Origin: Streptomyces sp. NBC_00285
GTDB taxonomy: Bacteria > Actinomycetota > Actinomycetes > Streptomycetales > Streptomycetaceae
Direction of reading: 5' to 3'
Assembly: GCF_036174265.1 (NCBI RefSeq)
Contig: NZ_CP108055.1
Coordinates: forward strand, 1,984,001-2,048,000
DNA: 64,000 nucleotides
Shown here: positions 1 through 64,000 of the stretch, piece by piece
How positions within the stretch are numbered: the stretch's first letter is position 1
Layout of the letters: every line of letters starts with the position of its first letter
The notes under the pieces: model-generated
The model's database searches: none
The model's input: only the letters and a program-made list of their open reading frames with translations
What the model was told of the DNA's origin: nothing
Translations under genes and position numbers: made by a program

Positions 1-1
1 G

Positions 2-1477
2 GTGGACACCGACCACCAGGTCCGCTTCCTGCACGCCTGCCGCGCCTATCTGGTCAAGGACTGGGACCAGTTGGTCCGGCACACCGACCCACTGATCGAC
101 GACGCCATGCTCGGCATCGAGGCAGGTCTGTTCGGCGGCATGGCCCGGGTCCGTCTGGAGACGTTCGGCCAGGCCGAGCCACTCCTGTCGGCGGCACTGA
201 TGCGCTGTCGCAGCGAACAGCCCCAGCGCAAGGAACTGCGCTACTGGCTGGCCCGCGCCCACGAGGGAACGGGCCGGTCCGCGGCCGCACTCCCCCTCTA
301 CCGGGCCGTGCACCGCGTCGACCCCGCCTTCATGGACACCTCGGCCCGGCTCGCCGCCATCGCCGAGAGCGACGGGTACGACGACCCCGCCGATCTCGCG
401 GCGATCACACTCACCGGCTTCGGGCAGGACGTCCTCGAGGGGCCCGACGGGGTCGATCCCCTGTTCGGCATCGAAGGGCGGGAGTTGAGGCTCTCCGAGC
501 CTGAGCCGCCGCCCAGTGGGCCCCTGCCCTCGATGACCGACCCGGCCGGACGGGAGCGCTCCGGCGTACCGGTGGGGCCGCTGCCCGCCGGACCCACCGA
601 TCCCGCCTTACTGGAGGAAGCCCTCACCGAACTGGAGCGCATGGTCGGCCTGGACCCGGTGAAACGCCAGGTCAAGGCGCTCTCCGCCCAGTTGAACATG
701 GCCCGCCTGCGAACCGGCCAGGGCCTGCCGGTGCAGCCGCCCAAACGTCACTTCGTCTTCTCCGGCCCCTCCGGCACCGGCAAGACCACGGTGGCCCGCA
801 TCCTGGGGCGCGTCTTCTACGCCCTCGGTCTGCTGGGCGGCGACCATCTCGTGGAGGCGCAGCGGGCGGACCTGGTCGGGGAGTACCTCGGTCAGACGGC
901 GGTGAAGGCGAACGAGCTGATCGACTCGGCCCTCGGGGGCGTGCTCTTCGTCGACGAGGCGTACTCCCTCTCCAACTCCGGCTACGGCAAGGGGGACGCG
1001 TACGGCGACGAGGCGCTCCAGGTGCTGCTCAAGCGGGCCGAGGACAACCGGGACCACCTGGTCGTGATCCTGGCCGGCTACCCGGAGGGCATGGACCGAC
1101 TCCTGGCCGCGAACCCGGGGCTCTCCTCCCGCTTCACGACCCGCGTCGACTTTCCGTCGTACCGACCGCTCGAACTCACCTCCATCGGCGAGGTGCTGGC
1201 GAGCGAGAACGGTGACATCTGGGACGAGGAGGCGCTGGACGAGCTGCGCTCCATCGCCGGCCACGTGGTGGATCAGGGATGGATCGACGAGCTGGGGAAC
1301 GGTCGGTTCCTGCGGACGCTGTACGAGAAGAGCTGTGCGTATCGGGATCTTCGCCTGTCGACGTATCCGGGCGTGCTGACGCGGGACGACCTGTCGACGT
1401 TACGGCTGGCGGACCTGATGCAGGCGTACGGGGAGGTGCTGTCGGGGCGGGGGCCGCAGGACCCGTCGACGACGTAG
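2..1477 (+). CDS. AAA ATPase, CbxX/EccA-like, 5' end probably cut by window edge
   Basis: The visible protein is 491 aa. Residues about 1-130 look like TPR-type helical repeats and the second half is an AAA domain. Walker A (GPSGTGKTT) is near residue 255 and Walker B (LFVDEA) near 315. The sequence between and after them matches the CbxX/SpoVK/EccA group of AAA ATPases, which in mycobacteria serve type VII secretion. EccA proteins are usually about 570-620 aa and the reading frame is open to the left edge, so the GTG at position 2 is probably internal and the true start lies outside. No other type VII secretion gene is visible, so a secretion role is only a family inference. Confidence 0.8.
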   Translation: MDTDHQVRFLHACRAYLVKDWDQLVRHTDPLIDDAMLGIEAGLFGGMARVRLETFGQAEPLLSAALMRCRSEQPQRKELRYWLARAHEGTGRSAAALPLYRAVHRVDPAFMDTSARLAAIAESDGYDDPADLAAITLTGFGQDVLEGPDGVDPLFGIEGRELRLSEPEPPPSGPLPSMTDPAGRERSGVPVGPLPAGPTDPALLEEALTELERMVGLDPVKRQVKALSAQLNMARLRTGQGLPVQPPKRHFVFSGPSGTGKTTVARILGRVFYALGLLGGDHLVEAQRADLVGEYLGQTAVKANELIDSALGGVLFVDEAYSLSNSGYGKGDAYGDEALQVLLKRAEDNRDHLVVILAGYPEGMDRLLAANPGLSSRFTTRVDFPSYRPLELTSIGEVLASENGDIWDEEALDELRSIAGHVVDQGWIDELGNGRFLRTLYEKSCAYRDLRLSTYPGVLTRDDLSTLRLADLMQAYGEVLSGRGPQDPSTT

Positions 1478-1591
1478 TCGTACGGCTACGGGCCGGTGGG
1501 GCTTGTCGCGCGCTTCCCCGCGCCCCTGAAGCAGTGGGTGCAGCCGGACATCCTTGACTGCACCCACCCCACCGGCCCGCAGCCGTACGAC
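1478..1591. repeat. Streptomyces intergenic repeat forming a long hairpin
   Basis: This fills the gap between two convergent genes. Outer arms of 24 nt (1478-1501 and 1567-1590) pair with one mismatch, and an inner hairpin (around 1533-1566, built on GTGGGTGCAG/CTGCACCCAC) nests inside. The unpaired segment around 1499-1530 resembles a motif (GCGC..TTCCCCGCGCCCCT) that I recall from many Streptomyces intergenic regions. It can act as a bidirectional terminator, and it resembles a dispersed repeat family. Confidence 0.6.
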
Positions 1592-1596
1592 GACCC

Positions 1597-2673
1597 CTAC
1601 GACGCCAACGCCTCCTCGCTGCTCCGAGGCTCGGCGACCCGGACCTCCGGCAGCTCCCGGTGAGCCGGATCCCGTACCTCGCCCACCAGCAGCTCCAGTA
1701 CGTCCTCCAGCGCGACGAGCCCGAGCACCTTGCCCGAACCGTCCGCCACCTGGGCCAGATGCGTCGCCGCACGCCGCATCACCGTCAGCGCGTCGTCCAG
1801 CGGCAGATCAGACCTGAGCTTCGTCATCCGACGCCAGATCTGCTGGGGCACCGCCCGCTGCGAGTCCTCCAGATCCAGGACGTCCTTCACGTGCAGGTAC
1901 CCCATGAAGGCACCGTTCTCCGCGGCGATCGGGAAGCGTGAGTACCCGGTGTGGCCGGTGAGTTCGATGATCTGGCCCGGGGTCACCGAGGGACGCACCG
2001 TCACCAGGGACTCCCACTTGAGCAGGACGTCCGTCACGGGACGGGAGCCCAGTTCCAGCGCGTCCTCCAGGCGTTCCTGTTCCTCGGGGTCCAGCAGGCC
2101 GGCCTGGCCGGAGTCCTCCACCAGCCGGTTCAGCTGTTCACTCGTGAACACCGCCTCGACCTCGTCCTTGGGCTCGACGTCGAAGAGCCGCAGGATGCCC
2201 CGGGCGCAGGCGCCGAGGGCGACGGTGATCGGCCTGCACACCCTCGCGAAGGCCACCAGGCCCGGGCTGAGCCACAGCGCGACCTTCTCCGGGGCGGCCA
2301 TCGCGAGGTTCTTCGGGACCATCTCGCCGATGACCAGGTGGAAGAAGACGACCGCGGCCAGGGCGATCACATAGCCCAGCGGGTGGATCACGCCGTGCGG
2401 CACGTGGATCCACTCGAAGACCGGCTCCAGCAGCTTGGCGACCGTCGGTTCCGCGACGGCGCCGAGCGTCAGCGAGCACATGGTGATGCCGAACTGGGCC
2501 GCCGCCATCATCTGCGGCAGCCGCTCCAGGCCGTACAGCACCTGTCGGGCACGTGCGGTGCCGAGCGGTTCGATCTGGCTGCGGCGCACGGAGACGAGCG
2601 CGAACTCGGCGCCGACGAAGAAACCGTTGGCGAGCACGAGCAGCGCGGCGAAGAGAAGTTGGAGCACGCTCAT
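1597..2673 (-). CDS. CNNM/hemolysin-family membrane protein, short paralogue
   Basis: The protein is 358 aa. It has an N-terminal DUF21/CNNM transmembrane region (about 1-170, with a GAEFALVSVRRS motif near residue 21) followed by a CBS-domain pair (about 200-335). It ends there, without the C-terminal CorC_HlyC domain present in its upstream neighbour. Family members are linked to Mg2+/Co2+ handling in the membrane. Its ATG overlaps the stop of the upstream paralogue by 4 bp (ATGA), so the two are translationally coupled and may form a heteromeric pair. Transport substrate is not shown by sequence. Confidence 0.85.
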   Translation of the reverse strand: MSVLQLLFAALLVLANGFFVGAEFALVSVRRSQIEPLGTARARQVLYGLERLPQMMAAAQFGITMCSLTLGAVAEPTVAKLLEPVFEWIHVPHGVIHPLGYVIALAAVVFFHLVIGEMVPKNLAMAAPEKVALWLSPGLVAFARVCRPITVALGACARGILRLFDVEPKDEVEAVFTSEQLNRLVEDSGQAGLLDPEEQERLEDALELGSRPVTDVLLKWESLVTVRPSVTPGQIIELTGHTGYSRFPIAAENGAFMGYLHVKDVLDLEDSQRAVPQQIWRRMTKLRSDLPLDDALTVMRRAATHLAQVADGSGKVLGLVALEDVLELLVGEVRDPAHRELPEVRVAEPRSSEEALAS

Positions 2674-4010
2674 CGGGCGGCCTCCATGACGTTCACGGTG
2701 GCGACCGTGCGGACCAGACGGACCCGCTCGGCCCTGTAGTGCCCGACCTGGCGCACGGTGAGCCGCCAGCCGGGCAGCTCTGCCCGGTCTCCGACGGCGG
2801 GGATACGGCCGAGCAGGTCGGCGACCAGCCCGGCGACGGTTTCGTACGGTCCTTCGGGCACGTCGAGGCCTATGCGCTGGAGGATGTCGACCCGGCAGCT
2901 GCCGTCGGCGTCCCAGGTGAGACGGCCGTCCTCCGAGGGGGCGGCCGCCAGTTCAGGAGTTTCGTCGGACGCGTCGTCGTGCTCGTCGCGGACCTCGCCG
3001 ACGATCTCCTCGACGATGTCCTCCAGGGTGACCACGCCGGCCGTGCCGCCGTACTCGTCGACGACGACGGCGATGGGCTGTTCGTTGCGCAGCTGGGCGA
3101 GGAGGGGCTGGACGGGGAGCGTCTCGGGCACCAGCAGCGCCGGGCGGGCGATACGGCGCACGGGTGTCCGCAGCCGGTCCTGCGCCGGGACCGCCAGGGC
3201 GTCCTTGAGGTGGACCATGCCGACGATCTCGTCGATCTTCTCGCGGTAGACCGGGAAGCGGGACAGCCCGGTGGCGCGGGTGAGGTTGACGACGTCCTCG
3301 GCGGTCGCGGAGGCCTGGAGCGAGCTGACCTTCACGCGCGGGGTCATGACGTGCTGTGCCGTGAGCTCACCGAGGGACAGTGTGCGCACGAAGAGGTCCG
3401 CGGTGTCCTGCTCCAGGGCACCGGCCTGGGCCGAGTGCCGGGCCAGGGAGACCAGCTCGCCGGGGGTACGGGCGGAGGCCAGCTCGTCGGCGGGCTCGAT
3501 GCCGAGGGCGCGGACGAGGCGGTTGGCGACCGCGTTGAGGGCGGCGATCACCGGTCGGAACAGCCGGGCGAAGACATGCTGGGGGCCCGCGACGAAGCGG
3601 GCCACCTGCATCGGCTTGGACACCGCCCAGTTCTTGGGCACGAGCTCGCCGATCACCATCTGCACGGCGGAGGCCAGCAGCATGCCGACGACGACGGCCA
3701 CGCCGGAGACCGCGCCCTCGGGGATGCCGATGGCCGTGAACGGGCCGTGCAGCAGTTCCGCGAGTGCCGGTTCGGCGAGCATGCCGACGACGAGGGAGGT
3801 GATGGTGATGCCGAGCTGGGTGCCGGAGAGCTGGAACGACAGCTCCTTGAGCGACTCGGCGACCCTTCGGGCCCGTCGGTCGCCTTCGGCTGCGGCCTTC
3901 TCTGCGTCCGTGGCCTCGACGGTGATCAGGCCGAACTCGGCTGCCACGAAGAAGCCGTTGGCCAGGATCAGCAGGAACGCCGCTCCTAGGAGCAACAAGG
4001 GGATGGTCAT
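2670..4010 (-). CDS. CNNM/CorC-family membrane protein, full length
   Basis: The protein is 446 aa from the ATG at 4010 (GAGG-type ribosome site just upstream; an in-frame start at 4046 would add 12 unconvincing residues). Layout: CNNM transmembrane domain (about 1-190, with FFVAAEFGLI near residue 20), two CBS domains (about 210-340), then a CorC_HlyC domain (about 355-440). The family is implicated in divalent cation efflux or magnesium homeostasis. It is first of a two-gene unit with the shorter paralogue downstream, separated from the rib-his operon by a hairpin terminator. Confidence 0.85.
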   Translation of the reverse strand: MTIPLLLLGAAFLLILANGFFVAAEFGLITVEATDAEKAAAEGDRRARRVAESLKELSFQLSGTQLGITITSLVVGMLAEPALAELLHGPFTAIGIPEGAVSGVAVVVGMLLASAVQMVIGELVPKNWAVSKPMQVARFVAGPQHVFARLFRPVIAALNAVANRLVRALGIEPADELASARTPGELVSLARHSAQAGALEQDTADLFVRTLSLGELTAQHVMTPRVKVSSLQASATAEDVVNLTRATGLSRFPVYREKIDEIVGMVHLKDALAVPAQDRLRTPVRRIARPALLVPETLPVQPLLAQLRNEQPIAVVVDEYGGTAGVVTLEDIVEEIVGEVRDEHDDASDETPELAAAPSEDGRLTWDADGSCRVDILQRIGLDVPEGPYETVAGLVADLLGRIPAVGDRAELPGWRLTVRQVGHYRAERVRLVRTVATVNVMEAAR

Positions 4011-4123
4011 GCCGCCGCCTCGATGGGTCGGGAGGGGGCGGCGCATGTACTACAGGACGATCCGTCCATCGCTGGAGGGAGTCACTCCTCGGGTAGCAGG
4101 AACAAGGTGCTGGAACAACGCAG

Positions 4124-4152
4124 GGCGGAGGCGCATGGAAAACGCCTCCGCC
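4124..4152 (-). terminator. Hairpin terminator after the rib-his operon
   Basis: A 10-bp perfect stem, GGCGGAGGCG at 4124-4133 and CGCCTCCGCC at 4143-4152, with a 9-nt loop. It lies just downstream of the last gene of the minus-strand rib-his unit. There is no clear U tract, which is normal for Streptomyces terminators. Confidence 0.6.
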
Positions 4153-4202
4153 AACAGATTAATCAAGACATGGGCACCTGCGGCAGGGTCAAAGCCCCCA
4201 AG

Positions 4203-4661
4203 TCAGCCCTGATCTTCGTCCGGGCGGGCTGTGGAGCGGGCCTCGGCGAGTGCGCGCAGGGCTTTCGCATCGGCGATGGCCCGCTGCTTGGCGATGCCCG
4301 GCTGGATGCCGAGCACGGGCAGGCTGGTGCCGTCGCTGAGGTTGAGGAACACCCACGGATCGCCGGGACGCAGGTTCACCTGCACGATCTCGGCCCATTC
4401 CAGACGGCGCCGGCCGGCGATGTTCTGGACGGTGACCCCGGACTCGTCGGCGACGACCTTCACCCTGGCCAGCATGAACAGCACACCGGCGAGCAGAGCC
4501 CCGGTGAAGATGAAGCTCAGGCGCTCGCCGGGACCGAGCTGCTCAAGGAGCAGCGCGATCACCGTGATCACCACGAAGATCGCGGTACCGGCGGCCAGCA
4601 GGACCGCACGGGTGCGGCCCGGCCGGAAGGTGACGGGGAGGTCGGGCAGTTCGGAGGACAT
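4203..4661 (-). CDS. PH-domain membrane protein
   Basis: The protein is 152 aa. Two hydrophobic segments (about 17-37 and 44-62) precede a bacterial PH-like domain that begins near VKVVADESGVTVQNIAGRRRLEWAEI. This is the small PH-domain family common in actinobacteria, and its function is unknown. It follows hisG by 13 nt on the same strand and is the last gene before the hairpin at 4124, so it is probably co-transcribed with the rib-his genes. Nothing in it suggests histidine or flavin chemistry. Confidence 0.75.
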   Translation of the reverse strand: MSSELPDLPVTFRPGRTRAVLLAAGTAIFVVITVIALLLEQLGPGERLSFIFTGALLAGVLFMLARVKVVADESGVTVQNIAGRRRLEWAEIVQVNLRPGDPWVFLNLSDGTSLPVLGIQPGIAKQRAIADAKALRALAEARSTARPDEDQG

Positions 4662-4674
4662 CTGGCGGGACCCC

Positions 4675-5523
4675 TCAGAGACGGCAGGCGTGGATGGCCG
4701 TCGTCAGGATGGCCCGCGCGCCGATGTCGTACAGGTCGTCCATGATCCGCTGCGCCTCCTTGGCGGGGACCATCGCGCGGACGGCCACCCAGCCCTCGTT
4801 GTGCAGCGGGGACACCGTCGGGGACTCCAGGCCGGGCGTGAGCGCGACGGCCTTCTCCAGCTGCTCGACGCGGCAGTCGTAGTCCATCATCACGTACGTC
4901 CGCGCCACGAGGACGCCCTGGAGGCGGCGCAGGAACTGCTGCACCTTGGGCTCTTCCACGTCCGCGCCGGTACGGCGGATGACGACGGCCTCGGACTTCA
5001 TGATCGGCTCGCCGAAGACCTCCAGGCCCGCGTTGCGCAGGCTGGTGCCGGTCTCGACGACGTCCGCGATGACCTCGGCGACACCGAGCTCGATGGCGGT
5101 CTCGACGGCGCCGTCGAGGTGGACGACGGAGGCGTCGATGCCGTTCTCGGCGAGGTGCCCCGCGACGATCCCCTCGTACGAGGTGGCGACGGTCTTGCCC
5201 TTGAGGTCCTCGATGCCGTTGGCCTCGCCGGGCTTGGACGCGAAGCGGAAGGTGGAGCGGGCGAAGCCGAGCGGCAGGATCTCCTCGGCGTGGGCGCCGG
5301 AGTCGATCAGCAGGTCGCGGCCGGTGATGCCGATGTCGAGCTGGCCGGAGGAGACGTAGATCGCGATGTCCCGGGGGCGGAGGTAGAAGAACTCCACGTC
5401 GTTGACCGGGTCGACGATCCGCAGTTCCTTGGACTCGCGGCGCTGCTGGTAGCCGGCCTCATGCAGCATGTCCGCCGCAGGGCCTGACAGGGAACCCTTG
5501 TTGGGGACGGCGATGCGCAGCAT
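4675..5523 (-). CDS. hisG: ATP phosphoribosyltransferase
   Basis: The protein is 282 aa, the long single-chain form with a C-terminal regulatory domain (about 210-280). It makes the first committed step of histidine synthesis, joining ATP and PRPP. The start MLRIAVPNKGSLSG and the phosphate-binding segment ADVVETGTSLR near residue 140 are diagnostic. It lies 45 nt after hisE. In Streptomyces hisE and hisG are normally away from the main his operon and next to ribH, as seen here. A histidine-responsive C-terminal domain implies feedback inhibition. Confidence 0.95.
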   Translation of the reverse strand: MLRIAVPNKGSLSGPAADMLHEAGYQQRRESKELRIVDPVNDVEFFYLRPRDIAIYVSSGQLDIGITGRDLLIDSGAHAEEILPLGFARSTFRFASKPGEANGIEDLKGKTVATSYEGIVAGHLAENGIDASVVHLDGAVETAIELGVAEVIADVVETGTSLRNAGLEVFGEPIMKSEAVVIRRTGADVEEPKVQQFLRRLQGVLVARTYVMMDYDCRVEQLEKAVALTPGLESPTVSPLHNEGWVAVRAMVPAKEAQRIMDDLYDIGARAILTTAIHACRL

Positions 5524-5568
5524 GAGGTCGGCTTCCTTTGCTCTCAGGGGTGGTTGCGGCGACTGGTC

Positions 5569-5841
5569 TTACAGGTGGGCGTAGACGTCGTCGAGCGAGA
5601 TCCCGCGCGCGACCATCATCACCTGGACGTGGTACAGCAGCTGCGAGATCTCCTCGGCGGCCGCTTCCTTGCCCTCGTACTCGGCGGCCATCCAGACCTC
5701 GGCGGCCTCTTCGACGACCTTCTTGCCGATGGCATGGACGCCCTTGCCGACCAGTTCTGCGGTGCGGGAGGTGGCGGGGTCGCCGTTGGCGGCCTTGTGT
5801 TGGAGCTCGGTGAAGAGCTCCTCGAACGTCTTATTGGACAT
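5569..5841 (-). CDS. hisE: Phosphoribosyl-ATP pyrophosphatase
   Basis: The protein is 90 aa from the ATG at 5841. An upstream GTG at 5853 would add four residues, but the shorter form matches the usual HisE length in the genus. This is an all-alpha MazG-like fold with the acidic metal-binding helix [16 protein letters not shown]. It removes pyrophosphate from phosphoribosyl-ATP in the second step of histidine synthesis. It stands alone, not fused to HisI, between ribH and hisG. Confidence 0.95.
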
Positions 5842-5875
5842 GGTGGCGCCCACTTTACGCGTAAGGCCGGACCAC

Positions 5876-6361
5876 CTAACGCCACGGTTCGGATACTGAG
5901 CGGAGGGTGGCCGCCGTGGCCACGGCGGCGGTCACCGCCTCGTGTCCCTTGTCCTCGTTGGAGCCCTCGATGCCCGCGCGGTCCAGGGCCTGTTCCTCGG
6001 TGTCGCAGGTGAGAACGCCCATGCCCACGGGCACGCCGGTGTCCACCGCGACCTGGGTGAGGCCCTGGGTGACGCCCTGGCAGACGTACTCGAAGTGCGG
6101 GGTGCCGCCGCGGATCACGACACCGAGGGCGACGATCGCGTCGTAGCCTCGGCCCGCGAGGACCTTGGCGACGACCGGGAGTTCCCAGCTGCCGGGGACC
6201 CGGAGCAGGGTCGGCTCGTCGATGCCCAGGTCGTGCAGGGCGCGCAGGGCGCCGTCGACCAGTCCGTCCATCACCTTCTCGTGCCACTGGGCCGCGATGA
6301 CGGCGACCCTCAGGTCTCCGACATTGCGTACGGACAGGTCCGGTGCACCCTTGCCGCTCAC
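5876..6361 (-). CDS. ribH: 6,7-dimethyl-8-ribityllumazine synthase
   Basis: The protein is 161 aa with a GTG start at 6361. It condenses 3,4-dihydroxy-2-butanone 4-phosphate with ribitylaminouracil in the penultimate step of riboflavin synthesis. Family marks are [12 protein letters not shown] near residue 57 and [15 protein letters not shown] near residue 81, followed by the C-terminal NEDKGHEA segment. Lumazine synthases assemble as pentamers or 60-mers. It follows ribBA by 25 nt in the riboswitch-led operon and precedes hisE. Confidence 0.95.
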
Positions 6362-6386
6362 GTTCTTACGTCTCCTCGGTGTGCGA

Positions 6387-7730
6387 TTACTGGTTACTGC
6401 AGGTGGACACCGGGGCGGTGTCCAGCCAGGGCAGGTCGTGGCCCATCCGGTCCCGCTTGGTGCGCAGGTAGCGGAGGTTGTGCTCGCCCGCCTGTACGGG
6501 CATCGGCTCCCGTCCGGTGACCTTGAGGCCGTGCCGCAGGAGCGCCTCGGACTTGTCGGGGTTGTTGGTCATGAGGCGCAGACTGCGGACGCCGAGGTCC
6601 TGAAGGATCTGCGCGCCGGCGCCGTAGTCCCGGGCGTCGGCGGGCAGGCCGAGTTCCAGGTTGGCGTCGAGGGTGTCGCGGCCCTGTTCCTGCAGCTCGT
6701 ACGCCCGCAGCTTGGACAGCAGGCCGATACCGCGCCCCTCGTGGCCGCGCAGGTAGACCACCACTCCCCTGCCCTCTGCCTGGATGCGCTCCAGGGAGGC
6801 GTCCAGCTGGGGGCCGCAGTCGCAGCGCAGGGAGCCGAAGATGTCGCCGGTGAGGCACTCGGAGTGGACGCGGACCAGGACGTCCTCGCCGTCGCCGATC
6901 TCGCCGTGCACCAGGGCGACGTGCTCGACGCCGTCGACGATGGAGCGGTAGCCGTACGCCGTGAAGGCGCCGTGGGCGGTGGGCAGCCGGGTCTCGGCCT
7001 CGCGGCGGACCGTGGGCTCGGCGGCCTGGCGGTAGGCGATCAGGTCCTCGATGGAGATGATCGTCAGGCCGTGCTTGCGGGCGAAGGGGATCAGCTCGGG
7101 CAGCCGGAGCATACGGCCGTCCTCGCCGGCGATCTCCACGATCGCGCCGGCCGGCCGCAGTCCCGCGAGCCGGGCGAGGTCGACGGCGGCCTCGGTGTGG
7201 CCATTGCGGGTCAGGACACCGCCCGCCTTCGCGCGGAGCGGGAAGATGTGGCCCGGGCGGACGAAGTCGGTGGGCCCGGCGTCGCCGCTCGCCAGGAGCT
7301 GAAGCGTGGTCGCGCGGTCGGATGCCGAGATCCCTGTGGTCACACCGTGAGCGCCGGAGGCGTCCACGGACACTGTGAACGCGGTTTTCATCGACTCGGT
7401 GTTGTCGTCGACCATCTGCGGCAGCTTCAGCCGGTCCAGTTCGTCGCCCTCCATGGGGGCGCAGATCAGGCCGCGGCACTCGCTCATCATGAAGGCGACG
7501 ATTTCGGGGGTGATCTTCTCGGCGGCGACGACGAGGTCGCCCTCGTTCTCACGGTCCTCGTCGTCGACGACCACGATGGGGCGGCCGGCCGCGATGTCGG
7601 CGACGGCCTGCTCGACCGGGTCCAGCGCGAAGTCCTCGAACCCGTCGGTGCTGTAGAGAATCGGCGGGACAGAGGGGGCGGCGCGAAGCGGCTCGTTCAG
7701 GGCGGTGGTGGGTGACGGGCGGGCGGTCAT
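6387..7730 (-). CDS. ribBA: Bifunctional DHBP synthase / GTP cyclohydrolase II
   Basis: The protein is 447 aa. The N-terminal half is 3,4-dihydroxy-2-butanone-4-phosphate synthase (metal-site motif [11 protein letters not shown] near residue 50). The C-terminal half is GTP cyclohydrolase II (zinc ligands in [10 protein letters not shown], substrate motif [10 protein letters not shown]). One chain therefore feeds both branches of riboflavin synthesis. The ATG at 7730 overlaps the ribM stop by 4 bp (ATGA), which fixes the start; the open frame further upstream lies inside ribM. A non-conserved N-terminal extension of about 30 residues precedes the first domain. Confidence 0.95.
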
Positions 7731-8368
7731 GCCGGCGCTCCTTCCAGGACGGGCCGTGCGGACTCGCGGGAGCGCAGCCACCAGTCGCGCATGCCCCACA
7801 GGACGAGCGCGCCGTAGATGACGTAGACGAAGCCGGAGAAGGCGTAGCCGTTGGCGAAGTTCAGCGGGACGCCGACGAGGTCGACGAGGAGCCAGGCGAA
7901 CCAGAACTCGACCATGCCGCGCGCCTGGGCGTACATGGCGACGATGGTCCCGACGAAGATGTAGGCGTCCGGCCAGGGGTCCCAGGACAGGGTCGGGTAG
8001 GCCTTGAAGAGGAGGGCGACCACGACGGTGCCGGCGGCGGCCGCTCCGGTCATCACCGCGCGCTCGGTCCAGGTGGCGAACCGCGGGGCGATGTGACCGT
8101 CTCCGGACTGGCCCTTGTTGCGGTTCCACTGCCACCAGCCGTACAGGGCGACGACCATGACGACGGCCTGCTTGCCCGCGCTGCCGGTGAGGTGTCCGAA
8201 GAAGGCGCCGAAGAGGATGAGGCCGGAGGCGAACTGCACCGGCCAGCTCCACAGGTTGCGCCGCCAGCCGAGCGCGAGGGCGATGAGGCCGAGGATGTTG
8301 CCGATCATGTCCGACCAGAGGATGTGCTGGCCGAACAGGGTGAAGGCCTCGGTGTTGAGGGAGTTCAC
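7727..8368 (-). CDS. ribM: PnuC-like riboflavin transporter (RibM/PnuX)
   Basis: The protein is 213 aa from the GTG at 8368, with about six or seven hydrophobic segments and the PnuC-family motif WWQWNRN near residue 72. PnuC proteins carry nicotinamide riboside, but the members inside riboflavin operons of Streptomyces and Corynebacterium (RibM/PnuX) carry riboflavin and analogues such as roseoflavin. Position decides the call: the gene sits between ribE and ribBA with 4-bp overlaps on both sides (GTGA, ATGA) and under the same FMN riboswitch. It is very likely a facilitator without energy coupling. Confidence 0.85.
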
Positions 8369-8970
8369 GTCCCCGCCCCCTGACTGCTCGCGAGCAGGCG
8401 CTCGACGTACTTGGCGACGATGTCGACCTCGAGGTTGACCGGGGCGCCGGGCTGCTTGAGGCCGAGCGTGGTCAGGGCGAGGGTGGTGGGGATGAGGCTG
8501 ACGGTGAAGTAGTCGGGGCCGGCGTCCACGACGGTGAGGCTGATGCCGTCGACCGTGATGGAGCCCTTCTCCACGACGTACCGCGCGAGGTCCGAGGGCA
8601 GCGAGATCTTGATGATCTCCCAGTTCTCGGAGGGCTTGCGCTCCAGGACCTCGCCGGTGCCGTCCACATGTCCCTGCACGATGTGCCCGCCGAGGCGCGC
8701 GCCGACGGCGGTGGGGCGTTCGAGGTTGACGCGCGAGCCGACGCCGAGGGCGCCCAGGCTGGAGCGGTCGAGGGTCTCGGCCATGACGTCGGCGGTGAAC
8801 TCGTCGCCCTCGTGGTCGACGACGGTGAGGCACACGCCGTTGACGGCGATGGAGTCCCCGTGTTTCGCGCCCTCGGTGACGACGGGGCCACGCAGTCGGA
8901 AGCGACACGCGTCGCCGAGGTTCTCGACGGCGGTGATCTCGCCCAGCTCTTCGACGATTCCGGTGAACAC
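8365..8970 (-). CDS. ribE: Riboflavin synthase alpha chain
   Basis: The protein is 201 aa with two lumazine-binding repeats (about 1-97 and 98-190) and the invariant N-terminus [12 protein letters not shown]. It dismutates two lumazine molecules to riboflavin and the pyrimidine precursor. Motifs [11 protein letters not shown] (repeat 1) and [11 protein letters not shown] (repeat 2) are the ligand sites. It is the first gene after the FMN riboswitch and overlaps ribM by 4 bp. Some organisms call this gene ribC. Confidence 0.95.
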
Positions 8971-9119
8971 TTCCCGGGTCCTCCCTGCCTCATTCGGGCA
9001 CGGACTCCGGGGCTGTCGATGACGACAGAATGTACGGGCAGGAACACCGGGGGCGACGCCGGACGCACTCGTCCCTCAGGACGAACGGATACGACGGCGC
9101 GCACGAATGCCCGCCCGCC

Positions 9120-9246
9120 GCGCACTGCCTCCCATCCGGACTTTAACCGTCGGTCCAGGAATTTCACCTGGTCAACCGACCGCTGGAAGCGATCGGGTCG
9201 CGGACTGTAACCGCCGGTTCGGACTTTCACCGACCCCGGAGTGCGC
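9120..9246 (-). promoter_or_regulatory. FMN riboswitch (RFN element) of the rib operon
   Basis: Read on the minus strand, this segment has the RFN layout. A closing stem (GCGCACT from 9240-9246 with AGTGCGC from 9120-9126) encloses conserved pieces including GGTGAAAGTCCGAACCGGCGG, GGTGAAATTCCTGG and the 3' piece GTCCGGATGGGAGG. It lies about 150 nt upstream of ribE. FMN binding would shut off the ribE-ribM-ribBA-ribH transcript, either by termination or by hiding the ribE ribosome site. I did not find an obvious terminator stem in the 8971-9119 leader, so the translational mode is more likely. Confidence 0.92.
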
Positions 9247-9349
9247 TGCTACTGGTACAGACTCAGTCTGCCACGCCCGATCCTCGTCCATACGGGCGAA
9301 CGGTGTGCTGTGGCTCACAGCCCTGCTCGCGACCTCATCTCCCCACCCC

Positions 9350-9379
9350 TTGACCTAATGGTCTAGTCCTTTTTAGGGT
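9350..9379 (+). promoter_or_regulatory. Orphan promoter with a DasR (dre)-like box
   Basis: A plus-strand promoter-like pair, TTGACC at 9350-9355 and TAGGGT at 9374-9379, has an 18-nt spacer. The spacer overlaps AATGGTCTAGTCCTTT (9357-9372), which matches 12 of 16 positions of the DasR consensus ACTGGTCTAGACCACT as I recall it. No gene follows: the next feature on that strand is a strong hairpin at 9409-9446. The rest of 9247-9534 holds nothing that I can call. Confidence 0.5.
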
Positions 9380-9408
9380 CGCCATGGATGGACACCCGTC
9401 AAGACGGG

Positions 9409-9446
9409 CCCGGCGGCGGTGAAGACGGCCCTTGCCCGCCGCCGGG
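9409..9446. terminator. Strong GC hairpin between ROK gene and orphan promoter
   Basis: An 11-bp perfect stem, CCCGGCGGCGG at 9409-9419 and CCGCCGCCGGG at 9436-9446, with a 16-nt loop. It lies downstream of the minus-strand ROK gene (stop at 9535) and about 30 nt downstream of the orphan plus-strand promoter, so it can end transcription from either side. Confidence 0.5.
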
Positions 9447-9534
9447 TCTCCTTCCCCGGTCAGCGCGCGTCCGCCAGGACAAAACTCGGGGCGCGCGCAC
9501 CCGAACACGCCGTGCCGAAGGGGGCGTTCGCGGA

Positions 9535-10761
9535 CTATCCGCGGGCCGGTGCGGGCCCACGCGGCGGTGCCGCAGGACCCTTGTGCCCCCGAAGGGGGGC
9601 GAACACCTCGTCCTGGGCCCTGTCCCGTGCGGTGAGCAGGGCTCCTCGCAGGACCGCTCCCCCTCCCAGCGCGCTCGCCCGTACCTCCGTGGACAGGGGT
9701 GACATCCGGCGGACCCGGCGCTCCACCCGTGCCGCGAGGTCCGCCCCGCCGGCCTGGCCGACCTCGCCCGCCAGAACCAGACAGCCCGGGTCGACAATGG
9801 CGACGACCGAGGCGACTCCTATGGCGAGGCGGTCGGCGAGGGCGTCGAGGAAGTCCGCCGAGGCGCTCGCCACGGCCTCCCGGACCACGCGTGCGGCCAG
9901 CGGCTCGTAACCGTCGCCCTCGACCACCAGTCCGTACTCCCCGGCGAGCGCCACGATGGCCGCCGAGCCCGCCAGGGAGTGGAAACCTCCCTCGCAGTCC
10001 ACCGCGGACGGCAGTCCACCCGTGCCCGGGACGGGCAGGAAGCCGATCTCGCCCGTGCCGCCCGAGGCACCCCTGCGCAGGGTGCCGTCCAGGACCACGG
10101 CCGCACCCGTGCCGTGGCCGAGCCAGAGGAGGACGAAGGTGCCCCGGTCGCGGGCCACGCCCTCCCGCTGCTCCGCCAGTGCCGCCAGATTGGTCTCGTT
10201 CTCCACGTGCGTGCGGGTCTCGGGGAACCGTTCCTGGAGCGCCAGCACCAGTCGCCGGTGCCATTCGGGCAGGCCGCCGGAGTCGCGGAGTTCACCGGTG
10301 GCCGGGTCGATGAGGCCGGGGGCGCCGATGCCGACGGTGTGCAAGTCGGGCACCCCGGCCTCCTTCGCCGTCCGCTCGACGAGCGCGACCGCCTGTTCGA
10401 CCGCGGGCCCCGTGCCGGTGTCCCCGCCGATGGGCACCGACGCCTCGGCCAGCACCCGCCCCAGCAGGTCGGACACGGCGACGGAGACGCCCTCCGTGCG
10501 GACGTCGAGGGCCGCGAGATGAGCCTGGTCGGCGACGATGCCGTACAGCCGCGCGTTCGGGCCGCGGCGCTGCTCCCCCGACTCCCCGACCACGTCGATC
10601 AGTCCGGCGGCGGCGAGGCGCTCGACGAGGTCGGCGACCGTCGGCCGGGACAGTCCGGTGAGCTGCTTCAACTGCCCCGCCGTCAGCGGGCCTTCCTGCT
10701 GCAGCAGACGCAGGGCGTGCCGGTCGTTGATGGCCCGGGCGGTGCTCGGGGATGCGGGCAT
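9535..10761 (-). CDS. ROK-family transcriptional regulator
   Basis: The protein is 408 aa from the second ATG at 10761, which has GAGAGG 9 nt upstream; the ATG at 10770 sits directly on that site. It has an N-terminal winged helix-turn-helix (about 10-65, LTGLSRPTVADLVERL) and a C-terminal ROK sugar-kinase-like domain (about 75-385) with an intact TGEIG motif. The usual zinc-binding cysteine cluster of ROK proteins is not present (DCEGG in its place). It diverges from an MFS gene across a 113-bp gap holding an inverted repeat, and it probably controls that gene in response to a sugar. Confidence 0.85.
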   Translation of the reverse strand: MPASPSTARAINDRHALRLLQQEGPLTAGQLKQLTGLSRPTVADLVERLAAAGLIDVVGESGEQRRGPNARLYGIVADQAHLAALDVRTEGVSVAVSDLLGRVLAEASVPIGGDTGTGPAVEQAVALVERTAKEAGVPDLHTVGIGAPGLIDPATGELRDSGGLPEWHRRLVLALQERFPETRTHVENETNLAALAEQREGVARDRGTFVLLWLGHGTGAAVVLDGTLRRGASGGTGEIGFLPVPGTGGLPSAVDCEGGFHSLAGSAAIVALAGEYGLVVEGDGYEPLAARVVREAVASASADFLDALADRLAIGVASVVAIVDPGCLVLAGEVGQAGGADLAARVERRVRRMSPLSTEVRASALGGGAVLRGALLTARDRAQDEVFAPLRGHKGPAAPPRGPAPARG

Positions 10762-10804
10762 GCCGGGCATCCTCTCAGATCCGTGGTGCCGAATACGCGC
10801 TTTC

Positions 10805-10825
10805 TAACAGGCAGGGTTCCTGATA
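10805..10825. promoter_or_regulatory. Candidate ROK operator
   Basis: An imperfect inverted repeat, TAACAGG and CCTGATA separated by 7 nt, in the gap between the divergent ROK and MFS genes. Such a position is typical of a local operator serving both. This is inferred from position and symmetry only. Confidence 0.35.
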
Positions 10826-10874
10826 GTTTACGGCGGCGGTGTCGGGACGACGAGGATCCGGGAGGGGCAAAGGC

Positions 10875-12086
10875 ATGAGCGGTGTGGTTCAGGTGTCGGC
10901 AGAGGTACGTCGGGCCCGGTATGCCGTGGCCGCCGTGTTCGCCGTGCACGGGGCCGTGACCGGCTCGTTCGCGACACGGGTGCCGTGGATCCAGGACCAT
11001 GCCTCCTTGAACGCGGGGCAGTTGGGCTTCTCCCTGGCCTTCACCGCGTTCGGCGCGTCGTGTTCGATGCCTCTGGCCGCCCGGGTCAGCCACCGTTTCG
11101 GCAGCCGCACGGCGCTGCGCGGGCTGATCACCCTGTGGACCCTGTCTCTGGTCCTGCCGTCGATCGCGCCCAACCTCTACACGTTGTGCCTCGCGATGTT
11201 CGCGTACGGGGCGAGTGCCGGCATGGCCGACGTGGTCATGAACGCGCTGGGCGTCGAGGTCGAGAACCTGCTCGGCAAGTCGATCATGTCCAGTCTGCAC
11301 GGCATGTGGAGCGCGGGCGCCCTGGTGGGCTCGGCGGGCGGCACGCTCGCCGCACATCTGGGCTCGGACGCGCGCGTGCACTTCGCGCTGGCCTCGGCCT
11401 GTCTCACCCTGCTCGGCCTGCTGGCCTGCCGGTGGGTCCTCGATGTGCAGGCCGCCGAGGACGAGGAGCCGCCGCCACGCTTCGCGCTGCCCCCGAAGTC
11501 GGCCCTGCTGATCGGGACGGTCGGTTTCTGCGCGGTGTTCGCGGAGGGCGCGAGCCTGGACTGGTCGGCGGTCTATCTGAAGGACCGGCTCGACGCCTCG
11601 GCGGGACTCGCCGCGGCCTGCACGACCGGCTTCATGCTCACCATGGCGGTGGCCCGGCTCGTCGGCGACACCGTCGTCAACCGCTTCGGGTCGGTCCGTA
11701 CCGTCCGCCTGGGCGGTGTCCTCGCCGCCGCCGGCGGAGTGCTCATCGTCGTCGCGGGCCATCCGGGGGTGGCCATGGCCGGGTTCGCCCTGATGGGTCT
11801 CGGTATCGCCGTCGTCGTACCGCTGTGCTTCGCGGCGGCGGGGCGCAGCGGGCCCAATCCGAGCCAGGCGATCGCGGGCGTCGCGACCATCACCTACACC
11901 TCGGGGCTCATCGCGCCGAGCCTGCTGGGCGGCGTGGCCCAGGCCACCAGCCTGATGGTCTCGTTCGTCCTGGTGACGGTGCTGGCCGGCGGGATCGTGG
12001 CCTTCGCGGGGGTACTGCGCTCCGGTGACCGCGACCGGCCGAAGCTCAGCCCGCCGGCCGCGGCGGTTCCCGGCCCGCGGCCCTGA
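10875..12086 (+). CDS. MFS transporter
   Basis: The protein is 403 aa with about 12 hydrophobic segments and no signal peptide. The start at ATG 10875 is preceded by GGAGGGG 7 nt upstream; an upstream in-frame start lacks such a site. The sequence belongs to the sugar/drug MFS type with a central cytoplasmic loop near residue 200 rich in acidic residues (AAEDEEPPPR). The divergent ROK regulator suggests a sugar or related small molecule, but direction and substrate are not visible. Confidence 0.8.
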   Translation: MSGVVQVSAEVRRARYAVAAVFAVHGAVTGSFATRVPWIQDHASLNAGQLGFSLAFTAFGASCSMPLAARVSHRFGSRTALRGLITLWTLSLVLPSIAPNLYTLCLAMFAYGASAGMADVVMNALGVEVENLLGKSIMSSLHGMWSAGALVGSAGGTLAAHLGSDARVHFALASACLTLLGLLACRWVLDVQAAEDEEPPPRFALPPKSALLIGTVGFCAVFAEGASLDWSAVYLKDRLDASAGLAAACTTGFMLTMAVARLVGDTVVNRFGSVRTVRLGGVLAAAGGVLIVVAGHPGVAMAGFALMGLGIAVVVPLCFAAAGRSGPNPSQAIAGVATITYTSGLIAPSLLGGVAQATSLMVSFVLVTVLAGGIVAFAGVLRSGDRDRPKLSPPAAAVPGPRP

Positions 12087-12132
12087 ACTCCTCGCTCCGG
12101 AGCGGGGCGCGGCGCGTAGGCCGTGTGCGGAT

Positions 12133-13323
12133 CTACGGCGAGGCGAGCTCATAGGCGTACGACGGGCTGAACGTGCCCGGTGTGCCCCTGCAGCCGTCCG
12201 ACTCCCCCGGCAGCTTCACCCAGAGGTAGCCGTCGATCCTCGTCTCGCCGGTGTTCAGGCTCGGCGCCCGGCCGATCTTCCGGCCTGCCGGATCGCACCA
12301 CTCGCCGTCCGCCGGGGCGCCGTTGCCGTTACGGCTGGTGTCGATGACGGCGCCCAGGCTCGACGGCCCGTCCAGAGTGTCGAGGACCTGGCGGTCGTAG
12401 GCGATCTCGGCGCTCGTGGCATGGAAGTTGGAGACGTTGCTGAAGATCCCGTCGGAGGAGGATGCCGAGGCGGCGCCCGCCTCCTTCAGCAGAGCCGCCT
12501 GTCTGTCCGCCGGGTGCCAGCCGGAGTGACCGCCGTCGTAGTAGACGCGGGCCTTGGGATCTGCGGCCTTGAGGACCCGGCCCGCGCGGGCCAACGAGGC
12601 GAAACGGGCTGCTCGTTGAGCAACCGACAGGCAGTCCGACTGGGCGATCGAGTCGGGCTCCAGGACGACCACGACCTCGCCGGACCCGAGCCCCGCGGCG
12701 AACCGGTCGATCCAGGCGTCGTACGCGCCGGCGTCGGGTGCCCCGCCCTCGGAGGCGCCGCCGCAGTCGCGGTCCGGGACGGCGTACGCCACCACCACCG
12801 GCACCCGGCCCTGCGCGGCCCCGCCCGAAGTGACCGCGCGGACCCGGGAGGTGATGGTCCCCGGGGTGTAGTCCGCGAACCAGACCGCGGCCGGCCGGTC
12901 GGCGATACGGGCCTCTATGCGGTCGGTGCGCCGGTCGCGCGGGTTGTCCCGCACCCAGTCGAGCACCTGGGAGGAGGGGTGGCGGTAGAGGCGGGTGGAG
13001 GTGGTGGGGCGGGCCTTCGTAGGACCGGGGGTGGGACGCGCCTTCCCGGGCGACGGGGACGCACTCGCCTTCGTGGGGACGGCGGCCGGGGCCGGCCGGG
13101 ACGCCGACGGCACGGCCGGCCGTGGATCCGGGCTCGGGGAGCCGCTGACGAGTACCGGCTGCGCCTCGTCGGAGCCCTCGCGGCCGTCGAGCGCGGAGAG
13201 CATCCCGGTCGCGGTGCCCAGGGCGACCACCACGGAGGCCACCGCGACCATCGCACCGCGGCCCACGGCACGCCTGCGTGCGGTGCGACGCGCGGCCAGC
13301 CGCTGGGCACGTAGGCCTGACAC
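12133..13323 (-). CDS. Glycoside hydrolase family 6 (cellulase), membrane-anchored or secreted
   Basis: The protein is 396 aa. A basic N-terminus and hydrophobic segment (about 23-45) are followed by a Pro/Ser/Thr/Lys linker (about 55-110) and a GH6 catalytic domain (about 113-394). Candidate catalytic aspartates are D186 in DRDCGG and D224 in LEPDSI, both in family-typical motifs. Tryptophan-rich binding motifs such as GYLWVKLPGESDG near the C-terminus are present. GH6 enzymes invert beta-1,4-glucan bonds. There is no cellulose-binding module, so it probably works on soluble glucan or stays at the cell surface. Confidence 0.9.
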   Translation of the reverse strand: MSGLRAQRLAARRTARRRAVGRGAMVAVASVVVALGTATGMLSALDGREGSDEAQPVLVSGSPSPDPRPAVPSASRPAPAAVPTKASASPSPGKARPTPGPTKARPTTSTRLYRHPSSQVLDWVRDNPRDRRTDRIEARIADRPAAVWFADYTPGTITSRVRAVTSGGAAQGRVPVVVAYAVPDRDCGGASEGGAPDAGAYDAWIDRFAAGLGSGEVVVVLEPDSIAQSDCLSVAQRAARFASLARAGRVLKAADPKARVYYDGGHSGWHPADRQAALLKEAGAASASSSDGIFSNVSNFHATSAEIAYDRQVLDTLDGPSSLGAVIDTSRNGNGAPADGEWCDPAGRKIGRAPSLNTGETRIDGYLWVKLPGESDGCRGTPGTFSPSYAYELASP

Positions 13324-13423
13324 CCTGTCGCTCCCCCCTCGCGCAGCGGGCGCGTTCCCCCGTTCTGGGGAAGCGTCGGGCTCGCCGGCACCCTTGCCAG
13401 CCTAGGACTGGGACCCTGCTGCT

Positions 13424-14110
13424 ATGGCGCAATTGGAACAGTTCACCACTCCCCTCGACACCGTCGTCTCCCGCATGCGCGCCCTGGACGCCGACCTGCC
13501 GGAGCGGGACGGCGTGGGGGTCTTCAACCGCGTCTACCTCGCTGTCACCGAGGCGGTCGACCGGCACGTCGACAGGGGTCGGTTCACGGACGCGCGGGCC
13601 GCGATCACGCTGGACGTTCGGTTCGCCGAGCGCTACCTCGCGGCGGTGGACGCGGTCGCACAGGAGCGCCGTCCGCCGGCCTGCTGGCGGCCCCTGTTCC
13701 AGTTCCGCCGTCATCCCGGAGTACGACCACTGCAGTTCGCGCTGGCGGGCATCAATGCGCACATCGGCCACGACCTGGCGCTCGCCGTGGTGGACACCTG
13801 TCGTAACCTCGGCTGCGAACCCGGCGACGTGGAGGACGAGTTCGACCGCGTGGGTGATCTCCTCGTCTCGCTGGAGGAGCGCATCCGCGAGGATCTGATG
13901 CCGGGCCCCGACCTCCTCCAGATCGCCGACCCGCTCACCCACCTGCTCGGCTCCTGGAGCCTGGACCGCGCACGCGACGCCACCTGGACCGCGGCCCGCG
14001 CCCTGTGGGCGCTGCGCGGACTGCCCGATGTGGCCGGCGAGTTCACCGAACGCCTGGACACCGCCGTGGGCTTCGCGGGGCGGATGCTGCTCACACCGCT
14101 GCCGGACTGA
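13424..14110 (+). CDS. DUF5995-like protein of unknown function
   Basis: The protein is 228 aa, mostly alpha-helical, with the motif FALAGINAHIGHDLALAVVDT near residue 107 that I associate with the DUF5995 family common in actinobacteria. The His residues of that motif suggest metal or cofactor binding, but nothing is established. It has no signal peptide or membrane segment. It is divergent from the GH6 gene and convergent with the davB-like gene, so it is probably a single-gene unit ending at the hairpin at 14113. Confidence 0.7.
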   Translation: MAQLEQFTTPLDTVVSRMRALDADLPERDGVGVFNRVYLAVTEAVDRHVDRGRFTDARAAITLDVRFAERYLAAVDAVAQERRPPACWRPLFQFRRHPGVRPLQFALAGINAHIGHDLALAVVDTCRNLGCEPGDVEDEFDRVGDLLVSLEERIREDLMPGPDLLQIADPLTHLLGSWSLDRARDATWTAARALWALRGLPDVAGEFTERLDTAVGFAGRMLLTPLPD

Positions 14111-14112
14111 AC

Positions 14113-14140
14113 CGGCATCCGCGCGCCCGGGCGGATGCCG
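14113..14140. terminator. Bidirectional hairpin terminator
   Basis: A 10-bp perfect stem, CGGCATCCGC at 14113-14122 and GCGGATGCCG at 14131-14140, with an 8-nt loop. It sits between the convergent DUF5995-like and davB-like genes. Confidence 0.7.
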
Positions 14141-14158
14141 CTGCTTTGGTGACTCGCC

Positions 14159-15874
14159 CTAGTCCTCGGGGAGTTCGACCGGTGCGATCTCCTCGTACAC
14201 GTCCCCCGGCCCCGGATTGGTCGCGTCGGTCTCGCCGCCGAAGTGGTGCATCACGCCCCAGACCGCGTTCAGTGCGGTCTGGATCGCACCCTCGGCCCAG
14301 CCGGCCGTCCAGGAGACGTCGTCACCGGCGAGGAAGATGCCCCGCTTGTCCTCGGGCAGGCGGTCCTGCATGAAATGGGTGAACAGGCGCCGCTGGTAGC
14401 GGTAGTGGCCGGGCAGGTTCGCCTTGAACGCGCCCATGAAATAGGGCTCGTTCTCCCAGGAAACGGTCACCGGGCTGCCGATGACGTGCTTCCTGATGTC
14501 GACCTTGGGGTAGATCTCGCCGAGGGACTTCAGCATGACCTCCATCCGCTCGTTCGCGGACAGCGGCAGCCACTTCAGACTGTCGTCGCACCAGGTGTAC
14601 GAGAGGCAGATGACGGCGGGTTTGTCCGGACCGTCGTCGAGAAGGTAGGTCCCGCGTGTCATGCGGTCGGTGAGGGTCATCGACATGACATCCCGGCCCG
14701 TCGGGTTCCCCCTGTCGTCGACGGCCTTGTCCAGCCAGAACGGGCGGTCGACCGGCACGAAGAGCTTCGACGACTCCATGTAGTGCGTGCGCTCGATCGC
14801 CGTCCAGTGGTCGATCGGAAAGAGCGAGTCGTCGCAGGCGATCTTGGACAGCAGCATCCAGGACTGCGCGGTGAAGACGGCCGCCGGGTAGGTGCGGATG
14901 TCTCCCCGGGCGTCCGTCACGGTGATCCGGTTGCCGGCCGTGCGGTGCAGACGGGTGACCGCCGGGCGGGGTTCGCCGTCGGCGTGCAGCGCCTTCAGGG
15001 AGGTCCCGTAGGGCCAGTGGACGATCTTCTCCGGCTCGCGTTCCCAGAGCCGGAGCGGCAGTTGCTGCGAACCGCCCACGATGCCGCGGTGGTGGTCGTC
15101 CGCCTCGGTGTAGACGACGCGCAGGATCTCCAGGATGGAGTTGGGGAAGTCGGTGTCCCAGCCGCCGGTGCCGAAGCCGACCTGGCCGAAGATCTCGCGG
15201 TGCCTGAAGGACCTGAAGGCCTCGGACTCGCAGAGGAAACCGTAGAAGGTCTGGTTGTCGAGCTTCTCGACGAGCCGTGCCCAGATCTCCCGGATGCGCG
15301 GCACGTCCCGATCGCGCAGGGCGCGGTTCATGTCGGTGAAGTCGGCGCCGTCTTCGAGGCACTTGTTCCAGGCCTCGGCGACATCGCGGTAGACCTGCGG
15401 CAGGTCGGCGATCGTCTCGGCGTAGTGGGACTCGCCCTTGAGGTCGACCACCGTCGAAGGGGTGGCCTCCGCAAGGGGGTTGGGGAAGGGGCGGGTCTCC
15501 AGTCCGGCGAGGTCGATGTAGTGCTGGAGCGCCGTGGAGGAGGGCGGGAAGCGCATCGCGCCCATCTCGGCCGTCAGTGAGGGGTCACAGCCCTCGAAGC
15601 CCACGGTCCGCAGCCGTCCGCCGATCCGGTCGGCCTCGTAGACGACCGGCTTGAGTCCCATCTTCATCAGCTCGTACGCGGCCACGATGCCGGACAGACC
15701 GCCGCCGATCACCGCGACCTCGGTGCCGTGTGCGGTGGCCGGTATCTGGCCGAGGCCCGCCGGGTGCGCGAGGAAGTCGTCGTAGGCGTAGGGGAAGTCC
15801 GGCCCGAACATGGTGATCGGCGGCAGCCGGGGCTCGTCTGCGTGCTCGACGGCGTTGGGCACGGTGGACGTCAT
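14159..15874 (-). CDS. davB: Flavin amino-acid 2-monooxygenase, lysine 2-monooxygenase (DavB)-like
   Basis: The protein is 571 aa of the flavin monoamine oxidase fold. The FAD-binding motif GGGLSGIVAAYELMKMG lies near residue 57, followed by EADRIGGRLRT. A second flavin motif, GDDVSWTAGWAEGAIQTALN, lies near residue 520. Segments such as the N-terminal FGPDFPYAYDDFLAHPAGLG and the C-terminal NHFGG/GPGDV-type ending match my memory of Pseudomonas DavB, which turns L-lysine into 5-aminovaleramide. The related tryptophan 2-monooxygenase IaaM is the main alternative. A nitrilase-family amidase gene lies beside it, as davA lies by davB, which favours the lysine reading. Confidence 0.78.
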   Translation of the reverse strand: MTSTVPNAVEHADEPRLPPITMFGPDFPYAYDDFLAHPAGLGQIPATAHGTEVAVIGGGLSGIVAAYELMKMGLKPVVYEADRIGGRLRTVGFEGCDPSLTAEMGAMRFPPSSTALQHYIDLAGLETRPFPNPLAEATPSTVVDLKGESHYAETIADLPQVYRDVAEAWNKCLEDGADFTDMNRALRDRDVPRIREIWARLVEKLDNQTFYGFLCESEAFRSFRHREIFGQVGFGTGGWDTDFPNSILEILRVVYTEADDHHRGIVGGSQQLPLRLWEREPEKIVHWPYGTSLKALHADGEPRPAVTRLHRTAGNRITVTDARGDIRTYPAAVFTAQSWMLLSKIACDDSLFPIDHWTAIERTHYMESSKLFVPVDRPFWLDKAVDDRGNPTGRDVMSMTLTDRMTRGTYLLDDGPDKPAVICLSYTWCDDSLKWLPLSANERMEVMLKSLGEIYPKVDIRKHVIGSPVTVSWENEPYFMGAFKANLPGHYRYQRRLFTHFMQDRLPEDKRGIFLAGDDVSWTAGWAEGAIQTALNAVWGVMHHFGGETDATNPGPGDVYEEIAPVELPED

Positions 15875-15886
15875 GGGGTACGGGCT

Positions 15887-15934
15887 CCTTGCGAACTTTC
15901 GATCATGCGAACGTGCGAACTTGCGAACGTGCGA
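15887..15934. repeat. Six tandem 8-bp repeats ahead of davB
   Basis: On the plus strand the octamers are CCTTGCGA, ACTTTCGA, TCATGCGA, ACGTGCGA, ACTTGCGA and ACGTGCGA, consensus ACNTGCGA. They occupy the 77-bp gap between the amidase gene and davB, and the last unit sits at the davB ribosome-binding region. Copy number could vary by slippage and so alter davB expression. Confidence 0.75.
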
Positions 15935-15951
15935 GAAGGACGAGGTGGGTT

Positions 15952-16717
15952 TCAGAGCAGGGACCCGTAGAGACCGGGGCGGCGGTCCCGCAGATACGGG
16001 TTCGCCTCGCGGGAGGCGGTGAGGAAGGTGGGGTCGGCGTCGGCGAACACCAGCTCCTCACCTCGTCCGGCGCGGGTGCGGGCCACCCCGTCGGGGCCGG
16101 CCAGCGTGGAGAGCCGCGCCGACCCTGTTGACGTAGGCGACGTACATCTGGCTCTCCCAGGCGCGCACGGGTACGAGGGACTCGGCGACGAACTGGAACG
16201 GGTGCATCTGGGCCGTCGGCACCACGAGGAGGTCGGTGCCGGCGAGCGCGTGGGCGCGGACGTTCTCCGGGAACTCGACGTCGTAGCAGATCATGAGGCC
16301 GACGGTCAGTCCGCCCACCTCGGCCTGGACCACCGGCTGTTCGCCCGGCTCGAAGTGGTCGTGCTCGAAGCGGCCGAAGAGGTGGGTCTTGCGGTAGCCG
16401 GCGAGACGGGCGCCCTCGGCGGAGATCAGCTGGACCGAGTTGTACACGCGATCGCCGTCGCGCTCCGGGTATCCGTACGCGATGGCCAGCCGGTGCCGCT
16501 CGGCGATCTCCGCGACCGTGTCCGCCGAGTCGCCGTCGGCGGGTTCGGCGAGGCGGGCGATGTCGTCGCCGATGGCGTACCCGGTGAGGAACATCTCCGG
16601 TACGGCCAGCAGTGCGGCGCCCGCGGCGGCGGCCCGGCCCGCGGCCTCGTCGAGGACCTTGAGGTTCCCCTCGACGGAGCCGGGGCGGCCGGAGCTCTGG
16701 AGCAGGGCGGTGCGCAT
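15952..16717 (-). pseudogene. davA: Nitrilase-superfamily amidase (DavA-like) with internal deletion and frameshift
   Basis: Starting at ATG 16717, the first 200 residues are a normal carbon-nitrogen hydrolase with a full triad: E41 (PEMF), K110 (YRKTH) and C144 (MICYDVEFPE). After YVNRVG the frame runs into unrelated residues and stops at 16058. In the next frame, from 16116 to the stop at 15952, the expected C-terminus reappears (RLSTLAGPDG ... YLRDRRPGLYGSLL). About 7-8 codons normally found between these parts are missing, so the lesion is a short deletion that shifts frame. The pair with davB would convert lysine to 5-aminovalerate. The truncated protein is probably inactive unless this is a sequencing error. 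Just upstream, 16718-17007 holds nothing that I can call. Confidence 0.72.
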
Positions 16718-17007
16718 GCGTGATCCTCACCGGGGCGGAAGGTGGTTGTGGGGGCCACCTAGACGGTACGGGCGGCTCACCGGGGCGGACAAGGAGGAGC
16801 CGTTGCGCGCCGGTGAGCGGTTTGTTGCGTGTGCCGGCCGAGCCGCGGCGATTCGTTGCGTGCGGGGGTGGAGCGGGGCTGGTTCGCCGCGGTCGTCGCA
16901 GTGGCTCCGCGAAGCCGGCGGCAGAGAGGCCACCGGCCCGGCCCCGCGGGCGCGGGTCGCCAGGTCGGTGCACCGGTCACGGCCCCTCAAGCCCCGAGCC
17001 GGGCCGG

Positions 17008-18195
17008 TCACTGGTCACGGCCCCCTCTGCCCAGTACCAGCGCCGTCACCAGGTACGGCGCGGAGAAGATCACGAAGACCGTGCTCTGTGCCGCCTCCGT
17101 GCCGAGCAGGGTGTACAGGCCGAACACGGCGACCGTGACCAGTTCCGTGCCCAGGCTCGCCACCGAGGTCAGGGTGGCCCGGCGGGCGTCGTCGATGCGG
17201 TGCTGGAGCCGGACGTCGGCGAGCACCTCCGCCAGCTGGAACCCGGCGAAGGCGAGGCCCACCAGGACGATGCCGGCCGGGGTGCGGACCCCTGCGCCCA
17301 CGGCCAGGGCGAGCGCGGCGCCCGCGATCAGGGCGGCGAGGCCCCGGGTGCCGAGGCGTTCGGCCGGCCCGGCGAACAGGCTGCCGACGGTGACGGCGGC
17401 CCAGACCAGCAGGACCAGGTAGGGCACGGTCTCCTCGGCCACTCCGAGGTCGCGGATCAGCAGCGGGACGTACTCGTCGAGGGCGCCCCACACCGCGGCG
17501 ACGGCCGGGACCAGCAGCAGCGCTCCGCGGACGGCCCGGTCCCCGCGGGCCTCGGCCAGCCCCGCCCGCAGGATCGCCGTCCAGCGCGCGCTGCCCTTCT
17601 CGGCGGGCACCCGGTGTTCCGGCAACCGGGTCGCCGCGACCGCAGCCAGCAGACAGGCCAGGACGCTCGCGGCGCCCACGGCCGGGTAGCCGCCGAGCGC
17701 GAGGACCGGCCCTGCGAGCCCCATCGCGGCGACCGTGGCCAGCAGCCGGGCCGCCCGGGTCCGCCCCATCACCTGCGCGTACCGTTCGGCGGCCCCGAGC
17801 CGCTCCAGTTCGTCGTAGACGAGGGCTTCCAGCGCGCCGGAGCCGAGCGCGCCCCCGGCACCCCACAGGACGAAGCCCGCCGCGAACGCCCCGTACGACG
17901 GGACGCTCACCCACAGCGCGAAGCCGACGGCTGTGAGCAGCGGGCCGATCCACAGCAGCCTGCGTCGCGAGACGGTGTCGGCCCAGGCGCCGGAGGGCAC
18001 CTCCAGCACGACGGCCGTGACCGACCACAGGGCGAACAGCGAGGAGATCTGCCAGAGAGGCAGGCCGGTGTCGGCGAACAGCAGCGCGTACACCGGGTAG
18101 AGCAGGACGAGGTCGTCGAGGAACGCGTAGCCGTACAGCGTGGTCGTGAGCCGGCGGGTGCCGGTCGTGGGCACACGTGCGGGTGAGAGTGTCAT
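17008..18195 (-). CDS. MFS transporter
   Basis: The protein is 395 aa from ATG 18195, with about 12 hydrophobic segments. The motif GAWADTVSRRRLL after segment 2 is the MFS loop signature. The longer open frame upstream has no family similarity that I can see. The sequence looks like a drug-efflux-type MFS. The flanking genes are unrelated, so the substrate is unknown. Confidence 0.75.
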   Translation of the reverse strand: MTLSPARVPTTGTRRLTTTLYGYAFLDDLVLLYPVYALLFADTGLPLWQISSLFALWSVTAVVLEVPSGAWADTVSRRRLLWIGPLLTAVGFALWVSVPSYGAFAAGFVLWGAGGALGSGALEALVYDELERLGAAERYAQVMGRTRAARLLATVAAMGLAGPVLALGGYPAVGAASVLACLLAAVAATRLPEHRVPAEKGSARWTAILRAGLAEARGDRAVRGALLLVPAVAAVWGALDEYVPLLIRDLGVAEETVPYLVLLVWAAVTVGSLFAGPAERLGTRGLAALIAGAALALAVGAGVRTPAGIVLVGLAFAGFQLAEVLADVRLQHRIDDARRATLTSVASLGTELVTVAVFGLYTLLGTEAAQSTVFVIFSAPYLVTALVLGRGGRDQ

Positions 18196-18299
18196 GAGGC
18201 CTTCCCGGAGGGGCGGTTCGGACGTCGTGGGTACGGCGTCCGAGGCGGCCCTCGGGAGGCACGGCTGGTGGATCAATGTCGCCAGGTCATGACTCGATG

Positions 18300-19709
18300 C
18301 TAGACAGTTCCGCGCCCGCTGCCCAGTGAGAATGTGGTGATCACGGCGGCGTGGTCGGACGGCCAGTCGTTGTCCTCGACGTCCGGCCAGGTCCGCGGGG
18401 TGCCGCTGACGTACGTCCGCGAGTCGAGGACCGCGAGCCCCCGGTGCAGCACGAAGTCGATACGGTCCTGCGGCTCCGGGTGTGCGTGCACCGGCGACCA
18501 GGTGTGGCCCGGGTCCCGTACGGCATCGGGGCGGGCCTCGCGGAAGGAGTCCCCGAAACCGGCCTCCGCCGCCGCCTTGGTTACCGGCCATGCGACGTCC
18601 GGTGAGTCCAGGTGGGAGGGGCTGTTGAAGTCGCCGACGAGGACGACGGGTGTCGCGCCCCCGATCCGGCGCAGGGTGTCCCGCATCTGCCCGAGCCGTA
18701 CCTCCTCGTGGGCGAGCGGCTCGGACGCGTAGGGCCCGTACTGCTCGTAGTCGAGGTGGGCCGTCCAGACGTCGACCTCCTGGTCCTTCACGGCGATCCG
18801 GGCCCCGGCCGCCCCGTAGAAACCGACGTCCGGGTCACCGAGCGGGGCCGTGATCGGGAACCGGCTGATGACGCCGAGGTTCGATCCGGCGCTGTGGTGG
18901 TGCCAGCCGAGCGCCTCGGCGAGCTCGTGTGCGGCGGTGCCGTACGTCTCCTGGAGCCCGACCACGTCCACGTCGGCCTCGGTGATCACCTTGAGCTGCT
19001 TGGCCCGGTGGTCGTGGACCTTGGTGCCGCCGTACCAGAGGTTCCAGGTCATCACCCGCAGCCGGTGCGGCAGCAGGGCGCGCAGACGTGCCGGGGTGAC
19101 GCCTTCCAGGCCCGGCAGGACGGTGCGGCCCGGGGCCGGGTCGATGGGGGCCAGTGAGGGGACGGCGAGGACCGCGCATCCGGCCGCCTCGGCGGAGGCG
19201 ACGCCGGTCTCGGTGTCCTCGACGGCCACGCAGCTCGCCGGGTGCACGCCGAGGGCGCGGCAGGCGGCGAGGTAGGGGTCGGGGGCGGGCTTGGTGTGCT
19301 CGGTGTCGTCGGCGGTGACGGAGACGGCGAAGCGGCTCGCGCCGCCCAGGGCTTCGAGGACGGTGTCGGCGACGGAGCGGGGGGACGCCGTCACCAGGGC
19401 GGTGGGGACGCGCTCGTGGGCCAGGGCGTCGAGGAGTTCGAGCGCGCCGGGGCGGGGCACGACGCCGGTGCGGACGCGGTCCGCGAACTCCTGGTGGAGG
19501 TCGGCGGCGAGGCCCGCGGCCGGGGTGCCCGTGGCCGCGGCAAGCCAGGCGGCGGTGTACTCGACGGGACGGCCCAGTACCTGCGGCCGGTCCGCCTCGG
19601 TCAGGGGCCGCCCGGCGACCTGTTCCACCGCCTCCCACCACAGCCGCTCGGTGTCGACGAGCGTGCCGTCCATGTCGAACAGGACGGCCTGGAGAGGAAG
19701 TCGAGTCAC
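18300..19709 (-). CDS. Fusion of HAD phosphatase and EEP-family phosphodiesterase
   Basis: The protein is 469 aa with a GTG start. Residues 1-210 are a HAD hydrolase of the beta-phosphoglucomutase type: nucleophile motif FDMDGTLVD (D12, D14), motif II TAS (107-109), K140, and acidic motif VEDTETG (D165). Residues 218-462 are an endonuclease/exonuclease/phosphatase domain: N223 (TWNLWYGG), E254 (LQET), D360/N362 (GDFNSP), D415/D418 (DRIDF) and D452/H453 (SDH). All metal-site residues of both domains are present. There is no stop or frameshift between them. It ends an ABC import operon, 34 nt after the ATPase gene. A phosphodiester cut by the EEP half and then dephosphorylated by the HAD half is the simplest reading. 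Confidence 0.85.
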   Translation of the reverse strand: MTRLPLQAVLFDMDGTLVDTERLWWEAVEQVAGRPLTEADRPQVLGRPVEYTAAWLAAATGTPAAGLAADLHQEFADRVRTGVVPRPGALELLDALAHERVPTALVTASPRSVADTVLEALGGASRFAVSVTADDTEHTKPAPDPYLAACRALGVHPASCVAVEDTETGVASAEAAGCAVLAVPSLAPIDPAPGRTVLPGLEGVTPARLRALLPHRLRVMTWNLWYGGTKVHDHRAKQLKVITEADVDVVGLQETYGTAAHELAEALGWHHHSAGSNLGVISRFPITAPLGDPDVGFYGAAGARIAVKDQEVDVWTAHLDYEQYGPYASEPLAHEEVRLGQMRDTLRRIGGATPVVLVGDFNSPSHLDSPDVAWPVTKAAAEAGFGDSFREARPDAVRDPGHTWSPVHAHPEPQDRIDFVLHRGLAVLDSRTYVSGTPRTWPDVEDNDWPSDHAAVITTFSLGSGRGTV

Positions 19710-19743
19710 GGTTGTCTCTTTCGTGGGGGGATCTTCAAGGGGG

Positions 19744-20793
19744 TCAGCCGGCGCGTTCCGCCACCAGCACCGGCCGCTCGGGCAGCGACACGCTCACCGT
19801 GGTGCCGGCGGTGAGCCCGGCAGCCTCGTGCGCGGGCACGTCTGCCTTGACCCCGGTGCCGTCGGCGAGCAGGACGGTGACCCGGACGGCCGCGCCCAGG
19901 AAGGACGTGGCGACCACGCGCGACTTCCCGTCGGCCTCGGCGCGTACCCGCACGGCCTCCGGCCGCACCAGCACGTCGACCTCGGTCGCGGTCGGCACCG
20001 GGCCGTCGACCGGCAGCCGCTGCCCGAGCACGTCGACGGTGCCCTGGGCGAGCCGCCCCGGGATCCGGCTCATCGTGCCGACGAACTCGGCGACGAAGGC
20101 GGTGGCGGGACGGCCGTACAACTCGCTCGGCGCCGCGCACTGTTCGAGTTTCCCGGCGTGCATCACGGCGACCCGGTCGGCCATGGACAGGGCCTCCTCC
20201 TGGTCATGGGTGACGAACAGCGTGGTGATGCCGAGCTCCTGCTGGAGGCGGCGGATCTCCTCGCGGAGGCTGAGCCGCACCTTGGCGTCGAGGGCCGACA
20301 GGGGCTCGTCGAGCAGCAGGACACGCGGTCGCAGGGCGAGCGCGCGGGCCAGCGCGACCCGCTGCTGCTGGCCGCCGGAGAGCTGGTGCGGGAACTGCCC
20401 GCCCTTGTCGGCGAGCCCGACCAGTTCCAGCAACTCGGCTGCCCGGGAACGCCGTTCGGCTGTTCGGACCTTGCGCATCCGCAGCCCGAAGGCGACGTTG
20501 TCGAGCGCGTCGAGGTGCGGGAAGAGGCTGTACGACTGGAAGACCATCCCGGCGTCCCGGCGGTGGGCCGGTACCCGGGTCACGTCCTCGCCGTCCACCA
20601 GCACCTCGCCGGAGTTCGGGTGTTCGAACCCGGCGAGCATCCTGAGCGCGGTGGTCTTGCCGCAGCCGGACGGGCCGAGCAGGGCGAGCAGTTCACCGGG
20701 CCGGGCGGTCAGGTCGAGGCCGTCGAGGGCGACGGTGGGCCCGAACTCCCGCCTGAGTCCACGGAATTCGACAGTTGCGGCTGTTTCAGGCAT
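19744..20793 (-). CDS. ABC importer ATP-binding protein
   Basis: The protein is 349 aa. It has Walker A GPSGCGKTT near residue 39, the Q-loop, signature LSGGQQQRVALARAL near 136, Walker B VLLLDEPLSALD near 157 and a C-terminal TOBE-type domain (about 265-340). The architecture is that of the PotA/FbpC/PhnT group, which drives Fe3+, polyamine and 2-aminoethylphosphonate importers. It starts 3 nt after the stop of the permease gene, so translation is probably coupled. Confidence 0.88.
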   Translation of the reverse strand: MPETAATVEFRGLRREFGPTVALDGLDLTARPGELLALLGPSGCGKTTALRMLAGFEHPNSGEVLVDGEDVTRVPAHRRDAGMVFQSYSLFPHLDALDNVAFGLRMRKVRTAERRSRAAELLELVGLADKGGQFPHQLSGGQQQRVALARALALRPRVLLLDEPLSALDAKVRLSLREEIRRLQQELGITTLFVTHDQEEALSMADRVAVMHAGKLEQCAAPSELYGRPATAFVAEFVGTMSRIPGRLAQGTVDVLGQRLPVDGPVPTATEVDVLVRPEAVRVRAEADGKSRVVATSFLGAAVRVTVLLADGTGVKADVPAHEAAGLTAGTTVSVSLPERPVLVAERAG

Positions 20794-20796
20794 GGG

Positions 20797-21609
20797 TCAT
20801 CCCCGGGAGGTAGTACGGGTACGGCCGCCGAAGCCGGCCAGCACGAGGAGCAGCGCCCACGTCACGAGCAGGCTGAGCACGGACACGGCGACGGACAACT
20901 GGGCCTGCGAGCCGCTGACGTTGACGATCCACACCGCGAAGGGCTGGAAGCCCAGCAGCTGGGCCACGGTGAACTCGCCGAGGACCAGGGCCAGTGTGAG
21001 GAAGGAGGCGTTGAGCAGGGCGCCGCGCAGATTGGGCAGTACGGCCCCGACGAGGGCCTGCAGCCAGCCGGCACCGCAGCTGCGGGCGGCCTCGACGAGG
21101 GTGCGGACGTCGACGGCGCGCAGTCCGGCGTCCAGTGCCCGGTAGACGAACGGCAGCGCCATCACGACGTAGGCCAGGACCAGGACGAACGGGAAGCCGG
21201 GGTTCTGGATCGCCACGAAGGTCTCGAACAGCGGGGTGCGCGAGAGGTGTTCGGGTCCCCACTTGAGGACGGTGCCGATGCCGGCGACGAACGCGATCGG
21301 CGGGACGACCAGCGGCAGTGAGCACACCACCTCGACGACCGGCCTGAGCCGGGGCGCGCCGAGCCGCAGCGCGACCATGGCGGGCACCATCAGCAGCAGG
21401 ACGACCACGATGGTGGCGAGGGCCAGCTCCAGCGAGAGCAGCAGACTGGAGACGAAGCCGTCGGTGGAGACGATCTGGGTGTACGCGTCGAAGGTGATGC
21501 CCTCGCCGGGCACGTCGACGGTGAAGACGACGGACGCGGCCAGCGGCACCAGGAAGTACAGTCCGGCGAGGGCGAGCACGCCCCACCGCCACAGGTTCAG
21601 GCGAGCCAT
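20797..21609 (-). CDS. ABC importer permease, second subunit
   Basis: The protein is 270 aa from ATG 21609, with six hydrophobic segments and the permease loop motif EAARSCGAGWLQALVGAVLPNL near residue 178. It belongs to the PotC/PhnV-type permeases. The gene overlaps the first permease gene by 13 bp, which sets the start; the longer open frame beyond is a shadow. It forms the channel with its partner. Confidence 0.85.
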   Translation of the reverse strand: MARLNLWRWGVLALAGLYFLVPLAASVVFTVDVPGEGITFDAYTQIVSTDGFVSSLLLSLELALATIVVVLLLMVPAMVALRLGAPRLRPVVEVVCSLPLVVPPIAFVAGIGTVLKWGPEHLSRTPLFETFVAIQNPGFPFVLVLAYVVMALPFVYRALDAGLRAVDVRTLVEAARSCGAGWLQALVGAVLPNLRGALLNASFLTLALVLGEFTVAQLLGFQPFAVWIVNVSGSQAQLSVAVSVLSLLVTWALLLVLAGFGGRTRTTSRG

Positions 21610-22496
21610 CGCGCACTCCTCCGCTGCAGGGGCAGGTACACGGCCATGACCAGGCCCGCGACCAGGACCATGTCGAGGCTGAGGGCGAGGGCGACGTTCT
21701 CCTGGCCGACGAGCACGTTGCCGGAGATGGCGTCGGCGATCTGCAGGGTCACCAGCGGGATCGAGCTGCCCACCATCGCGGCGGCGGTGGCGTACGCGGC
21801 GAAGGCGCTGCCGAAGAGCAGCACGAATCCGCCGAGCAGCGTGGGCAGCAGGACGGGCAGGGCGACGAAACGCCAGTACTGCGCGACCGTCGCCCCGTTG
21901 TTCTGCGCGGCCTCGCGCCACTGGGTGCGCAGCCCGTCGAGGGCGGGGGTGATGGTGAGCACCATCAGGGGGATCAGGAAGTACAGGTAGACGACGACCA
22001 GTCCCCAGAAGCTGTAGAGGTTCCAGCCGTGGTCCGTGAGGTCCAGGTGCTTGGTCAGCACACCGGCGTTGCCGAGGGTGGCGACGAAGGCGAAGGCCAG
22101 CGGGACGCCGCCGAAGTTGGCGAGCACCCCGGACGCGGTGAGCACGGCCTCCCGCAGCGCGCGGAACCGGGAGCTCACCACGGCCTGGGCGAGCGGCAGT
22201 CCGACGAGGGTCCCGAGGGCGGCGGACACGGCCGACAGCTTCACGCTGCCGAGCAGTGCGGTGAGATACGCGCCCTTGAGGGAGGCCGTCAGGTTGTCGA
22301 CCGTGTACGAAGTCGCCCCGGTTGCCGGGTTCTTGGCGGTGAACGCGCCGTTCAGCATGGCGGCTGCGGGCAGCCCGAAGGCGACCGCCACGAACGCGAG
22401 CAGCGGCACGACGGCGACCCAGCCGAGGGCACGGCGCCGCCGCTTCACCGGAGCGGCGGCCGCCGTGTCGTCGGCCCGTGGGAGGGTGGCTGTCAT
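21597..22496 (-). CDS. ABC importer permease, first subunit
   Basis: The protein is 299 aa with six main hydrophobic segments and the coupling loop EAAQNNGATVAQYWRFVALPVL near residue 198. The long first periplasmic loop (about 45-75) is usual for PotB/PhnU-type permeases. Its ATG overlaps the binding-protein stop by 4 bp (ATGA), so this is one coupled operon. Confidence 0.85.
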   Translation of the reverse strand: MTATLPRADDTAAAAPVKRRRRALGWVAVVPLLAFVAVAFGLPAAAMLNGAFTAKNPATGATSYTVDNLTASLKGAYLTALLGSVKLSAVSAALGTLVGLPLAQAVVSSRFRALREAVLTASGVLANFGGVPLAFAFVATLGNAGVLTKHLDLTDHGWNLYSFWGLVVVYLYFLIPLMVLTITPALDGLRTQWREAAQNNGATVAQYWRFVALPVLLPTLLGGFVLLFGSAFAAYATAAAMVGSSIPLVTLQIADAISGNVLVGQENVALALSLDMVLVAGLVMAVYLPLQRRSARWLA

Positions 22497-23638
22497 CCGG
22501 AGACGGCCTTCGCCCAGCCCTCACCGAGCACCGTCTTGGCCTTGCTCTGCTGGGCCTCGGTCGGGAAGGACGGGGTGCCGGAGACCGCGGGCAGCTTGGC
22601 GGCGGCCGTCTTGTCGAGGGTGCCGGCCTTCTCCATGGCGGTCATCAGGACCGGGCGGGCGTATCCCTTGAGCCACAGGTTCTGGCCCTCGGCGCTGTAG
22701 AGGTACTCCTGCCACAGGCGGGCGGCCGCCGGGTGCGGGGCGTCCTTGTTGACGGCCTGGGAGTAGTACTGCGAGAACTGGCCGTCGCTGGGCACCGACA
22801 CCTTCCAGTCGACGCCCTTGGACTTGAACTCGTCGGCGTACCCGGCGTTCAGGTAGTCCCAGTCGATGCTGATCGGCGTCTCGCCCTTCTCGACGGTGGC
22901 CGGGGTCGACTCGACGGGCGTGTAGTTGCCGTTCTTCTTCAGCTTGGCGAAGAAGTCGAGGCCGGGCTGGATGTCGTCGAAGGAGCCGCCGTCGGCGAGT
23001 GCGGCCGCGTAGACGCCGCCGAAGGCCGAACCGGACTTGGTGGGGTTGCCGTTGAGGGCGACCTGACCCTTGTACTGCGGCTTGAGCAGGTCCGCGAAGG
23101 TCGTCGGACAGGTCTTGACCCGCTTGGCGTCGCAGCCGATGGAGATGTAGCCGCCGTAGTCGTTGTACCAGCGGGCCTGCGGGTCCTTCTGGCCGGTGGG
23201 TATGTCGCCGTACGACGCCACCTTGTACGGAGCGAGCAGGCCCTGCTGGGCCGCGCTGAGCGCGAAGGAGCTGCCGAGGTCGAGGACGTCGGGGGCGCGG
23301 GTCTGGCCCTTGCGGGAGGTGACGGCGTTGATCTCGTCCTGGCTGGTGCCGTCGGGGTTCTCGACGGAGATCTTGATGCCGTACTTCTTCTGGAAGCCGT
23401 CGATGAGCGCGCCGTAGTTGGCCCAGTCGCGGGGCAGCGCGATGGCGTTGAGCGTGCCTTCCTTCTTCGCCGCGGCGACCAGCTTGTCCATACCGCCGAA
23501 GTCGGCGGCGGAGGTCGTGGTGGCGGCGTTCTTGCCGTCGGCGGTGGTCGACGAGGTGTCGGGGGCGGCGCCACAAGCGCTCAGGGTGAGGGCGGCGAGG
23601 ACGCCGAGGGCGGCGGTTCTCGGAAGGGACACGGTCAC
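22493..23638 (-). CDS. ABC importer solute-binding lipoprotein
   Basis: The protein is 381 aa from GTG 23638, which has GGAGAA 5 nt upstream; the GTG at 23632 is less well placed. It has a lipoprotein signal with lipobox LSAC near residue 20 and then a type-2 periplasmic binding fold of the PotD/FbpA/PhnS group. It is first in the operon and therefore specifies the substrate. Together with the terminal phosphodiesterase-phosphatase fusion, this suggests an organophosphate ligand, although iron or polyamine binders have the same fold. Confidence 0.87.
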   Translation of the reverse strand: MTVSLPRTAALGVLAALTLSACGAAPDTSSTTADGKNAATTTSAADFGGMDKLVAAAKKEGTLNAIALPRDWANYGALIDGFQKKYGIKISVENPDGTSQDEINAVTSRKGQTRAPDVLDLGSSFALSAAQQGLLAPYKVASYGDIPTGQKDPQARWYNDYGGYISIGCDAKRVKTCPTTFADLLKPQYKGQVALNGNPTKSGSAFGGVYAAALADGGSFDDIQPGLDFFAKLKKNGNYTPVESTPATVEKGETPISIDWDYLNAGYADEFKSKGVDWKVSVPSDGQFSQYYSQAVNKDAPHPAAARLWQEYLYSAEGQNLWLKGYARPVLMTAMEKAGTLDKTAAAKLPAVSGTPSFPTEAQQSKAKTVLGEGWAKAVSG

Positions 23639-23683
23639 GGCTTCTCCAGGGGACGCGCGAGGGTGCAGGAGCCAAAGGGAGGG

Positions 23684-23701
23684 AACTTGTCTGAACAAGT
23701 T
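23684..23701. promoter_or_regulatory. Candidate GntR/HutC-type operator
   Basis: AACTTGTCTGAACAAGTT is an inverted repeat with 7-bp perfect arms around CTGA. It has the layout of HutC-subfamily operators (TTGTCT/AGACAA-like). It lies 45 nt upstream of the binding-protein start and faces the divergent UTRA regulator, so it probably represses the import operon. Confidence 0.6.
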
Positions 23702-23852
23702 GGCCCCAGTAAGGCTGCCGCTGGTGTCCGCCCGGTAAACACTGGAGAAACGTTGACCCCTTAATTTCCGCACATTGCGGACCTTTCCTGCGCCCCGGGG
23801 AAGTCGACTACGCTGGTCACGCTGTGCACAGTGATCGACCCGGAGGGAAAGC

Positions 23853-24593
23853 ATGGCGGCGCGACACGAGGAGATCGCCGACGAACTGCGCCGGGCGATC
23901 GACCGCGAGGAGTACACCGTCGGCAGTCTGCTGCCCGCCGAGACGGAGCTGGCCGCGCAGTACGGCGTCTCGCGCGGGACGGTCCGTCAGGCGGTCGCGA
24001 CACTGACGGCCGAGGGACTCATCGGCTCCCGCCAGGGTGCCCGCCGCGTGGTCCTCGCCAGCCGCCGCAGCCAGAGCTTCTCCGAACTGCGGAGCTTCGC
24101 CGAGTGGGCGCGGGCGATGGGCCGCGAGGCAACCGGACGGGTCGTCACCCAGGAGTACCGTCCGGCCATGAAAGAGGACTCGATACGCCTCCAACTGAGC
24201 GTCGGCACACCGGTGTTGCACGTCCTGCGGGTCCGCGGCCTGGACGGCGAACCGGTGTTGCTGGAGCGGACGGTGTACGCCGACTGGATCTCCCCGACCG
24301 TCGAGGCGATCGAGCCGGAGTGCCCTTCGGTCACCCAACGCCTGTACGACGACACGGGGTTGGTGTTCGCCTATGGTGAGCACGTCATCGACGCGGTGGC
24401 GGCCGGCGCACGGGACGCGGAGCTGCTCGACGTCCGCCGGACCAGTCCGCTGCTGCGGGTGCGGCGGGTGACGACGACGCGGGAGGGACGGCCGGTGGAG
24501 TGGTCGGACGACCGGTATCGCTCGGATGCGGTGAGCTTCAGTGTGCACAACTCGATAGGGAACAACGCCTTGGCCCGCAAGACCGCGGAGTAG
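23853..24593 (+). CDS. GntR-family (HutC/UTRA) regulator
   Basis: The protein is 246 aa. It has an N-terminal winged helix (about 5-70, PAETELAAQYGVSRGTVRQAVATL) and a UTRA ligand-binding domain (about 85-235). This is the family of PhnF/PhnR, DasR and HutC, which sense small polar ligands such as phosphonates, amino sugars or urocanate. It is transcribed away from the ABC importer operon across a 214-bp gap holding the inverted repeat at 23684, so it is very probably the local regulator. The ATG has GGAGGG 7 nt upstream. Confidence 0.88.
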   Translation: MAARHEEIADELRRAIDREEYTVGSLLPAETELAAQYGVSRGTVRQAVATLTAEGLIGSRQGARRVVLASRRSQSFSELRSFAEWARAMGREATGRVVTQEYRPAMKEDSIRLQLSVGTPVLHVLRVRGLDGEPVLLERTVYADWISPTVEAIEPECPSVTQRLYDDTGLVFAYGEHVIDAVAAGARDAELLDVRRTSPLLRVRRVTTTREGRPVEWSDDRYRSDAVSFSVHNSIGNNALARKTAE

Positions 24594-24620
24594 GGCTCGG
24601 CGCACCGTGAGGAGGCCTGG

Positions 24621-25079
24621 ATGGACATCGCCGCGTTGCCCCTGGTCGACGAGCACACCACGGACGTCGCGGCCGAGGCCGTAGCCGTCTGGCGCGCGCT
24701 CGGCGAGACCCTGGACCGCTCCTTCGGCCACCCCCGCTCCGGGCGCTACGCAACTCTCGTCGGCGTCGCCGACCGCACGGCGTCCGGGCCCCGGCCCCTC
24801 GCCGAGGGTTCGGTCCTCCCCGGCTTCCGGGTGGCCCGCGCGACGCCGGGCCGGGAGCTCGTCCTCGTCGGCCGACACCACTTCTCCACGTACGCCCTGG
24901 TCTTCCGGCTGGACGGGACCGGCGGCGGCCGTGTCCGGCTGCAGGCCGAGACCCGCGCCAGGTTTCCCGGCCCCCTCGGAGCCCTCTACCGGCTGCTGGT
25001 CATCTCCTCGGGCGCACACGCCCTGCTCACCGGGCGGCTGCTGGCGGCGATCGGGCGCCGGGCCGAACAGCTCAGGTAG
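24621..25079 (+). CDS. Hypothetical protein, possible lipid/START-like fold
   Basis: The protein is 152 aa, 27 nt after the UTRA regulator and on the same strand. It has no signal peptide or long membrane segment. The middle contains strand-rich stretches (RELVLVGRHHFSTYALVFRLD, then GGRVRLQAETRARFPG) followed by an amphipathic helix, a pattern reminiscent of DUF2867/SRPBCC-like proteins, but I do not recognise it firmly. Its 3' end overlaps the Lrp gene by 8 bp. Confidence 0.55.
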   Translation: MDIAALPLVDEHTTDVAAEAVAVWRALGETLDRSFGHPRSGRYATLVGVADRTASGPRPLAEGSVLPGFRVARATPGRELVLVGRHHFSTYALVFRLDGTGGGRVRLQAETRARFPGPLGALYRLLVISSGAHALLTGRLLAAIGRRAEQLR

Positions 25080-25524
25080 GCGGCCCTGACGAGAACCTGC
25101 GCAGCAGCGGTGACAGCACCAGGACCGACTTGGTGCGCTCCACGAAGGGCTCGCCCGCGATCCGTTCCAGCACCCGCTCGAAGTGCCGCATGTCGGAGGC
25201 GAAGACCTGGACGACCGCGTCGGCCTCGCCGGTGACGGTGGAGGCGGCCACGACCTCCTGGTAGCGCTCCAGACCGCGCTGGATGGTCTCCGGGGAGGTG
25301 TTGCGCCGGCAGTAGATCTCGACGAATCCCTCGGTCTCCCAGCCGAGGGCCGCCGGGTCCACTCGCACGGTGAATCCGGTGATGGCGCCGGTGGCGCGCA
25401 GCCGGTCCACGCGCCGCTTCACGGCGGGCGCGGACAGACCGACGATCTGCCCGATGTCCGCGTAGGAGCGGCGGGCATCCTCGGCGAGGGCGTGCACGAT
25501 GCGTTCGTCGAGATCGTTCAGCAC
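25072..25524 (-). CDS. Lrp/AsnC-family transcriptional regulator
   Basis: The protein is 150 aa from GTG 25524. An AsnC-type helix-turn-helix (about 3-60, SYADIGQIVGLSAPAVKRRVDRL) precedes an Lrp ligand-sensing domain (about 70-140), with GEADAVVQVFASDM matching the effector-binding region. Lrp proteins bind amino acids and form octamers. The gene adjoins the remnant of an amino-acid permease (25535-25651), which may once have been its target. Confidence 0.85.
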   Translation of the reverse strand: MLNDLDERIVHALAEDARRSYADIGQIVGLSAPAVKRRVDRLRATGAITGFTVRVDPAALGWETEGFVEIYCRRNTSPETIQRGLERYQEVVAASTVTGEADAVVQVFASDMRHFERVLERIAGEPFVERTKSVLVLSPLLRRFSSGPPT

Positions 25525-25534
25525 GGTGGGTCGA

Positions 25535-25651
25535 TCAGCTTTCGGGTGGTGCGGGTCGGGACCGGCGATGGCCGTAACCGAAGTAGAACACGAGCCCGAC
25601 GGCCATCCGGACCCCGAAGACCACCCAGGTGACGGTGGACGGATTGCCCAT
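25535..25651 (-). pseudogene. C-terminal remnant of an APC-family amino-acid permease
   Basis: The last 38 codons read as one hydrophobic segment ending FGVRMAVGLVFYFGYGHRRSR. That ending is characteristic of cationic-amino-acid-type APC permeases (final helix plus FxYGxRHSR tail). No more of a permease can be read upstream, so this is the 3' stub of a deleted gene. It sits immediately upstream of the Lrp gene. Confidence 0.5.
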
Positions 25652-25732
25652 CGTCCGGACGCGGAGGCCGGGGCCCAACGGGGGCCGCGCCGGTGATGTC
25701 CGTGCGCCGACCGTGGACGCCCGCACACGCGA

Positions 25733-25762
25733 ACGGCCCCCGAAACCTCCGGCGGGGGCCGT
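25733..25762 (-). terminator. Terminator of guaB1
   Basis: A 10-bp perfect stem, ACGGCCCCCG at 25733-25742 and CGGGGGCCGT at 25753-25762, with a 10-nt loop, 11 nt past the guaB1 stop. Confidence 0.7.
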
Positions 25763-25772
25763 CCCCGGGAGC

Positions 25773-27386
<1,614 letters not shown>

Positions 27387-27442
27387 TCACCCGTGGTCCA
27401 CCGGAGGGCAACCTTCTGGGTGTCTCGGGCATCAAAACGTTC

Positions 27443-29005
27443 ATGAATGGCAAGTGCACCGCGCTCGGGGCAGCCCTGGCTGCCGTCCTGCTCGCTCTGG
27501 CTCCCGGTGCAACCGCCGTGGCCGCGGATCCGTCTCCCCTGCCGACGCAGGCCTACGCGTCGATCGACGCCGAGGACCAGCTCAACGTGGGTTCGGCGAT
27601 GGAGCCCGCCACTGTGAGCTGGAGTTTCGCGGACGACGGGGCGCAGGTTCCCCTCCCCACGAACATTGTGCTCGTCATCGACGCGCGCGGCCTGGCGGGC
27701 GTCGCGAACCTCTCGGTCGACGATCCGCGGTGCAAGGCCGACGGCCAGGTCTTCACCTGTGTCAACAAGGACGTCTACCAGCGCCAGTCGGTCGATTTCA
27801 CCCTGCGTGCCGAGACGGGTGCCGCACTCGGCGACAGCGGCACGATCACGTACACCCTCACCGCCGACCACGCCACCGGCGCCACAGCGCACACGAAGGC
27901 GGTCGTCGGGGCCCCGCGTCTGGCCGTCGGGAAGCTCCCGGACGTGGCGGACGCCAAGGTCGGCTCCCGTCTCGACCTTCCGCTCCGGCTCCGCAACACC
28001 GGCAACCTGGCGACCGACCGGCGCATCATGCTGAGCTGGGAATCGGTGGGCGGTCTGGTCTTCGACGAGAAGTTCTCCAACTGCACCTACGGCGGAAGCT
28101 CCGACTCCGACGATCCCGGCAGTCAGGCCTCCGTCACCTGCGTCTTCCCCGTCGGCCCGGACTCGGTGCCCGCGGGCGCCGACGTCGAGCTGAGCAGCCC
28201 CCTGTCCGCCACGGTCGGCAAGCGGGTCCTGACCGATGTGGTCGACTACTCGGCCAGGCTGCTCAAGCCGAACGAACAGCCCGGCGGCGGCAGCCGGCAG
28301 GGCACCGGCCCCGCGCTCACCCTGGTGCGCGCCTCCGGAGCGGGGGACGGCTTCGAGGACGGCGCCGAAGGCCGGTTCACCGTATCCGCCGACAACTCCG
28401 CGGACCTGGCGTCCGGCGCCACGGCCAAGCCCGGCCGCAAGGCGGGCGAATGGACCCTGGACCTCGACGCCGTGAACCACGGACCGGCCTCCGTCTACGG
28501 CATCGACAACAAGTCCGTCGCCGTGGTCGACGTCGTCCTGCCCAAGGGCGCGGTCGTGACCGGCACCGCTCACGACGAGGAGGAGGACGGCCCTTACGGC
28601 CCCTGCCTTCTCTGGGTCGACGACACCAGGACGGCGCCCTTCGAAGCGGGCCACCGGCACTACGTGTGCACCGTGCAGTTCGGTATCGCCGCGGGCAGGA
28701 GCCAGGACTTCCAGCTGTGGGTGAAGACGGCCAAGGGGTACGACGGTGCCACGGGTACGGCGACCGTACGGCCCGGCCCGGCCGGCATACCCCTCCACGA
28801 TCCGGATGCCTCCAACGACAGCGTCACCTTCGCCTTCGGCACCTCTGCCGCGTCGCCGACTCCGACCACGCCGGCCACACCGGCCGACGGCGCACTCGCC
28901 GCGACGGGCGCGGGCCACCCGGCATTCGTCGCCACCGCATCCGCCGGAGCCCTGCTGGTGGGCACCGCTCTCCTCCTCGTCCGGCGCCGCAGGCGTTCCC
29001 TCTGA
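27443..29005 (+). CDS. Cell-wall surface protein with LAATG sortase motif
   Basis: The protein is 520 aa from ATG 27443. It has a Sec signal peptide (about 1-32, cleavage near AVAADP), extracellular beta-rich domains with DUF11-like repeats (about 40-460), then a Pro/Thr linker, LAATG at 485-489, a hydrophobic segment and a RRRRRS tail. LAXTG is the class E sortase signal used by Streptomyces instead of LPXTG, so the protein should be linked to peptidoglycan. Four cysteines in the ectodomain could form disulphides. It is divergent from guaB1 and its gene stands alone. Function is unknown. Confidence 0.82.
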   Translation: MNGKCTALGAALAAVLLALAPGATAVAADPSPLPTQAYASIDAEDQLNVGSAMEPATVSWSFADDGAQVPLPTNIVLVIDARGLAGVANLSVDDPRCKADGQVFTCVNKDVYQRQSVDFTLRAETGAALGDSGTITYTLTADHATGATAHTKAVVGAPRLAVGKLPDVADAKVGSRLDLPLRLRNTGNLATDRRIMLSWESVGGLVFDEKFSNCTYGGSSDSDDPGSQASVTCVFPVGPDSVPAGADVELSSPLSATVGKRVLTDVVDYSARLLKPNEQPGGGSRQGTGPALTLVRASGAGDGFEDGAEGRFTVSADNSADLASGATAKPGRKAGEWTLDLDAVNHGPASVYGIDNKSVAVVDVVLPKGAVVTGTAHDEEEDGPYGPCLLWVDDTRTAPFEAGHRHYVCTVQFGIAAGRSQDFQLWVKTAKGYDGATGTATVRPGPAGIPLHDPDASNDSVTFAFGTSAASPTPTTPATPADGALAATGAGHPAFVATASAGALLVGTALLLVRRRRRSL

Positions 29006-29033
29006 CACCGGCAGCCCGATGCACGCTCCATGC

Positions 29034-29675
29034 TCAATAGAGGAAACGGTGCAGTGGAGCGGACTCGGTCAGCAGCATGGTGACCCGGTGCGCAAGACGC
29101 TGCCACGCCTCGTCCTGCGCATAGGTCAGCCTCACGTCCTCGCCGTCGGCCGCCTCCAGTGCAGCGAAGAGCGCGGCCGTGTCGGCGTCGGGGGCGAGGT
29201 CCACCAGCGAGAGGATCCGCGCCAGTGCGCCGACCAGGCCGACGCCGGTCTTCTCGGGCGAGAGGACGGTGGCGCGCACCGTGGCGACCACGCCTGCCGG
29301 GTCGGGAAGGTCCGGCGGTGCCACGAGCATCCCGGACAGCTCCCGCAGCAGCGCGTACAGCAGGTCCGTCTGCTCGGTGGGCAGATCGACGACGCGCAGG
29401 CCCTCATGCTCCCAGCGGCCGTTCGGCGTCCACACCCGCGGCCCCCGCGCCACCGCCTCGGCGAGGAGCTCCCGGACCCGCCGGAAGGCCGGGAGACCGT
29501 CCGTGAGGAGTGCGTGCCCACCCGCTCCGTCGACGGCTGCGGCCAAGGGCACCAACAAGTGCTCCTCGACCCGGTCGCACTGCGCACCGAGGTCGGGGTC
29601 GATGACAACGAGGCGAACCGACGTGCGCTGCTCCTGCTGCTCCATGCCGAACACTCTGCCAGCAGCCTCGGACAT
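29034..29675 (-). CDS. Hypothetical protein downstream of barstar
   Basis: The protein is 213 aa from ATG 29675; ATG 29645 is an alternative, and neither start has a strong ribosome site. It is mostly helical, cytoplasmic and rich in Leu/Ala/Val, with no motif that I recognise. It lies 60 nt after the barstar gene on the same strand, so it may share its transcript, but nothing ties it to the RNase by sequence. Confidence 0.6.
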   Translation of the reverse strand: MSEAAGRVFGMEQQEQRTSVRLVVIDPDLGAQCDRVEEHLLVPLAAAVDGAGGHALLTDGLPAFRRVRELLAEAVARGPRVWTPNGRWEHEGLRVVDLPTEQTDLLYALLRELSGMLVAPPDLPDPAGVVATVRATVLSPEKTGVGLVGALARILSLVDLAPDADTAALFAALEAADGEDVRLTYAQDEAWQRLAHRVTMLLTESAPLHRFLY

Positions 29676-29735
29676 TCGAGGGGGAGGCCGAACGCCCGTC
29701 CCGGCCGACGGAGCCAGGACCTTTCGAAACACGTC

Positions 29736-30071
29736 CTAGAGGCCGGACTGGTGGCCTGGCTGGTGGCCGGCCCCGCCCAGTGCCAGCACCACCGAGAGCG
29801 TCGGCGTCCGGTCCACCGCGGCGTCGAAGACCTCGACGGCCGTCTCCCACTCGTCCGGCCGCCCCTTGGCGTACGGTCGCCAGTTCCGTACGACGATCTC
29901 CAGCCCCTCCTCGGGCGCGCCCTCGGGCCAGACGGTGTGGTCGCAGAGGGAGTCGGCGAGGGCGTCCCAGTTGCGGCCGAACCAGTCCGGCAGTGCGAGG
30001 GCGTCGGCGACGCGATCCATCAGGCCGGCCTTGTCCGAGACCTCGTCGAGGTCCACCGCGATGCGGGTCAT
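29736..30071 (-). CDS. Barstar-family ribonuclease inhibitor
   Basis: The protein is 111 aa. The segment DWFGRNWDALADSLCD (about 29-44) is the barstar inhibitory helix and loop, where an acidic residue plugs the RNase active site. Its ATG overlaps the stop of the upstream RNase gene by 4 bp (ATGA), so toxin and inhibitor are made from one coupled transcript. The inhibitor has no signal peptide and stays in the cytoplasm. Confidence 0.9.
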   Translation of the reverse strand: MTRIAVDLDEVSDKAGLMDRVADALALPDWFGRNWDALADSLCDHTVWPEGAPEEGLEIVVRNWRPYAKGRPDEWETAVEVFDAAVDRTPTLSVVLALGGAGHQPGHQSGL

Positions 30072-30436
30072 CTCAGTACCGCCCTGAACGAGTCGTAGTG
30101 ATCATCGGTGTAGTAGATCTCCCCACCCTGTCCGGTGACCAGGCGCCGGGCCCCGCGGTCGCGCGAGCCCGGCGTGGGGACGGTGTACTCGTGGTAGTAA
30201 CCGCGCTGGTGCTCGGGCAGCAGCCGCTCGAAGTTCCCGAAGACTGCGCCGTCCTTGGCGTACGGGAAGGGGCCGCCCCTGTCGATGAGGGCGAGGGTCT
30301 CCCGGGCCTGCTGGGGAAGCCGCGCCTCCTGGACGGTGGCCGGGCCATCGGTCCGCGCGGGATCGGCGGTGCCCGACGAACACCCTGTCAGGAAGAGCAG
30401 ACACAGAAGAACCCGGGAGACGAACCGCAGCAGCAT
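30068..30436 (-). CDS. Lipoprotein guanyl-specific ribonuclease (RNase Sa-like)
   Basis: The protein is 122 aa from ATG 30436. A lipobox FLTGC19 follows a hydrophobic segment. The mature part matches RNase Sa/barnase-type N1 ribonucleases with the complete catalytic set: E83 in HEYTV, R98 in GARRLV and H113 in YYTDDHYDSF, spaced exactly as E54, R69 and H85 of RNase Sa. The lipoprotein signal suggests the enzyme is tethered outside the membrane, unlike the freely secreted RNase Sa. It is coupled by 4 bp to a barstar gene. Confidence 0.9.
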   Translation of the reverse strand: MLLRFVSRVLLCLLFLTGCSSGTADPARTDGPATVQEARLPQQARETLALIDRGGPFPYAKDGAVFGNFERLLPEHQRGYYHEYTVPTPGSRDRGARRLVTGQGGEIYYTDDHYDSFRAVLR

Positions 30437-30507
30437 GGTCCCGATGCTGCCACGGCCGCCCCTCCTTGACTGTCCGTAAGGGTCCGTCCGGTCCGCCCGA
30501 CCCTCCG

Positions 30508-31527
30508 TCAGGGCCCGTCCGGGTCCGTCCGGTTCAGTGCCGGCTTCGGCGGAGTCCCCGCCGTCATCAGGTAGTCCGCGGCGGAGGTGTCCGTCACCAG
30601 GCTGGTGACGAGCCCGGACCGCAGCACCGCGTCGATCGCCGCCGCCTTGCGCTGCCCGCCCGCGATCGCGACGACCTCGGGGACCCGGCGCAGTTGGTCG
30701 GCCTTGACGGTGATGCACCGCTCACCCAGGTCCCGTCCGACCCGGCGCCCCTCGGCGTCGAAGAGGTGCGCGGACATCTCGGCGGCGACCCCGAGTGAGG
30801 CGTAGTGGCCGCGCTCCTCGTCGCTGAGCATGTCGTGCACCGTCGAGATGCCCGGCTCCCAGGATCCGATGGACACGCAGGCGACCGTGACCTTGTCGAA
30901 GTACTCGAAGGCCCGGGCGAGCCCGGCCTGGTTGCGCAGCGCGGCTGCGGTGGCCGCGTCCGGCAGCAGCATCGGCGCGTAGATGGGGTGGGCGTCGCCG
31001 CCGGACACCTGGGCGGCCCGTCGGACCGCCTCCACCGAACCGCGCTCGGCGGTTCCGGCGTCGTACACACCCGTCAACTGCACCACCGTGCACGGCGCGA
31101 GCCGGTCGAGGGCGGCCGCCATGTGGATGGTGGAACGGCCCCAGGCAAGGCCCAGCACGTCCCCTTCGTCGACCAGCTCGCCGAGCAGGTCGGCAGCCAC
31201 TTCTCCCAGGTTCTCGGGGTCGGGCGAGTCCTGGGCCTCGGCCGGGGACTCGACCACGACGGCGTGCCTGAGGCCGTAGCGGGCGCGGAGCGCGTCGGAG
31301 CGCTCGGCGTCCAGCTCGGCAGGCACGCGGATCTCGATGCGTACGAGATCCCGTTCGAGGGCGGTCTCCAGGACCCGGGCCACCTTGAAGCGGCTGACGC
31401 CGAACTCCTCGGCGATCTGGATCTTGGACTTGCCCTCAAGGTAGAAGCGGCGGGCCATGGCCGCCGCCTGCACCAGCTCAGCGGGTCCCATCCGCATGGC
31501 TGACCGGCCAGCCGACATACCCGACAC
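30508..31527 (-). CDS. SorC/DeoR-type sugar-binding transcriptional regulator
   Basis: The protein is 339 aa from GTG 31527, which has GAGGAG 6 nt upstream; the GTG at 31551 is an alternative. It has an N-terminal helix-turn-helix (KSKIQIAEEFGVSRFKVARVLE near residue 30) and a C-terminal phosphosugar-binding domain of the SorC type (about 75-325) with AWGRSTIHM and CVSIGSWE motifs. Such proteins sense phosphorylated sugars. The gene lies about 100 nt downstream of rpe on the same strand, so a link to pentose-phosphate metabolism is reasonable but not proven. Confidence 0.85.
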   Translation of the reverse strand: MSGMSAGRSAMRMGPAELVQAAAMARRFYLEGKSKIQIAEEFGVSRFKVARVLETALERDLVRIEIRVPAELDAERSDALRARYGLRHAVVVESPAEAQDSPDPENLGEVAADLLGELVDEGDVLGLAWGRSTIHMAAALDRLAPCTVVQLTGVYDAGTAERGSVEAVRRAAQVSGGDAHPIYAPMLLPDAATAAALRNQAGLARAFEYFDKVTVACVSIGSWEPGISTVHDMLSDEERGHYASLGVAAEMSAHLFDAEGRRVGRDLGERCITVKADQLRRVPEVVAIAGGQRKAAAIDAVLRSGLVTSLVTDTSAADYLMTAGTPPKPALNRTDPDGP

Positions 31528-31629
31528 GGCGATCTCCTCACTGCTGTTCACACTCTGGATTCGCCGTTCATCCTTGCAGATGCGGCGCACTTGATCAGCC
31601 CTGATGAGAGCCGTTCACGTTCCCTTGGT

Positions 31630-32316
31630 TCAGTGGCCGCACGCCCAGGAGGCATTGGCCGTCGCCCCCTCGGCTTGGTTGCGCAGTGCACGTACCGCCT
31701 CGGCCGGGTCGTTCGCGCCGTATACGGCGGAGCCCGCGACGAAGACGTCGGCGCCCGCTTCCGCGCAGCGCTCGATGGTGTCGGCCGAGACACCGCCGTC
31801 GATCTGGAGCCACAGTTCCAGGCCGTGCTTGTTGATCAACTCGCGGGTGCGGCGAATCTTGGGGAGCATGATGTCGAGGAACGGCTGCCCCCCGAATCCG
31901 GGCTCGACCGTCATGATCAGCAGCATGTCGAGCTCGGGGAGCAGATCCTCGTACGGCTCGATGGGCGTCGCGGGCCGCAGCGCCATGGAGGCGCGGGCGC
32001 CCTTGGCCCGGATCTCGCGGGCGAGCCGGACCGGAGCGGCGGCCGCCTCGACATGGAAGGTGACGGAGGAGGCACCCGCCTCTACGTACTGGGGCGCCCA
32101 CCGATCGGGGGCCTCGATCATCAGATGGCAGTCCAGCGGAGTGTCCGTCGCACGGGCCAGCGACTCTACGACCGGCACACCGAGCGTGAGGTTCGGGACG
32201 AAATGGTTGTCCATGACGTCGACGTGGAGCCAGTCGGCTCCCTCCACCGCCTTCGCCTCGTCCGCGAGACGAGCGAAGTCGGCGGACAGGATGCTGGGGT
32301 TGATCTGCACGGCCAT
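31630..32316 (-). CDS. rpe: Ribulose-phosphate 3-epimerase
   Basis: The protein is 228 aa, a (beta/alpha)8 barrel. It interconverts ribulose-5-phosphate and xylulose-5-phosphate. Diagnostic motifs are [13 protein letters not shown] at the N-terminus, [15 protein letters not shown] (metal His/Asp), [12 protein letters not shown] near residue 138 and QIDGGVS near 175. It is divergent from the MMPL gene and marks the left edge of the accessory insert. Confidence 0.96.
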
Positions 32317-32450
32317 GCCCCAAGCCTCCCATGCCCGGGCACCAAGAGGCGCGCCGGTCCAGACCCAAGCCGTTCATCGGATGTTGTGAACGAGTCGCGC
32401 ATGCCATGCTGGGCGGCCGGTCGGCTCGACGGATGGCAGCGGGGGTGGCC

Positions 32451-34595
32451 ATGAGCGGCAATCGGGGTATCGCGCATCTCGTCTGCGGACGGCGTGCCAA
32501 GTGGCTGGTGTTGGCACTGTGGCTGGTGGTGCTGTTTCTGACGGCGCCTCTCGCCTCCAAGCTCACCGACGCCCAGGACAACGACGCGGCCTCCTGGCTG
32601 CCGGGCTCCGCCGAATCGACCCAAGTCCTGCAGCTGTCCGAGGACTTCAGGCCGGAACAGATCCCCGCGGTGGTCGTCTACGCACGCGCGAGCGGCCTCA
32701 CACCCCGGGAACAGGCCACCATCGCCAAGGACGCCGCCGACATCAGGCGGCTGACCGCACACGGCATCCGCGGCGCGGAGACCCGGGGCCCTGTCTACGA
32801 CCGGCAGAGCAACCCGCGCGCGGCCCAGATCCTCGTCCCGATCACCAATGACGAGAAGGGCTGGGAGCAGATCGCCCCCGCGGTCGACTCCCTCCGTGAC
32901 GTCGTGGGCAAGGGCGGCGACGGCCTCGCCGTCCACATCACCGGACCCGGCGGCACCTCCGCGGACTTCTCCAAGGCCTTCGAGGGCATCGACTCGACGC
33001 TTTTGCTGTCCGCGATGGCGGTCGTCGTCGTCATGCTGCTCATCACCTTCCGCAGCCCCAGCCTCCTCCTGGTCCCGCTGCTGTCGGTGATCGCCGCGCT
33101 GTTCACCGCGCAGGCCCTGATCTACCTGCTCGCGCAGGACGCAGGCCTGACGGTAAACGGCCAGAGCGCGGGCATCCTCACGGTGCTCGTCTTCGGCGCG
33201 GGGACGGACTACGCCCTGCTGCTCGTGGCCCGCTACCGGGAGGAACTGCACCACCACGAGGACCGCCACGAGGCGATGGCCCTGGCCCTGCACCGGGCGG
33301 GCCCGGCCGTGGTCGCCTCCGGCGCGACCGTCATTCTGAGCATGCTGGTGCTGCTGGCCGCCGAGATGAACTCGACGCGCGGCCTCGGTCCGGTCGCCGC
33401 GATCGGCGTGCTGGTCGCCCTGCTGGCGATGACGACGCTGTTCCCGGCCCTGCTGGTGATCTTCGGCCGCTGGATCTTCTGGCCGACGATTCCGCACTCC
33501 GGCGCGCCCGACCACATCGACAGCGGTGTCTGGGCCCGCACCGGCCGCCGTATCGCCCTGCGCCCGCGTCTGGTGTGGGCGGTCACGGCGCTGATCCTCG
33601 CGATCTGCTCGCTCGGTCTGATCCAGCTGCGCGCCGCGGGCATCGGGAACGCGGACGCGTTCACGGGGAAACCCGACTCGATCGTCGGCCAGGAGGTGTC
33701 CGCGAAGTACTTCGCGGCGGGCAGCGGCGATCCCCTGGTCGTCGTCAGCGACCAGGCGCAGGCCCGCCAGGTGCGCGAGGCGGTGGCCGGCACCCGCGGG
33801 GTCGTGGCCGCGTCCCTCGGCCTGCCCCCGGGCACGAAACCGTCGCACGAGGGCAAGGTGCTCTTCGAGGCCACGATGACCGCCCCGGCCGACAGCGAGG
33901 CCGCGAAACGGACGGTGGAGCGGGTCCGCGACGCCGTCCACGCGGTGCCGGACGCCGACGCCCGGGTGGGCGGCGGGACGGCCTCCCTGCTCGACATGGA
34001 CAAGGCGACCACGCACGACAACATGGTGATCATCCCGCTGGTGCTCGCGGTGGTCCTGCTGATCCTGTGCGCCCTGCTGCGCGCCCTGATCGCCCCGCTG
34101 CTGCTGATCGGAACGGTGATCCTGTCCTTCGCGGCGGCCCTGGGCATCAGCGCCCTCGCCTTCCGCCACCTGTTCGACTATGCGGGCGAGGCGACCGACT
34201 TCCCGCTGTTCGTCTTCGTCTTCCTGGTGGCCCTCGGCATCGACTACAACATCTTCCTGACCACGCGCATCCGCGAGGAAGCGGCCCGTCAGGGCACACG
34301 GCCGGGTGTGGTCACCGCCCTGGCCGCGACCGGCGCGGTCATCACCTCCGCCGGTCTGGTCCTGGCCGGCACCTTCGCCGCCCTGGGCACCCTGCCGATG
34401 GTCGCCTTCGCGGAAATCGGTTTCGCGGTGGCGCTGGGCGTCCTGCTGGACACGTTCATCGTGCGCTCGGTCCTGGTGACGGCCCTGTTCCTGGACGCCG
34501 GCGACAAGGTGTGGTGGCCGCACCGGCAGCCACACCGGGACGACGGCACCGCGGCGACGACCGAGACGGAGCACGCCGGCGGGCGCAGCGGATGA
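32451..34595 (+). CDS. MMPL-family RND exporter
   Basis: The protein is 714 aa from ATG 32451. It has the RND layout: one hydrophobic segment, a periplasmic domain (about 45-180), five segments, a cytoplasmic loop, and a second such unit. The motif GAGTDYALLLVARYREEL near residue 250 and its counterpart ALGIDYNIFLTTRIREE near 600 are the proton-relay helices of actinobacterial MMPL proteins. These export lipids or hydrophobic drugs. No lipid-synthesis partner lies next to it, so the substrate is unknown. Confidence 0.85.
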   Translation: MSGNRGIAHLVCGRRAKWLVLALWLVVLFLTAPLASKLTDAQDNDAASWLPGSAESTQVLQLSEDFRPEQIPAVVVYARASGLTPREQATIAKDAADIRRLTAHGIRGAETRGPVYDRQSNPRAAQILVPITNDEKGWEQIAPAVDSLRDVVGKGGDGLAVHITGPGGTSADFSKAFEGIDSTLLLSAMAVVVVMLLITFRSPSLLLVPLLSVIAALFTAQALIYLLAQDAGLTVNGQSAGILTVLVFGAGTDYALLLVARYREELHHHEDRHEAMALALHRAGPAVVASGATVILSMLVLLAAEMNSTRGLGPVAAIGVLVALLAMTTLFPALLVIFGRWIFWPTIPHSGAPDHIDSGVWARTGRRIALRPRLVWAVTALILAICSLGLIQLRAAGIGNADAFTGKPDSIVGQEVSAKYFAAGSGDPLVVVSDQAQARQVREAVAGTRGVVAASLGLPPGTKPSHEGKVLFEATMTAPADSEAAKRTVERVRDAVHAVPDADARVGGGTASLLDMDKATTHDNMVIIPLVLAVVLLILCALLRALIAPLLLIGTVILSFAAALGISALAFRHLFDYAGEATDFPLFVFVFLVALGIDYNIFLTTRIREEAARQGTRPGVVTALAATGAVITSAGLVLAGTFAALGTLPMVAFAEIGFAVALGVLLDTFIVRSVLVTALFLDAGDKVWWPHRQPHRDDGTAATTETEHAGGRSG

Positions 34596-34659
34596 GGGTC
34601 GGTACCCTCACCGGGCACGTCAGCCCGGACGGGTCGGGACCCGTTGTAGGCCCTTCGCC

Positions 34660-34937
34660 GACGCCATGCACACCCAGCGAAGGACCGCGAAGAAGATCGT
34701 CGCCACCGGCGGGCACTACCTCCTGGTCGTCACTGCAACCAGAAGAAGCTGCGCCGGCAACTGCGCCGCCTGCCCTGGCGGCAGATGCCGCTGCTGGACC
34801 GCACCCGCACCGCCGGGCACGGACGTCGCGAGGTCCGGCGGCTGAAGGTGTGCACCGTCGAAGCCGGCCTGCTGTTCCCGCACGCCGTCCAGGCCACCCC
34901 CGACCACGCCACCACGCTCCTCAAGATCACCTGCTGA
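34660..34937 (+). pseudogene. ISAs1-like transposase remnant
   Basis: The segment begins in one frame with [20 protein letters not shown], typical of the ISAs1 DDE region around its second aspartate. One frameshift later it continues [14 protein letters not shown], then [14 protein letters not shown], and ends at a stop at 34937. Both N- and C-terminal parts of the transposase are missing and no inverted repeats are visible. It is a decayed insertion-sequence fragment. Confidence 0.7.
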
Positions 34938-35090
34938 CAACGCATCAGCCCTGGTTGCAGGGGCCTACGAAGTGAGCGGTGGACCGCTCGTTCAGTTCTC
35001 AGCCGTCAGCTCGGAGTGCCACCCCGGACGGCGTGCCCGCATCGTGAGATGATCGATCCCCGGCGGCCGGTCCGTGTGAGAATGCCCGCC

Positions 35091-35138
35091 ATGCAGCGCC
35101 AGCTCATTATTAGCGCCAGCGTGCCGGCACCGAGGTGA
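35091..35138 (+). CDS. Putative attenuator leader peptide with Leu-Ile-Ile codons
   Basis: A 15-residue frame, MQRQLIISASVPAPR, stops 145 nt before the synthase gene. It holds CTC-ATT-ATT in a row and a later GTG. ATT is a rare isoleucine codon in Streptomyces, so tandem ATT codons would make ribosomes sensitive to charged tRNA-Ile. Right after it come competing hairpins and a terminator. The position and codon content fit a branched-chain amino-acid attenuator. No strong ribosome site is visible. Confidence 0.55.
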   Translation: MQRQLIISASVPAPR

Positions 35139-35139
35139 C

Positions 35140-35210
35140 CTGGAGGGGACCCCTCCCAGGCAGCCCACCGCCCGCACGCAGACCTCTCGCATTCCGCGAG
35201 GGGTCTTTTT
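35140..35210 (+). terminator. Attenuator: antiterminator piece and U-tailed terminator
   Basis: The terminator stem is GACCTCTCGC at 35181-35190 with GCGAGGGGTC at 35195-35204 (10 bp, one G-U), followed by a T-rich tail through 35216. GACCCCTC at 35148-35155 is exactly complementary to the 3' arm segment GAGGGGTC, so it can pair instead and prevent termination. The same segment also folds with 35139-35147. Such mutually exclusive folding behind a short Ile/Leu-coding frame is the mark of transcription attenuation. Confidence 0.65.
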
Positions 35211-35282
35211 GTTTTCCTCATCAGCAGCCCTCATGCAGCGGCCCCACCCCGGCCCGGCAGACCTGGACAGGAAACACCCGCC

Positions 35283-37187
35283 ATGACAGACGACGACTTT
35301 CACGTCTTCGACACCACGCTGCGCGACGGCGCGCAGCGCGAGGGCATCAGCCTCACCGTCACGGACAAGCTGACCATCGCCCGGCACCTGGACGACTTCG
35401 GCGTGGGCTTCATCGAGGGCGGTTGGCCCGGCGCCAACCCGCGTGACACCGAGTTCTTCGCCCGCGCGCAGCAGCAGATCGCGTTCAAGAACGCGCAGCT
35501 CGTCGCGTTCGGCGCCACCCGCCGCCCTGGCGCCCGGGCCGCCGACGACTTGCAGGTCAAGGCGCTCCTCAACTCCGGCGCCCCGGTCATCACGCTCGTC
35601 GCCAAGGCGCACGACCGGCATGTCGAACTCGCGCTGCGCACCACTCTGGAGGAGAACCTGGAGATGGTCCGCGACACCGTCTCCTACGTGCGCGCCCAGG
35701 GGCGGCGGGTCTTCGTCGACTGCGAGCACTTCTTCGACGGCTACCGTGCCAACCCCGACTACGCCAAGGCCGTCGTGCGGGCCGCCGCGGAGGCCGGTGC
35801 CGACGTCGTCGTCCTGTGTGACACCAACGGGGGCATGCTGCCCGCCCAGGTCCAGGAGGTCGTGGCCGCCGTACTGGCCGGCACCGGTGCCAGGTTGGGC
35901 ATCCACGCCCAGGACGACACCGGCTGCGCGGTCGCCAACACTTTCGCCGCCGTGGACGCTGGCGCCACGCACGTGCAGTGCACCGCCAACGGTTACGGCG
36001 AGCGCGTGGGCAACGCCGACCTCTTCCCCGTGGTCGCGGCCCTGGAGCTCAAGTACGGCAAGCGGGTGCTGCCCCAGGGGGCCCTCGGGCAGATGACCCG
36101 GATCTCGCATGCCATCGCCGAGGCAGTCAACCTGACCCCCGCCACTCACCAGCCCTACGTGGGTGTCTCCGCCTTCGCCCACAAGGCAGGCCTGCACGCC
36201 TCCGCGATCAAGGTCGGCCCGGATCTGTACCAGCACATCGATCCCGAGCTGGTGGGCAACAGCATGCGGATGCTGGTCTCGGACATGGCCGGACGCGCCT
36301 CCATCGAGCTGAAGGGCAGGGAACTGGGCGTCGATCTGAGTGGTGACCGGGAGCTGATGGGCCGGGTCGTGGAGCGGGTCAAGGAGCGCGAGATGGAGGG
36401 CTACTCCTACGAGGCGGCCGACGCCTCTTTCGAACTGCTGCTGCGCGAGGAGGCCGAAGGCCGCACGGAGACCTACTTCGAGCTGGAGTCCTGGCGGGTG
36501 ATCACGCAGGGTGGGCCCGGCGCGTCGCGGGAGGCTGAGGCGACGGTGAAACTCCGCGCCCAGGGCGAGCGGGTCGTCGCCACGGCGGAAGGCAACGGGC
36601 CGGTCAACGCCTTCGACGCCGCGCTGCGTCGCGCGTTGCTGTCCGCGTATCCGCAGGTGTCGGGGTTCGAGCTGGTCGACTACAAGGTCCGCATCCTGGA
36701 GGGCCATCGCGGCACCGCAGCGAGGATCCGTGTTCTGGTCAGTGTCACCGACGGGCAGGGCGTGTGGCAGACAGTGGGCGTCGCGGACAACGTACTCGCC
36801 GCGTCCTGCGAGGCACTGGGTGAGGCGCTCACGTACGGGCTCCGGCGCGCTCGGTGCGGAGCCGGCGCGCACGGCGACGCAGCGTTGCTTCCAGGCGAAC
36901 CCGAGCCGGCCCCGGACGACGCGGCGTGCACACTTGTCGTGGCGCTGCGAGACAGTCGTGGAGCGCTGGGACGGATCGCGGCCACCCTGAGCAGCATGCC
37001 GGTGCTGGGGCTGTCGTACTCGGTGGCGGACGCCGCCCGGGCCACCGCTGAGATCCGGCTTCCCCGGGCCCACGCGGCACGCGCGCGCAGCAAACTGAAC
37101 CGCATGGTGGACGTGCTGGACGTCACCACCGAGCCCCGCCCGGTCCTGCTCCAGGAGCAGGGGGCCGGGGCACGCGCTGCTGGGTGA
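35283..37187 (+). CDS. cimA: Citramalate/isopropylmalate-synthase-like enzyme with extra C-terminal ACT domain
   Basis: The protein is 634 aa, about 100 longer than usual CimA. The HMGL catalytic domain (about 6-275) starts FDTTLRDGAQREG and has the metal motif HAQDD near 208 and TANGYGERVGN near 234. The spacer and LeuA-type regulatory domain span about 300-520. Residues about 548-618 then look like an ACT domain (ALRDSRGALGRIAATLS, GLSYSV, ATAEIRL, SKLNRMVDVLDVTT), which is not part of the standard family. The core matches citramalate synthase (pyruvate plus acetyl-CoA, leading to isoleucine) better than LeuA. The attenuator upstream also points to branched-chain amino acids. Confidence 0.82.
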   Translation: MTDDDFHVFDTTLRDGAQREGISLTVTDKLTIARHLDDFGVGFIEGGWPGANPRDTEFFARAQQQIAFKNAQLVAFGATRRPGARAADDLQVKALLNSGAPVITLVAKAHDRHVELALRTTLEENLEMVRDTVSYVRAQGRRVFVDCEHFFDGYRANPDYAKAVVRAAAEAGADVVVLCDTNGGMLPAQVQEVVAAVLAGTGARLGIHAQDDTGCAVANTFAAVDAGATHVQCTANGYGERVGNADLFPVVAALELKYGKRVLPQGALGQMTRISHAIAEAVNLTPATHQPYVGVSAFAHKAGLHASAIKVGPDLYQHIDPELVGNSMRMLVSDMAGRASIELKGRELGVDLSGDRELMGRVVERVKEREMEGYSYEAADASFELLLREEAEGRTETYFELESWRVITQGGPGASREAEATVKLRAQGERVVATAEGNGPVNAFDAALRRALLSAYPQVSGFELVDYKVRILEGHRGTAARIRVLVSVTDGQGVWQTVGVADNVLAASCEALGEALTYGLRRARCGAGAHGDAALLPGEPEPAPDDAACTLVVALRDSRGALGRIAATLSSMPVLGLSYSVADAARATAEIRLPRAHAARARSKLNRMVDVLDVTTEPRPVLLQEQGAGARAAG

Positions 37188-37199
37188 TTCTCTGACAGC

Positions 37200-37211
37200 G
37201 AAACCGGTTTC
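37200..37211. promoter_or_regulatory. Orphan LacI-type palindrome
   Basis: GAAACCGGTTTC is a perfect 12-bp palindrome in the LacI/GalR operator style. It lies between the 3' ends of the cimA-like gene and the ABC permease gene, so it fits no obvious promoter. The rest of 37188-37378 holds nothing that I can call. Confidence 0.3.
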
Positions 37212-37378
37212 AGCCCTGGCCGCCACAGCCTTCGAGGACTCGGCAGCCCCGGACTTGGTCACGTTCTCACCGGTCATCTACGCGTATTCCATGATCGGGA
37301 GTTGCACCGAGCGTCTTGCAGTCCTCTGTCCCGAGTCGGGTGGAGCCGACGGACTGCCCCGCGCAGTCCTGTTGCCGC

Positions 37379-38293
37379 TCACTTGCCGAAGCCCGCGGTC
37401 AGCCCGCCGATCAGTTGGCGGCGGCCCAGGACGTAGAGCACGAGGATGGGCAGCGTGGAGAGGACCACCGCTGCCAGGATCGCCGGGACGTTGATGGTGA
37501 ACTCGCCCTGGAAACTCCACACGAAGAGAGGCAGGGTCCGCTTGTCCGGGCTCTGCGTGAGGATCAGCGGGAAGAGGAAGCCGTTCCAGACGTTCAGGGC
37601 GTCGTAGATGACGACCGTGATCAGAGCGGGGCGGGACAGGGGAAGCGCGAGGCTCCACAGCATGCGCCAGTGGCCGGCGCCGTCCGCGCGCATCGACTCG
37701 TACAGTTCGTCGGGGATGTCGCGCAGGAAGTTGACCAGGATGATCACGGTCAGCGGGATCGCGAACGCCGCCGAGGGGAGCACGATCGCGCCCAGGGTGT
37801 CGTACATCTGCGCCTTGGCGATCAGGTAGTAGACCGGGATGATCGTCGCCTGCAGCGGGATGGCGAGGCCCAGCAGGAAGACGCTGAACGCCCAGCGCAA
37901 GGCCCGGCTGGTGCCGCGCACGATCGCGTAGGCCGCCAGGAAGGAGACCCCGACGGTCAGCAGCGTCGCGCCGACCGTCACCAGTGTGCTGTTGAGGAGG
38001 TAGTGCGTGAAGTCGTTGTCGAGAACCTGGCGGTAGTTCTCCAGGGTGGGGTGCGACGGGACGGAGAGCGGGTTGGCGTCGAAGAAGCCCTCGCGGGTCC
38101 GCAGGCTGGTGACGACGACCCAGTAGACCGGCACCAGGACGATCACCAGCCAGAGCAGTCCACCCGACGCACCGAGCGGGTTGGCGCGGCGCAGGCTGGT
38201 GAGAGGGTTGCGCCGCGGGTGTGCCGGCGGCGGTTCGTCCTGGGGCGAGATGCCGGGGGAATCGGTGGACGGGGCGTGCGAGATCGCTGACAT
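37379..38293 (-). CDS. CUT1 sugar ABC permease, MalG-type
   Basis: The protein is 304 aa from ATG 38293; a GTG one codon upstream gives a GTGA overlap and is equally possible. It has a proline-rich cytoplasmic N-terminus (about 1-40), six hydrophobic segments and the coupling motif ESMRADGAGHWRMLWSLALP near residue 200. It is the last gene of the binding protein-permease-permease operon. There is no ATPase gene here, as usual for Streptomyces sugar importers, which share the MsiK ATPase. Confidence 0.87.
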   Translation of the reverse strand: MSAISHAPSTDSPGISPQDEPPPAHPRRNPLTSLRRANPLGASGGLLWLVIVLVPVYWVVVTSLRTREGFFDANPLSVPSHPTLENYRQVLDNDFTHYLLNSTLVTVGATLLTVGVSFLAAYAIVRGTSRALRWAFSVFLLGLAIPLQATIIPVYYLIAKAQMYDTLGAIVLPSAAFAIPLTVIILVNFLRDIPDELYESMRADGAGHWRMLWSLALPLSRPALITVVIYDALNVWNGFLFPLILTQSPDKRTLPLFVWSFQGEFTINVPAILAAVVLSTLPILVLYVLGRRQLIGGLTAGFGK

Positions 38294-39204
38294 CACATAC
38301 CTGCCTGCTGGCTACGCATCCGGCTGAAACCGGAGAACCGGACGAGGGCGAGGGAGACGACGAGTCCTGCCACGACGAGCACCACGGAGATGGCGCTGGC
38401 GAGGCCCATCTCGTTGCTCTGGAAGCCCGTGATGTACATGTCGAGCGGCAGGATGCGGGTGGCGTAGCCGGGGCCGCCACCGGTGAGGACGAAGACCAGG
38501 TCGAAGTAGGTGAGGGAGCCGACGACCATCAGCGTCGAGGACGTGACGACGGTGTAGCGCAGCTGGGGCAGGGTGATGTGCCAGAACTGGGCGACGCGGC
38601 CTGCGCCGTCGATCGACGCGGCCTCGTAGAGCGAGGCGGGGATCTGCCGGGCTCCGGCTTGGTAGAGCAGTGTGTGGAAGGGCACGAACTGCCAGGTGAT
38701 GACGAACACCACTGCGTAGAAGGCCAGTTGGGGGTCGCCGAGCCAGTCCTGGCCGAGGACGGGCAGGTTCAGGGCCGCGCCCAGGCCGAAGTTGGGGTCG
38801 AGGAGGTTCTTGAAGATGACGGCGATCGCGGCCGTGGAGATCAGCAGCGGGACGAAGTAGAAGACGGCGAACAGGGCGCGATAACGCTGCTTCCCGGCGA
38901 CGAAGACGCCCAGCAGGAGGCTGATCGGGGTCTGCACGATCCAGGAGAACACCATCAGCTTGACGGTGAGCCACAGGGCGTGCCGGGTGACGTCGCTGGT
39001 CAGCGCCTCGCGCCAGTTGTCGGCTCCCGCCCACGCCGGGCTGCCCAGACCGTCCCAGCGAGTGAAGCTCAGGTAGATCACGATCGCCATCGGCACGAGC
39101 GCGAAGAGGGCGAACAGCAGCAGGGCCGGCAGGGCCATGAGGAACGGCGGGCCGTCGGCGCCGGAACGCACCGACGGGGCCTTGGAGACGGTGGAGGCGC
39201 TCAC
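38293..39204 (-). CDS. CUT1 sugar ABC permease, MalF-type
   Basis: The protein is 303 aa with six hydrophobic segments and the coupling motif EAASIDGAGRVAQFWHITLPQL near residue 200. The GTG start at 39204 overlaps the binding-protein stop by 4 bp (GTGA), and its own stop abuts the next start. It forms the channel with the MalG-type subunit. Confidence 0.87.
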   Translation of the reverse strand: MSASTVSKAPSVRSGADGPPFLMALPALLLFALFALVPMAIVIYLSFTRWDGLGSPAWAGADNWREALTSDVTRHALWLTVKLMVFSWIVQTPISLLLGVFVAGKQRYRALFAVFYFVPLLISTAAIAVIFKNLLDPNFGLGAALNLPVLGQDWLGDPQLAFYAVVFVITWQFVPFHTLLYQAGARQIPASLYEAASIDGAGRVAQFWHITLPQLRYTVVTSSTLMVVGSLTYFDLVFVLTGGGPGYATRILPLDMYITGFQSNEMGLASAISVVLVVAGLVVSLALVRFSGFSRMRSQQAGM

Positions 39205-40520
39205 TCCTGCGCCGCCTCGTCCATCTGGGCGCAGAACTGCTGCGGGCTGATCTCGCCGAGGAAGAGCTGGTCGAGGTGGGTGAGCAGTTCGTTGCCGAGT
39301 TCGGGGGTGAGCGCCTGGTCCCAGGAGAGCTGGAAGCTCTTCGCGTCGCGGGCGAGGCCGTAGACGTACGTCGTCCAGTCCGCGTTGTCGGTGGCCTTGA
39401 GCTTGGCGTCGAGGTCCTTCACCGGCGGGACGTCGCCGTTCTTGAGGAGGCTGTCGATGTAGGTGTCGTTGTAGACGCCGTCCTTGAGGTAGGCCACCGC
39501 GGTCTTCCTGTCCTTGGCGCTCGCCTGCGCCGACACCGAGAAGAAGTTGGCCGTGTTGCCGACGATGTTGCTCGCGTCGCCCTTGCCGCCGGAGACGGAC
39601 GGGAAGCCGGACCAGCCGAGGTTGCCGGCGGAGACGAACTTCGGCGAACCGGTGGCCATCGTGCCGTACGCCCAGCTGCCCTGCAGGATCATCGCGGCCT
39701 TGCCGGTGTAGAGCTGGGCCTCGGCCTGGCCGGTGTCGGCGGAGACGGAGGTGAAGCCCTTGGCGAAGCCGCCGGCGTCCACGAGCTGCTCGATCATCTC
39801 CGCGGCCTTGAGGACGGCCGGGTCCGACCAGGCGCCCTTGTTTCCGGCGGCGATGTTGGCGAACGTCTCGGGTCCGCCGACGCGGTCGACGAGATACTCG
39901 AGCCACATCAGGTCGGGCCACTTGGAGGCGCCGCCCATGGAGATCGGCGCGATGCCCTTCGCCTTGAACTTCTTCACCAGGGCGAGGAGGTCGTCCCAGG
40001 TCTTCGGCGGCTCGGCGCCCACCTCCTCGAACAGCTGCTTGTTGAAGTACAGGACCACCGGCTGCACGCCGTTGACCGGGACGCCGTAGGTCTTGCCGTC
40101 GAAGGTGGTGGACTTCAGCACCGAGGGGAAGATGCGGTTCTTCCACGCGGGGTCGGCGTTCAGATCGGCGGTGAGGTCGGCGACCTTGCCCGCGTCCACG
40201 TAGGTCTTCAGGCCGCCACCGCCCCAGTTCTCGAAGAGGACCGGGCCGTTGCCCGCGCCGACGGCTGTGCGGAGCTTCTGCTTGTAGGGGTCGTTCTGGA
40301 AGTACTGGTAGTTGATCTTGCTGTCGGGGTGCTCCTTGTTCCACTCCGTGGCGGAGGCCCGGAAGGTCGCTTCGGAGCCCTGGGTCAGTGCCCACGCCAG
40401 CGCGCCGTCACCGGAGCCACCGCCGGCGGTCCGCCCGCTGCTGCCGCAGGCGGTGAGGGTCAGGGCCAGGACCGCCGCCGAGGCGGTGACCAGGACACGG
40501 GAGGGGATTCTCGCAGGCAT
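39201..40520 (-). CDS. CUT1 sugar-binding lipoprotein
   Basis: The protein is 439 aa from ATG 40520, which has AAGGAG 7 nt upstream; the longer frame from 40592 is not supported. It has a signal peptide with lipobox LTAC near residue 25, then a large extracellular solute-binding domain of family 1. Conserved binding-cleft aromatics include FENWGGG and WPDLMWLEY. With the divergent LacI-GH3 pair, the set resembles the bxlE-F-G/bxlA xylo-oligosaccharide systems of Streptomyces, but the sugar is not readable from the sequence. Confidence 0.87.
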   Translation of the reverse strand: MPARIPSRVLVTASAAVLALTLTACGSSGRTAGGGSGDGALAWALTQGSEATFRASATEWNKEHPDSKINYQYFQNDPYKQKLRTAVGAGNGPVLFENWGGGGLKTYVDAGKVADLTADLNADPAWKNRIFPSVLKSTTFDGKTYGVPVNGVQPVVLYFNKQLFEEVGAEPPKTWDDLLALVKKFKAKGIAPISMGGASKWPDLMWLEYLVDRVGGPETFANIAAGNKGAWSDPAVLKAAEMIEQLVDAGGFAKGFTSVSADTGQAEAQLYTGKAAMILQGSWAYGTMATGSPKFVSAGNLGWSGFPSVSGGKGDASNIVGNTANFFSVSAQASAKDRKTAVAYLKDGVYNDTYIDSLLKNGDVPPVKDLDAKLKATDNADWTTYVYGLARDAKSFQLSWDQALTPELGNELLTHLDQLFLGEISPQQFCAQMDEAAQE

Positions 40521-40545
40521 GGGGAGCTCCTTCGGCTCTTCAGAG

Positions 40546-40750
40546 GTTCGAATGCACCGGACGGCTCGTAGGGCTCGCCAGCAGCACGACATACGATTCG
40601 AAACTTTTCGAAACCTCTGCGTTTTCTGGCCGACAAATTAGGTGCGGTTTTACGGTCGGTCAATACGCCTGACGAAATAACTTTCCGTACCAATCGCGCC
40701 CTGGACCGTTCCGAAAGCTTGCGCTACCTTCCCCGTAAAGCTTCGAAAGG
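40546..40750. promoter_or_regulatory. Cluster of TTCGAA operator-like boxes between sugar importer and lacI
   Basis: The divergent promoter region holds GGTTCGAATG at 40546, ATTCGAAAC at 40596-40604, TTTCGAAAC at 40606-40614, TTCCGAAAGC at 40709-40718 and GCTTCGAAAGG at 40740-40750. The core TTCGAA is palindromic and two boxes lie 10 bp apart, one helical turn. One box overlaps the lacI ribosome site region and others lie near the importer start. They are candidate binding sites for the LacI-family protein encoded at 40758. Confidence 0.6.
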
Positions 40751-40757
40751 ACCCAGC

Positions 40758-41789
40758 ATGGCGAAGAGAGTCGTCGAGCGGACGACCCTGACCGGCATCG
40801 CCGAGGCGGCCGGGGTCTCGGTGGCCACCGTGTCGAAGGTGGTCAACGGTCGCAGTGACGTCTCGCCCGAGACCCGGGCACGCGTCGAGCGGCTGCTGGT
40901 CGACCACGAGTACGTGGCCCGGGGTCCGGGGGGCGCGCAGTCGCCGGTCCGCACCATCGACCTGACCTTCGACCAGCTGGTGAACCCCAACAACCTGGTG
41001 ATCACCCAGGGTGTGACGCAGGCCGCGGCGGAGGCCGGGGTCGACGTCGTCATCGGCACGGCGCCCGACGATCCGCTGGGCGCCGCCTGGGCCAGGAAGG
41101 TCGCGAACGCGGGACGGGAGGGCGTCATCCTGGTGACGTCCGAACTGACCGCCCGGCAGCGCGCGCAGTTCGCGCAGCACGGTGTCCCGCTGGTGCTGAT
41201 CGACCCGATGAACGAGCCCGACGACACCGTGCCCAGCATCGGCGCGACGAACTTCAGCGGCGGCATGGCCGCGACCGAACACCTGCTGAAACTCGGCCAC
41301 CGCCGGATCGCGATGATCGAGGGGCCGCATGACGCCGTGTGCAACACCGCTCGGCTGCACGGCTACCAGGCCGGGCTGAGCAGTGCCGGGCTCACGCCCG
41401 ATCCCCGCCTCATCAAGCGGGGGGCCTTCCGGTTCGAACCCGCCTACCAGGCCGCCCTGGAGCTCTTCGCCCTCGACGACCCGCCCACGGCCGTCTTCGC
41501 CGGCAACGACCTACAGGCGTTCGGTGTCATCGAGGCCGCCCGGGTCCAGGGGCTGCGCGTGCCGGAGGACATCAGCGTCGTCGGCTTCGACGACACCGCC
41601 GCCGCCAGCACCTCGGCCCCGCCCCTGACCACCGTCCGGCAGCCCTTCGCCGAGATCGGCCGCGCCGCACTGCGCACCCTGCTCCGGCTCACCGCGGGCG
41701 AACCCCTGGACAGCCACCGGGTGGAACTGGCCACCCAGCTCGTCGTCCGGTCCTCCACCGCACCACCGCCCACCCCTTCTCCTTCCTGA
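40758..41789 (+). CDS. LacI-family transcriptional regulator
   Basis: The protein is 343 aa from ATG 40758 (GAAAGGA 6 nt upstream). The DNA-binding helices (about 8-60) have the motif LTGIAEAAGVSVATVSKVVNGR. The sugar-binding domain (about 65-335) has FAGNDLQAFGVIEAARVQG and TTVRQPFAEIG. It is divergent from the CUT1 importer and 42 nt ahead of the GH3 gene, so it probably represses both until an oligosaccharide arrives. Confidence 0.9.
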   Translation: MAKRVVERTTLTGIAEAAGVSVATVSKVVNGRSDVSPETRARVERLLVDHEYVARGPGGAQSPVRTIDLTFDQLVNPNNLVITQGVTQAAAEAGVDVVIGTAPDDPLGAAWARKVANAGREGVILVTSELTARQRAQFAQHGVPLVLIDPMNEPDDTVPSIGATNFSGGMAATEHLLKLGHRRIAMIEGPHDAVCNTARLHGYQAGLSSAGLTPDPRLIKRGAFRFEPAYQAALELFALDDPPTAVFAGNDLQAFGVIEAARVQGLRVPEDISVVGFDDTAAASTSAPPLTTVRQPFAEIGRAALRTLLRLTAGEPLDSHRVELATQLVVRSSTAPPPTPSPS

Positions 41790-41831
41790 ACCCCACGCGC
41801 CGTCCTGCGCCACCACCCCGAGGAACGCACC

Positions 41832-44138
41832 ATGACCACACCTTGGGCCGATCCGGCCTGCCCCCGTCCCGAAAGGGTCGACGCCCTGCTCGCGGAGATG
41901 ACCCTGGAGGAGAAGCTGGCCCAGCTCGGCAGCGCCTGGCCCGGCGTCGAGCGCGTCAGCGGCAACGTGGCCCCGATGCAGGACGTCTTCGCCCGCCACA
42001 CCGACTTCGAACAGGCCAGCAAGAACGGCCTGGGCCACCTCACCCGCCCCTTCGGCACCAAGCCGGTCGATCCCGCCCAAGGAGCGCGCCAACTCGCCTC
42101 CCTCCAGCGCGAGTTGATGGAGAGCACTCGGCTCGGCATCCCCGCCATCGCCCACGAGGAATGCCTGACCGGGTTCACCGCCCACCGCGCGAGCGTCTTC
42201 CCCACCCCCCTCGCCTGGGCCGCCGCCTTCAACCCCGATCTCGTCGAACGCATGGCCAACGCGATCGGCACGAGCATGCGCCGGGTCGGCGTCCACCAGG
42301 GCCTCTCCCCCGTCCTGGACGTCGTACGCGACTACCGCTGGGGCCGGGTCGAGGAGACCCTCGGCGAGGACCCGTACCTGGTCGCCACGAGCGGCGCCGC
42401 CTATGTACGGGGACTGGAGACGGCGGGGATCGTCGCCACGCTCAAGCACTTCGCCGGGTACTCAGCCTCCAGGGCCGCCCGTAACCACGCCCCCGTCTCC
42501 ATGGGGCCCCGCGAGTTCGCCGACGTGATCCTGCCGCCGTTCGAGACGGCGATACGCGAGGGCGGCGCCCGCTCGGTGATGAACTCCTACGCCGATGTCG
42601 ACGGCATGCCCGCAGGCGCGGACGCCGGGCTCCTGACCCGACTCCTGCGCGAGGACTGGCAATTCGAGGGCACGGTCGTCTCCGACTACTGGTCCGTCGC
42701 CTTCCTGCGCACCATGCACCGCATAGCCGCCGACTACGGCGAGGCCAGCGCCCGCGCCCTGACGGCCGGCATCGACGTCGAACTGCCCGACACCCTCTGC
42801 TACGGCGAACCACTCGCCGAACTCGTCCGCGCGGGAACCGTCTCCGAGGACCTGGTCGACCGGGCCGTACGCCGCGTCCTGCACCAGAAGGCCGAACTCG
42901 GGCTGCTCGACGCCGACTTCACCCCGGAGGTCGACATCAAGGAACCGATCGATCTGGACCCGCCCGCGCACCGCGCCCTGGCCCGCGAACTCGCCGAGCA
43001 GAGCATCATCCTGCTCGACAACCGTGCGGGCCTCCTGCCTCTCGCCGCGGACACGGCGTCCATCGCCCTGGTCGGCCCCTGCGCCGACGACGCCAACGCG
43101 TTCTTCGGCTGCTACTCCTTCCCCAACCACGTCCTCCCCCACCACCCCGGCCACGACAACGGCATCGAGGCGCTCTCCCTGCTCGACGCCCTGGCCATGG
43201 AGCTGCCCCGCGCCCTGATCAGCTACGAACAGGGCTGCCCCGTCAAGGACACCGACCGTGCCGGCTTCGACGCGGCGGTGGAGGCAGCCCGGCGGGCCCA
43301 GGTGTGCGTCGCTGTCGTCGGTGACCGCGCCGGTCTCTTCGGCCTGGGCACCTCGGGCGAGGGCTGCGACGCCGAGGACCTCTCGCTGCCGGGCGTCCAG
43401 GGCGAACTGGTCGAGGCCCTGCTCGCCACCGGCACCCCGGTCGTACTCCTCGCCGTCTCCGGCCGCCCGTACGCGCTCGGCGCCTACGCCGACCGTGCGG
43501 CCGCCGTCGTCCAGGCCTTCTTCCCCGGCGAGGAGGGCGGCCCCGCCCTGGCCGGTGTGCTCTCCGGGCGGACCACCCCTTCGGGCAGACTGCCCGTCCA
43601 GATCCCGCGCACGCCGGGCGGGCAACCCGGCACCTACCTCCACGCCCCGCTCGGCGGCAACACCGAGGGCGTCAGCAACCTCGACCCCACCCCGGCCTAC
43701 CCCTTCGGACATGGACTGTCGTACACGACGTTCGCCTACGACGGGTTCGAGCTGAGCGCCCAGGAGATCCGCACGGACGGCGAGGTCGAGATCAGCTGCC
43801 TGGTCCGCAACACGGGCGAGGTCCCCGGCTCCGAGGTGGTCCAGCTCTACACCGCCGACCCCATCGCCCAGCTCCCGCGCCCAGTAACCCAGTTGACCGG
43901 CTACGCGCGCGTCCGGCTCGGCCCCGGCGAACAGCGCAGGGTCACCTTCCGCCTGCACACCGACCGCCTCGCCTACACCGGTCCCGGCCTGCACCGCATC
44001 GTCGAACCCGGCGAGATCACCGTCATGATCGGCGCCTCCAGCACCGACATCCGCCTCACCGGCACCATCCACCTCACCGGACCGGTCCGCGAGCCCGGCC
44101 ACGATCGAGTACTGAACACTCCGGCCGATGTCGGCTGA
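41832..44138 (+). CDS. Glycoside hydrolase family 3 (beta-glucosidase/xylosidase)
   Basis: The protein is 768 aa and has no signal peptide, so it acts in the cytoplasm on imported oligosaccharides. It has the GH3 N-terminal barrel (nucleophile D285 in VVSDYWS), a C-terminal alpha/beta domain (about 395-615, KHFAG motif earlier at about 205) and a fibronectin-III-like domain (about 655-755, ending in the typical VMIGASSTDIRL). Length and context resemble BxlA beta-xylosidases. Beta-glucosidase is the alternative. It is co-directional with lacI and probably co-transcribed. Confidence 0.87.
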   Translation: MTTPWADPACPRPERVDALLAEMTLEEKLAQLGSAWPGVERVSGNVAPMQDVFARHTDFEQASKNGLGHLTRPFGTKPVDPAQGARQLASLQRELMESTRLGIPAIAHEECLTGFTAHRASVFPTPLAWAAAFNPDLVERMANAIGTSMRRVGVHQGLSPVLDVVRDYRWGRVEETLGEDPYLVATSGAAYVRGLETAGIVATLKHFAGYSASRAARNHAPVSMGPREFADVILPPFETAIREGGARSVMNSYADVDGMPAGADAGLLTRLLREDWQFEGTVVSDYWSVAFLRTMHRIAADYGEASARALTAGIDVELPDTLCYGEPLAELVRAGTVSEDLVDRAVRRVLHQKAELGLLDADFTPEVDIKEPIDLDPPAHRALARELAEQSIILLDNRAGLLPLAADTASIALVGPCADDANAFFGCYSFPNHVLPHHPGHDNGIEALSLLDALAMELPRALISYEQGCPVKDTDRAGFDAAVEAARRAQVCVAVVGDRAGLFGLGTSGEGCDAEDLSLPGVQGELVEALLATGTPVVLLAVSGRPYALGAYADRAAAVVQAFFPGEEGGPALAGVLSGRTTPSGRLPVQIPRTPGGQPGTYLHAPLGGNTEGVSNLDPTPAYPFGHGLSYTTFAYDGFELSAQEIRTDGEVEISCLVRNTGEVPGSEVVQLYTADPIAQLPRPVTQLTGYARVRLGPGEQRRVTFRLHTDRLAYTGPGLHRIVEPGEITVMIGASSTDIRLTGTIHLTGPVREPGHDRVLNTPADVG

Positions 44139-44471
44139 GCGCAGCGGCTCCGGCCGCGGTGGCTTCCGGTATCAGCCGTAGGAGTCCTCAAGTAGGGAAC
44201 CTGTGCCCGCAGCCAGGACCGCGACCGCCGTTTACTGCGCTCACGCTCAGATCTGACGGCCGGCGCGGTACGGCGGCTGGTGTCCCGCCAGGGGCTGCCG
44301 TTCCCCCGAGATGTCTGCCGGACATCGGCGCCGAGACTGGCGGCAACCCATCCCGGGCCGCAGAAGAACTCACAGTTCTGGTTGTCGGCCAGAACGTCCC
44401 CGCGCACATCGGTCACGATCACCGCAGCGTCGGCGACCGGGCCCCGCTGTCGGCGGAGCGCACCACCCCGG
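44139..44471. other. Degenerate stretch, possible PAS-like fragment on the minus strand
   Basis: There is no intact gene. On the minus strand 44305-44437 reads VADAAVIVTDVRGDVLADNQN and then loses pattern, which resembles the start of a PAS domain of the kind found in SpoIIE-type phosphatases. The rest looks like scrambled coding sequence. This is the left edge of the most rearranged part of the window. Confidence 0.25.
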
Positions 44472-44735
44472 TCAGCCCGCCACCAGCACAACCAGGCTGA
44501 CCAGAAGCATGCGGCGCTTGCCGACCATGTCTCCCGGTCGGCCCATCACGGGGGTGGCAACGGCGGCCGCGAGCAGTGTGGCGGTGATGACCCAGGAAGT
44601 GTTCGACGGCGAGGGTCCCAGGTGCTTCGGAAGGTCCGGGACGATCGGGATGACCAGGGACTGCATCAGCAAGAACACGATCCCGCCCCCGCCCACGCGC
44701 CGCCGCTTCTCCGTGGTGACCGCGCGGACGTGCGC
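44472..44735 (-). pseudogene. N-terminal fragment of an MFS drug exporter
   Basis: About 80 codons read TTEKRRRVGGGGIVFLLMQS, then a second hydrophobic part with VITATLLAAAVATPVMGRPGDMVGKRRMLL, which is the MFS loop-2 signature of EmrB/QacA-type exporters. A stop follows immediately (VVLVAG then TGA), so only two helices remain. It lies directly downstream of the tetR gene on the same strand and may be a former partner of it. Confidence 0.65.
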
Positions 44736-44759
44736 TCTGCATCGGTGACGGCGGCAGCT

Positions 44760-45422
44760 CTACGACCGCAGCAGGTACCGGCACGCCATGTCGCTCAGGG
44801 AAGCGAGGAAGGCGTCGTCGTCGGCCTCGGCGTCGGCGATGGCCGGTCCGTACGCCACGCGGACGACGAGTGTGGAGAAGACGGTGGTGTACGCGGCCCG
44901 CACGGCCGGCTCCGGGTCATCGTGGTCCATGTGCTCGCCGACCTCGAGCAGGACGCCGGTGAAGAGCCGGCCGAGTTCTGCGCTGTAGGCAGCACCGCGC
45001 CGGTGGATCTCCGGGTGCGCTCCGGAGATGAGGATCACCGCTCGCAGCAACGCGGCATGCCGGCCGAAGATGTCGGCGACCGCGCGCACCGCCCGTTCCA
45101 CAAGCAGGTCCGGCGACAGGTCCCGCCAGTGCCCAGCGTCGGCGAAGACCGAGTGGTCGGCCCGGACACGGGCCAGCCCGTGCTCGTAGACGGCGAGGAA
45201 CAGAGCGTCCTTGCTGTCGGTCCGGGCATAGATCGCCCTCGGCGCCACCTGGGCACGGTCGCACACTGCCGCGATCGTGAACGCCTCGTACCCGCCCTCC
45301 TCCAGCAGTGCCACCCCGGCGTCGAGCACCCGTGCCCACGCCTCCCGACTGCGTTTCTGCAACGGCGGCCTGATCGCGAGGGGATCGCCAGCGGCGTTAT
45401 CAGCCGATGTGGACGACGTCAC
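44760..45422 (-). CDS. TetR-family regulator
   Basis: The protein is 220 aa from GTG 45422 (GGAGGG 9 nt upstream). The earlier in-frame TTG at 45449 has no such site. The N-terminal helix-turn-helix (about 20-70) includes EAFTIAAVCDRAQVAPRAIYARTDSKDALF, and the C-terminal ligand domain is helical. Upstream lies a promoter with two GTAG...CTAC inverted repeats that also occurs, with a fragment of this same gene, at 54786-54933. The intact protein may therefore act on both. Confidence 0.85.
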   Translation of the reverse strand: MTSSTSADNAAGDPLAIRPPLQKRSREAWARVLDAGVALLEEGGYEAFTIAAVCDRAQVAPRAIYARTDSKDALFLAVYEHGLARVRADHSVFADAGHWRDLSPDLLVERAVRAVADIFGRHAALLRAVILISGAHPEIHRRGAAYSAELGRLFTGVLLEVGEHMDHDDPEPAVRAAYTTVFSTLVVRVAYGPAIADAEADDDAFLASLSDMACRYLLRS

Positions 45423-45467
45423 CGATGGGTTCCCTCCGATGCGCGGCAACCGCCGCCGAACAGTTAC

Positions 45468-45522
45468 TTGACAGAACCGTAGCAGGCGCTACCCTCTTGC
45501 TTTAATCGTAGCGCTCACTACG
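45468..45522 (+). promoter_or_regulatory. TetR-type promoter/operator, copy A
   Basis: TTGACA (45468-45473), 16 nt, TACCCT (45490-45495). The spacer holds GTAGCAGGCGCTAC (45479-45492), a perfect 5-bp inverted repeat overlapping the -10 box. A second repeat, CGTAGCGCTCACTACG, lies at 45507-45522 around the expected transcription start. Binding would block the plus-strand promoter. The same layout is found at 54879-54933. Confidence 0.65.
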
Positions 45523-45553
45523 CTTTGACCATTTCCACTGCCGGAGGACCTTC

Positions 45554-45592
45554 ATGCTGATCGCGTTCGGCAGTGTCCGCGCCCTTCCCTGA
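45554..45592 (+). pseudogene. 5' stub of an ABM-type monooxygenase gene
   Basis: After a good ribosome site (CCGGAGGA) the frame reads MLIAFGSVRALP and stops. The intact gene at 54966 starts MLIVIGSARALPGRRADL, so this is the broken start of the same gene. The sequence after it, to 45817, is degenerate, with only short pieces such as a frame ending TLITDWIADTFAVATT and no gene that I recognise. Confidence 0.65.
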
Positions 45593-45817
45593 CCTGAGAC
45601 CAGGCCGTCCACGCCCCCAACCGCGACCTGCGGATCTCCACCCCCAACGAGGGTGCCACCGAGCACATCGGGCTAGATCCACCTCGCGCACGTCAGCACC
45701 TTGATCACCGACTGGATCGCCGACACCTTCGCCGTGGCGACGACGTGACCGCACTCGGCAGAGGGATGACAGCCAGATCCCTGCCGCATCGCGCACCACT
45801 ACCTTCCAAGGAATCTC

Positions 45818-46672
45818 ATGTTCGCCAAAATCAACGGTATTGATCTCTTCTTCGATGTCGTCGGATCGGGTCTCTCTGTAATGGAGAAGAGTCTCGAATC
45901 GAAGCCGGTGCTGTTCGTTCACCATGGGGGCCCGGGAGGCGATCACAGCCTTTTCCGACCGTGGCTCGACGGCCTGCAGGACACGGCGCAGATCGTCTAC
46001 TTCGACCACCGGGGCACAGGACGATCCAGCCGCGCAGACGTCAGCACCTACACGTTGGAACAGATGGCCGACGACATCGAGGCGCTGAGGCTCTATCTCG
46101 GGATCGAGGCGCCTGTGCTGCTTGGCGCCTCATTCGGCGGCATGGTCGCTCTGCAGTACGCCGTCCGCTATCCCGATTCGCTGTCGAAGCTGATCCTGGC
46201 CGACACGGCGCCGAGCAACGAATATCACGCGCTCTCGATGAAACAAGTTGCCGAGGTGGCCAGCGCAGAGCAGATGGAGCTGATAACAGCTCTGTTCGGG
46301 GGGACCATTACCCCTGAGAAGTACGCCAGGTGGGCCGAAGTCGTCGGGCCCCTCTACTACCGTACGGTCCCACCGCTGGCCGAAAGGGAAGCTGTGGACG
46401 CACGCGTAATAGCCGGACCCGAGGTGGCTGAACACGTCATGAAGCACGAACTGCCTTCTTATGACGTCCGTGCACAGCTGGGCGCCATTCACATTCCAAC
46501 CCTTGTTGTCACGGGTAGGTATGACTGGGTCACACCGCCATCACAGTCGGAAGAAATCGTGAAGGGGATTCCCCATGCAAACTTCCACATCTTTGAGAAC
46601 TCCGGCCACAACCCTTTGGTGGAAGAGACTCAGGAATTCCTCCAGACCATCTCTCGATTCATTCAGTCATGA
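45818..46672 (+). CDS. Alpha/beta hydrolase, proline-iminopeptidase-like
   Basis: The protein is 284 aa. It has the oxyanion motif HHGGPGGDHS near residue 32, nucleophile elbow GASFGG near 106, acid in GRYDWVTPP near 236 and catalytic His in SGHNP near 264. The HGGPGG motif and overall shape match prolyl aminopeptidase/epoxide-hydrolase-type enzymes. Codon use is clearly less GC-rich than in neighbouring genes, a sign of recent transfer. A good ribosome site (AAGGAA) precedes the ATG. Confidence 0.85.
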   Translation: MFAKINGIDLFFDVVGSGLSVMEKSLESKPVLFVHHGGPGGDHSLFRPWLDGLQDTAQIVYFDHRGTGRSSRADVSTYTLEQMADDIEALRLYLGIEAPVLLGASFGGMVALQYAVRYPDSLSKLILADTAPSNEYHALSMKQVAEVASAEQMELITALFGGTITPEKYARWAEVVGPLYYRTVPPLAEREAVDARVIAGPEVAEHVMKHELPSYDVRAQLGAIHIPTLVVTGRYDWVTPPSQSEEIVKGIPHANFHIFENSGHNPLVEETQEFLQTISRFIQS

Positions 46673-46689
46673 GACAAGAGAATCAGATG

Positions 46690-47105
46690 AACACGGTTCC
46701 CTGATCACAAACACCGACCTCGTCGATGGCCTTGGGGGCATTCCCAAAGCTGGGCCCAGCGTCCTGATGGACGCAGGCCGCGCTGCCTGGATCGGCCAGG
46801 GCAAGAACGCCCCCTCCATCGGCGAAAAACCCGCAATCGACGGCAATGCCGCTCCCTGATTCCCGGCCTCATCAACTCTCATGTCCACGTGAACTCTCAT
46901 GTCCACGGGGCGAATGATGGCCCCGCCGGCCTCTTCGAGCAGGTTGTTAACGCATGCGCCGTCACCACCGTGCGTGACGACGGTGGTGCGAACGGAATCG
47001 CTATCGAGTTGGGCAAAGCGGCCGAGGCCGGCCCCTCGTCGAAGGTCCCCGAATCGTGGCAGCCGACCGGGTCATCACCATGACGGGCGGTCCGGTCACT
47101 TCATG
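46690..47105 (+). pseudogene. Remnant of a metal-dependent amidohydrolase
   Basis: Scattered over frames are the hallmarks of an imidazolonepropionase-like amidohydrolase: LITNTDLVDGLGG, the metal motif INSHVHVN, AVTTVRDDGG, and then RIVAADRVITMTGG. Stops and frameshifts (for example the stop at 46857) interrupt it, and the whole C-terminal part is absent. An intact gene of the same family lies 1.2 kb downstream (48336), although the two are not close copies. Confidence 0.65.
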
Positions 47106-47154
47106 GGAGCACTCGCAGCCTCGAAGCTCGCACCGAACGCAAAGGAGCAACGCT

Positions 47155-48111
47155 ATGACTCGAGTTCCGTATGATTCCGAGCTTCAACCCACAGCCGATC
47201 AGTTCATGGCCACCTACGGTCCGACCATGCCCGCGCACGTTGTCCCATTTGCGCGGTCCCTTTTCGAACAGCAGGTGCCAGGGTTGGACGAGCTCACCGC
47301 CGGTCGCCAGGTCTCCGCACGCACCATCGAAGTCCCAGGTGATGAAACTGGTCCCGCATCCGCCATGACGATCTTTTCGCCGGAGTCGACCGCTGCTGGT
47401 TGCGGAGTGTTCTACATCCACGGCGGAGGGATGGTGATGGGGCATCGGCTAGGCGGCGCGGACGACCTCGTCACCTTGGCGGAGCAGTTGCAGGTGCCGG
47501 TTTTCACCATCGATTACCGGCTTGCACCGGAGGACCCATATCCAGCGGCCGCGAACGATGTACGACGTACCTGGCTCTGGGTGGTTGAACATGCAGCTGA
47601 GCTCGGCGTTGACCCAAGCAGCCTGATCCTCATGGGCGGCAGCGCCGGCGGAGGATTGGCTGCCGGACTGGCTCTGCGTCTACGGGACGAAAAATTGCAG
47701 ACACCTCTGGCGGTCTGCCTACTTTCACCCATGCTCGACGATCGGAACGAATCCGTTTCCAGTCACGACTACGATGGCACCTCGTTGTGGGACCGCGGCT
47801 CCAACCTGATGGCATGGGAAGCCCTCCTGGGTGCGGAGCGATCAACGGTTTCCGCATACGCGGCACCAGCACGCGCCACAGATCTCTCCGAATTGCCACC
47901 CACATATCTTGAAGTTGGTTCGTCCGAGGTATTCCGCGATGAGGTCACTGCATTCGCATCGCGACTGTGGGCTGCCGGCAACCTGGCCGAACTGCACGTG
48001 TGGGCCGGCGGTTTCCACGGGTTCGCCACCTTCGCACCACAAGCGCGGGTGAGCGTGGCATCTCTCACGACTCGTAACGATTGGCTGCGCAGGACGCTTC
48101 TGTCCCGATGA
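47155..48111 (+). CDS. Alpha/beta hydrolase-fold esterase (HSL family)
   Basis: The protein is 318 aa from ATG 47155 (AAAGGAG 8 nt upstream; the longer frame from 47056 is not supported). It has the HSL-type oxyanion motif YIHGGGMVMG near residue 85, nucleophile motif GGSAGGGLA near 160, an acid near residue 260 and His in GGFHGFATF near 292. It hydrolyses small esters or amides. Like its upstream neighbour it has lower-GC codon use than the core genome. Confidence 0.87.
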   Translation: MTRVPYDSELQPTADQFMATYGPTMPAHVVPFARSLFEQQVPGLDELTAGRQVSARTIEVPGDETGPASAMTIFSPESTAAGCGVFYIHGGGMVMGHRLGGADDLVTLAEQLQVPVFTIDYRLAPEDPYPAAANDVRRTWLWVVEHAAELGVDPSSLILMGGSAGGGLAAGLALRLRDEKLQTPLAVCLLSPMLDDRNESVSSHDYDGTSLWDRGSNLMAWEALLGAERSTVSAYAAPARATDLSELPPTYLEVGSSEVFRDEVTAFASRLWAAGNLAELHVWAGGFHGFATFAPQARVSVASLTTRNDWLRRTLLSR

Positions 48112-48126
48112 ACCCCCACTCACGCA

Positions 48127-48339
48127 GTGCGGGAGATCTTCGCCGACCACGACCTGATCGAAGGGCTCGGCTGCGGCTCGATCATCCACGTCCCCGTGAT
48201 CGCCGATGGCCGGACGCTCGGGGTGCTCAACATCCTCGACGCGGAAGCCACCTACGACGACGATGCGGTGGTGGTGGCCGAATCGCTCGCGCCGCCGGCC
48301 GTGTCCGCCCTGCTCAACCTGGAGAAGGAGAACCGGTGA
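48127..48339 (+). pseudogene. C-terminal fragment of a GAF-domain protein
   Basis: The 70 codons from GTG 48127 read IREIFADHDLIEGLGCGS-type sequence, then IHVPVIADGRTLGVLNILD, the second half of a GAF domain. The first half of the domain and any start context are missing, so this is probably the 3' end of a truncated gene. Its stop overlaps the next start by 4 bp (GTGA), so the original pair was a coupled GAF protein and amidohydrolase. Confidence 0.65.
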
Positions 48340-49553
48340 CCGGATCCCTGCTGCTGCGCAATGCCCGCCTGCTCGACCCGCTGTCCGGGAAGTACACCGA
48401 AGGCGACCTGCGGTGTGATTCCGGCCGGATCGTGGAGGCGGGGCCCGGTCTCGCCGCGGCCGACGTGCGTTCGATCGACGTCCGGGGCGCGGTCGTGCTG
48501 CCGGGGCTGGTCGACGCGCACGTGCACGTCACGGCGTCGACCGCGGATCTGGGCTCGCTGCCGTCGTTGTCACCGTCCTATGTGGCCGCTCATGCCGCGC
48601 GCACGATGAGCCGGATGCTCGACCGCGGATTCACCACGGTCCGTGACGCGTCGGGTGCCGACTACGGCCTCGCCGACGCCCAGGCGGAGGGGCTGTTCCG
48701 CGGCCCGCGACTGCTGTTCTGCGGGCGCGCGCTGAGCCAGACCGGCGGGCACGGCGACAGCCGCACCCGCGGCACGCAGGCGAAGGACGATCACCCGTGC
48801 TGCGTGGGCCTGGGCCGGGTGGCCGACGGCGTCGACGCGGTCCGCGCGGCCGCCCGTGACGAGCTGCGCAAGGGCGCCCACCACATCAAGGTGATGGCGT
48901 CGGGTGGCATCGCGTCCCCGACCGACCGCATCGACTCGACGCAGTACTCGGCCGAGGAGCTGCGCGCGATCGTCGAGGAAGCGTCAGCGGCGAACCGTTA
49001 TGTGGCGGCGCACGCGTACACCGCCCGAGCTGTCAACCGCGCTTTGGAACTGGGCGTCCGTTCGATCGAACACGGCAACCTGCTGGACGACCGGAGCGTT
49101 TCGCTGTTCCTCGCCCACGAGGCGTTTTTGGTGCCGACGCTGGTGACGTACTGGGCGCTGAAGGAGGAGGGCCGCGACCACGGGCTGCCGGAGTCGAGCT
49201 GGCGCAAGGTCGACGAGGTTCTGGGCGCAGGCATGGCGGCCCTGGAGCGTGCGGCTCGTGGCGGCGTGAAGCTGGTGTACGGGACGGACCTGCTGGGCGG
49301 GATGCACCGCCACCAGAACCACGAGTTCCGCCTGCGCGGCGAGGTCCAGACCCCGCTGGAGGTGATCCGCTCGGCAACATCGACGGCGGCGGAGTTGCTG
49401 AACCTGACGGGGGAGATCGGGACATTGGCCGTGGGCGCGCACGCGGACCTGCTGGTGGTGGACGGAGATCCGTTGGCCGACCTCGGGGTTCTGGCGGAGC
49501 CGAAGCACTTCCGCCACATCATCCAGGGCGGTGCGGTGGTCTCCGGGACCTGA
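48336..49553 (+). CDS. Metal-dependent amidohydrolase (imidazolonepropionase-like)
   Basis: The protein is 405 aa from GTG 48336. It has an N-terminal beta-sandwich, then the TIM barrel with metal motif DAHVHVTAS near residue 62, a Lys in HHIKVMASGG near 188, His in AHAYTARAVN near 228, His in SIEHGNLLDD near 250 and Asp in YGTDLLGGMH near 315. This is the prolidase/Xaa-Arg dipeptidase-like subgroup of the amidohydrolase superfamily, and the substrate is not predictable. Its ribosome site lies in the preceding GAF fragment. The following 49554-49795 holds nothing that I can call. Confidence 0.87.
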   Translation: MTGSLLLRNARLLDPLSGKYTEGDLRCDSGRIVEAGPGLAAADVRSIDVRGAVVLPGLVDAHVHVTASTADLGSLPSLSPSYVAAHAARTMSRMLDRGFTTVRDASGADYGLADAQAEGLFRGPRLLFCGRALSQTGGHGDSRTRGTQAKDDHPCCVGLGRVADGVDAVRAAARDELRKGAHHIKVMASGGIASPTDRIDSTQYSAEELRAIVEEASAANRYVAAHAYTARAVNRALELGVRSIEHGNLLDDRSVSLFLAHEAFLVPTLVTYWALKEEGRDHGLPESSWRKVDEVLGAGMAALERAARGGVKLVYGTDLLGGMHRHQNHEFRLRGEVQTPLEVIRSATSTAAELLNLTGEIGTLAVGAHADLLVVDGDPLADLGVLAEPKHFRHIIQGGAVVSGT

Positions 49554-49795
49554 CGCCGGATGCACCCCTGACGGGTGTTCACCTGTCGGGCAATCCACGT
49601 GCGGCCCACTAAGGGATAGGCACCATCGGGTCGGGCCAGGTGAGCAAAATGCGCTCCCAGTGGTGCGTCTCAGCACCAGACGGAAAACGTGTCGACCGGC
49701 ATGGGCATCCACTTGCTGCCGTTGGCGGGCTGATGCCGAACGTCGCCCGTCCCGGCACCGCCTGACGAGGCGGTGCCCGAAGGGGCGACCAGATG

Positions 49796-50905
49796 TCATC
49801 GGCGTCCGGGGTGCAATCCCAGCCAGCCCGGGGACGGTGCTCCGGTGACCTCGCCGACGTAGAGGGTCAGCTGCTGCCGGAAGCGTTCCACGAGGGCACG
49901 GTCGGCCATGAACGTGTCGAAGCCGTTCACATTGGCGTTGGGGTAGTCCCAGATGGGGCGATAGCCGGCGTGAGGGGCGACGTCGGTGCGGACGGACCAC
50001 ATGTAGAAGTCGGACTGGGTCTGCTTGTCGAGCCACCAGTTCAGGTACAGCTTGGCGGCGGCCGGGTGCTTGGCGTCCTTGAAGATGGCGGCGCGCTGGG
50101 CCCAGGCCATGAAAGGGTCGCTCTTCGGCAGGACGAAGCGGGTCCTGACCCCGTCGGCCGGGGTCAGCATGCCGTCGGTGCCGAGGGCGACGGCCGCGGT
50201 GCCGGCCTCGACCCGGTCTGCGGGTTCCTGGGTGCCCCGTACCCAGGCGATGTCCTGGGCGACGAAGCGGCGCAGCCAGTCCCAGCCGTACGTGTCGACG
50301 ATGACCTTGTAGAGGTAGAGGACGGCGTCGTCGTCGTTGGGGAACGTCGAGACGATCTTCCCCTTCCAGCGGGGGTCGAGGAGGTCCCGGGCGGAGGCGG
50401 GCGCGGCGGCCCCGGTCTTGTCGACGTTGTAGATCGTGGAGAACGCGTCGACGAAGATGCCGGTCCAGGCGCCGTCGGGGGCTTTGAAGGCGGGGTGTAC
50501 CCGGGAGAAGCCGGCCGGCTTGTAGCAGCGCAGTACGCCTTCCCGCTTCCAGCGCGAGAAGTCCTGGAGGGTCTGCAACTGAACCACGTCGGGGACGAGG
50601 GTGCCGGTGGCGAGCTGGTTGTCGATGCGGGCGTCGTGGAACTTGCTGTAGTCCACGACGATGTCCAGCGTGATGCCCGGGAACGCCTTCTCGAAGGCGG
50701 CCTTGTTGCCGTCCTGCTGGGTGGCGGTGTCGCCGCCCGCGTAGACGATCAGCGAGCCGCCTTCCGCCTTCGCCTCGCGGTACAGCTGCTCCAGGCTCTT
50801 CGTCTCCTCTCCGCCTCCCGTGGCGTGCGCCGTTCCGGCGCCCAGGGCGCCTGCGGCGGCGGTGAGTGAGCCTGCGACGAGTACCTGACGTCGTCCGAGC
50901 GACAT
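49796..50905 (-). CDS. Orphan solute-binding protein, Tat-exported, PotD/FbpA-type
   Basis: The protein is 369 aa. The N-terminus GRRQVLVAGSLTAAAGALG is a twin-arginine-type signal, with a likely cleavage at AHATGG near residue 30. The rest is a type-2 periplasmic binding fold of the iron/spermidine/2-aminoethylphosphonate group. No permease or ATPase gene lies nearby, so it must borrow a transporter or act as a sensor. It is divergent from a marR gene. Confidence 0.82.
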   Translation of the reverse strand: MSLGRRQVLVAGSLTAAAGALGAGTAHATGGGEETKSLEQLYREAKAEGGSLIVYAGGDTATQQDGNKAAFEKAFPGITLDIVVDYSKFHDARIDNQLATGTLVPDVVQLQTLQDFSRWKREGVLRCYKPAGFSRVHPAFKAPDGAWTGIFVDAFSTIYNVDKTGAAAPASARDLLDPRWKGKIVSTFPNDDDAVLYLYKVIVDTYGWDWLRRFVAQDIAWVRGTQEPADRVEAGTAAVALGTDGMLTPADGVRTRFVLPKSDPFMAWAQRAAIFKDAKHPAAAKLYLNWWLDKQTQSDFYMWSVRTDVAPHAGYRPIWDYPNANVNGFDTFMADRALVERFRQQLTLYVGEVTGAPSPGWLGLHPGRR

Positions 50906-51034
50906 GGGGGGATGGTCCCTTCGGTGCGGTGCGGTTCGATCGGCTGCAGGAAAAGTACCTGCAAAGGCAGCTATATTTCAAGCTTCAAGTATCGGATCAG
51001 CTGTCCTGATCTGCAAAAAAACACCACATGGCGG

Positions 51035-51047
51035 GCAAATATATTGC
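51035..51047. promoter_or_regulatory. Candidate MarR operator
   Basis: GCAAATATATTGC, an inverted repeat GCAA-N5-TTGC in an AT-rich stretch, lies 16 nt ahead of the marR start in the divergent promoter region. MarR proteins usually bind such palindromes next to their own gene. Confidence 0.4.
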
Positions 51048-51062
51048 TGTACCGTCAGGTTT

Positions 51063-51539
51063 ATGAGTGAGCTTCTGAACGACGGGGCGGTCGTCCTGTA
51101 CGGCGACATCCTGCGCCTGACCGACGCATTCGGTGGACGGGCCGATCGCACGATCCGCGAGGCCGCCGGGCTCGGCGGGTCCGAGTTCGAGGTGCTGCTG
51201 CGTCTGGCGCGGCATCCGGAGCGCCGTACCACCAGCGCCCGCCTCGCCCAGGACCTCTCCTTCACCTCCGGCGGCCTGACCCGGCTGATGGCCCGGATGG
51301 AAGAGGCCGGGCTGATCACCCGGCACCCTCACCCCGAGGACCGCAGGGCCTCCCTCCTGGAGGCCACCGACAAGGGCAACGACCTGCTGGATCGTGCCCT
51401 CGCCGCGCACGTCCCGCAGATGACCGCCGACCTGATGGAACCACTCACTGTCATCGAGCGGCTGATCCTGCGCGAGCTGGTGACCAAGCTGCTCGCCCAC
51501 TCCACGCGCGGCACGGTCGCCACACCCGCTGGGCCGTGA
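51063..51539 (+). CDS. MarR-family transcriptional regulator
   Basis: The protein is 158 aa from ATG 51063. It has a winged helix with TTSARLAQDLSFTSGGLTRLMARMEEAGLITRHPHPEDRRA (about 58-98), where DRR is the wing motif. The helices on both sides give the dimer interface. MarR proteins answer to phenolic or oxidative signals. It probably controls the divergent binding-protein gene. Confidence 0.88.
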   Translation: MSELLNDGAVVLYGDILRLTDAFGGRADRTIREAAGLGGSEFEVLLRLARHPERRTTSARLAQDLSFTSGGLTRLMARMEEAGLITRHPHPEDRRASLLEATDKGNDLLDRALAAHVPQMTADLMEPLTVIERLILRELVTKLLAHSTRGTVATPAGP

Positions 51540-51723
51540 CCGACCCTTCGCGGCGAAGGCCCACCGGAACGAACGGGGCACCTACGGACAACGGGGCTCC
51601 CTGCTCGTGACCGGCCTCAATAACCAGGCACCGCAAGAAGCCCGTTTCTTCATGCCCACGACCACACCGGCACCTCTGTCGCGGACCGGTTTCGAGTGAA
51701 ACGAAACCCGGACCCGAGCCCGG

Positions 51724-51785
51724 AATGAAGATCCACCATCCTGACTCCTGCTGGTCAGCAGGAGTCAGGATGGTGGATCTTCATT
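51724..51785. repeat. Perfect 62-bp palindrome (30-bp arms, 2-bp centre)
   Basis: Arms at 51724-51753 and 51756-51785 are exact inverted copies around GT. The arm starts AATGAAGATCCACCATCC. The sequence outside does not continue the symmetry. It can be an unusually strong terminator, or two insertion-element ends fused head to head after loss of the element. A gene fragment on the minus strand ends inside it. The preceding 51540-51723 holds nothing that I can call. Confidence 0.85.
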
Positions 51786-51994
51786 GGTGACAGGGCCGGA
51801 TCGTTCAGCGGGGTGCTGTTGGCGTGCAGGCGGGCCGCCCAGCCGAGGTAAGCGCGGCTCAGCATCGGTGGGACGGTGGCGCGCTGCCCGGCTGCGAGTA
51901 CCCGGTCGCGTATCGGCTCAGGCAGTCGTGGCAGAACCTCGAAGAGGCGTCCTCCGAAGCGGACGGGGAGGCTGCCGGCCGGCGACTTGCCCAC
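51755..51994 (-). pseudogene. Unrecognised C-terminal gene fragment ending in the palindrome
   Basis: From GTG 51994 the frame reads 79 residues with coherent high-GC codon use (GSLPVRFGGRLFEVLPRLPE near the start, then VPPMLSRAYLGWAARLH) and stops inside the palindrome (MKIHHPDSC). The frame is open a little further upstream without a plausible start. It looks like the 3' end of a real gene joined to foreign sequence. I do not recognise the family. Confidence 0.4.
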
Positions 51995-52038
51995 CGGAAT
52001 CAGACCGCTGCCCGCGGTCGTGGCGGAACGGCTGGGGT

Positions 52039-54714
52039 TCAGCCCTCGCCTCTCTCCTCGGCGCGGGGCCAGACCACCGTGTGTGTACCGCTACTGAACT
52101 CCTGCGGGGGCTCGTCGGTGCCGGTGTGCACGCGCGCGGTGCTGCCTGGTGGAACCCTGACTTCCAGAGTCACCTGGCTCCCGTCCGCGACCCAGCTGCT
52201 GGAGGCGGCGCCGTAGGGCGTCTGCACCTCGGCGCGGGCGGAGGTCAGCCCGCCGCCCACCAGTGGACGGACGTCGAACACGCGGTAGCCCGGTTCAGTC
52301 GGCGACAGCCCGGCGACGTATTCGGTGAGGAAGCCGACCACCGCACCGAGGGCGTAGTGGTTGTGGCTCTCTTTTGCCTCCCCCTTCGTGTTGTACCCGT
52401 TCCAGGTCTCCCAGACGGTGGTCGCCCCCTGTTCGACCTGGTACAGCCAGGACGGCGTGGTGGTCTGCAACAGCAGACGCCAGGCAACGTCGGGCCGGCC
52501 TGCGTCGACGAGGACCGGCAACAGCATCGGCGTGGAAAGGAAGCCGGTGGCCAGGTGGTCATCGGCTTCCTCGATGAGCGCGACCAGCCGGTCGACGGCC
52601 GCGGGGCGTTCTTCATGTTCCAGCAGGCCGAAGGCGAGGGCGCGGACGTAGTCGTCCTGGCGGTCGGTTCCGACACGGCCGTCGTCGTACAGGAAGGCCG
52701 CCCGCCAGGCGCTGCGCGTGTGGTCCGCGATTTCCCGGTAGCGGGTGGCATCGGCGTCGCGGCCGAGGACAGTCGCGATGTCGGACAGAGTGCGCGCGGA
52801 GTGCTCGAAGTAGGCGGTGGCCGTCACCGGGCTGTGCCGCATGCTGTCGAGAATCGACGCGGCGAAGCCCTGCCCCGGACGCAGCCACTCGCCGAAGTGG
52901 AAGCCGGTGTCCAGCAGGAAGGGGTCGACGTCAGGGTTCGCACTGCCGCGCAGGCGCCGGGTGATGCGCCGCTTCTCGCGAGCCCGGCGGGTCAGTTGAT
53001 CGACCCATGCGGTCATGCTCGGGTACTGCCGCTCCAGGACGGACCGGTCGCCGTAATACCGGTACAGCGTCCAGGGCAGAAGTACGGCAGCGTCTCCCCA
53101 GCCGGCCGACTGCGCCACCATGCGCATCAGTTTGGCCATTCCTCCGGAGAAGGACGAGGCCTCAGCGGGAACGAAGACCGGCACTCTACCGTCGGGCAGC
53201 TGCTCTGCGGCCAGATTGCGCAGGTAGCGGCGCAAGTAGGCCTGGGCGTCGACGAACGTCGTGGACGTCGGGGCGAAGACCTGAATGTCCCCGGTCCAGC
53301 CGGAGCGTTCCCGGCTTGGACAGTCCGTCGGGGTGTCGGTGAAGTTCGACCGAAGTGACCAGGAGACGTTGCGACGAAGGCGGACGAGCCGCTGGTCGGA
53401 GCAGTCGAAGCCTCCGGCGTCCGGCAACGTCGAGGACAGAACGATGCCCTCGATGTCTTGGGCACTCAGGTCGCCGGGCAGGCCGTCGACCTCGACGTAG
53501 CGGAATCCGTGGATGGTGAACCACGGGGACCACCAGGTTGCTTCGTCGCCGAGAATGACCTCGTCGCGCTGGTACCAGCGGTTCACGGGAAGTCCGTGGA
53601 TGTAGTCGATGTCCAGCTCGCCGTCCTTGCGCAGGACCTCGCTGTGCGTCAGGCGGACGGTGGTCCCGGGTCCTGCGGGAAGACGGATCCGCACCACGCC
53701 GGCGAAGTTCTGCCCGAAGTCGACGATCTGCTTACCCGAAGACGCCCGGCTGACGGTACGAGGAGAGAGCCGCTCGATCTCGCACACCGCGGGAACGTCC
53801 TCGGCGATCAGCGTGCGCCGGTCGTCGAGTACCTCGGCGAGCCCGAACCGGGCTGGTGGTGCCTGTGAGGTCAGCCAGTCCTCATCAGGTACGCGCAGGT
53901 CGACCCGCTCCCCGAACATCGGGTCGGCAGCGCCGATGCGCCCGGTCCCGGCCTGCCAGGATCCGTCGCTGACGACCGTGACCGTGCTGCCGTCCGCCAG
54001 ATCGAGATCCACCTGGACGAGGCCGGCGGTCCGGTCGCCGTAGACGGCCTGCTTCGCGGTGAGCCCGTTGGCCCCGCGGAATCTGCCGTCCCCGACCGCC
54101 ATCGACACAACGTTGCCGCCGGCACGGAAGGCTTCCGTCACGTCATAAGCCTGGTATTCCACGTACTGGTCGAACGGCGTCCAGCGCGGCACCAGCGCCG
54201 GGCCCGTGAGGTCACGTCCGTTGACGAAGAAGCGGTACCAGCCCAGCGCCGAGACGTAGGCCCGACCCCGAAGCACGGGTGCGGGAAGGTCGACCGTGGT
54301 ACGCAGGTACAGCACGCGATAGTCGGTCTTCGCCGCGGGGGCGGGCCCGCTCACCCAGCGTGCGGCCCAGCGCTCCGGGTCCAGTACGCCCGTCTCGAAC
54401 GATGCGTACTCGCTCCAAGGACCGGGTTCCTGCTCCGTCCCGGACCAGACGCGCACCCGCCACCTGTAGCGCCGGCACGACATCAGCGACGTGCCCTCGT
54501 ACGTGACACCGAAGGGCTCGGTGCCGGTCACCCGGCCGCTGTCCCAAGCCGGCTCACCCGCGGCGGAACCGTCCCCGGTGGTCACCTGCACCTGGTACGC
54601 GGCTTGGGTCACGGCCCCGGCAGGCAGCCGCCACGCGAACTCCGGACTCCGACTGCCGATGCACAACGGGCTGTCCAGCGTCTCGGTCCGCAGATCTACA
54701 GGGGCGCACAGCAT
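52039..54714 (-). CDS. Alpha-L-rhamnosidase, glycoside hydrolase family 78
   Basis: The protein is 891 aa from ATG 54714 (AAGGAG 7 nt upstream); ATG 54729 is an alternative. N-terminal beta-sandwich domains (about 1-420) precede an (alpha/alpha)6 barrel and a C-terminal beta domain. The GH78 acidic cluster DCPSRERSGWTGD is intact: D464, E469 and D476, with the same spacing as D567, E572 and D579 of the Bacillus enzyme. It has no signal peptide, so it is probably cytoplasmic. It cleaves terminal alpha-L-rhamnose from plant glycosides or polysaccharides. No rhamnose transporter lies beside it. Confidence 0.9.
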   Translation of the reverse strand: MLCAPVDLRTETLDSPLCIGSRSPEFAWRLPAGAVTQAAYQVQVTTGDGSAAGEPAWDSGRVTGTEPFGVTYEGTSLMSCRRYRWRVRVWSGTEQEPGPWSEYASFETGVLDPERWAARWVSGPAPAAKTDYRVLYLRTTVDLPAPVLRGRAYVSALGWYRFFVNGRDLTGPALVPRWTPFDQYVEYQAYDVTEAFRAGGNVVSMAVGDGRFRGANGLTAKQAVYGDRTAGLVQVDLDLADGSTVTVVSDGSWQAGTGRIGAADPMFGERVDLRVPDEDWLTSQAPPARFGLAEVLDDRRTLIAEDVPAVCEIERLSPRTVSRASSGKQIVDFGQNFAGVVRIRLPAGPGTTVRLTHSEVLRKDGELDIDYIHGLPVNRWYQRDEVILGDEATWWSPWFTIHGFRYVEVDGLPGDLSAQDIEGIVLSSTLPDAGGFDCSDQRLVRLRRNVSWSLRSNFTDTPTDCPSRERSGWTGDIQVFAPTSTTFVDAQAYLRRYLRNLAAEQLPDGRVPVFVPAEASSFSGGMAKLMRMVAQSAGWGDAAVLLPWTLYRYYGDRSVLERQYPSMTAWVDQLTRRAREKRRITRRLRGSANPDVDPFLLDTGFHFGEWLRPGQGFAASILDSMRHSPVTATAYFEHSARTLSDIATVLGRDADATRYREIADHTRSAWRAAFLYDDGRVGTDRQDDYVRALAFGLLEHEERPAAVDRLVALIEEADDHLATGFLSTPMLLPVLVDAGRPDVAWRLLLQTTTPSWLYQVEQGATTVWETWNGYNTKGEAKESHNHYALGAVVGFLTEYVAGLSPTEPGYRVFDVRPLVGGGLTSARAEVQTPYGAASSSWVADGSQVTLEVRVPPGSTARVHTGTDEPPQEFSSGTHTVVWPRAEERGEG

Positions 54715-54785
54715 GCAAGTCTCCTTCATCGCGCCGAGGAACCGTCCTCGTCCCGGCCGCGGGCGACACATCGGTAAAACGATTC

Positions 54786-54876
54786 CAGTGACAGAGCGTC
54801 CTTGCTGTCGTCCGGGCATGGATCGCCCGCGTGCGACCGGGGCACCGTCGATACCGCCGCGATCGTGAAGGCATCG
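54786..54876 (-). pseudogene. Fragment of a tetR gene, copy B
   Basis: On the minus strand this reads DAFTIAAVSTV ... PDDSKDALS, corresponding to EAFTIAAVCDRAQV ... TDSKDALFLA of the intact TetR at 44760-45422. About 180 bp present between the matching part and the promoter in copy A are deleted here. The fragment runs straight into the duplicated promoter at 54879. Confidence 0.75.
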
Positions 54877-54878
54877 TC

Positions 54879-54933
54879 TTGACAGAACCGTAGCAGGCGC
54901 TACTCTTTTGCTTCAACCGTAGCGTTCACTACG
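54879..54933 (+). promoter_or_regulatory. TetR-type promoter/operator, copy B
   Basis: TTGACA (54879-54884), 16 nt, TACTCT (54901-54906). It has the same two inverted repeats as copy A: GTAGCAGGCGCTAC (54890-54903, identical) and CGTAGCGTTCACTACG (54918-54933, one base different). It drives the monooxygenase pair at 54966 and 55287. With its own tetR destroyed, control would have to come from the intact TetR 9.4 kb away. Confidence 0.7.
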
Positions 54934-54965
54934 CTTTGCCCATCTTCCACCGTCGGAGGATCTTC

Positions 54966-55253
54966 GTGCTGATCGTGATCGGCAGTGCCCGTGCGCTTCC
55001 CGGACGCCGGGCTGACCTGGTGTCGGCCGCTCGTGCCGTCGCCACACAGTCCCGTGCGGACGAGGGCTGCGAGTCCTACGGCTTCTACGCCGACCTCACC
55101 GACGACGAGACGATCCTGAGCGTCGAGATCTGGCGCGACCAGGCCGCCCTCGACGCGCACATGGAGCACCCGCACACGCAGGAGTTCCTCGCCGCAGCCG
55201 GCTCGCTGGTCGACGGCACGCCGACGATGCATTTCCACACCGTCGCCGACTGA
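54966..55253 (+). CDS. Antibiotic biosynthesis monooxygenase (ABM)-domain protein
   Basis: The protein is 95 aa from GTG 54966 (CGGAGGA 6 nt upstream), a single ABM ferredoxin-like fold. Typical marks are the start LIVIGSARALPGRRADL, ESYGFYADLTDDETILSVEIW in the middle and the terminal HFHTVAD. ABM proteins are cofactor-free oxygenases or quinone-forming enzymes, or simply dimer-forming helpers. It is 33 nt ahead of an FAD monooxygenase gene on the same transcript. Confidence 0.87.
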   Translation: MLIVIGSARALPGRRADLVSAARAVATQSRADEGCESYGFYADLTDDETILSVEIWRDQAALDAHMEHPHTQEFLAAAGSLVDGTPTMHFHTVAD

Positions 55254-55286
55254 CCCTTCCCGTCACCCCTATCTCCAGGGAGCACC

Positions 55287-56525
55287 ATGAGCGTCCCCGC
55301 AACGAAGCGAGGCCGGGTCGCCGTCATCGGCGCCGGACCGGCCGGCATGGCCACCGCCCTGTCGGTCCACCAGGCCGGCCACGACGTCGTCCTCCTGGAG
55401 CGCTACCCGCAGGCCCGGCCGGCCGGCAACATCCTCAACCTGTGGCCACCGCCGATCAAAGCGCTCGGCCTGCTCGGCGTTGACATCACCGACCTGGGTG
55501 CCCCCTGCTATTCGGAGTTCCGCTCCGCGAAGGGCCGCACCCGGGCCCGCGTCAACCTGCCCGAGCACATCGTCGCCGACTACGGGGGTGGCTTCATCGG
55601 GCTGCTGCGCCCGGAGCTCTACCAACGGCTGCTCGCTGCGATGCCGCCCGGTGTCCTGCAGCTCAACCGCACGGTGGAGAGCTTCGACCAGGACGAGACC
55701 GGCGTCCGGTTGAAGATGGCCGACGGCGAGACCATCGAGGTCGACGTGCTCGTCGGCGCCGACGGCATCGACTCGCTGGTCCGCCGGACGCTGTGGGGCG
55801 ACTCACCCAAGCGGGAGCACAACCTGCACATCTTCGGCGGATTCACCTTCGACGAGGTCCTCGTCGCGGACCCGGGGCTGTGCATCGTCTCCCACAACCG
55901 GACGGTGCAGGGCAGCTGGACCTCGATCCGACACAAGGGCCGCCACGGGTTCCAGTGGTGGGTGCTGGGCGCACACGACGCCGCCACCACCTTCGACGGC
56001 GACCTGCACACCACCGCGACCGCGATGGGCGCGGAGTTCCCCGCCCCGCTGCCGCAGCTGATCGCCGCGACCGAGCCGGGCAACGTGCAGCGCTGGGTGC
56101 TGCGCGACCGCAAGCCGCTCAAGCAGTGGTCCAAGGGCCGGGCCACCCTCGTCGGCGACGCCGCGCACCCGACCTCCCCCTACGCCGCCTACGGCGCGGG
56201 GATGGCGACCGAGGACGGGTACTACCTGGGCCGCCGACTGGCCGGGCTCGACCTGAGCGAGCACGCCGCCGTCCGGGCCGCGCTCGACGCCTTCGAGGCC
56301 CCGCGCAAGCCGCACACCGCCCGCCAGGTGCAACAGGCCTACATCCTGGGCAAGGTCTTCCACCACGCCCCGGGTCCCCTCCAGGGAGTGCGGGACGCGA
56401 TCCTGGACCGGACCCCCTTCCTGCAGAAGGTGGTCGGCGAGTCCTCTCCCGGCGAGATCCTGGCCCAGATCGCCGCGATCGACGAGGCCGAGAAACGATT
56501 CGTTGCTGTGCGCGGTGGGGCGTGA
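55287..56525 (+). CDS. FAD-dependent monooxygenase (PHBH/UbiH type)
   Basis: The protein is 412 aa. The Rossmann motif GAGPAGMATALSVHQAGHDVVLLER lies near residue 15, the DG motif VLVGADGIDSLVR near 155 and the second flavin motif GDAAHPTSPYAAYGAGMATED near 288. It would hydroxylate an aromatic or polyketide-like ring using NAD(P)H and oxygen. The ATG is preceded by AGGGAG. It forms an operon with the ABM protein under the TetR-type promoter, and a cyclase-family remnant follows. Confidence 0.9.
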   Translation: MSVPATKRGRVAVIGAGPAGMATALSVHQAGHDVVLLERYPQARPAGNILNLWPPPIKALGLLGVDITDLGAPCYSEFRSAKGRTRARVNLPEHIVADYGGGFIGLLRPELYQRLLAAMPPGVLQLNRTVESFDQDETGVRLKMADGETIEVDVLVGADGIDSLVRRTLWGDSPKREHNLHIFGGFTFDEVLVADPGLCIVSHNRTVQGSWTSIRHKGRHGFQWWVLGAHDAATTFDGDLHTTATAMGAEFPAPLPQLIAATEPGNVQRWVLRDRKPLKQWSKGRATLVGDAAHPTSPYAAYGAGMATEDGYYLGRRLAGLDLSEHAAVRAALDAFEAPRKPHTARQVQQAYILGKVFHHAPGPLQGVRDAILDRTPFLQKVVGESSPGEILAQIAAIDEAEKRFVAVRGGA

Positions 56526-56671
56526 TGACGCCGGGCGGTCTCGACCGCACCGACCCCGGAGGTGCCGTCGCCGCAGCGGCGAAGCGCAACTCCAACTGGG
56601 CCGCTGGGGTGTCGACGACGTCCTGGGCACACTGAACTTCCTCGACGAGGCCAAACGCCGCGAAGGCGCCA
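56526..56671 (+). pseudogene. Remnant of a cyclase-family (kynurenine-formamidase-like) gene
   Basis: Right after the monooxygenase stop, AAKRNSNW reads in one frame and GRWGVDDVLGTLNFLDEAKRREGA in the next, one base shifted. This is the conserved N-terminus of the cyclase family (SNWGRWGxDDELGTLNxL). The rest of the gene is missing and unrelated sequence follows to rsmB, including a possible insertion-element end near 56720-56755. Confidence 0.7.
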
Positions 56672-56779
56672 CCTACAACGTCCGCCCGTCTACCTTCGGT
56701 GACCGATTGGTCGGACACCGGTCAACCAGAATGAGAATTGGTCACCCACTTTGGGGGCCTACAACACCCGTCCGGGGCG

Positions 56780-58198
56780 TCAGCCGGTCCGTCGTACCAG
56801 CGCCAGATACATCGCGTCGGTCCCGTGCACATGCGGCCACAGCTGTACGTCCGGTCCCTCGCCGAGATCCGGCACGCCGGCCAACAGGGGCCGGGCGTCC
56901 AGGAGTTCGGCCTCGGGGCGCTGCTTGAGCACGTCGGCGACGACGGCGCGGGTCTCGGCGAGGTGCGGCGAGCAGGTGGCGTAGCCGACGACCCCGCCGA
57001 CCCGCACGGCGTCGAGCGCGCCGAGCAGCAGGGCGCGCTGGAGCGGGGCGAAGTCGTCGAGGTCCTCGGGGCGCCGCCGCCACCGCGCCTCGGGCCGCCG
57101 CCGCAGGGCTCCGAGCCCGGTGCACGGCACATCCATCAGCACCCGGTCGAAACTCCCGGGTTGCCACGGCGGCCGGGTCCCGTCCGCGACGATGACCTGA
57201 TACGGCCCGGGGTTGCCGTCCAGCGCCCTGGCGACCAGCCCGGCCCGGTGCGGCTGTTTCTCGGAGGCGAGCAGCGCGGCCCCCCGCTGGGCGGCCAGCG
57301 CGGCGAGCAGCGCCGCCTTGCCGCCGGGTCCCGCACAGCCGTCGAGCCACTTCTCGTCCCGCCCGTCGAGGGGCGCGTTGGCCAGGGCCAGCGCGACGAG
57401 CTGGCTTCCCTCGTCCTGGACCCCGGCCCGGCCCTCACGTACGGCGTCGACGGCCCCGGGCTCACCGCCCTCCGCCAGCCGGACGGCGTACGGCGACCAG
57501 TTGCCCGGGACGGCGGCCTCCTCGCGCAGCAGTTCCTCGGTGGTGGACCGTCCCGGCCGGGCGACGAGCGTGACCTCGGGCCGCTCGTTGTCGGCCGCAA
57601 GCAGTCGCTCGATCCCGGCCCGGCCGCCGCCGAGGGAGTCCCACAGCGCGGAGACGATCCAGCGGGGGTGGGAGTGCACGACGGAGAGGTGGTCCTCGGG
57701 ATCGTCGTCGTAGGGAGGAGCCACTTTCGTGACCCACCCGTCGAGATCGTCCTGCGCGACCTTGCGCAGTACCGCGTTGACGAACTTGGCCCGCCCGTCG
57801 CCGAGCACGACCCGCGCGAGCTCCACGGAGGCGGACACCGCGGCGTGCGTCGGGATGCGCGTCCCGAGCAGCTGATGCACACCGAGGCTCAGCACGTCGA
57901 GAACCGGCGGGTCGACCTCCCGGAGCGGCCGGTCGACACAGGCGGAGATGACGGCGTCGTAGGTCCCCTGCCGCCGCAGTGTCCCGTACACGAGCTCGGT
58001 GGCGAGCGCCGCGTCCCGCCCGTCGAAGCCGCCCTTCTCCCGCGCCTTCCGCAACAGCGGCGGCAGGACGAGGTTGGCGTAGGCGTCCCGCTCATCAACG
58101 GCCCGCAGGGCCTCGAAGGCGAGGAAGCGGACGGGGTCTTTCTGTGGCCGCCGGTAGGGCTTGCCGGGCTTACGGGGCCGACTGGGCTGGTCGCTCAC
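56780..58198 (-). CDS. rsmB: 16S rRNA (cytosine-967-C5)-methyltransferase
   Basis: The protein is 472 aa. It has an N-terminal NusB-like RNA-binding domain (about 30-165) and a C-terminal SAM methyltransferase of the RsmB/NOL1 family (about 190-470). Methyl-donor motif GCAGPGGKAALLAALAAQ lies near 285, and the two catalytic cysteines are in DVPCTGLGALRRRPEARW and in YATCSPH. It returns the window to conserved core genes and is followed on the same strand order by fmt upstream, the usual arrangement. Confidence 0.93.
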   Translation of the reverse strand: MSDQPSRPRKPGKPYRRPQKDPVRFLAFEALRAVDERDAYANLVLPPLLRKAREKGGFDGRDAALATELVYGTLRRQGTYDAVISACVDRPLREVDPPVLDVLSLGVHQLLGTRIPTHAAVSASVELARVVLGDGRAKFVNAVLRKVAQDDLDGWVTKVAPPYDDDPEDHLSVVHSHPRWIVSALWDSLGGGRAGIERLLAADNERPEVTLVARPGRSTTEELLREEAAVPGNWSPYAVRLAEGGEPGAVDAVREGRAGVQDEGSQLVALALANAPLDGRDEKWLDGCAGPGGKAALLAALAAQRGAALLASEKQPHRAGLVARALDGNPGPYQVIVADGTRPPWQPGSFDRVLMDVPCTGLGALRRRPEARWRRRPEDLDDFAPLQRALLLGALDAVRVGGVVGYATCSPHLAETRAVVADVLKQRPEAELLDARPLLAGVPDLGEGPDVQLWPHVHGTDAMYLALVRRTG

Positions 58199-58347
58199 GA
58201 AAAAGGTGCTCCGGATGTAAGGACTGGATACGAACCAAGCGTACGTCCGCCGCAGGCCACGTCACCCGCCGAGGGCCACGGAGATCCTGACGCCCGCCGT
58301 GACGTACCGAGGGCTCCGGCGCTCCAGGAGCCCGGCGGCGGCCCGCG

Positions 58348-59280
58348 TCAACCGCCGAGCGTCTCCCCGTCCGAGATCCTGACGCCCCGCGCCCAGTCCG
58401 CGGCCTTCATCGGCTTCTTCCCCTGCGCCTGCACCCACAGCAGCTCGACGCCGTGCGAGCCGGTACCGACGTGGACGCTGTTCTTGCCGACGGCGAGCGC
58501 GCCGGGGGTGAGGTCGGTCCGGTCGGGCGCAGGCTGGACCTGGACGAGCTTGAGCCGCTCGTCACGGAAGGTCGTCCAGGCACCGGGCGACGGGTGGCAC
58601 CCGCGCACGACGCGGTCCACCCGCAGCGCCGGGGCGGCCCAGTCGACCCGCGCGTCCTCAACGGTGATCTTCGGGGCGACGGTGATGCCCTCGGACGGCT
58701 GCGGTACGGCCTTCAGCGTGCCGTCCGCGATCCCGTCCATGGTCGCGGCGAGCAGCCCGGAGCCTGCGAAGGCGAGGCGGGTCAGCAGGTCGCCGCTGGT
58801 GTCGGTGGGCCGGATCTCCTCGGTGACGGTGCCGTAGACGGGCCCGGAGTCGAGCCCCTCCTCGATCAGGAAGGTGGAGGCCCCGGTGATCTCGTCGCCC
58901 GCCATGATGGAGTGCTGCACGGGAGCGGCCCCGCGCCAGGCGGGCAGCAGGGAGAAGTGCAGGTTGACCCAGCCGTGGGCGGGGACGTCGAGGGCGACGC
59001 GGGGCAGAAGGGCGCCGTAGGCGACGACGGGGCAGCAGTCCGGGGCGATCTCGCGCAGCCGCTCGAGGAACTCGGGGTCCCGCGGCTTCACGGGCTTCAG
59101 CACCTCGATCCCCGCCTCCTCGGCCCGCACCGCGACGGGGCTCGCGACCAACCTGCGCCCCCGTCCGGCCGGCGCGTCCGGCCGTGTGACGACGGCGGCG
59201 ACCTCATGCCGCCCGGAGGCGATGAGAGCGTCCAGGGCGGGAACGGCGACCTCGGGGGTACCGGCGAAGACGAGCTTCAT
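58348..59280 (-). CDS. fmt: Methionyl-tRNA formyltransferase
   Basis: The protein is 310 aa from ATG 59280 ([19 protein letters not shown]). It formylates initiator Met-tRNA. Diagnostic parts are the formyl-THF site motif [22 protein letters not shown] near residue 108 and the C-terminal oligonucleotide-binding domain (about 205-305). The longer open frame upstream is not coding. The gap 59281-59547 to the next, divergent gene holds nothing that I can call. Confidence 0.95.
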
Positions 59281-59310
59281 AAGGGGGCGGGACCTCTCGC
59301 AGAGGGGTGA

Positions 59311-60099
<789 letters not shown>

Positions 60100-60113
60100 C
60101 CCCCGCCGCCCCT

Positions 60114-60157
60114 TCTGCCCTCCCCGGCCGCTCCCCGAGCCGCTCCGGGAGGGCAGA
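60114..60157. terminator. Bidirectional hairpin terminator
   Basis: Stem TCTGCCCTCCC at 60114-60124 with GGGAGGGCAGA at 60147-60157, and further GC pairing inside. It lies between the convergent HTH-protein gene and priA. Confidence 0.65.
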
Positions 60158-60249
60158 CGCATGTCGCCCACCTGCTGAGGAGGCCCGGGACGCCCCGACA
60201 AGCCACCTGTCGACGGCTGGCGCCCGCACCGGACCCGGCCCCGCACCCC

Positions 60250-62406
60250 TCACCCGATGTCAGGCGGATCGATCCGCACCCACACCGCCCCATCCCCCGC
60301 ACCCCCGCCCCGCGCCATCCGCGCGGCCTGCGCGGCCTTCAGCGAGGCGGCCAACGCCGACCCCCTCCCCGGCGGCACCCGCACAAGCACCCGCTCCCAC
60401 CGCTCCCCGACCGGCGGCGCCCCCACTCGCCGGGGCCCCCCGGCCACCGTGACCGGCATCGGCACAGGCCCCAACACCTCGGCCTCCTGAGGCAGTTCCA
60501 CCGCCGCCAGGAATCCGGCGAGGGCCTCGGCCGTCCCGGACACCGCAGCCATCCGCGACACCGGAGGGAATCCCAGCTCGGCCCGCTCCCCCAGCTCGCG
60601 CACCGCATGCCCCACGGGATCCCACCGCACCAACGCCTGCACGGGCCGCAGCGTGGGCTCGGCGACCACCACAACGGTCCCCCCGGCCTCCTGCGCCCGC
60701 ACCAGCGCCGCCGCCGCGATCCACCGCCGCAGCGCGTCCTCCCCCGCCCGCAGATCGGGCCGCCCGAGCATCGCCCATCCGTCCAGCAGCAGCGCCGCCG
60801 CGTACCCGCCCTCGGCGACCGGCTCGGCTCCCGGCGTGCTCACCACCAGCGCCGGTGCCCCCGGCACCGTGTCCAGCACATGCTCACGCCCCGACGTCCG
60901 CACCGGAACAGCCGGGAACGCCCTGCCCAACTCCTCCGCCGTACGCCGCGCCCCCACCACCTGCGCCCGCAGTCGGAACGCCCCGCACTCCGGACAGTGC
61001 CAGGCCTCTTCCTCCCGCCCGCACCACCCGCACCGCAGCGCCCCGGCGTCCTGGCCCTCCAACGGCCCGGCGCAGTGCCGACACCGCGCGGGCTCGCGGC
61101 AGTTGGCGCACGCCATCCGCGGCACGTACCCCCGCCGCGGCACCTGTACGAGCACGGGCCCGTGCCGCAGGCCCTCCCTGACGGCCTGCCAGGCGAGCGT
61201 GGGCAGCCGAGCGGCGCGCGCGGCCTCGTCCCGCGCGAGATCGTGGTCCCCGACGGTCCGCACCAGTGGAGCGACGGCCCGCACCTGCTCCCGAGAAGCG
61301 ACGAGCGGCCGGGCCCAACCGCTCTCCACGAGCTGCGCCGCCTCGACAGTGCAGCTCCAACTCCCCAACAGGAAAGCGCACGTGTCCTGAGCGGCCCGCA
61401 ACAGCAGCACCTCACGCGCATGCGGCTGCGGAGCGTGCTGCTCGCTGAGGTTGTCGTCGCCGTCGTCCCACAGGGCGACGAGCCCCAGATCCCGCACCGG
61501 CGCGAACATGGCCGCCCGGGTCCCCACCACCGCCCGCACCGACCCCCGGCGTACGGCCAGCCACTCCCCGTACCGCTTCTCTGGCCCGGCGTCGGCGGTC
61601 AGCACCGCATGACGCCCCTTCCCCAGCACCGAGGTCAGCGCGGCGTCGACGCGCGCGACGGCCCGCCCGTCCGGAACGACGACCAGCGCGCCACGCCCCG
61701 AGGCCAGGGTCGCCGCGACAGCCCGGGCCAGGTCGGTACTCCACTCCGGCCCGGGCAGGGCGTTCCACACCGCGCGGGGGGCGCCCCCCGAGGCCAGCGC
61801 CTCCAGAAACGCGCCGCCACGCTCGTACCGCCCCCAGGACCCCACCTCCGGTACTCCGGGCGGCGGGAGGGGTGCGGGCGCGGGCCGCTGCTCGGCCCGG
61901 GCGCTGCGCGGCGGCACAGCGAGCTGCAGTACGTCGGCGAGGCTTCCCGCATACCGGTCGGCGACGGCCCGGGCCAGCCCCAGAAGCTCCTCGCTGAGCA
62001 CCGGCTCGGGTGAGACGACCTGGGCGAGCGCGGCCAGCGGCCCGGAGTAGTCCGACTGGGCGAGCCTCTCGATCAGAAACCCGTCGATCAGCCCCCCGCC
62101 CTCGCGGCGCCCTTCACGGACCCGTCCGCGACCGGCCCCGAACCGCACCCGCACCCGCACCCCGGGCTGCGCATCCGCGTCGAGCTCCTCGGGCACGGCA
62201 TAGTCGAAGTACCGGTCGAGATGCAGCACTCCCTTGTCGACCAGGACCCGCGCGACCGGCAGTTCCCTGGCCAGCGCGGCCCCCCGCCACGTCCGCGGCT
62301 TGGCCTTCGGCGCCTTGGCCTTCCGCACACTCTCCCGAATGAACGCAAGCTGCTCCGGCGCCCCGGCCGCCCCGGAACGCTCCGCCCCCTCATCCTCGCT
62401 GCTCAC
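60250..62406 (-). CDS. priA: Primosomal protein N' (PriA), helicase-degenerate actinobacterial form
   Basis: The protein is 718 aa from GTG 62406. It has an N-terminal DNA-binding domain (about 45-140), a helicase-like core, zinc-binding CxxC pairs (CANCREPARCRHCAGP and CGWCGREEEAWHCPECG, about 425-475) and a C-terminal domain. The Walker A region reads LPGPEWSTDL and the DEAH position reads DDGDDN, so ATP-binding motifs are absent. This is the norm for actinobacterial PriA, which likely loads the replisome without unwinding. The upstream gap 62407-62687 holds nothing that I can call. Confidence 0.9.
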   Translation of the reverse strand: MSSEDEGAERSGAAGAPEQLAFIRESVRKAKAPKAKPRTWRGAALARELPVARVLVDKGVLHLDRYFDYAVPEELDADAQPGVRVRVRFGAGRGRVREGRREGGGLIDGFLIERLAQSDYSGPLAALAQVVSPEPVLSEELLGLARAVADRYAGSLADVLQLAVPPRSARAEQRPAPAPLPPPGVPEVGSWGRYERGGAFLEALASGGAPRAVWNALPGPEWSTDLARAVAATLASGRGALVVVPDGRAVARVDAALTSVLGKGRHAVLTADAGPEKRYGEWLAVRRGSVRAVVGTRAAMFAPVRDLGLVALWDDGDDNLSEQHAPQPHAREVLLLRAAQDTCAFLLGSWSCTVEAAQLVESGWARPLVASREQVRAVAPLVRTVGDHDLARDEAARAARLPTLAWQAVREGLRHGPVLVQVPRRGYVPRMACANCREPARCRHCAGPLEGQDAGALRCGWCGREEEAWHCPECGAFRLRAQVVGARRTAEELGRAFPAVPVRTSGREHVLDTVPGAPALVVSTPGAEPVAEGGYAAALLLDGWAMLGRPDLRAGEDALRRWIAAAALVRAQEAGGTVVVVAEPTLRPVQALVRWDPVGHAVRELGERAELGFPPVSRMAAVSGTAEALAGFLAAVELPQEAEVLGPVPMPVTVAGGPRRVGAPPVGERWERVLVRVPPGRGSALAASLKAAQAARMARGGGAGDGAVWVRIDPPDIG

Positions 62407-62687
62407 AGCATCATTGGTACCAGACCCCACTGACAGAGGGCGGGGCCCGCGCCACCACCCCGGGGGCCGGACGGTCCTGCGTCCCGGCGAAATCCCCATG
62501 ACACGCGGAGGCCGGCGCGGGCCAGGACCATGGGCCATCTTCGCGACGAGGTCCGGCGGGGTGACGATCGGTCAGCCCCTGTACGACCAGCCGCGCCACG
62601 GTGGGTTCCAGCGCGATGAGGTTCGGACGGCCCAGGTCCGCCGGGTGTTCCGCGCACGCACGATGACGGTGAGCGGGCTGCCGGAAA

Positions 62688-62727
62688 CGCCCGAGGCCCG
62701 GCCCCCGATGGGGCCGGGCCTCGGGCG
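62688..62727 (-). terminator. Terminator of metK
   Basis: A perfect 18-bp stem (62688-62705 with 62710-62727) and a 4-nt loop, 13 nt downstream of the metK stop. It is one of the strongest hairpins in the window. Confidence 0.85.
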
Positions 62728-62740
62728 GAGCAGGGGCCGC

Positions 62741-63949
62741 TTACAGACCGGCGGCCTTGCGCAGCGCGTCCACGCGGTCCGTCTTCTCCCACGTGAACTC
62801 GGGCAGCTCGCGGCCGAAGTGGCCGTACGCCGCCGTCAGGGAGTAGATCGGGCGCAGCAGGTCGAGGTCACGGATGATGGCGGCCGGACGAAGGTCGAAG
62901 ACCTCGTCGATCGCGTTCTCGATCTTCTCGGTGTCCACCTTGGCGGTGCCGAAGGTCTCCACGAACAGGCCCACCGGCTCGGCCTTGCCGATCGCGTACG
63001 CCACCTGGACCTCGCACCGGGACGCCAGACCCGCGGCGACCACGTTCTTGGCGACCCAGCGCATCGCGTACGCGGCCGAACGGTCCACCTTGGACGGGTC
63101 CTTGCCGGAGAAGGCACCACCACCGTGACGGGCCATACCGCCGTACGTGTCGATGATGATCTTGCGACCGGTCAGGCCGGCGTCACCCATGGGGCCGCCG
63201 ATCTCGAAACGACCGGTCGGGTTGACCAGGAGACGGTAGTTGTCCGTGTCCAGCTTGATGCCCTCGTCCAGGAGCGCCTTGAGCTCCCGCTCCACGACGA
63301 ACTCGCGGATGTCGGGGGCCAGCAGCGACTCAAGGTCGATGTCGGAGGCGTGCTGCGAGGAGACGACGACCGTGTCGAGGCGGACGGCCTTGTCGCCGTC
63401 GTACTCGATGGTGACCTGCGTCTTGCCGTCCGGGCGCAGGTAGGGGATGGTGCCGTTCTTGCGGACCTCGGACAGGCGCTTCGCCAGGCGGTGCGCCAGG
63501 AAGATCGGCAGGGGCATCAGGGTGGGGGTCTCGTCGGTCGCGTAACCGAACATCAGGCCCTGGTCACCGGCGCCCTGCTTGTCCAGCTCGTCCTCGTCGC
63601 CCTCGACCCGCTTCTCGTAGGCCGTGTCGACGCCCTGAGCGATGTCCGGGGACTGCGCGCCGATGGACACCGAGACACCGCAGGAGGCGCCGTCGAAGCC
63701 CTTCTTGGAGGAGTCGTAGCCGATTTCGAGGATCTTGTCGCGCACCAGCTGGGCGATCGGCGCGTAGGTCTTGGTGGTGACCTCACCGGCCACATGCACC
63801 AGACCGGTGGTGATCAGGGTCTCGACGGCGACACGCGAGGTCGGGTCCTCCTTGAGGAGCGCGTCGAGGATGGTGTCACTGATCTGGTCAGCGATCTTGT
63901 CGGGGTGGCCCTCGGTCACGGACTCCGAGGTGAACAAGCGACGGGACAC
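62741..63949 (-). CDS. metK: S-adenosylmethionine synthetase
   Basis: The protein is 402 aa. It makes S-adenosylmethionine from methionine and ATP. Motifs are [20 protein letters not shown] at the N-terminus (ATP site), [12 protein letters not shown] near residue 126, [21 protein letters not shown] near 252 and [19 protein letters not shown] near 276. Length and sequence are normal. Its regulatory region (63950-64000) is cut by the window edge, so upstream control cannot be judged. Confidence 0.97.
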
Positions 63950-64000
63950 AACGCTCCCTGGGGTTGCAGCGGCTGCTGGCTGATCATTGGCGGACGGGCT

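Follow-up and report, generated by a model that had tools for sequence, protein, structure and literature searches.

A tetR gene next to a truncated enzyme gene raises the question of what its product still regulates. One such gene lies in a 64,000-nucleotide stretch (the window) of the 10.3-Mb genome (G000) of the soil bacterium Streptomyces sp. NBC_00285. A sequence-only reading had described two copies here, A and B, of one tetR-promoter-monooxygenase module, each keeping what the other had lost, and had suggested that the TetR of copy A (TetR-A) now controls copy B in trans across the 9.4 kb between them.

Copy A is a deletion derivative that retains tetR

Comparison of the two regions by blastn gave two collinear homologous blocks. 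Positions 45467-45593 of copy A matched 54878-55005 of copy B (111/128 identical, 87%; E = 4e-39), and 45200-45289 matched 54791-54877 (77/90 identical, 86%; E = 9e-22). The blocks abut in copy B; thus, 177 bp of copy A (45290-45466, the tetR N terminus and leader) are absent from B. Together with a second genome of the same genus (G201, below), these blocks bear out the claim of two module copies with complementary decay. Copy A comprises the following features (window coordinates):

44760-45449, reverse strand: intact tetR, encoding 229 aa from the listed TTG start (TetR_N and TetR_C_15 both above cut-off)
45468-45521, forward strand: promoter/operator region A, with hexamers TTGACA (45468-45473) and TACCCT (45490-45495) read by eye
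45479-45492 and 45508-45521, forward strand: operators of A, 29 bp apart (motif search)
45554-45592, forward strand: first 12 codons of the ABM gene, ending at the deletion junction (blastn, G201 comparison)
45598-45745, forward strand: final ~49 codons of the module alpha/beta hydrolase, left as a remnant in two frames (tblastn/tblastx)
45818-46672, forward strand: intact alpha/beta hydrolase, proline-iminopeptidase-like (Abhydrolase_1), the first intact gene 3' of promoter A
46698-47091, forward strand: amidohydrolase gene remnant, the gene being intact in G201 copy B (tblastn, 58-95% over three pieces)

As first read, tetR-A is intact, with matches to PF00440 (TetR_N helix-turn-helix; E = 7.9e-12) and PF17918 (C-terminal ligand-binding domain; E = 3e-07), and its promoter carries two GTAG...CTAC repeats. 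Among the NCBIfam matches listed (the best 25 for two proteins), none reached its cut-off. In the whole genome, the next best match to TetR-A had 34% identity (E = 4e-7), leaving it the sole close family member and ruling out a separate intact tetR for copy B elsewhere. The adjacent monooxygenase had been described as reduced to MLIAFGSVRALP-stop. The frame stands, but comparison with G201 places the stop at a deletion junction, which rules out a point stop mutation: ~7.0 kb has been deleted, fusing codon 12 of the ABM gene to the tail of an alpha/beta-hydrolase gene, whose remnant is 85-86% identical to the G201 hydrolase protein (tblastn) and has tblastx matches in related loci L030 and L010. 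On this comparison, copy A is what remains of an eight-enzyme operon after ~7.0 kb was deleted, rather than a small module ended by a stop codon. A few extra ABM bases may remain at the junction, so the deletion may have taken more than one step. The deletion has left promoter A pointing at a different hydrolase gene (45818-46672), which starts about 300 bp downstream; only a 58-residue C-terminal fragment in G201 copy B matches it. Folding of the stretch between the remnant and this gene, as a possible terminator, gave a stem at ~45756-45786 (-21.2 kcal/mol for 81 bases, no T-run) that does not decide whether transcription reads through from promoter A into 45818.

Copy B retains the promoter and a shortened operon

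The features of copy B and its flank are as follows:

52039-54726, reverse strand: neighboring alpha-L-rhamnosidase (PF17389 and others), occupying the place of the missing part of tetR-B; the open reading frame was listed from 54819, and we chose the shorter start at 54726
54791-54877, reverse strand: tetR fragment of ~30 codons, frameshifted (blastn)
54879-54932, forward strand: promoter/operator region B, with hexamers TTGACA (54879-54884) and TACTCT (54901-54906) read by eye
54890-54903 and 54919-54932, forward strand: operators of B, 29 bp apart, the first identical to A and the second with one base different
54966-55253, forward strand: ABM monooxygenase, 95 aa, GTG start (PF03992; E = 3e-17)
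55287-56525, forward strand: FAD-dependent monooxygenase, 412 aa (PF01494, FAD_binding_3)
56525-56673, forward strand: start of a cyclase-family gene, third in the operon, frameshifted and truncated (intact in G201)

The tetR fragment, one operator identical to A and one differing by a single base, and an intact monooxygenase followed by an FAD monooxygenase had all been described correctly, the two enzymes being confirmed by profile matches. In addition, the tetR fragment is frameshifted within its ~30 codons, and the recognition helix is no longer readable. The ABM protein is 97.9% identical in G201. Overlooked in the earlier reading was decay at the 3' side, where the operon ends inside its third gene. 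No relative of the module alpha/beta hydrolase was found in the whole window genome at E ≤ 1e-10, and a related cluster lies elsewhere in it, at 9.98 Mb. Given that B has lost most of its operon in the window genome, the pathway may no longer work, or the 9.98-Mb cluster may supply part of it.

A second genome holds both copies in the same states

G201 has A and B in the same complementary states, 22.8 kb apart compared to 9.4 kb in the window genome, and all four operators are unchanged between the two genomes. Self-comparison of G201 gave five collinear A/B blocks over 8.5 kb, and its copy A lacks the stretch 38731-45740 of its copy B. In G201, tetR and the counterpart of the 45818 hydrolase survive in A, while the eight enzyme genes and the amidohydrolase survive in B, such that each gene compared is intact in exactly one copy. 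In the window genome, the genes from cyclase through hydrolase are intact in neither copy. The statement that each copy keeps what the other lost is therefore accurate for G201 but only partly so for the window, where B lacks the operon from the third gene on.

Differences between the two genomes point to purifying selection, clearly so for the FAD gene of B (14 synonymous versus 2 nonsynonymous differences; dN/dS 0.05) and the 45818-46672 hydrolase (dN/dS 0.11) and weakly for tetR-A (7 versus 5; dN/dS 0.27; Fisher P of about 0.04, with site numbers estimated). The signal in tetR-A is marginal and might be explained by a cis target or by autorepression, without any role at B. One substitution between G000 and G201 falls at the same position in both copies, a single site being too few to indicate gene conversion between A and B.

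Related modules and origin of the copies

An undamaged module exists in Blastococcus (L030). Three genes separate tetR from the FAD gene in Amycolatopsis sacchari (L013), where each of the two has its own operator. The module, which would serve the catabolism of aromatic compounds, has tetR divergent from genes for ABM, an FAD monooxygenase, a cyclase, a VOC dioxygenase, an FAH-family protein, two SDRs, and an alpha/beta hydrolase. It would have come to be present twice in direct orientation, via duplication or two related acquisitions, before G000 and G201 split.

It is possible, though less likely than not, that the copies were acquired independently from related donors rather than duplicated in place. 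A and B are 13 to 14% apart in their shared blocks, compared to 2 to 5% between G000 and G201 around the copies, and the module is patchy, with the TetR in 8/392 and the FAD gene in 15/392 same-genus genomes (drawn from a larger group, the window's own included). However, the copies lie close together and in the same orientation in both genomes, and the hydrolase remnant of A is nearer to copy B (85-86%) than to L030 (72-74%), albeit over 49 residues only.

A paired operator accompanies the module

The genome has four copies of the operator GTAGYRNNYRCTAC, one pair in A and one pair in B. The same pattern read backwards has six genomic sites, so four is no excess; only the pairing and placing are special in this count. 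For a 16-bp version of the motif at one mismatch, G000 contains 14 sites versus 36 for the backward control, and TetR-A may have targets beyond A and B. Of 26 relatives, 17 have an operator site upstream of tetR (up to one mismatch; 11 exact) and 9 do not, compared to 0.6% of shuffled regions and 23/1142 windows of equal size from these loci, with the true sites counted. The two other FAD genes of the genus that adjoin a tetR (L067, L068) are accompanied by paired operators with the 29-bp spacing of A and B, with one mismatch in three of the four sites; none of the 11 same-genus FAD genes lacking a neighboring tetR has an operator site within 1.5 kb. The recognition-helix variant PPTVY (L014, L016, L019) goes with TTAG...CTAA half-sites, whereas L046 and L047, with PPAIY, keep GTAG half-sites, a hint of a possible helix/half-site specificity code from three loci that may be related by descent.

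Between A and B, differences affect 1/28 operator columns versus 16/100 remaining block columns; this better conservation of the operators is not significant (Fisher P = 0.12). A promoter scan of regions A and B found no sigma-70-like site by its criteria, and both -10 hexamers are weak. Promoter and terminator scans were otherwise uninformative and flagged operator 1 as a terminator-like hairpin, which we read as the operator palindrome. By sequence alone, a family-specific palindromic operator is present at the promoter of tetR-A itself and at that of its putative target.

TetR-A is predicted to act on both promoters

We consider it probable that the module was present twice, that the copies underwent complementary losses, and that TetR-A represses the promoters of both. 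Comparison with G201 shows that copy A shed ~7.0 kb of enzyme genes while keeping tetR and the promoter, and that copy B shed tetR while keeping the promoter and enzymes. TetR-A, the sole close family member, would repress both promoters through the paired operators, which sit between and downstream of the promoter hexamers, until released by a substrate-derived ligand. In trans, it would thereby control the ABM-FAD operon of B; in cis, its targets would be its own gene and, probably, the hydrolase that the deletion placed under promoter A. Distance hardly matters to a diffusible repressor. The trans control put forward in the sequence-only reading is well supported as a prediction by the operators and the single close TetR; the retention of tetR does not by itself prove control of B, because TetR-A probably has a cis target in 45818-46672.

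TetR-A might instead have been kept only for its cis targets, itself and this hydrolase, leaving B an unregulated or fading relic whose operators are old sequence. This would fit the position of an intact, selected hydrolase ~300 bp from promoter A and the absence of the third and later genes from B in the window genome. Nevertheless, we find it unlikely, since the ABM and FAD genes of B are intact and the latter strongly conserved (14 versus 2 changes), both B operators are unchanged between the two species, and a repressor that binds A should also bind B, one operator being identical. Cis targets of TetR-A and trans control of B are compatible. We lean toward the broader reading that reciprocal decay made a local one-promoter repressor into a two-promoter regulator, acting on B in trans and on a captured hydrolase in cis, and selected through speciation while the spacing changed (22.8 versus 9.4 kb). 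Nothing spoke for chance similarity of A and B or for two unrelated TetR/ABM families, and both are ruled out by the blastn match (E = 4e-39), the five collinear G201 blocks, and the same operator pair at both copies; related genomes did not show the two regions to be independent families.

Relation to known systems

As a switch, TetR-A would be ordinary for its family; what is unusual is the evolutionary arrangement around it. The two related genomes offer a small natural example of the probable path by which complementary gene loss makes a local regulator act in trans, and its states can be read in different genomes: intact (L030), split by three genes (L013), complementary with the operon complete (G201), and complementary with the operon shrinking (window). 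The well-defined operator is easily tested, and natural operator/helix variants hint at a specificity code. For annotation, a tetR next to a truncated gene need not be an orphan. Judged by titles and the beginnings of abstracts, no literature describing TetR-A with its operator or the split arrangement was found.

Local TetR repressors of divergent catabolic or oxygenase operons share the divergent tetR and palindromic promoter operators; here, in contrast, the adjacent target has been deleted, and the operon sits with the other copy at a distance of 9.4 kb (22.8 kb in G201). FdeR of the fde cluster is a LysR-type regulator, whereas the present module is actinobacterial, putatively TetR-controlled, and accompanied by ABM, cyclase, FAH, and SDR genes, the likeness to fde and ifc being one of gene types. 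In an extract of one report, fde (naringenin, Herbaspirillum seropedicae) and ifc (isoflavone, Variovorax) have an FAD monooxygenase, a glyoxalase-type dioxygenase, and an alpha/beta hydrolase similar to 2,6-dihydroxypseudooxynicotine hydrolase (PMC11069340). The best PDB match of the module hydrolase is that enzyme (2jbw), and an FAD monooxygenase, a VOC dioxygenase, and a DHPON-hydrolase-like hydrolase occur together in G201 copy B and L030; in window copy B, only the FAD monooxygenase of this trio remains. A flavonoid-like polyphenol is a possible substrate of the module.

Duplicated genes that undergo reciprocal loss follow the pattern known as duplication-degeneration-complementation. The window genome departs from this model in having lost part of the operon from both copies, and duplication is itself just one of two possible origins of the copies. 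G201 resembles it, with tetR and the 45818 hydrolase in A and the enzymes and amidohydrolase in B; however, the split here runs between a regulator and its operon instead of between two functions of a single gene.

Two homologous copies of the module

Regions A and B are homologous, as the sequence-only reading had proposed. It had suggested aligning the two, and blastn gave two homologous blocks (45467 to 45593 against 54878 to 55005, 111/128 identical; 45200 to 45289 against 54791 to 54877, 77/90 identical). In copy B these blocks abut, so 177 bp of A, comprising the tetR N terminus and leader, are missing. Copy A encodes a complete TetR (TetR-A; PF00440 and PF17918). Copy B encodes a complete small monooxygenase (ABM; PF03992) and an FAD monooxygenase (FAD; PF01494), keeps a frameshifted tetR piece of about 30 codons, and ends at 56673 within a frameshifted cyclase gene. 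The ABM gene of copy A had been described as reduced to a short frame; a 12-codon frame is present, but it ends at a deletion junction. Next to the tetR of copy A, an apparent remnant of an MFS transporter gene was read by eye at 44474 to 44750, where the related genome G201 has a longer MFS-like frame.

Copy A as a deletion derivative

Across a sample of 392 same-genus genomes, TetR was found in 8 (E ≤ 1 × 10−30) and the FAD gene in 15 (E ≤ 1 × 10−90), the window's own genome (G000) being included in both counts. G201, which carries both copies, is very close to G000 (TetR 98%). Its copy A has an intact tetR and 12 ABM codons, its copy B lacks the same 177 bp, and none of the four operators has changed. 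Copy B of G201 goes on with genes for a cyclase, a VOC dioxygenase, FAH, two SDRs, an alpha/beta hydrolase, and an amidohydrolase.

Collinear blocks between copies A and B in a self-comparison of G201 (G201 coordinates)
15570 to 15659 (A) with 38517 to 38603 (B)
15837 to 15963 (A) with 38604 to 38731 (B)
15963 to 16120 (A) with 45740 to 45895 (B)
16860 to 17295 (A) with 46431 to 46869 (B)
17305 to 17460 (A) with 46933 to 47087 (B)

These blocks show copy A to be a deletion derivative that has lost about 7.0 kb between ABM codon 12 and the final ~49 codons of the operon's alpha/beta hydrolase. The hydrolase gene at 45818 to 46672 is intact in A, and B matches it over 58 residues; for the amidohydrolase the situation is reversed, with an intact gene in B and a partial match in A. 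The proposed complementary decay is thus seen in two genomes, although its history is fuller than described: copy B of the window has also decayed downstream, further than in G201.

Window positions 49610 to 51782 are replaced in G201 by ~15 kb, and the promoters of A and B therefore lie 22.8 kb apart there versus 9.4 kb in the window. At the edge where synteny resumes, 51724 to 51785 form a 62-bp near-perfect palindrome, perhaps a mobile element end. A 40-bp inverted repeat lies at 62688 to 62727.

A search of the whole G000 genome at E ≤ 1 × 10−10 turned up nothing related to the alpha/beta hydrolase of the operon. A second G000 cluster at 9.98 Mb (L076, G000:C1:9974001-9992000) holds relatives of the cyclase (80%), VOC (67%), FAH (65%), and SDR (68%), together with a distant FAD monooxygenase (26%); it might take over some pathway steps.

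Operators and the reach of TetR-A

Both promoter regions contain TTGACA followed 16 bases on by a weak -10 hexamer (hexamers by eye); a promoter scan of the two regions found nothing by its own criteria. Each region has a pair of operator palindromes:
45479 and 45508, copy A, 29 bp apart
54890 and 54919, copy B, 29 bp apart
In both, the first palindrome lies between the hexamers, overlapping the -10, and the second lies downstream, the placement one would expect of a repressor. In the 10.3-Mb genome, GTAGYRNNYRCTAC has four occurrences, all within A and B; this number is no excess, since the backward-read control pattern occurs at six. The two 29-bp pairs at the promoters, however, are not chance. 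Additional weak TetR targets may exist, since a 16-bp form of the motif with ≤1 mismatch has 14 sites in G000 (backward control, 36) and 9 in G201 (backward control, 32). Within the A/B block, conservation was not significantly higher at the operators than elsewhere (1/28 versus 16/100 columns differ; P = 0.12). G000 and G201 differ by the same substitution at corresponding positions of the two promoters (45500 and 54911), making gene conversion between the copies possible.

Between G000 and G201, selection has clearly kept FAD (14 synonymous and 2 nonsynonymous differences; dN/dS 0.05; Fisher P = 1 × 10−6) and hydrolase 45818 (12 and 4; 0.11; P = 1 × 10−4) and probably tetR (7 and 5; 0.27; P = 0.04); ABM differs at 2 synonymous and 1 nonsynonymous sites (0.17; P = 0.19). 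For these P values, site numbers were estimated at 28/72%.

The sequence comparisons establish two homologous copies, complementary in state in both G000 and G201; an operator pair at A and another at B, with a full match nowhere else in the genome; and one close TetR in that genome. We propose that TetR-A would bind both pairs and repress both promoters until released by a ligand, and that promoter A would read into 45818, making this hydrolase one target overlooked by the first reading. Conservation of tetR is no proof of trans control, because the gene may be kept for this cis target alone. An operator in B is, however, identical to the A operator, so that a TetR binding A should bind B. 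Trans action of TetR-A over 9.4 kb would be nothing special for a diffusible repressor.

The module and its operator in relatives

One scan of a one-genome-per-species collection gave 26 loci with TetR relatives; four loci from the same-genus search (L043, L044, L045, and L048) repeat L024, L017, L018, and L031 and were counted once. A close FAD-monooxygenase homologue (46 to 83% identity) lay ≤5 kb from tetR in 18, in 9 of which tblastn also detected ABM. The undamaged parental module that had been sought was found in Blastococcus (L030), where tetR is accompanied by ABM, FAD, cyclase, VOC, FAH, SDR1, SDR2, and hydrolase in the order of G201 copy B, interspersed with a LysR-like gene (by eye) and a distant FAD-monooxygenase relative (27%). 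In L015, L017, L018, and L024, tetR and the operator precede a two-gene unit in place of the FAD monooxygenase, identified by Pfam in L017 as a P450 and a pyridine-nucleotide oxidoreductase and assigned in the others by sequence clustering. In Amycolatopsis sacchari (L013:6393-10001), LacI, DHDPS-family, and MFS genes separate tetR from FAD, and both ends carry an operator of their own; this is an independent split module.

The operator occurred upstream of tetR with ≤1 mismatch in 17/26 relatives (11 exact), with two mismatches in 5/26, and with three or more in 4/26 (L028, L029, L031, and L034). One mismatch was reached by 0.6% of shuffled regions and by 23/1142 same-size windows of the relatives' loci, true sites included. 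By eye, the extended form is approximately AACCGTAGTGNNCACTACGGTT. L014, L016, and L019 have the recognition helix PPTVY, not PRA(I/L/V)Y, and half-sites TTAG/CTAA; L046 and L047 (PPAIY) keep GTAG half-sites with different outer bases; L032 and L033, whose TetRs are more distant (39 to 40%), have GAAG/CTTC. In L014, L016, L019, L046, and L047, helix changes thus accompany half-site or flank changes, suggestive of a possible specificity code, not proof of one, because the loci may be related by descent.

Two other same-genus FAD genes beside tetR (L067 and L068) have operator pairs, 3/4 sites with one mismatch, at the 29-bp spacing of copy B in the window and G201. Among same-genus FAD genes without a neighboring tetR, 0/11 had an operator site within 1.5 kb; 10 of these genomes had no TetR at E ≤ 1 × 10−30, and the eleventh (G300) has one on another contig, beside the P450-oxidoreductase gene pair.

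Possible function and comparison with known systems

The arrangement is real, informative, and largely as first described. Glycosidase genes lie beside the copies:
41832 to 44138, GH3 glycosidase
52039 to 54726, alpha-L-rhamnosidase
These would fit glycosylated flavonoids as substrates, which is a guess because the best PDB match of the FAD protein is 6-hydroxynicotinate 3-monooxygenase. The best match of the module's hydrolase is 2jbw, 2,6-dihydroxypseudooxynicotine hydrolase (E = 2.8 × 10−22). Among the titles and abstract openings surveyed, none describes this regulator. According to PMC11069340, the ifc and fde flavonoid clusters combine an FAD monooxygenase with a glyoxalase-type dioxygenase, and ifc also has a hydrolase that resembles 2,6-dihydroxypseudooxynicotine hydrolase. 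The module resembles them in its combination of enzyme kinds. Its parts are of known kinds; what is unusual is that regulator and enzymes are split across two decayed copies.
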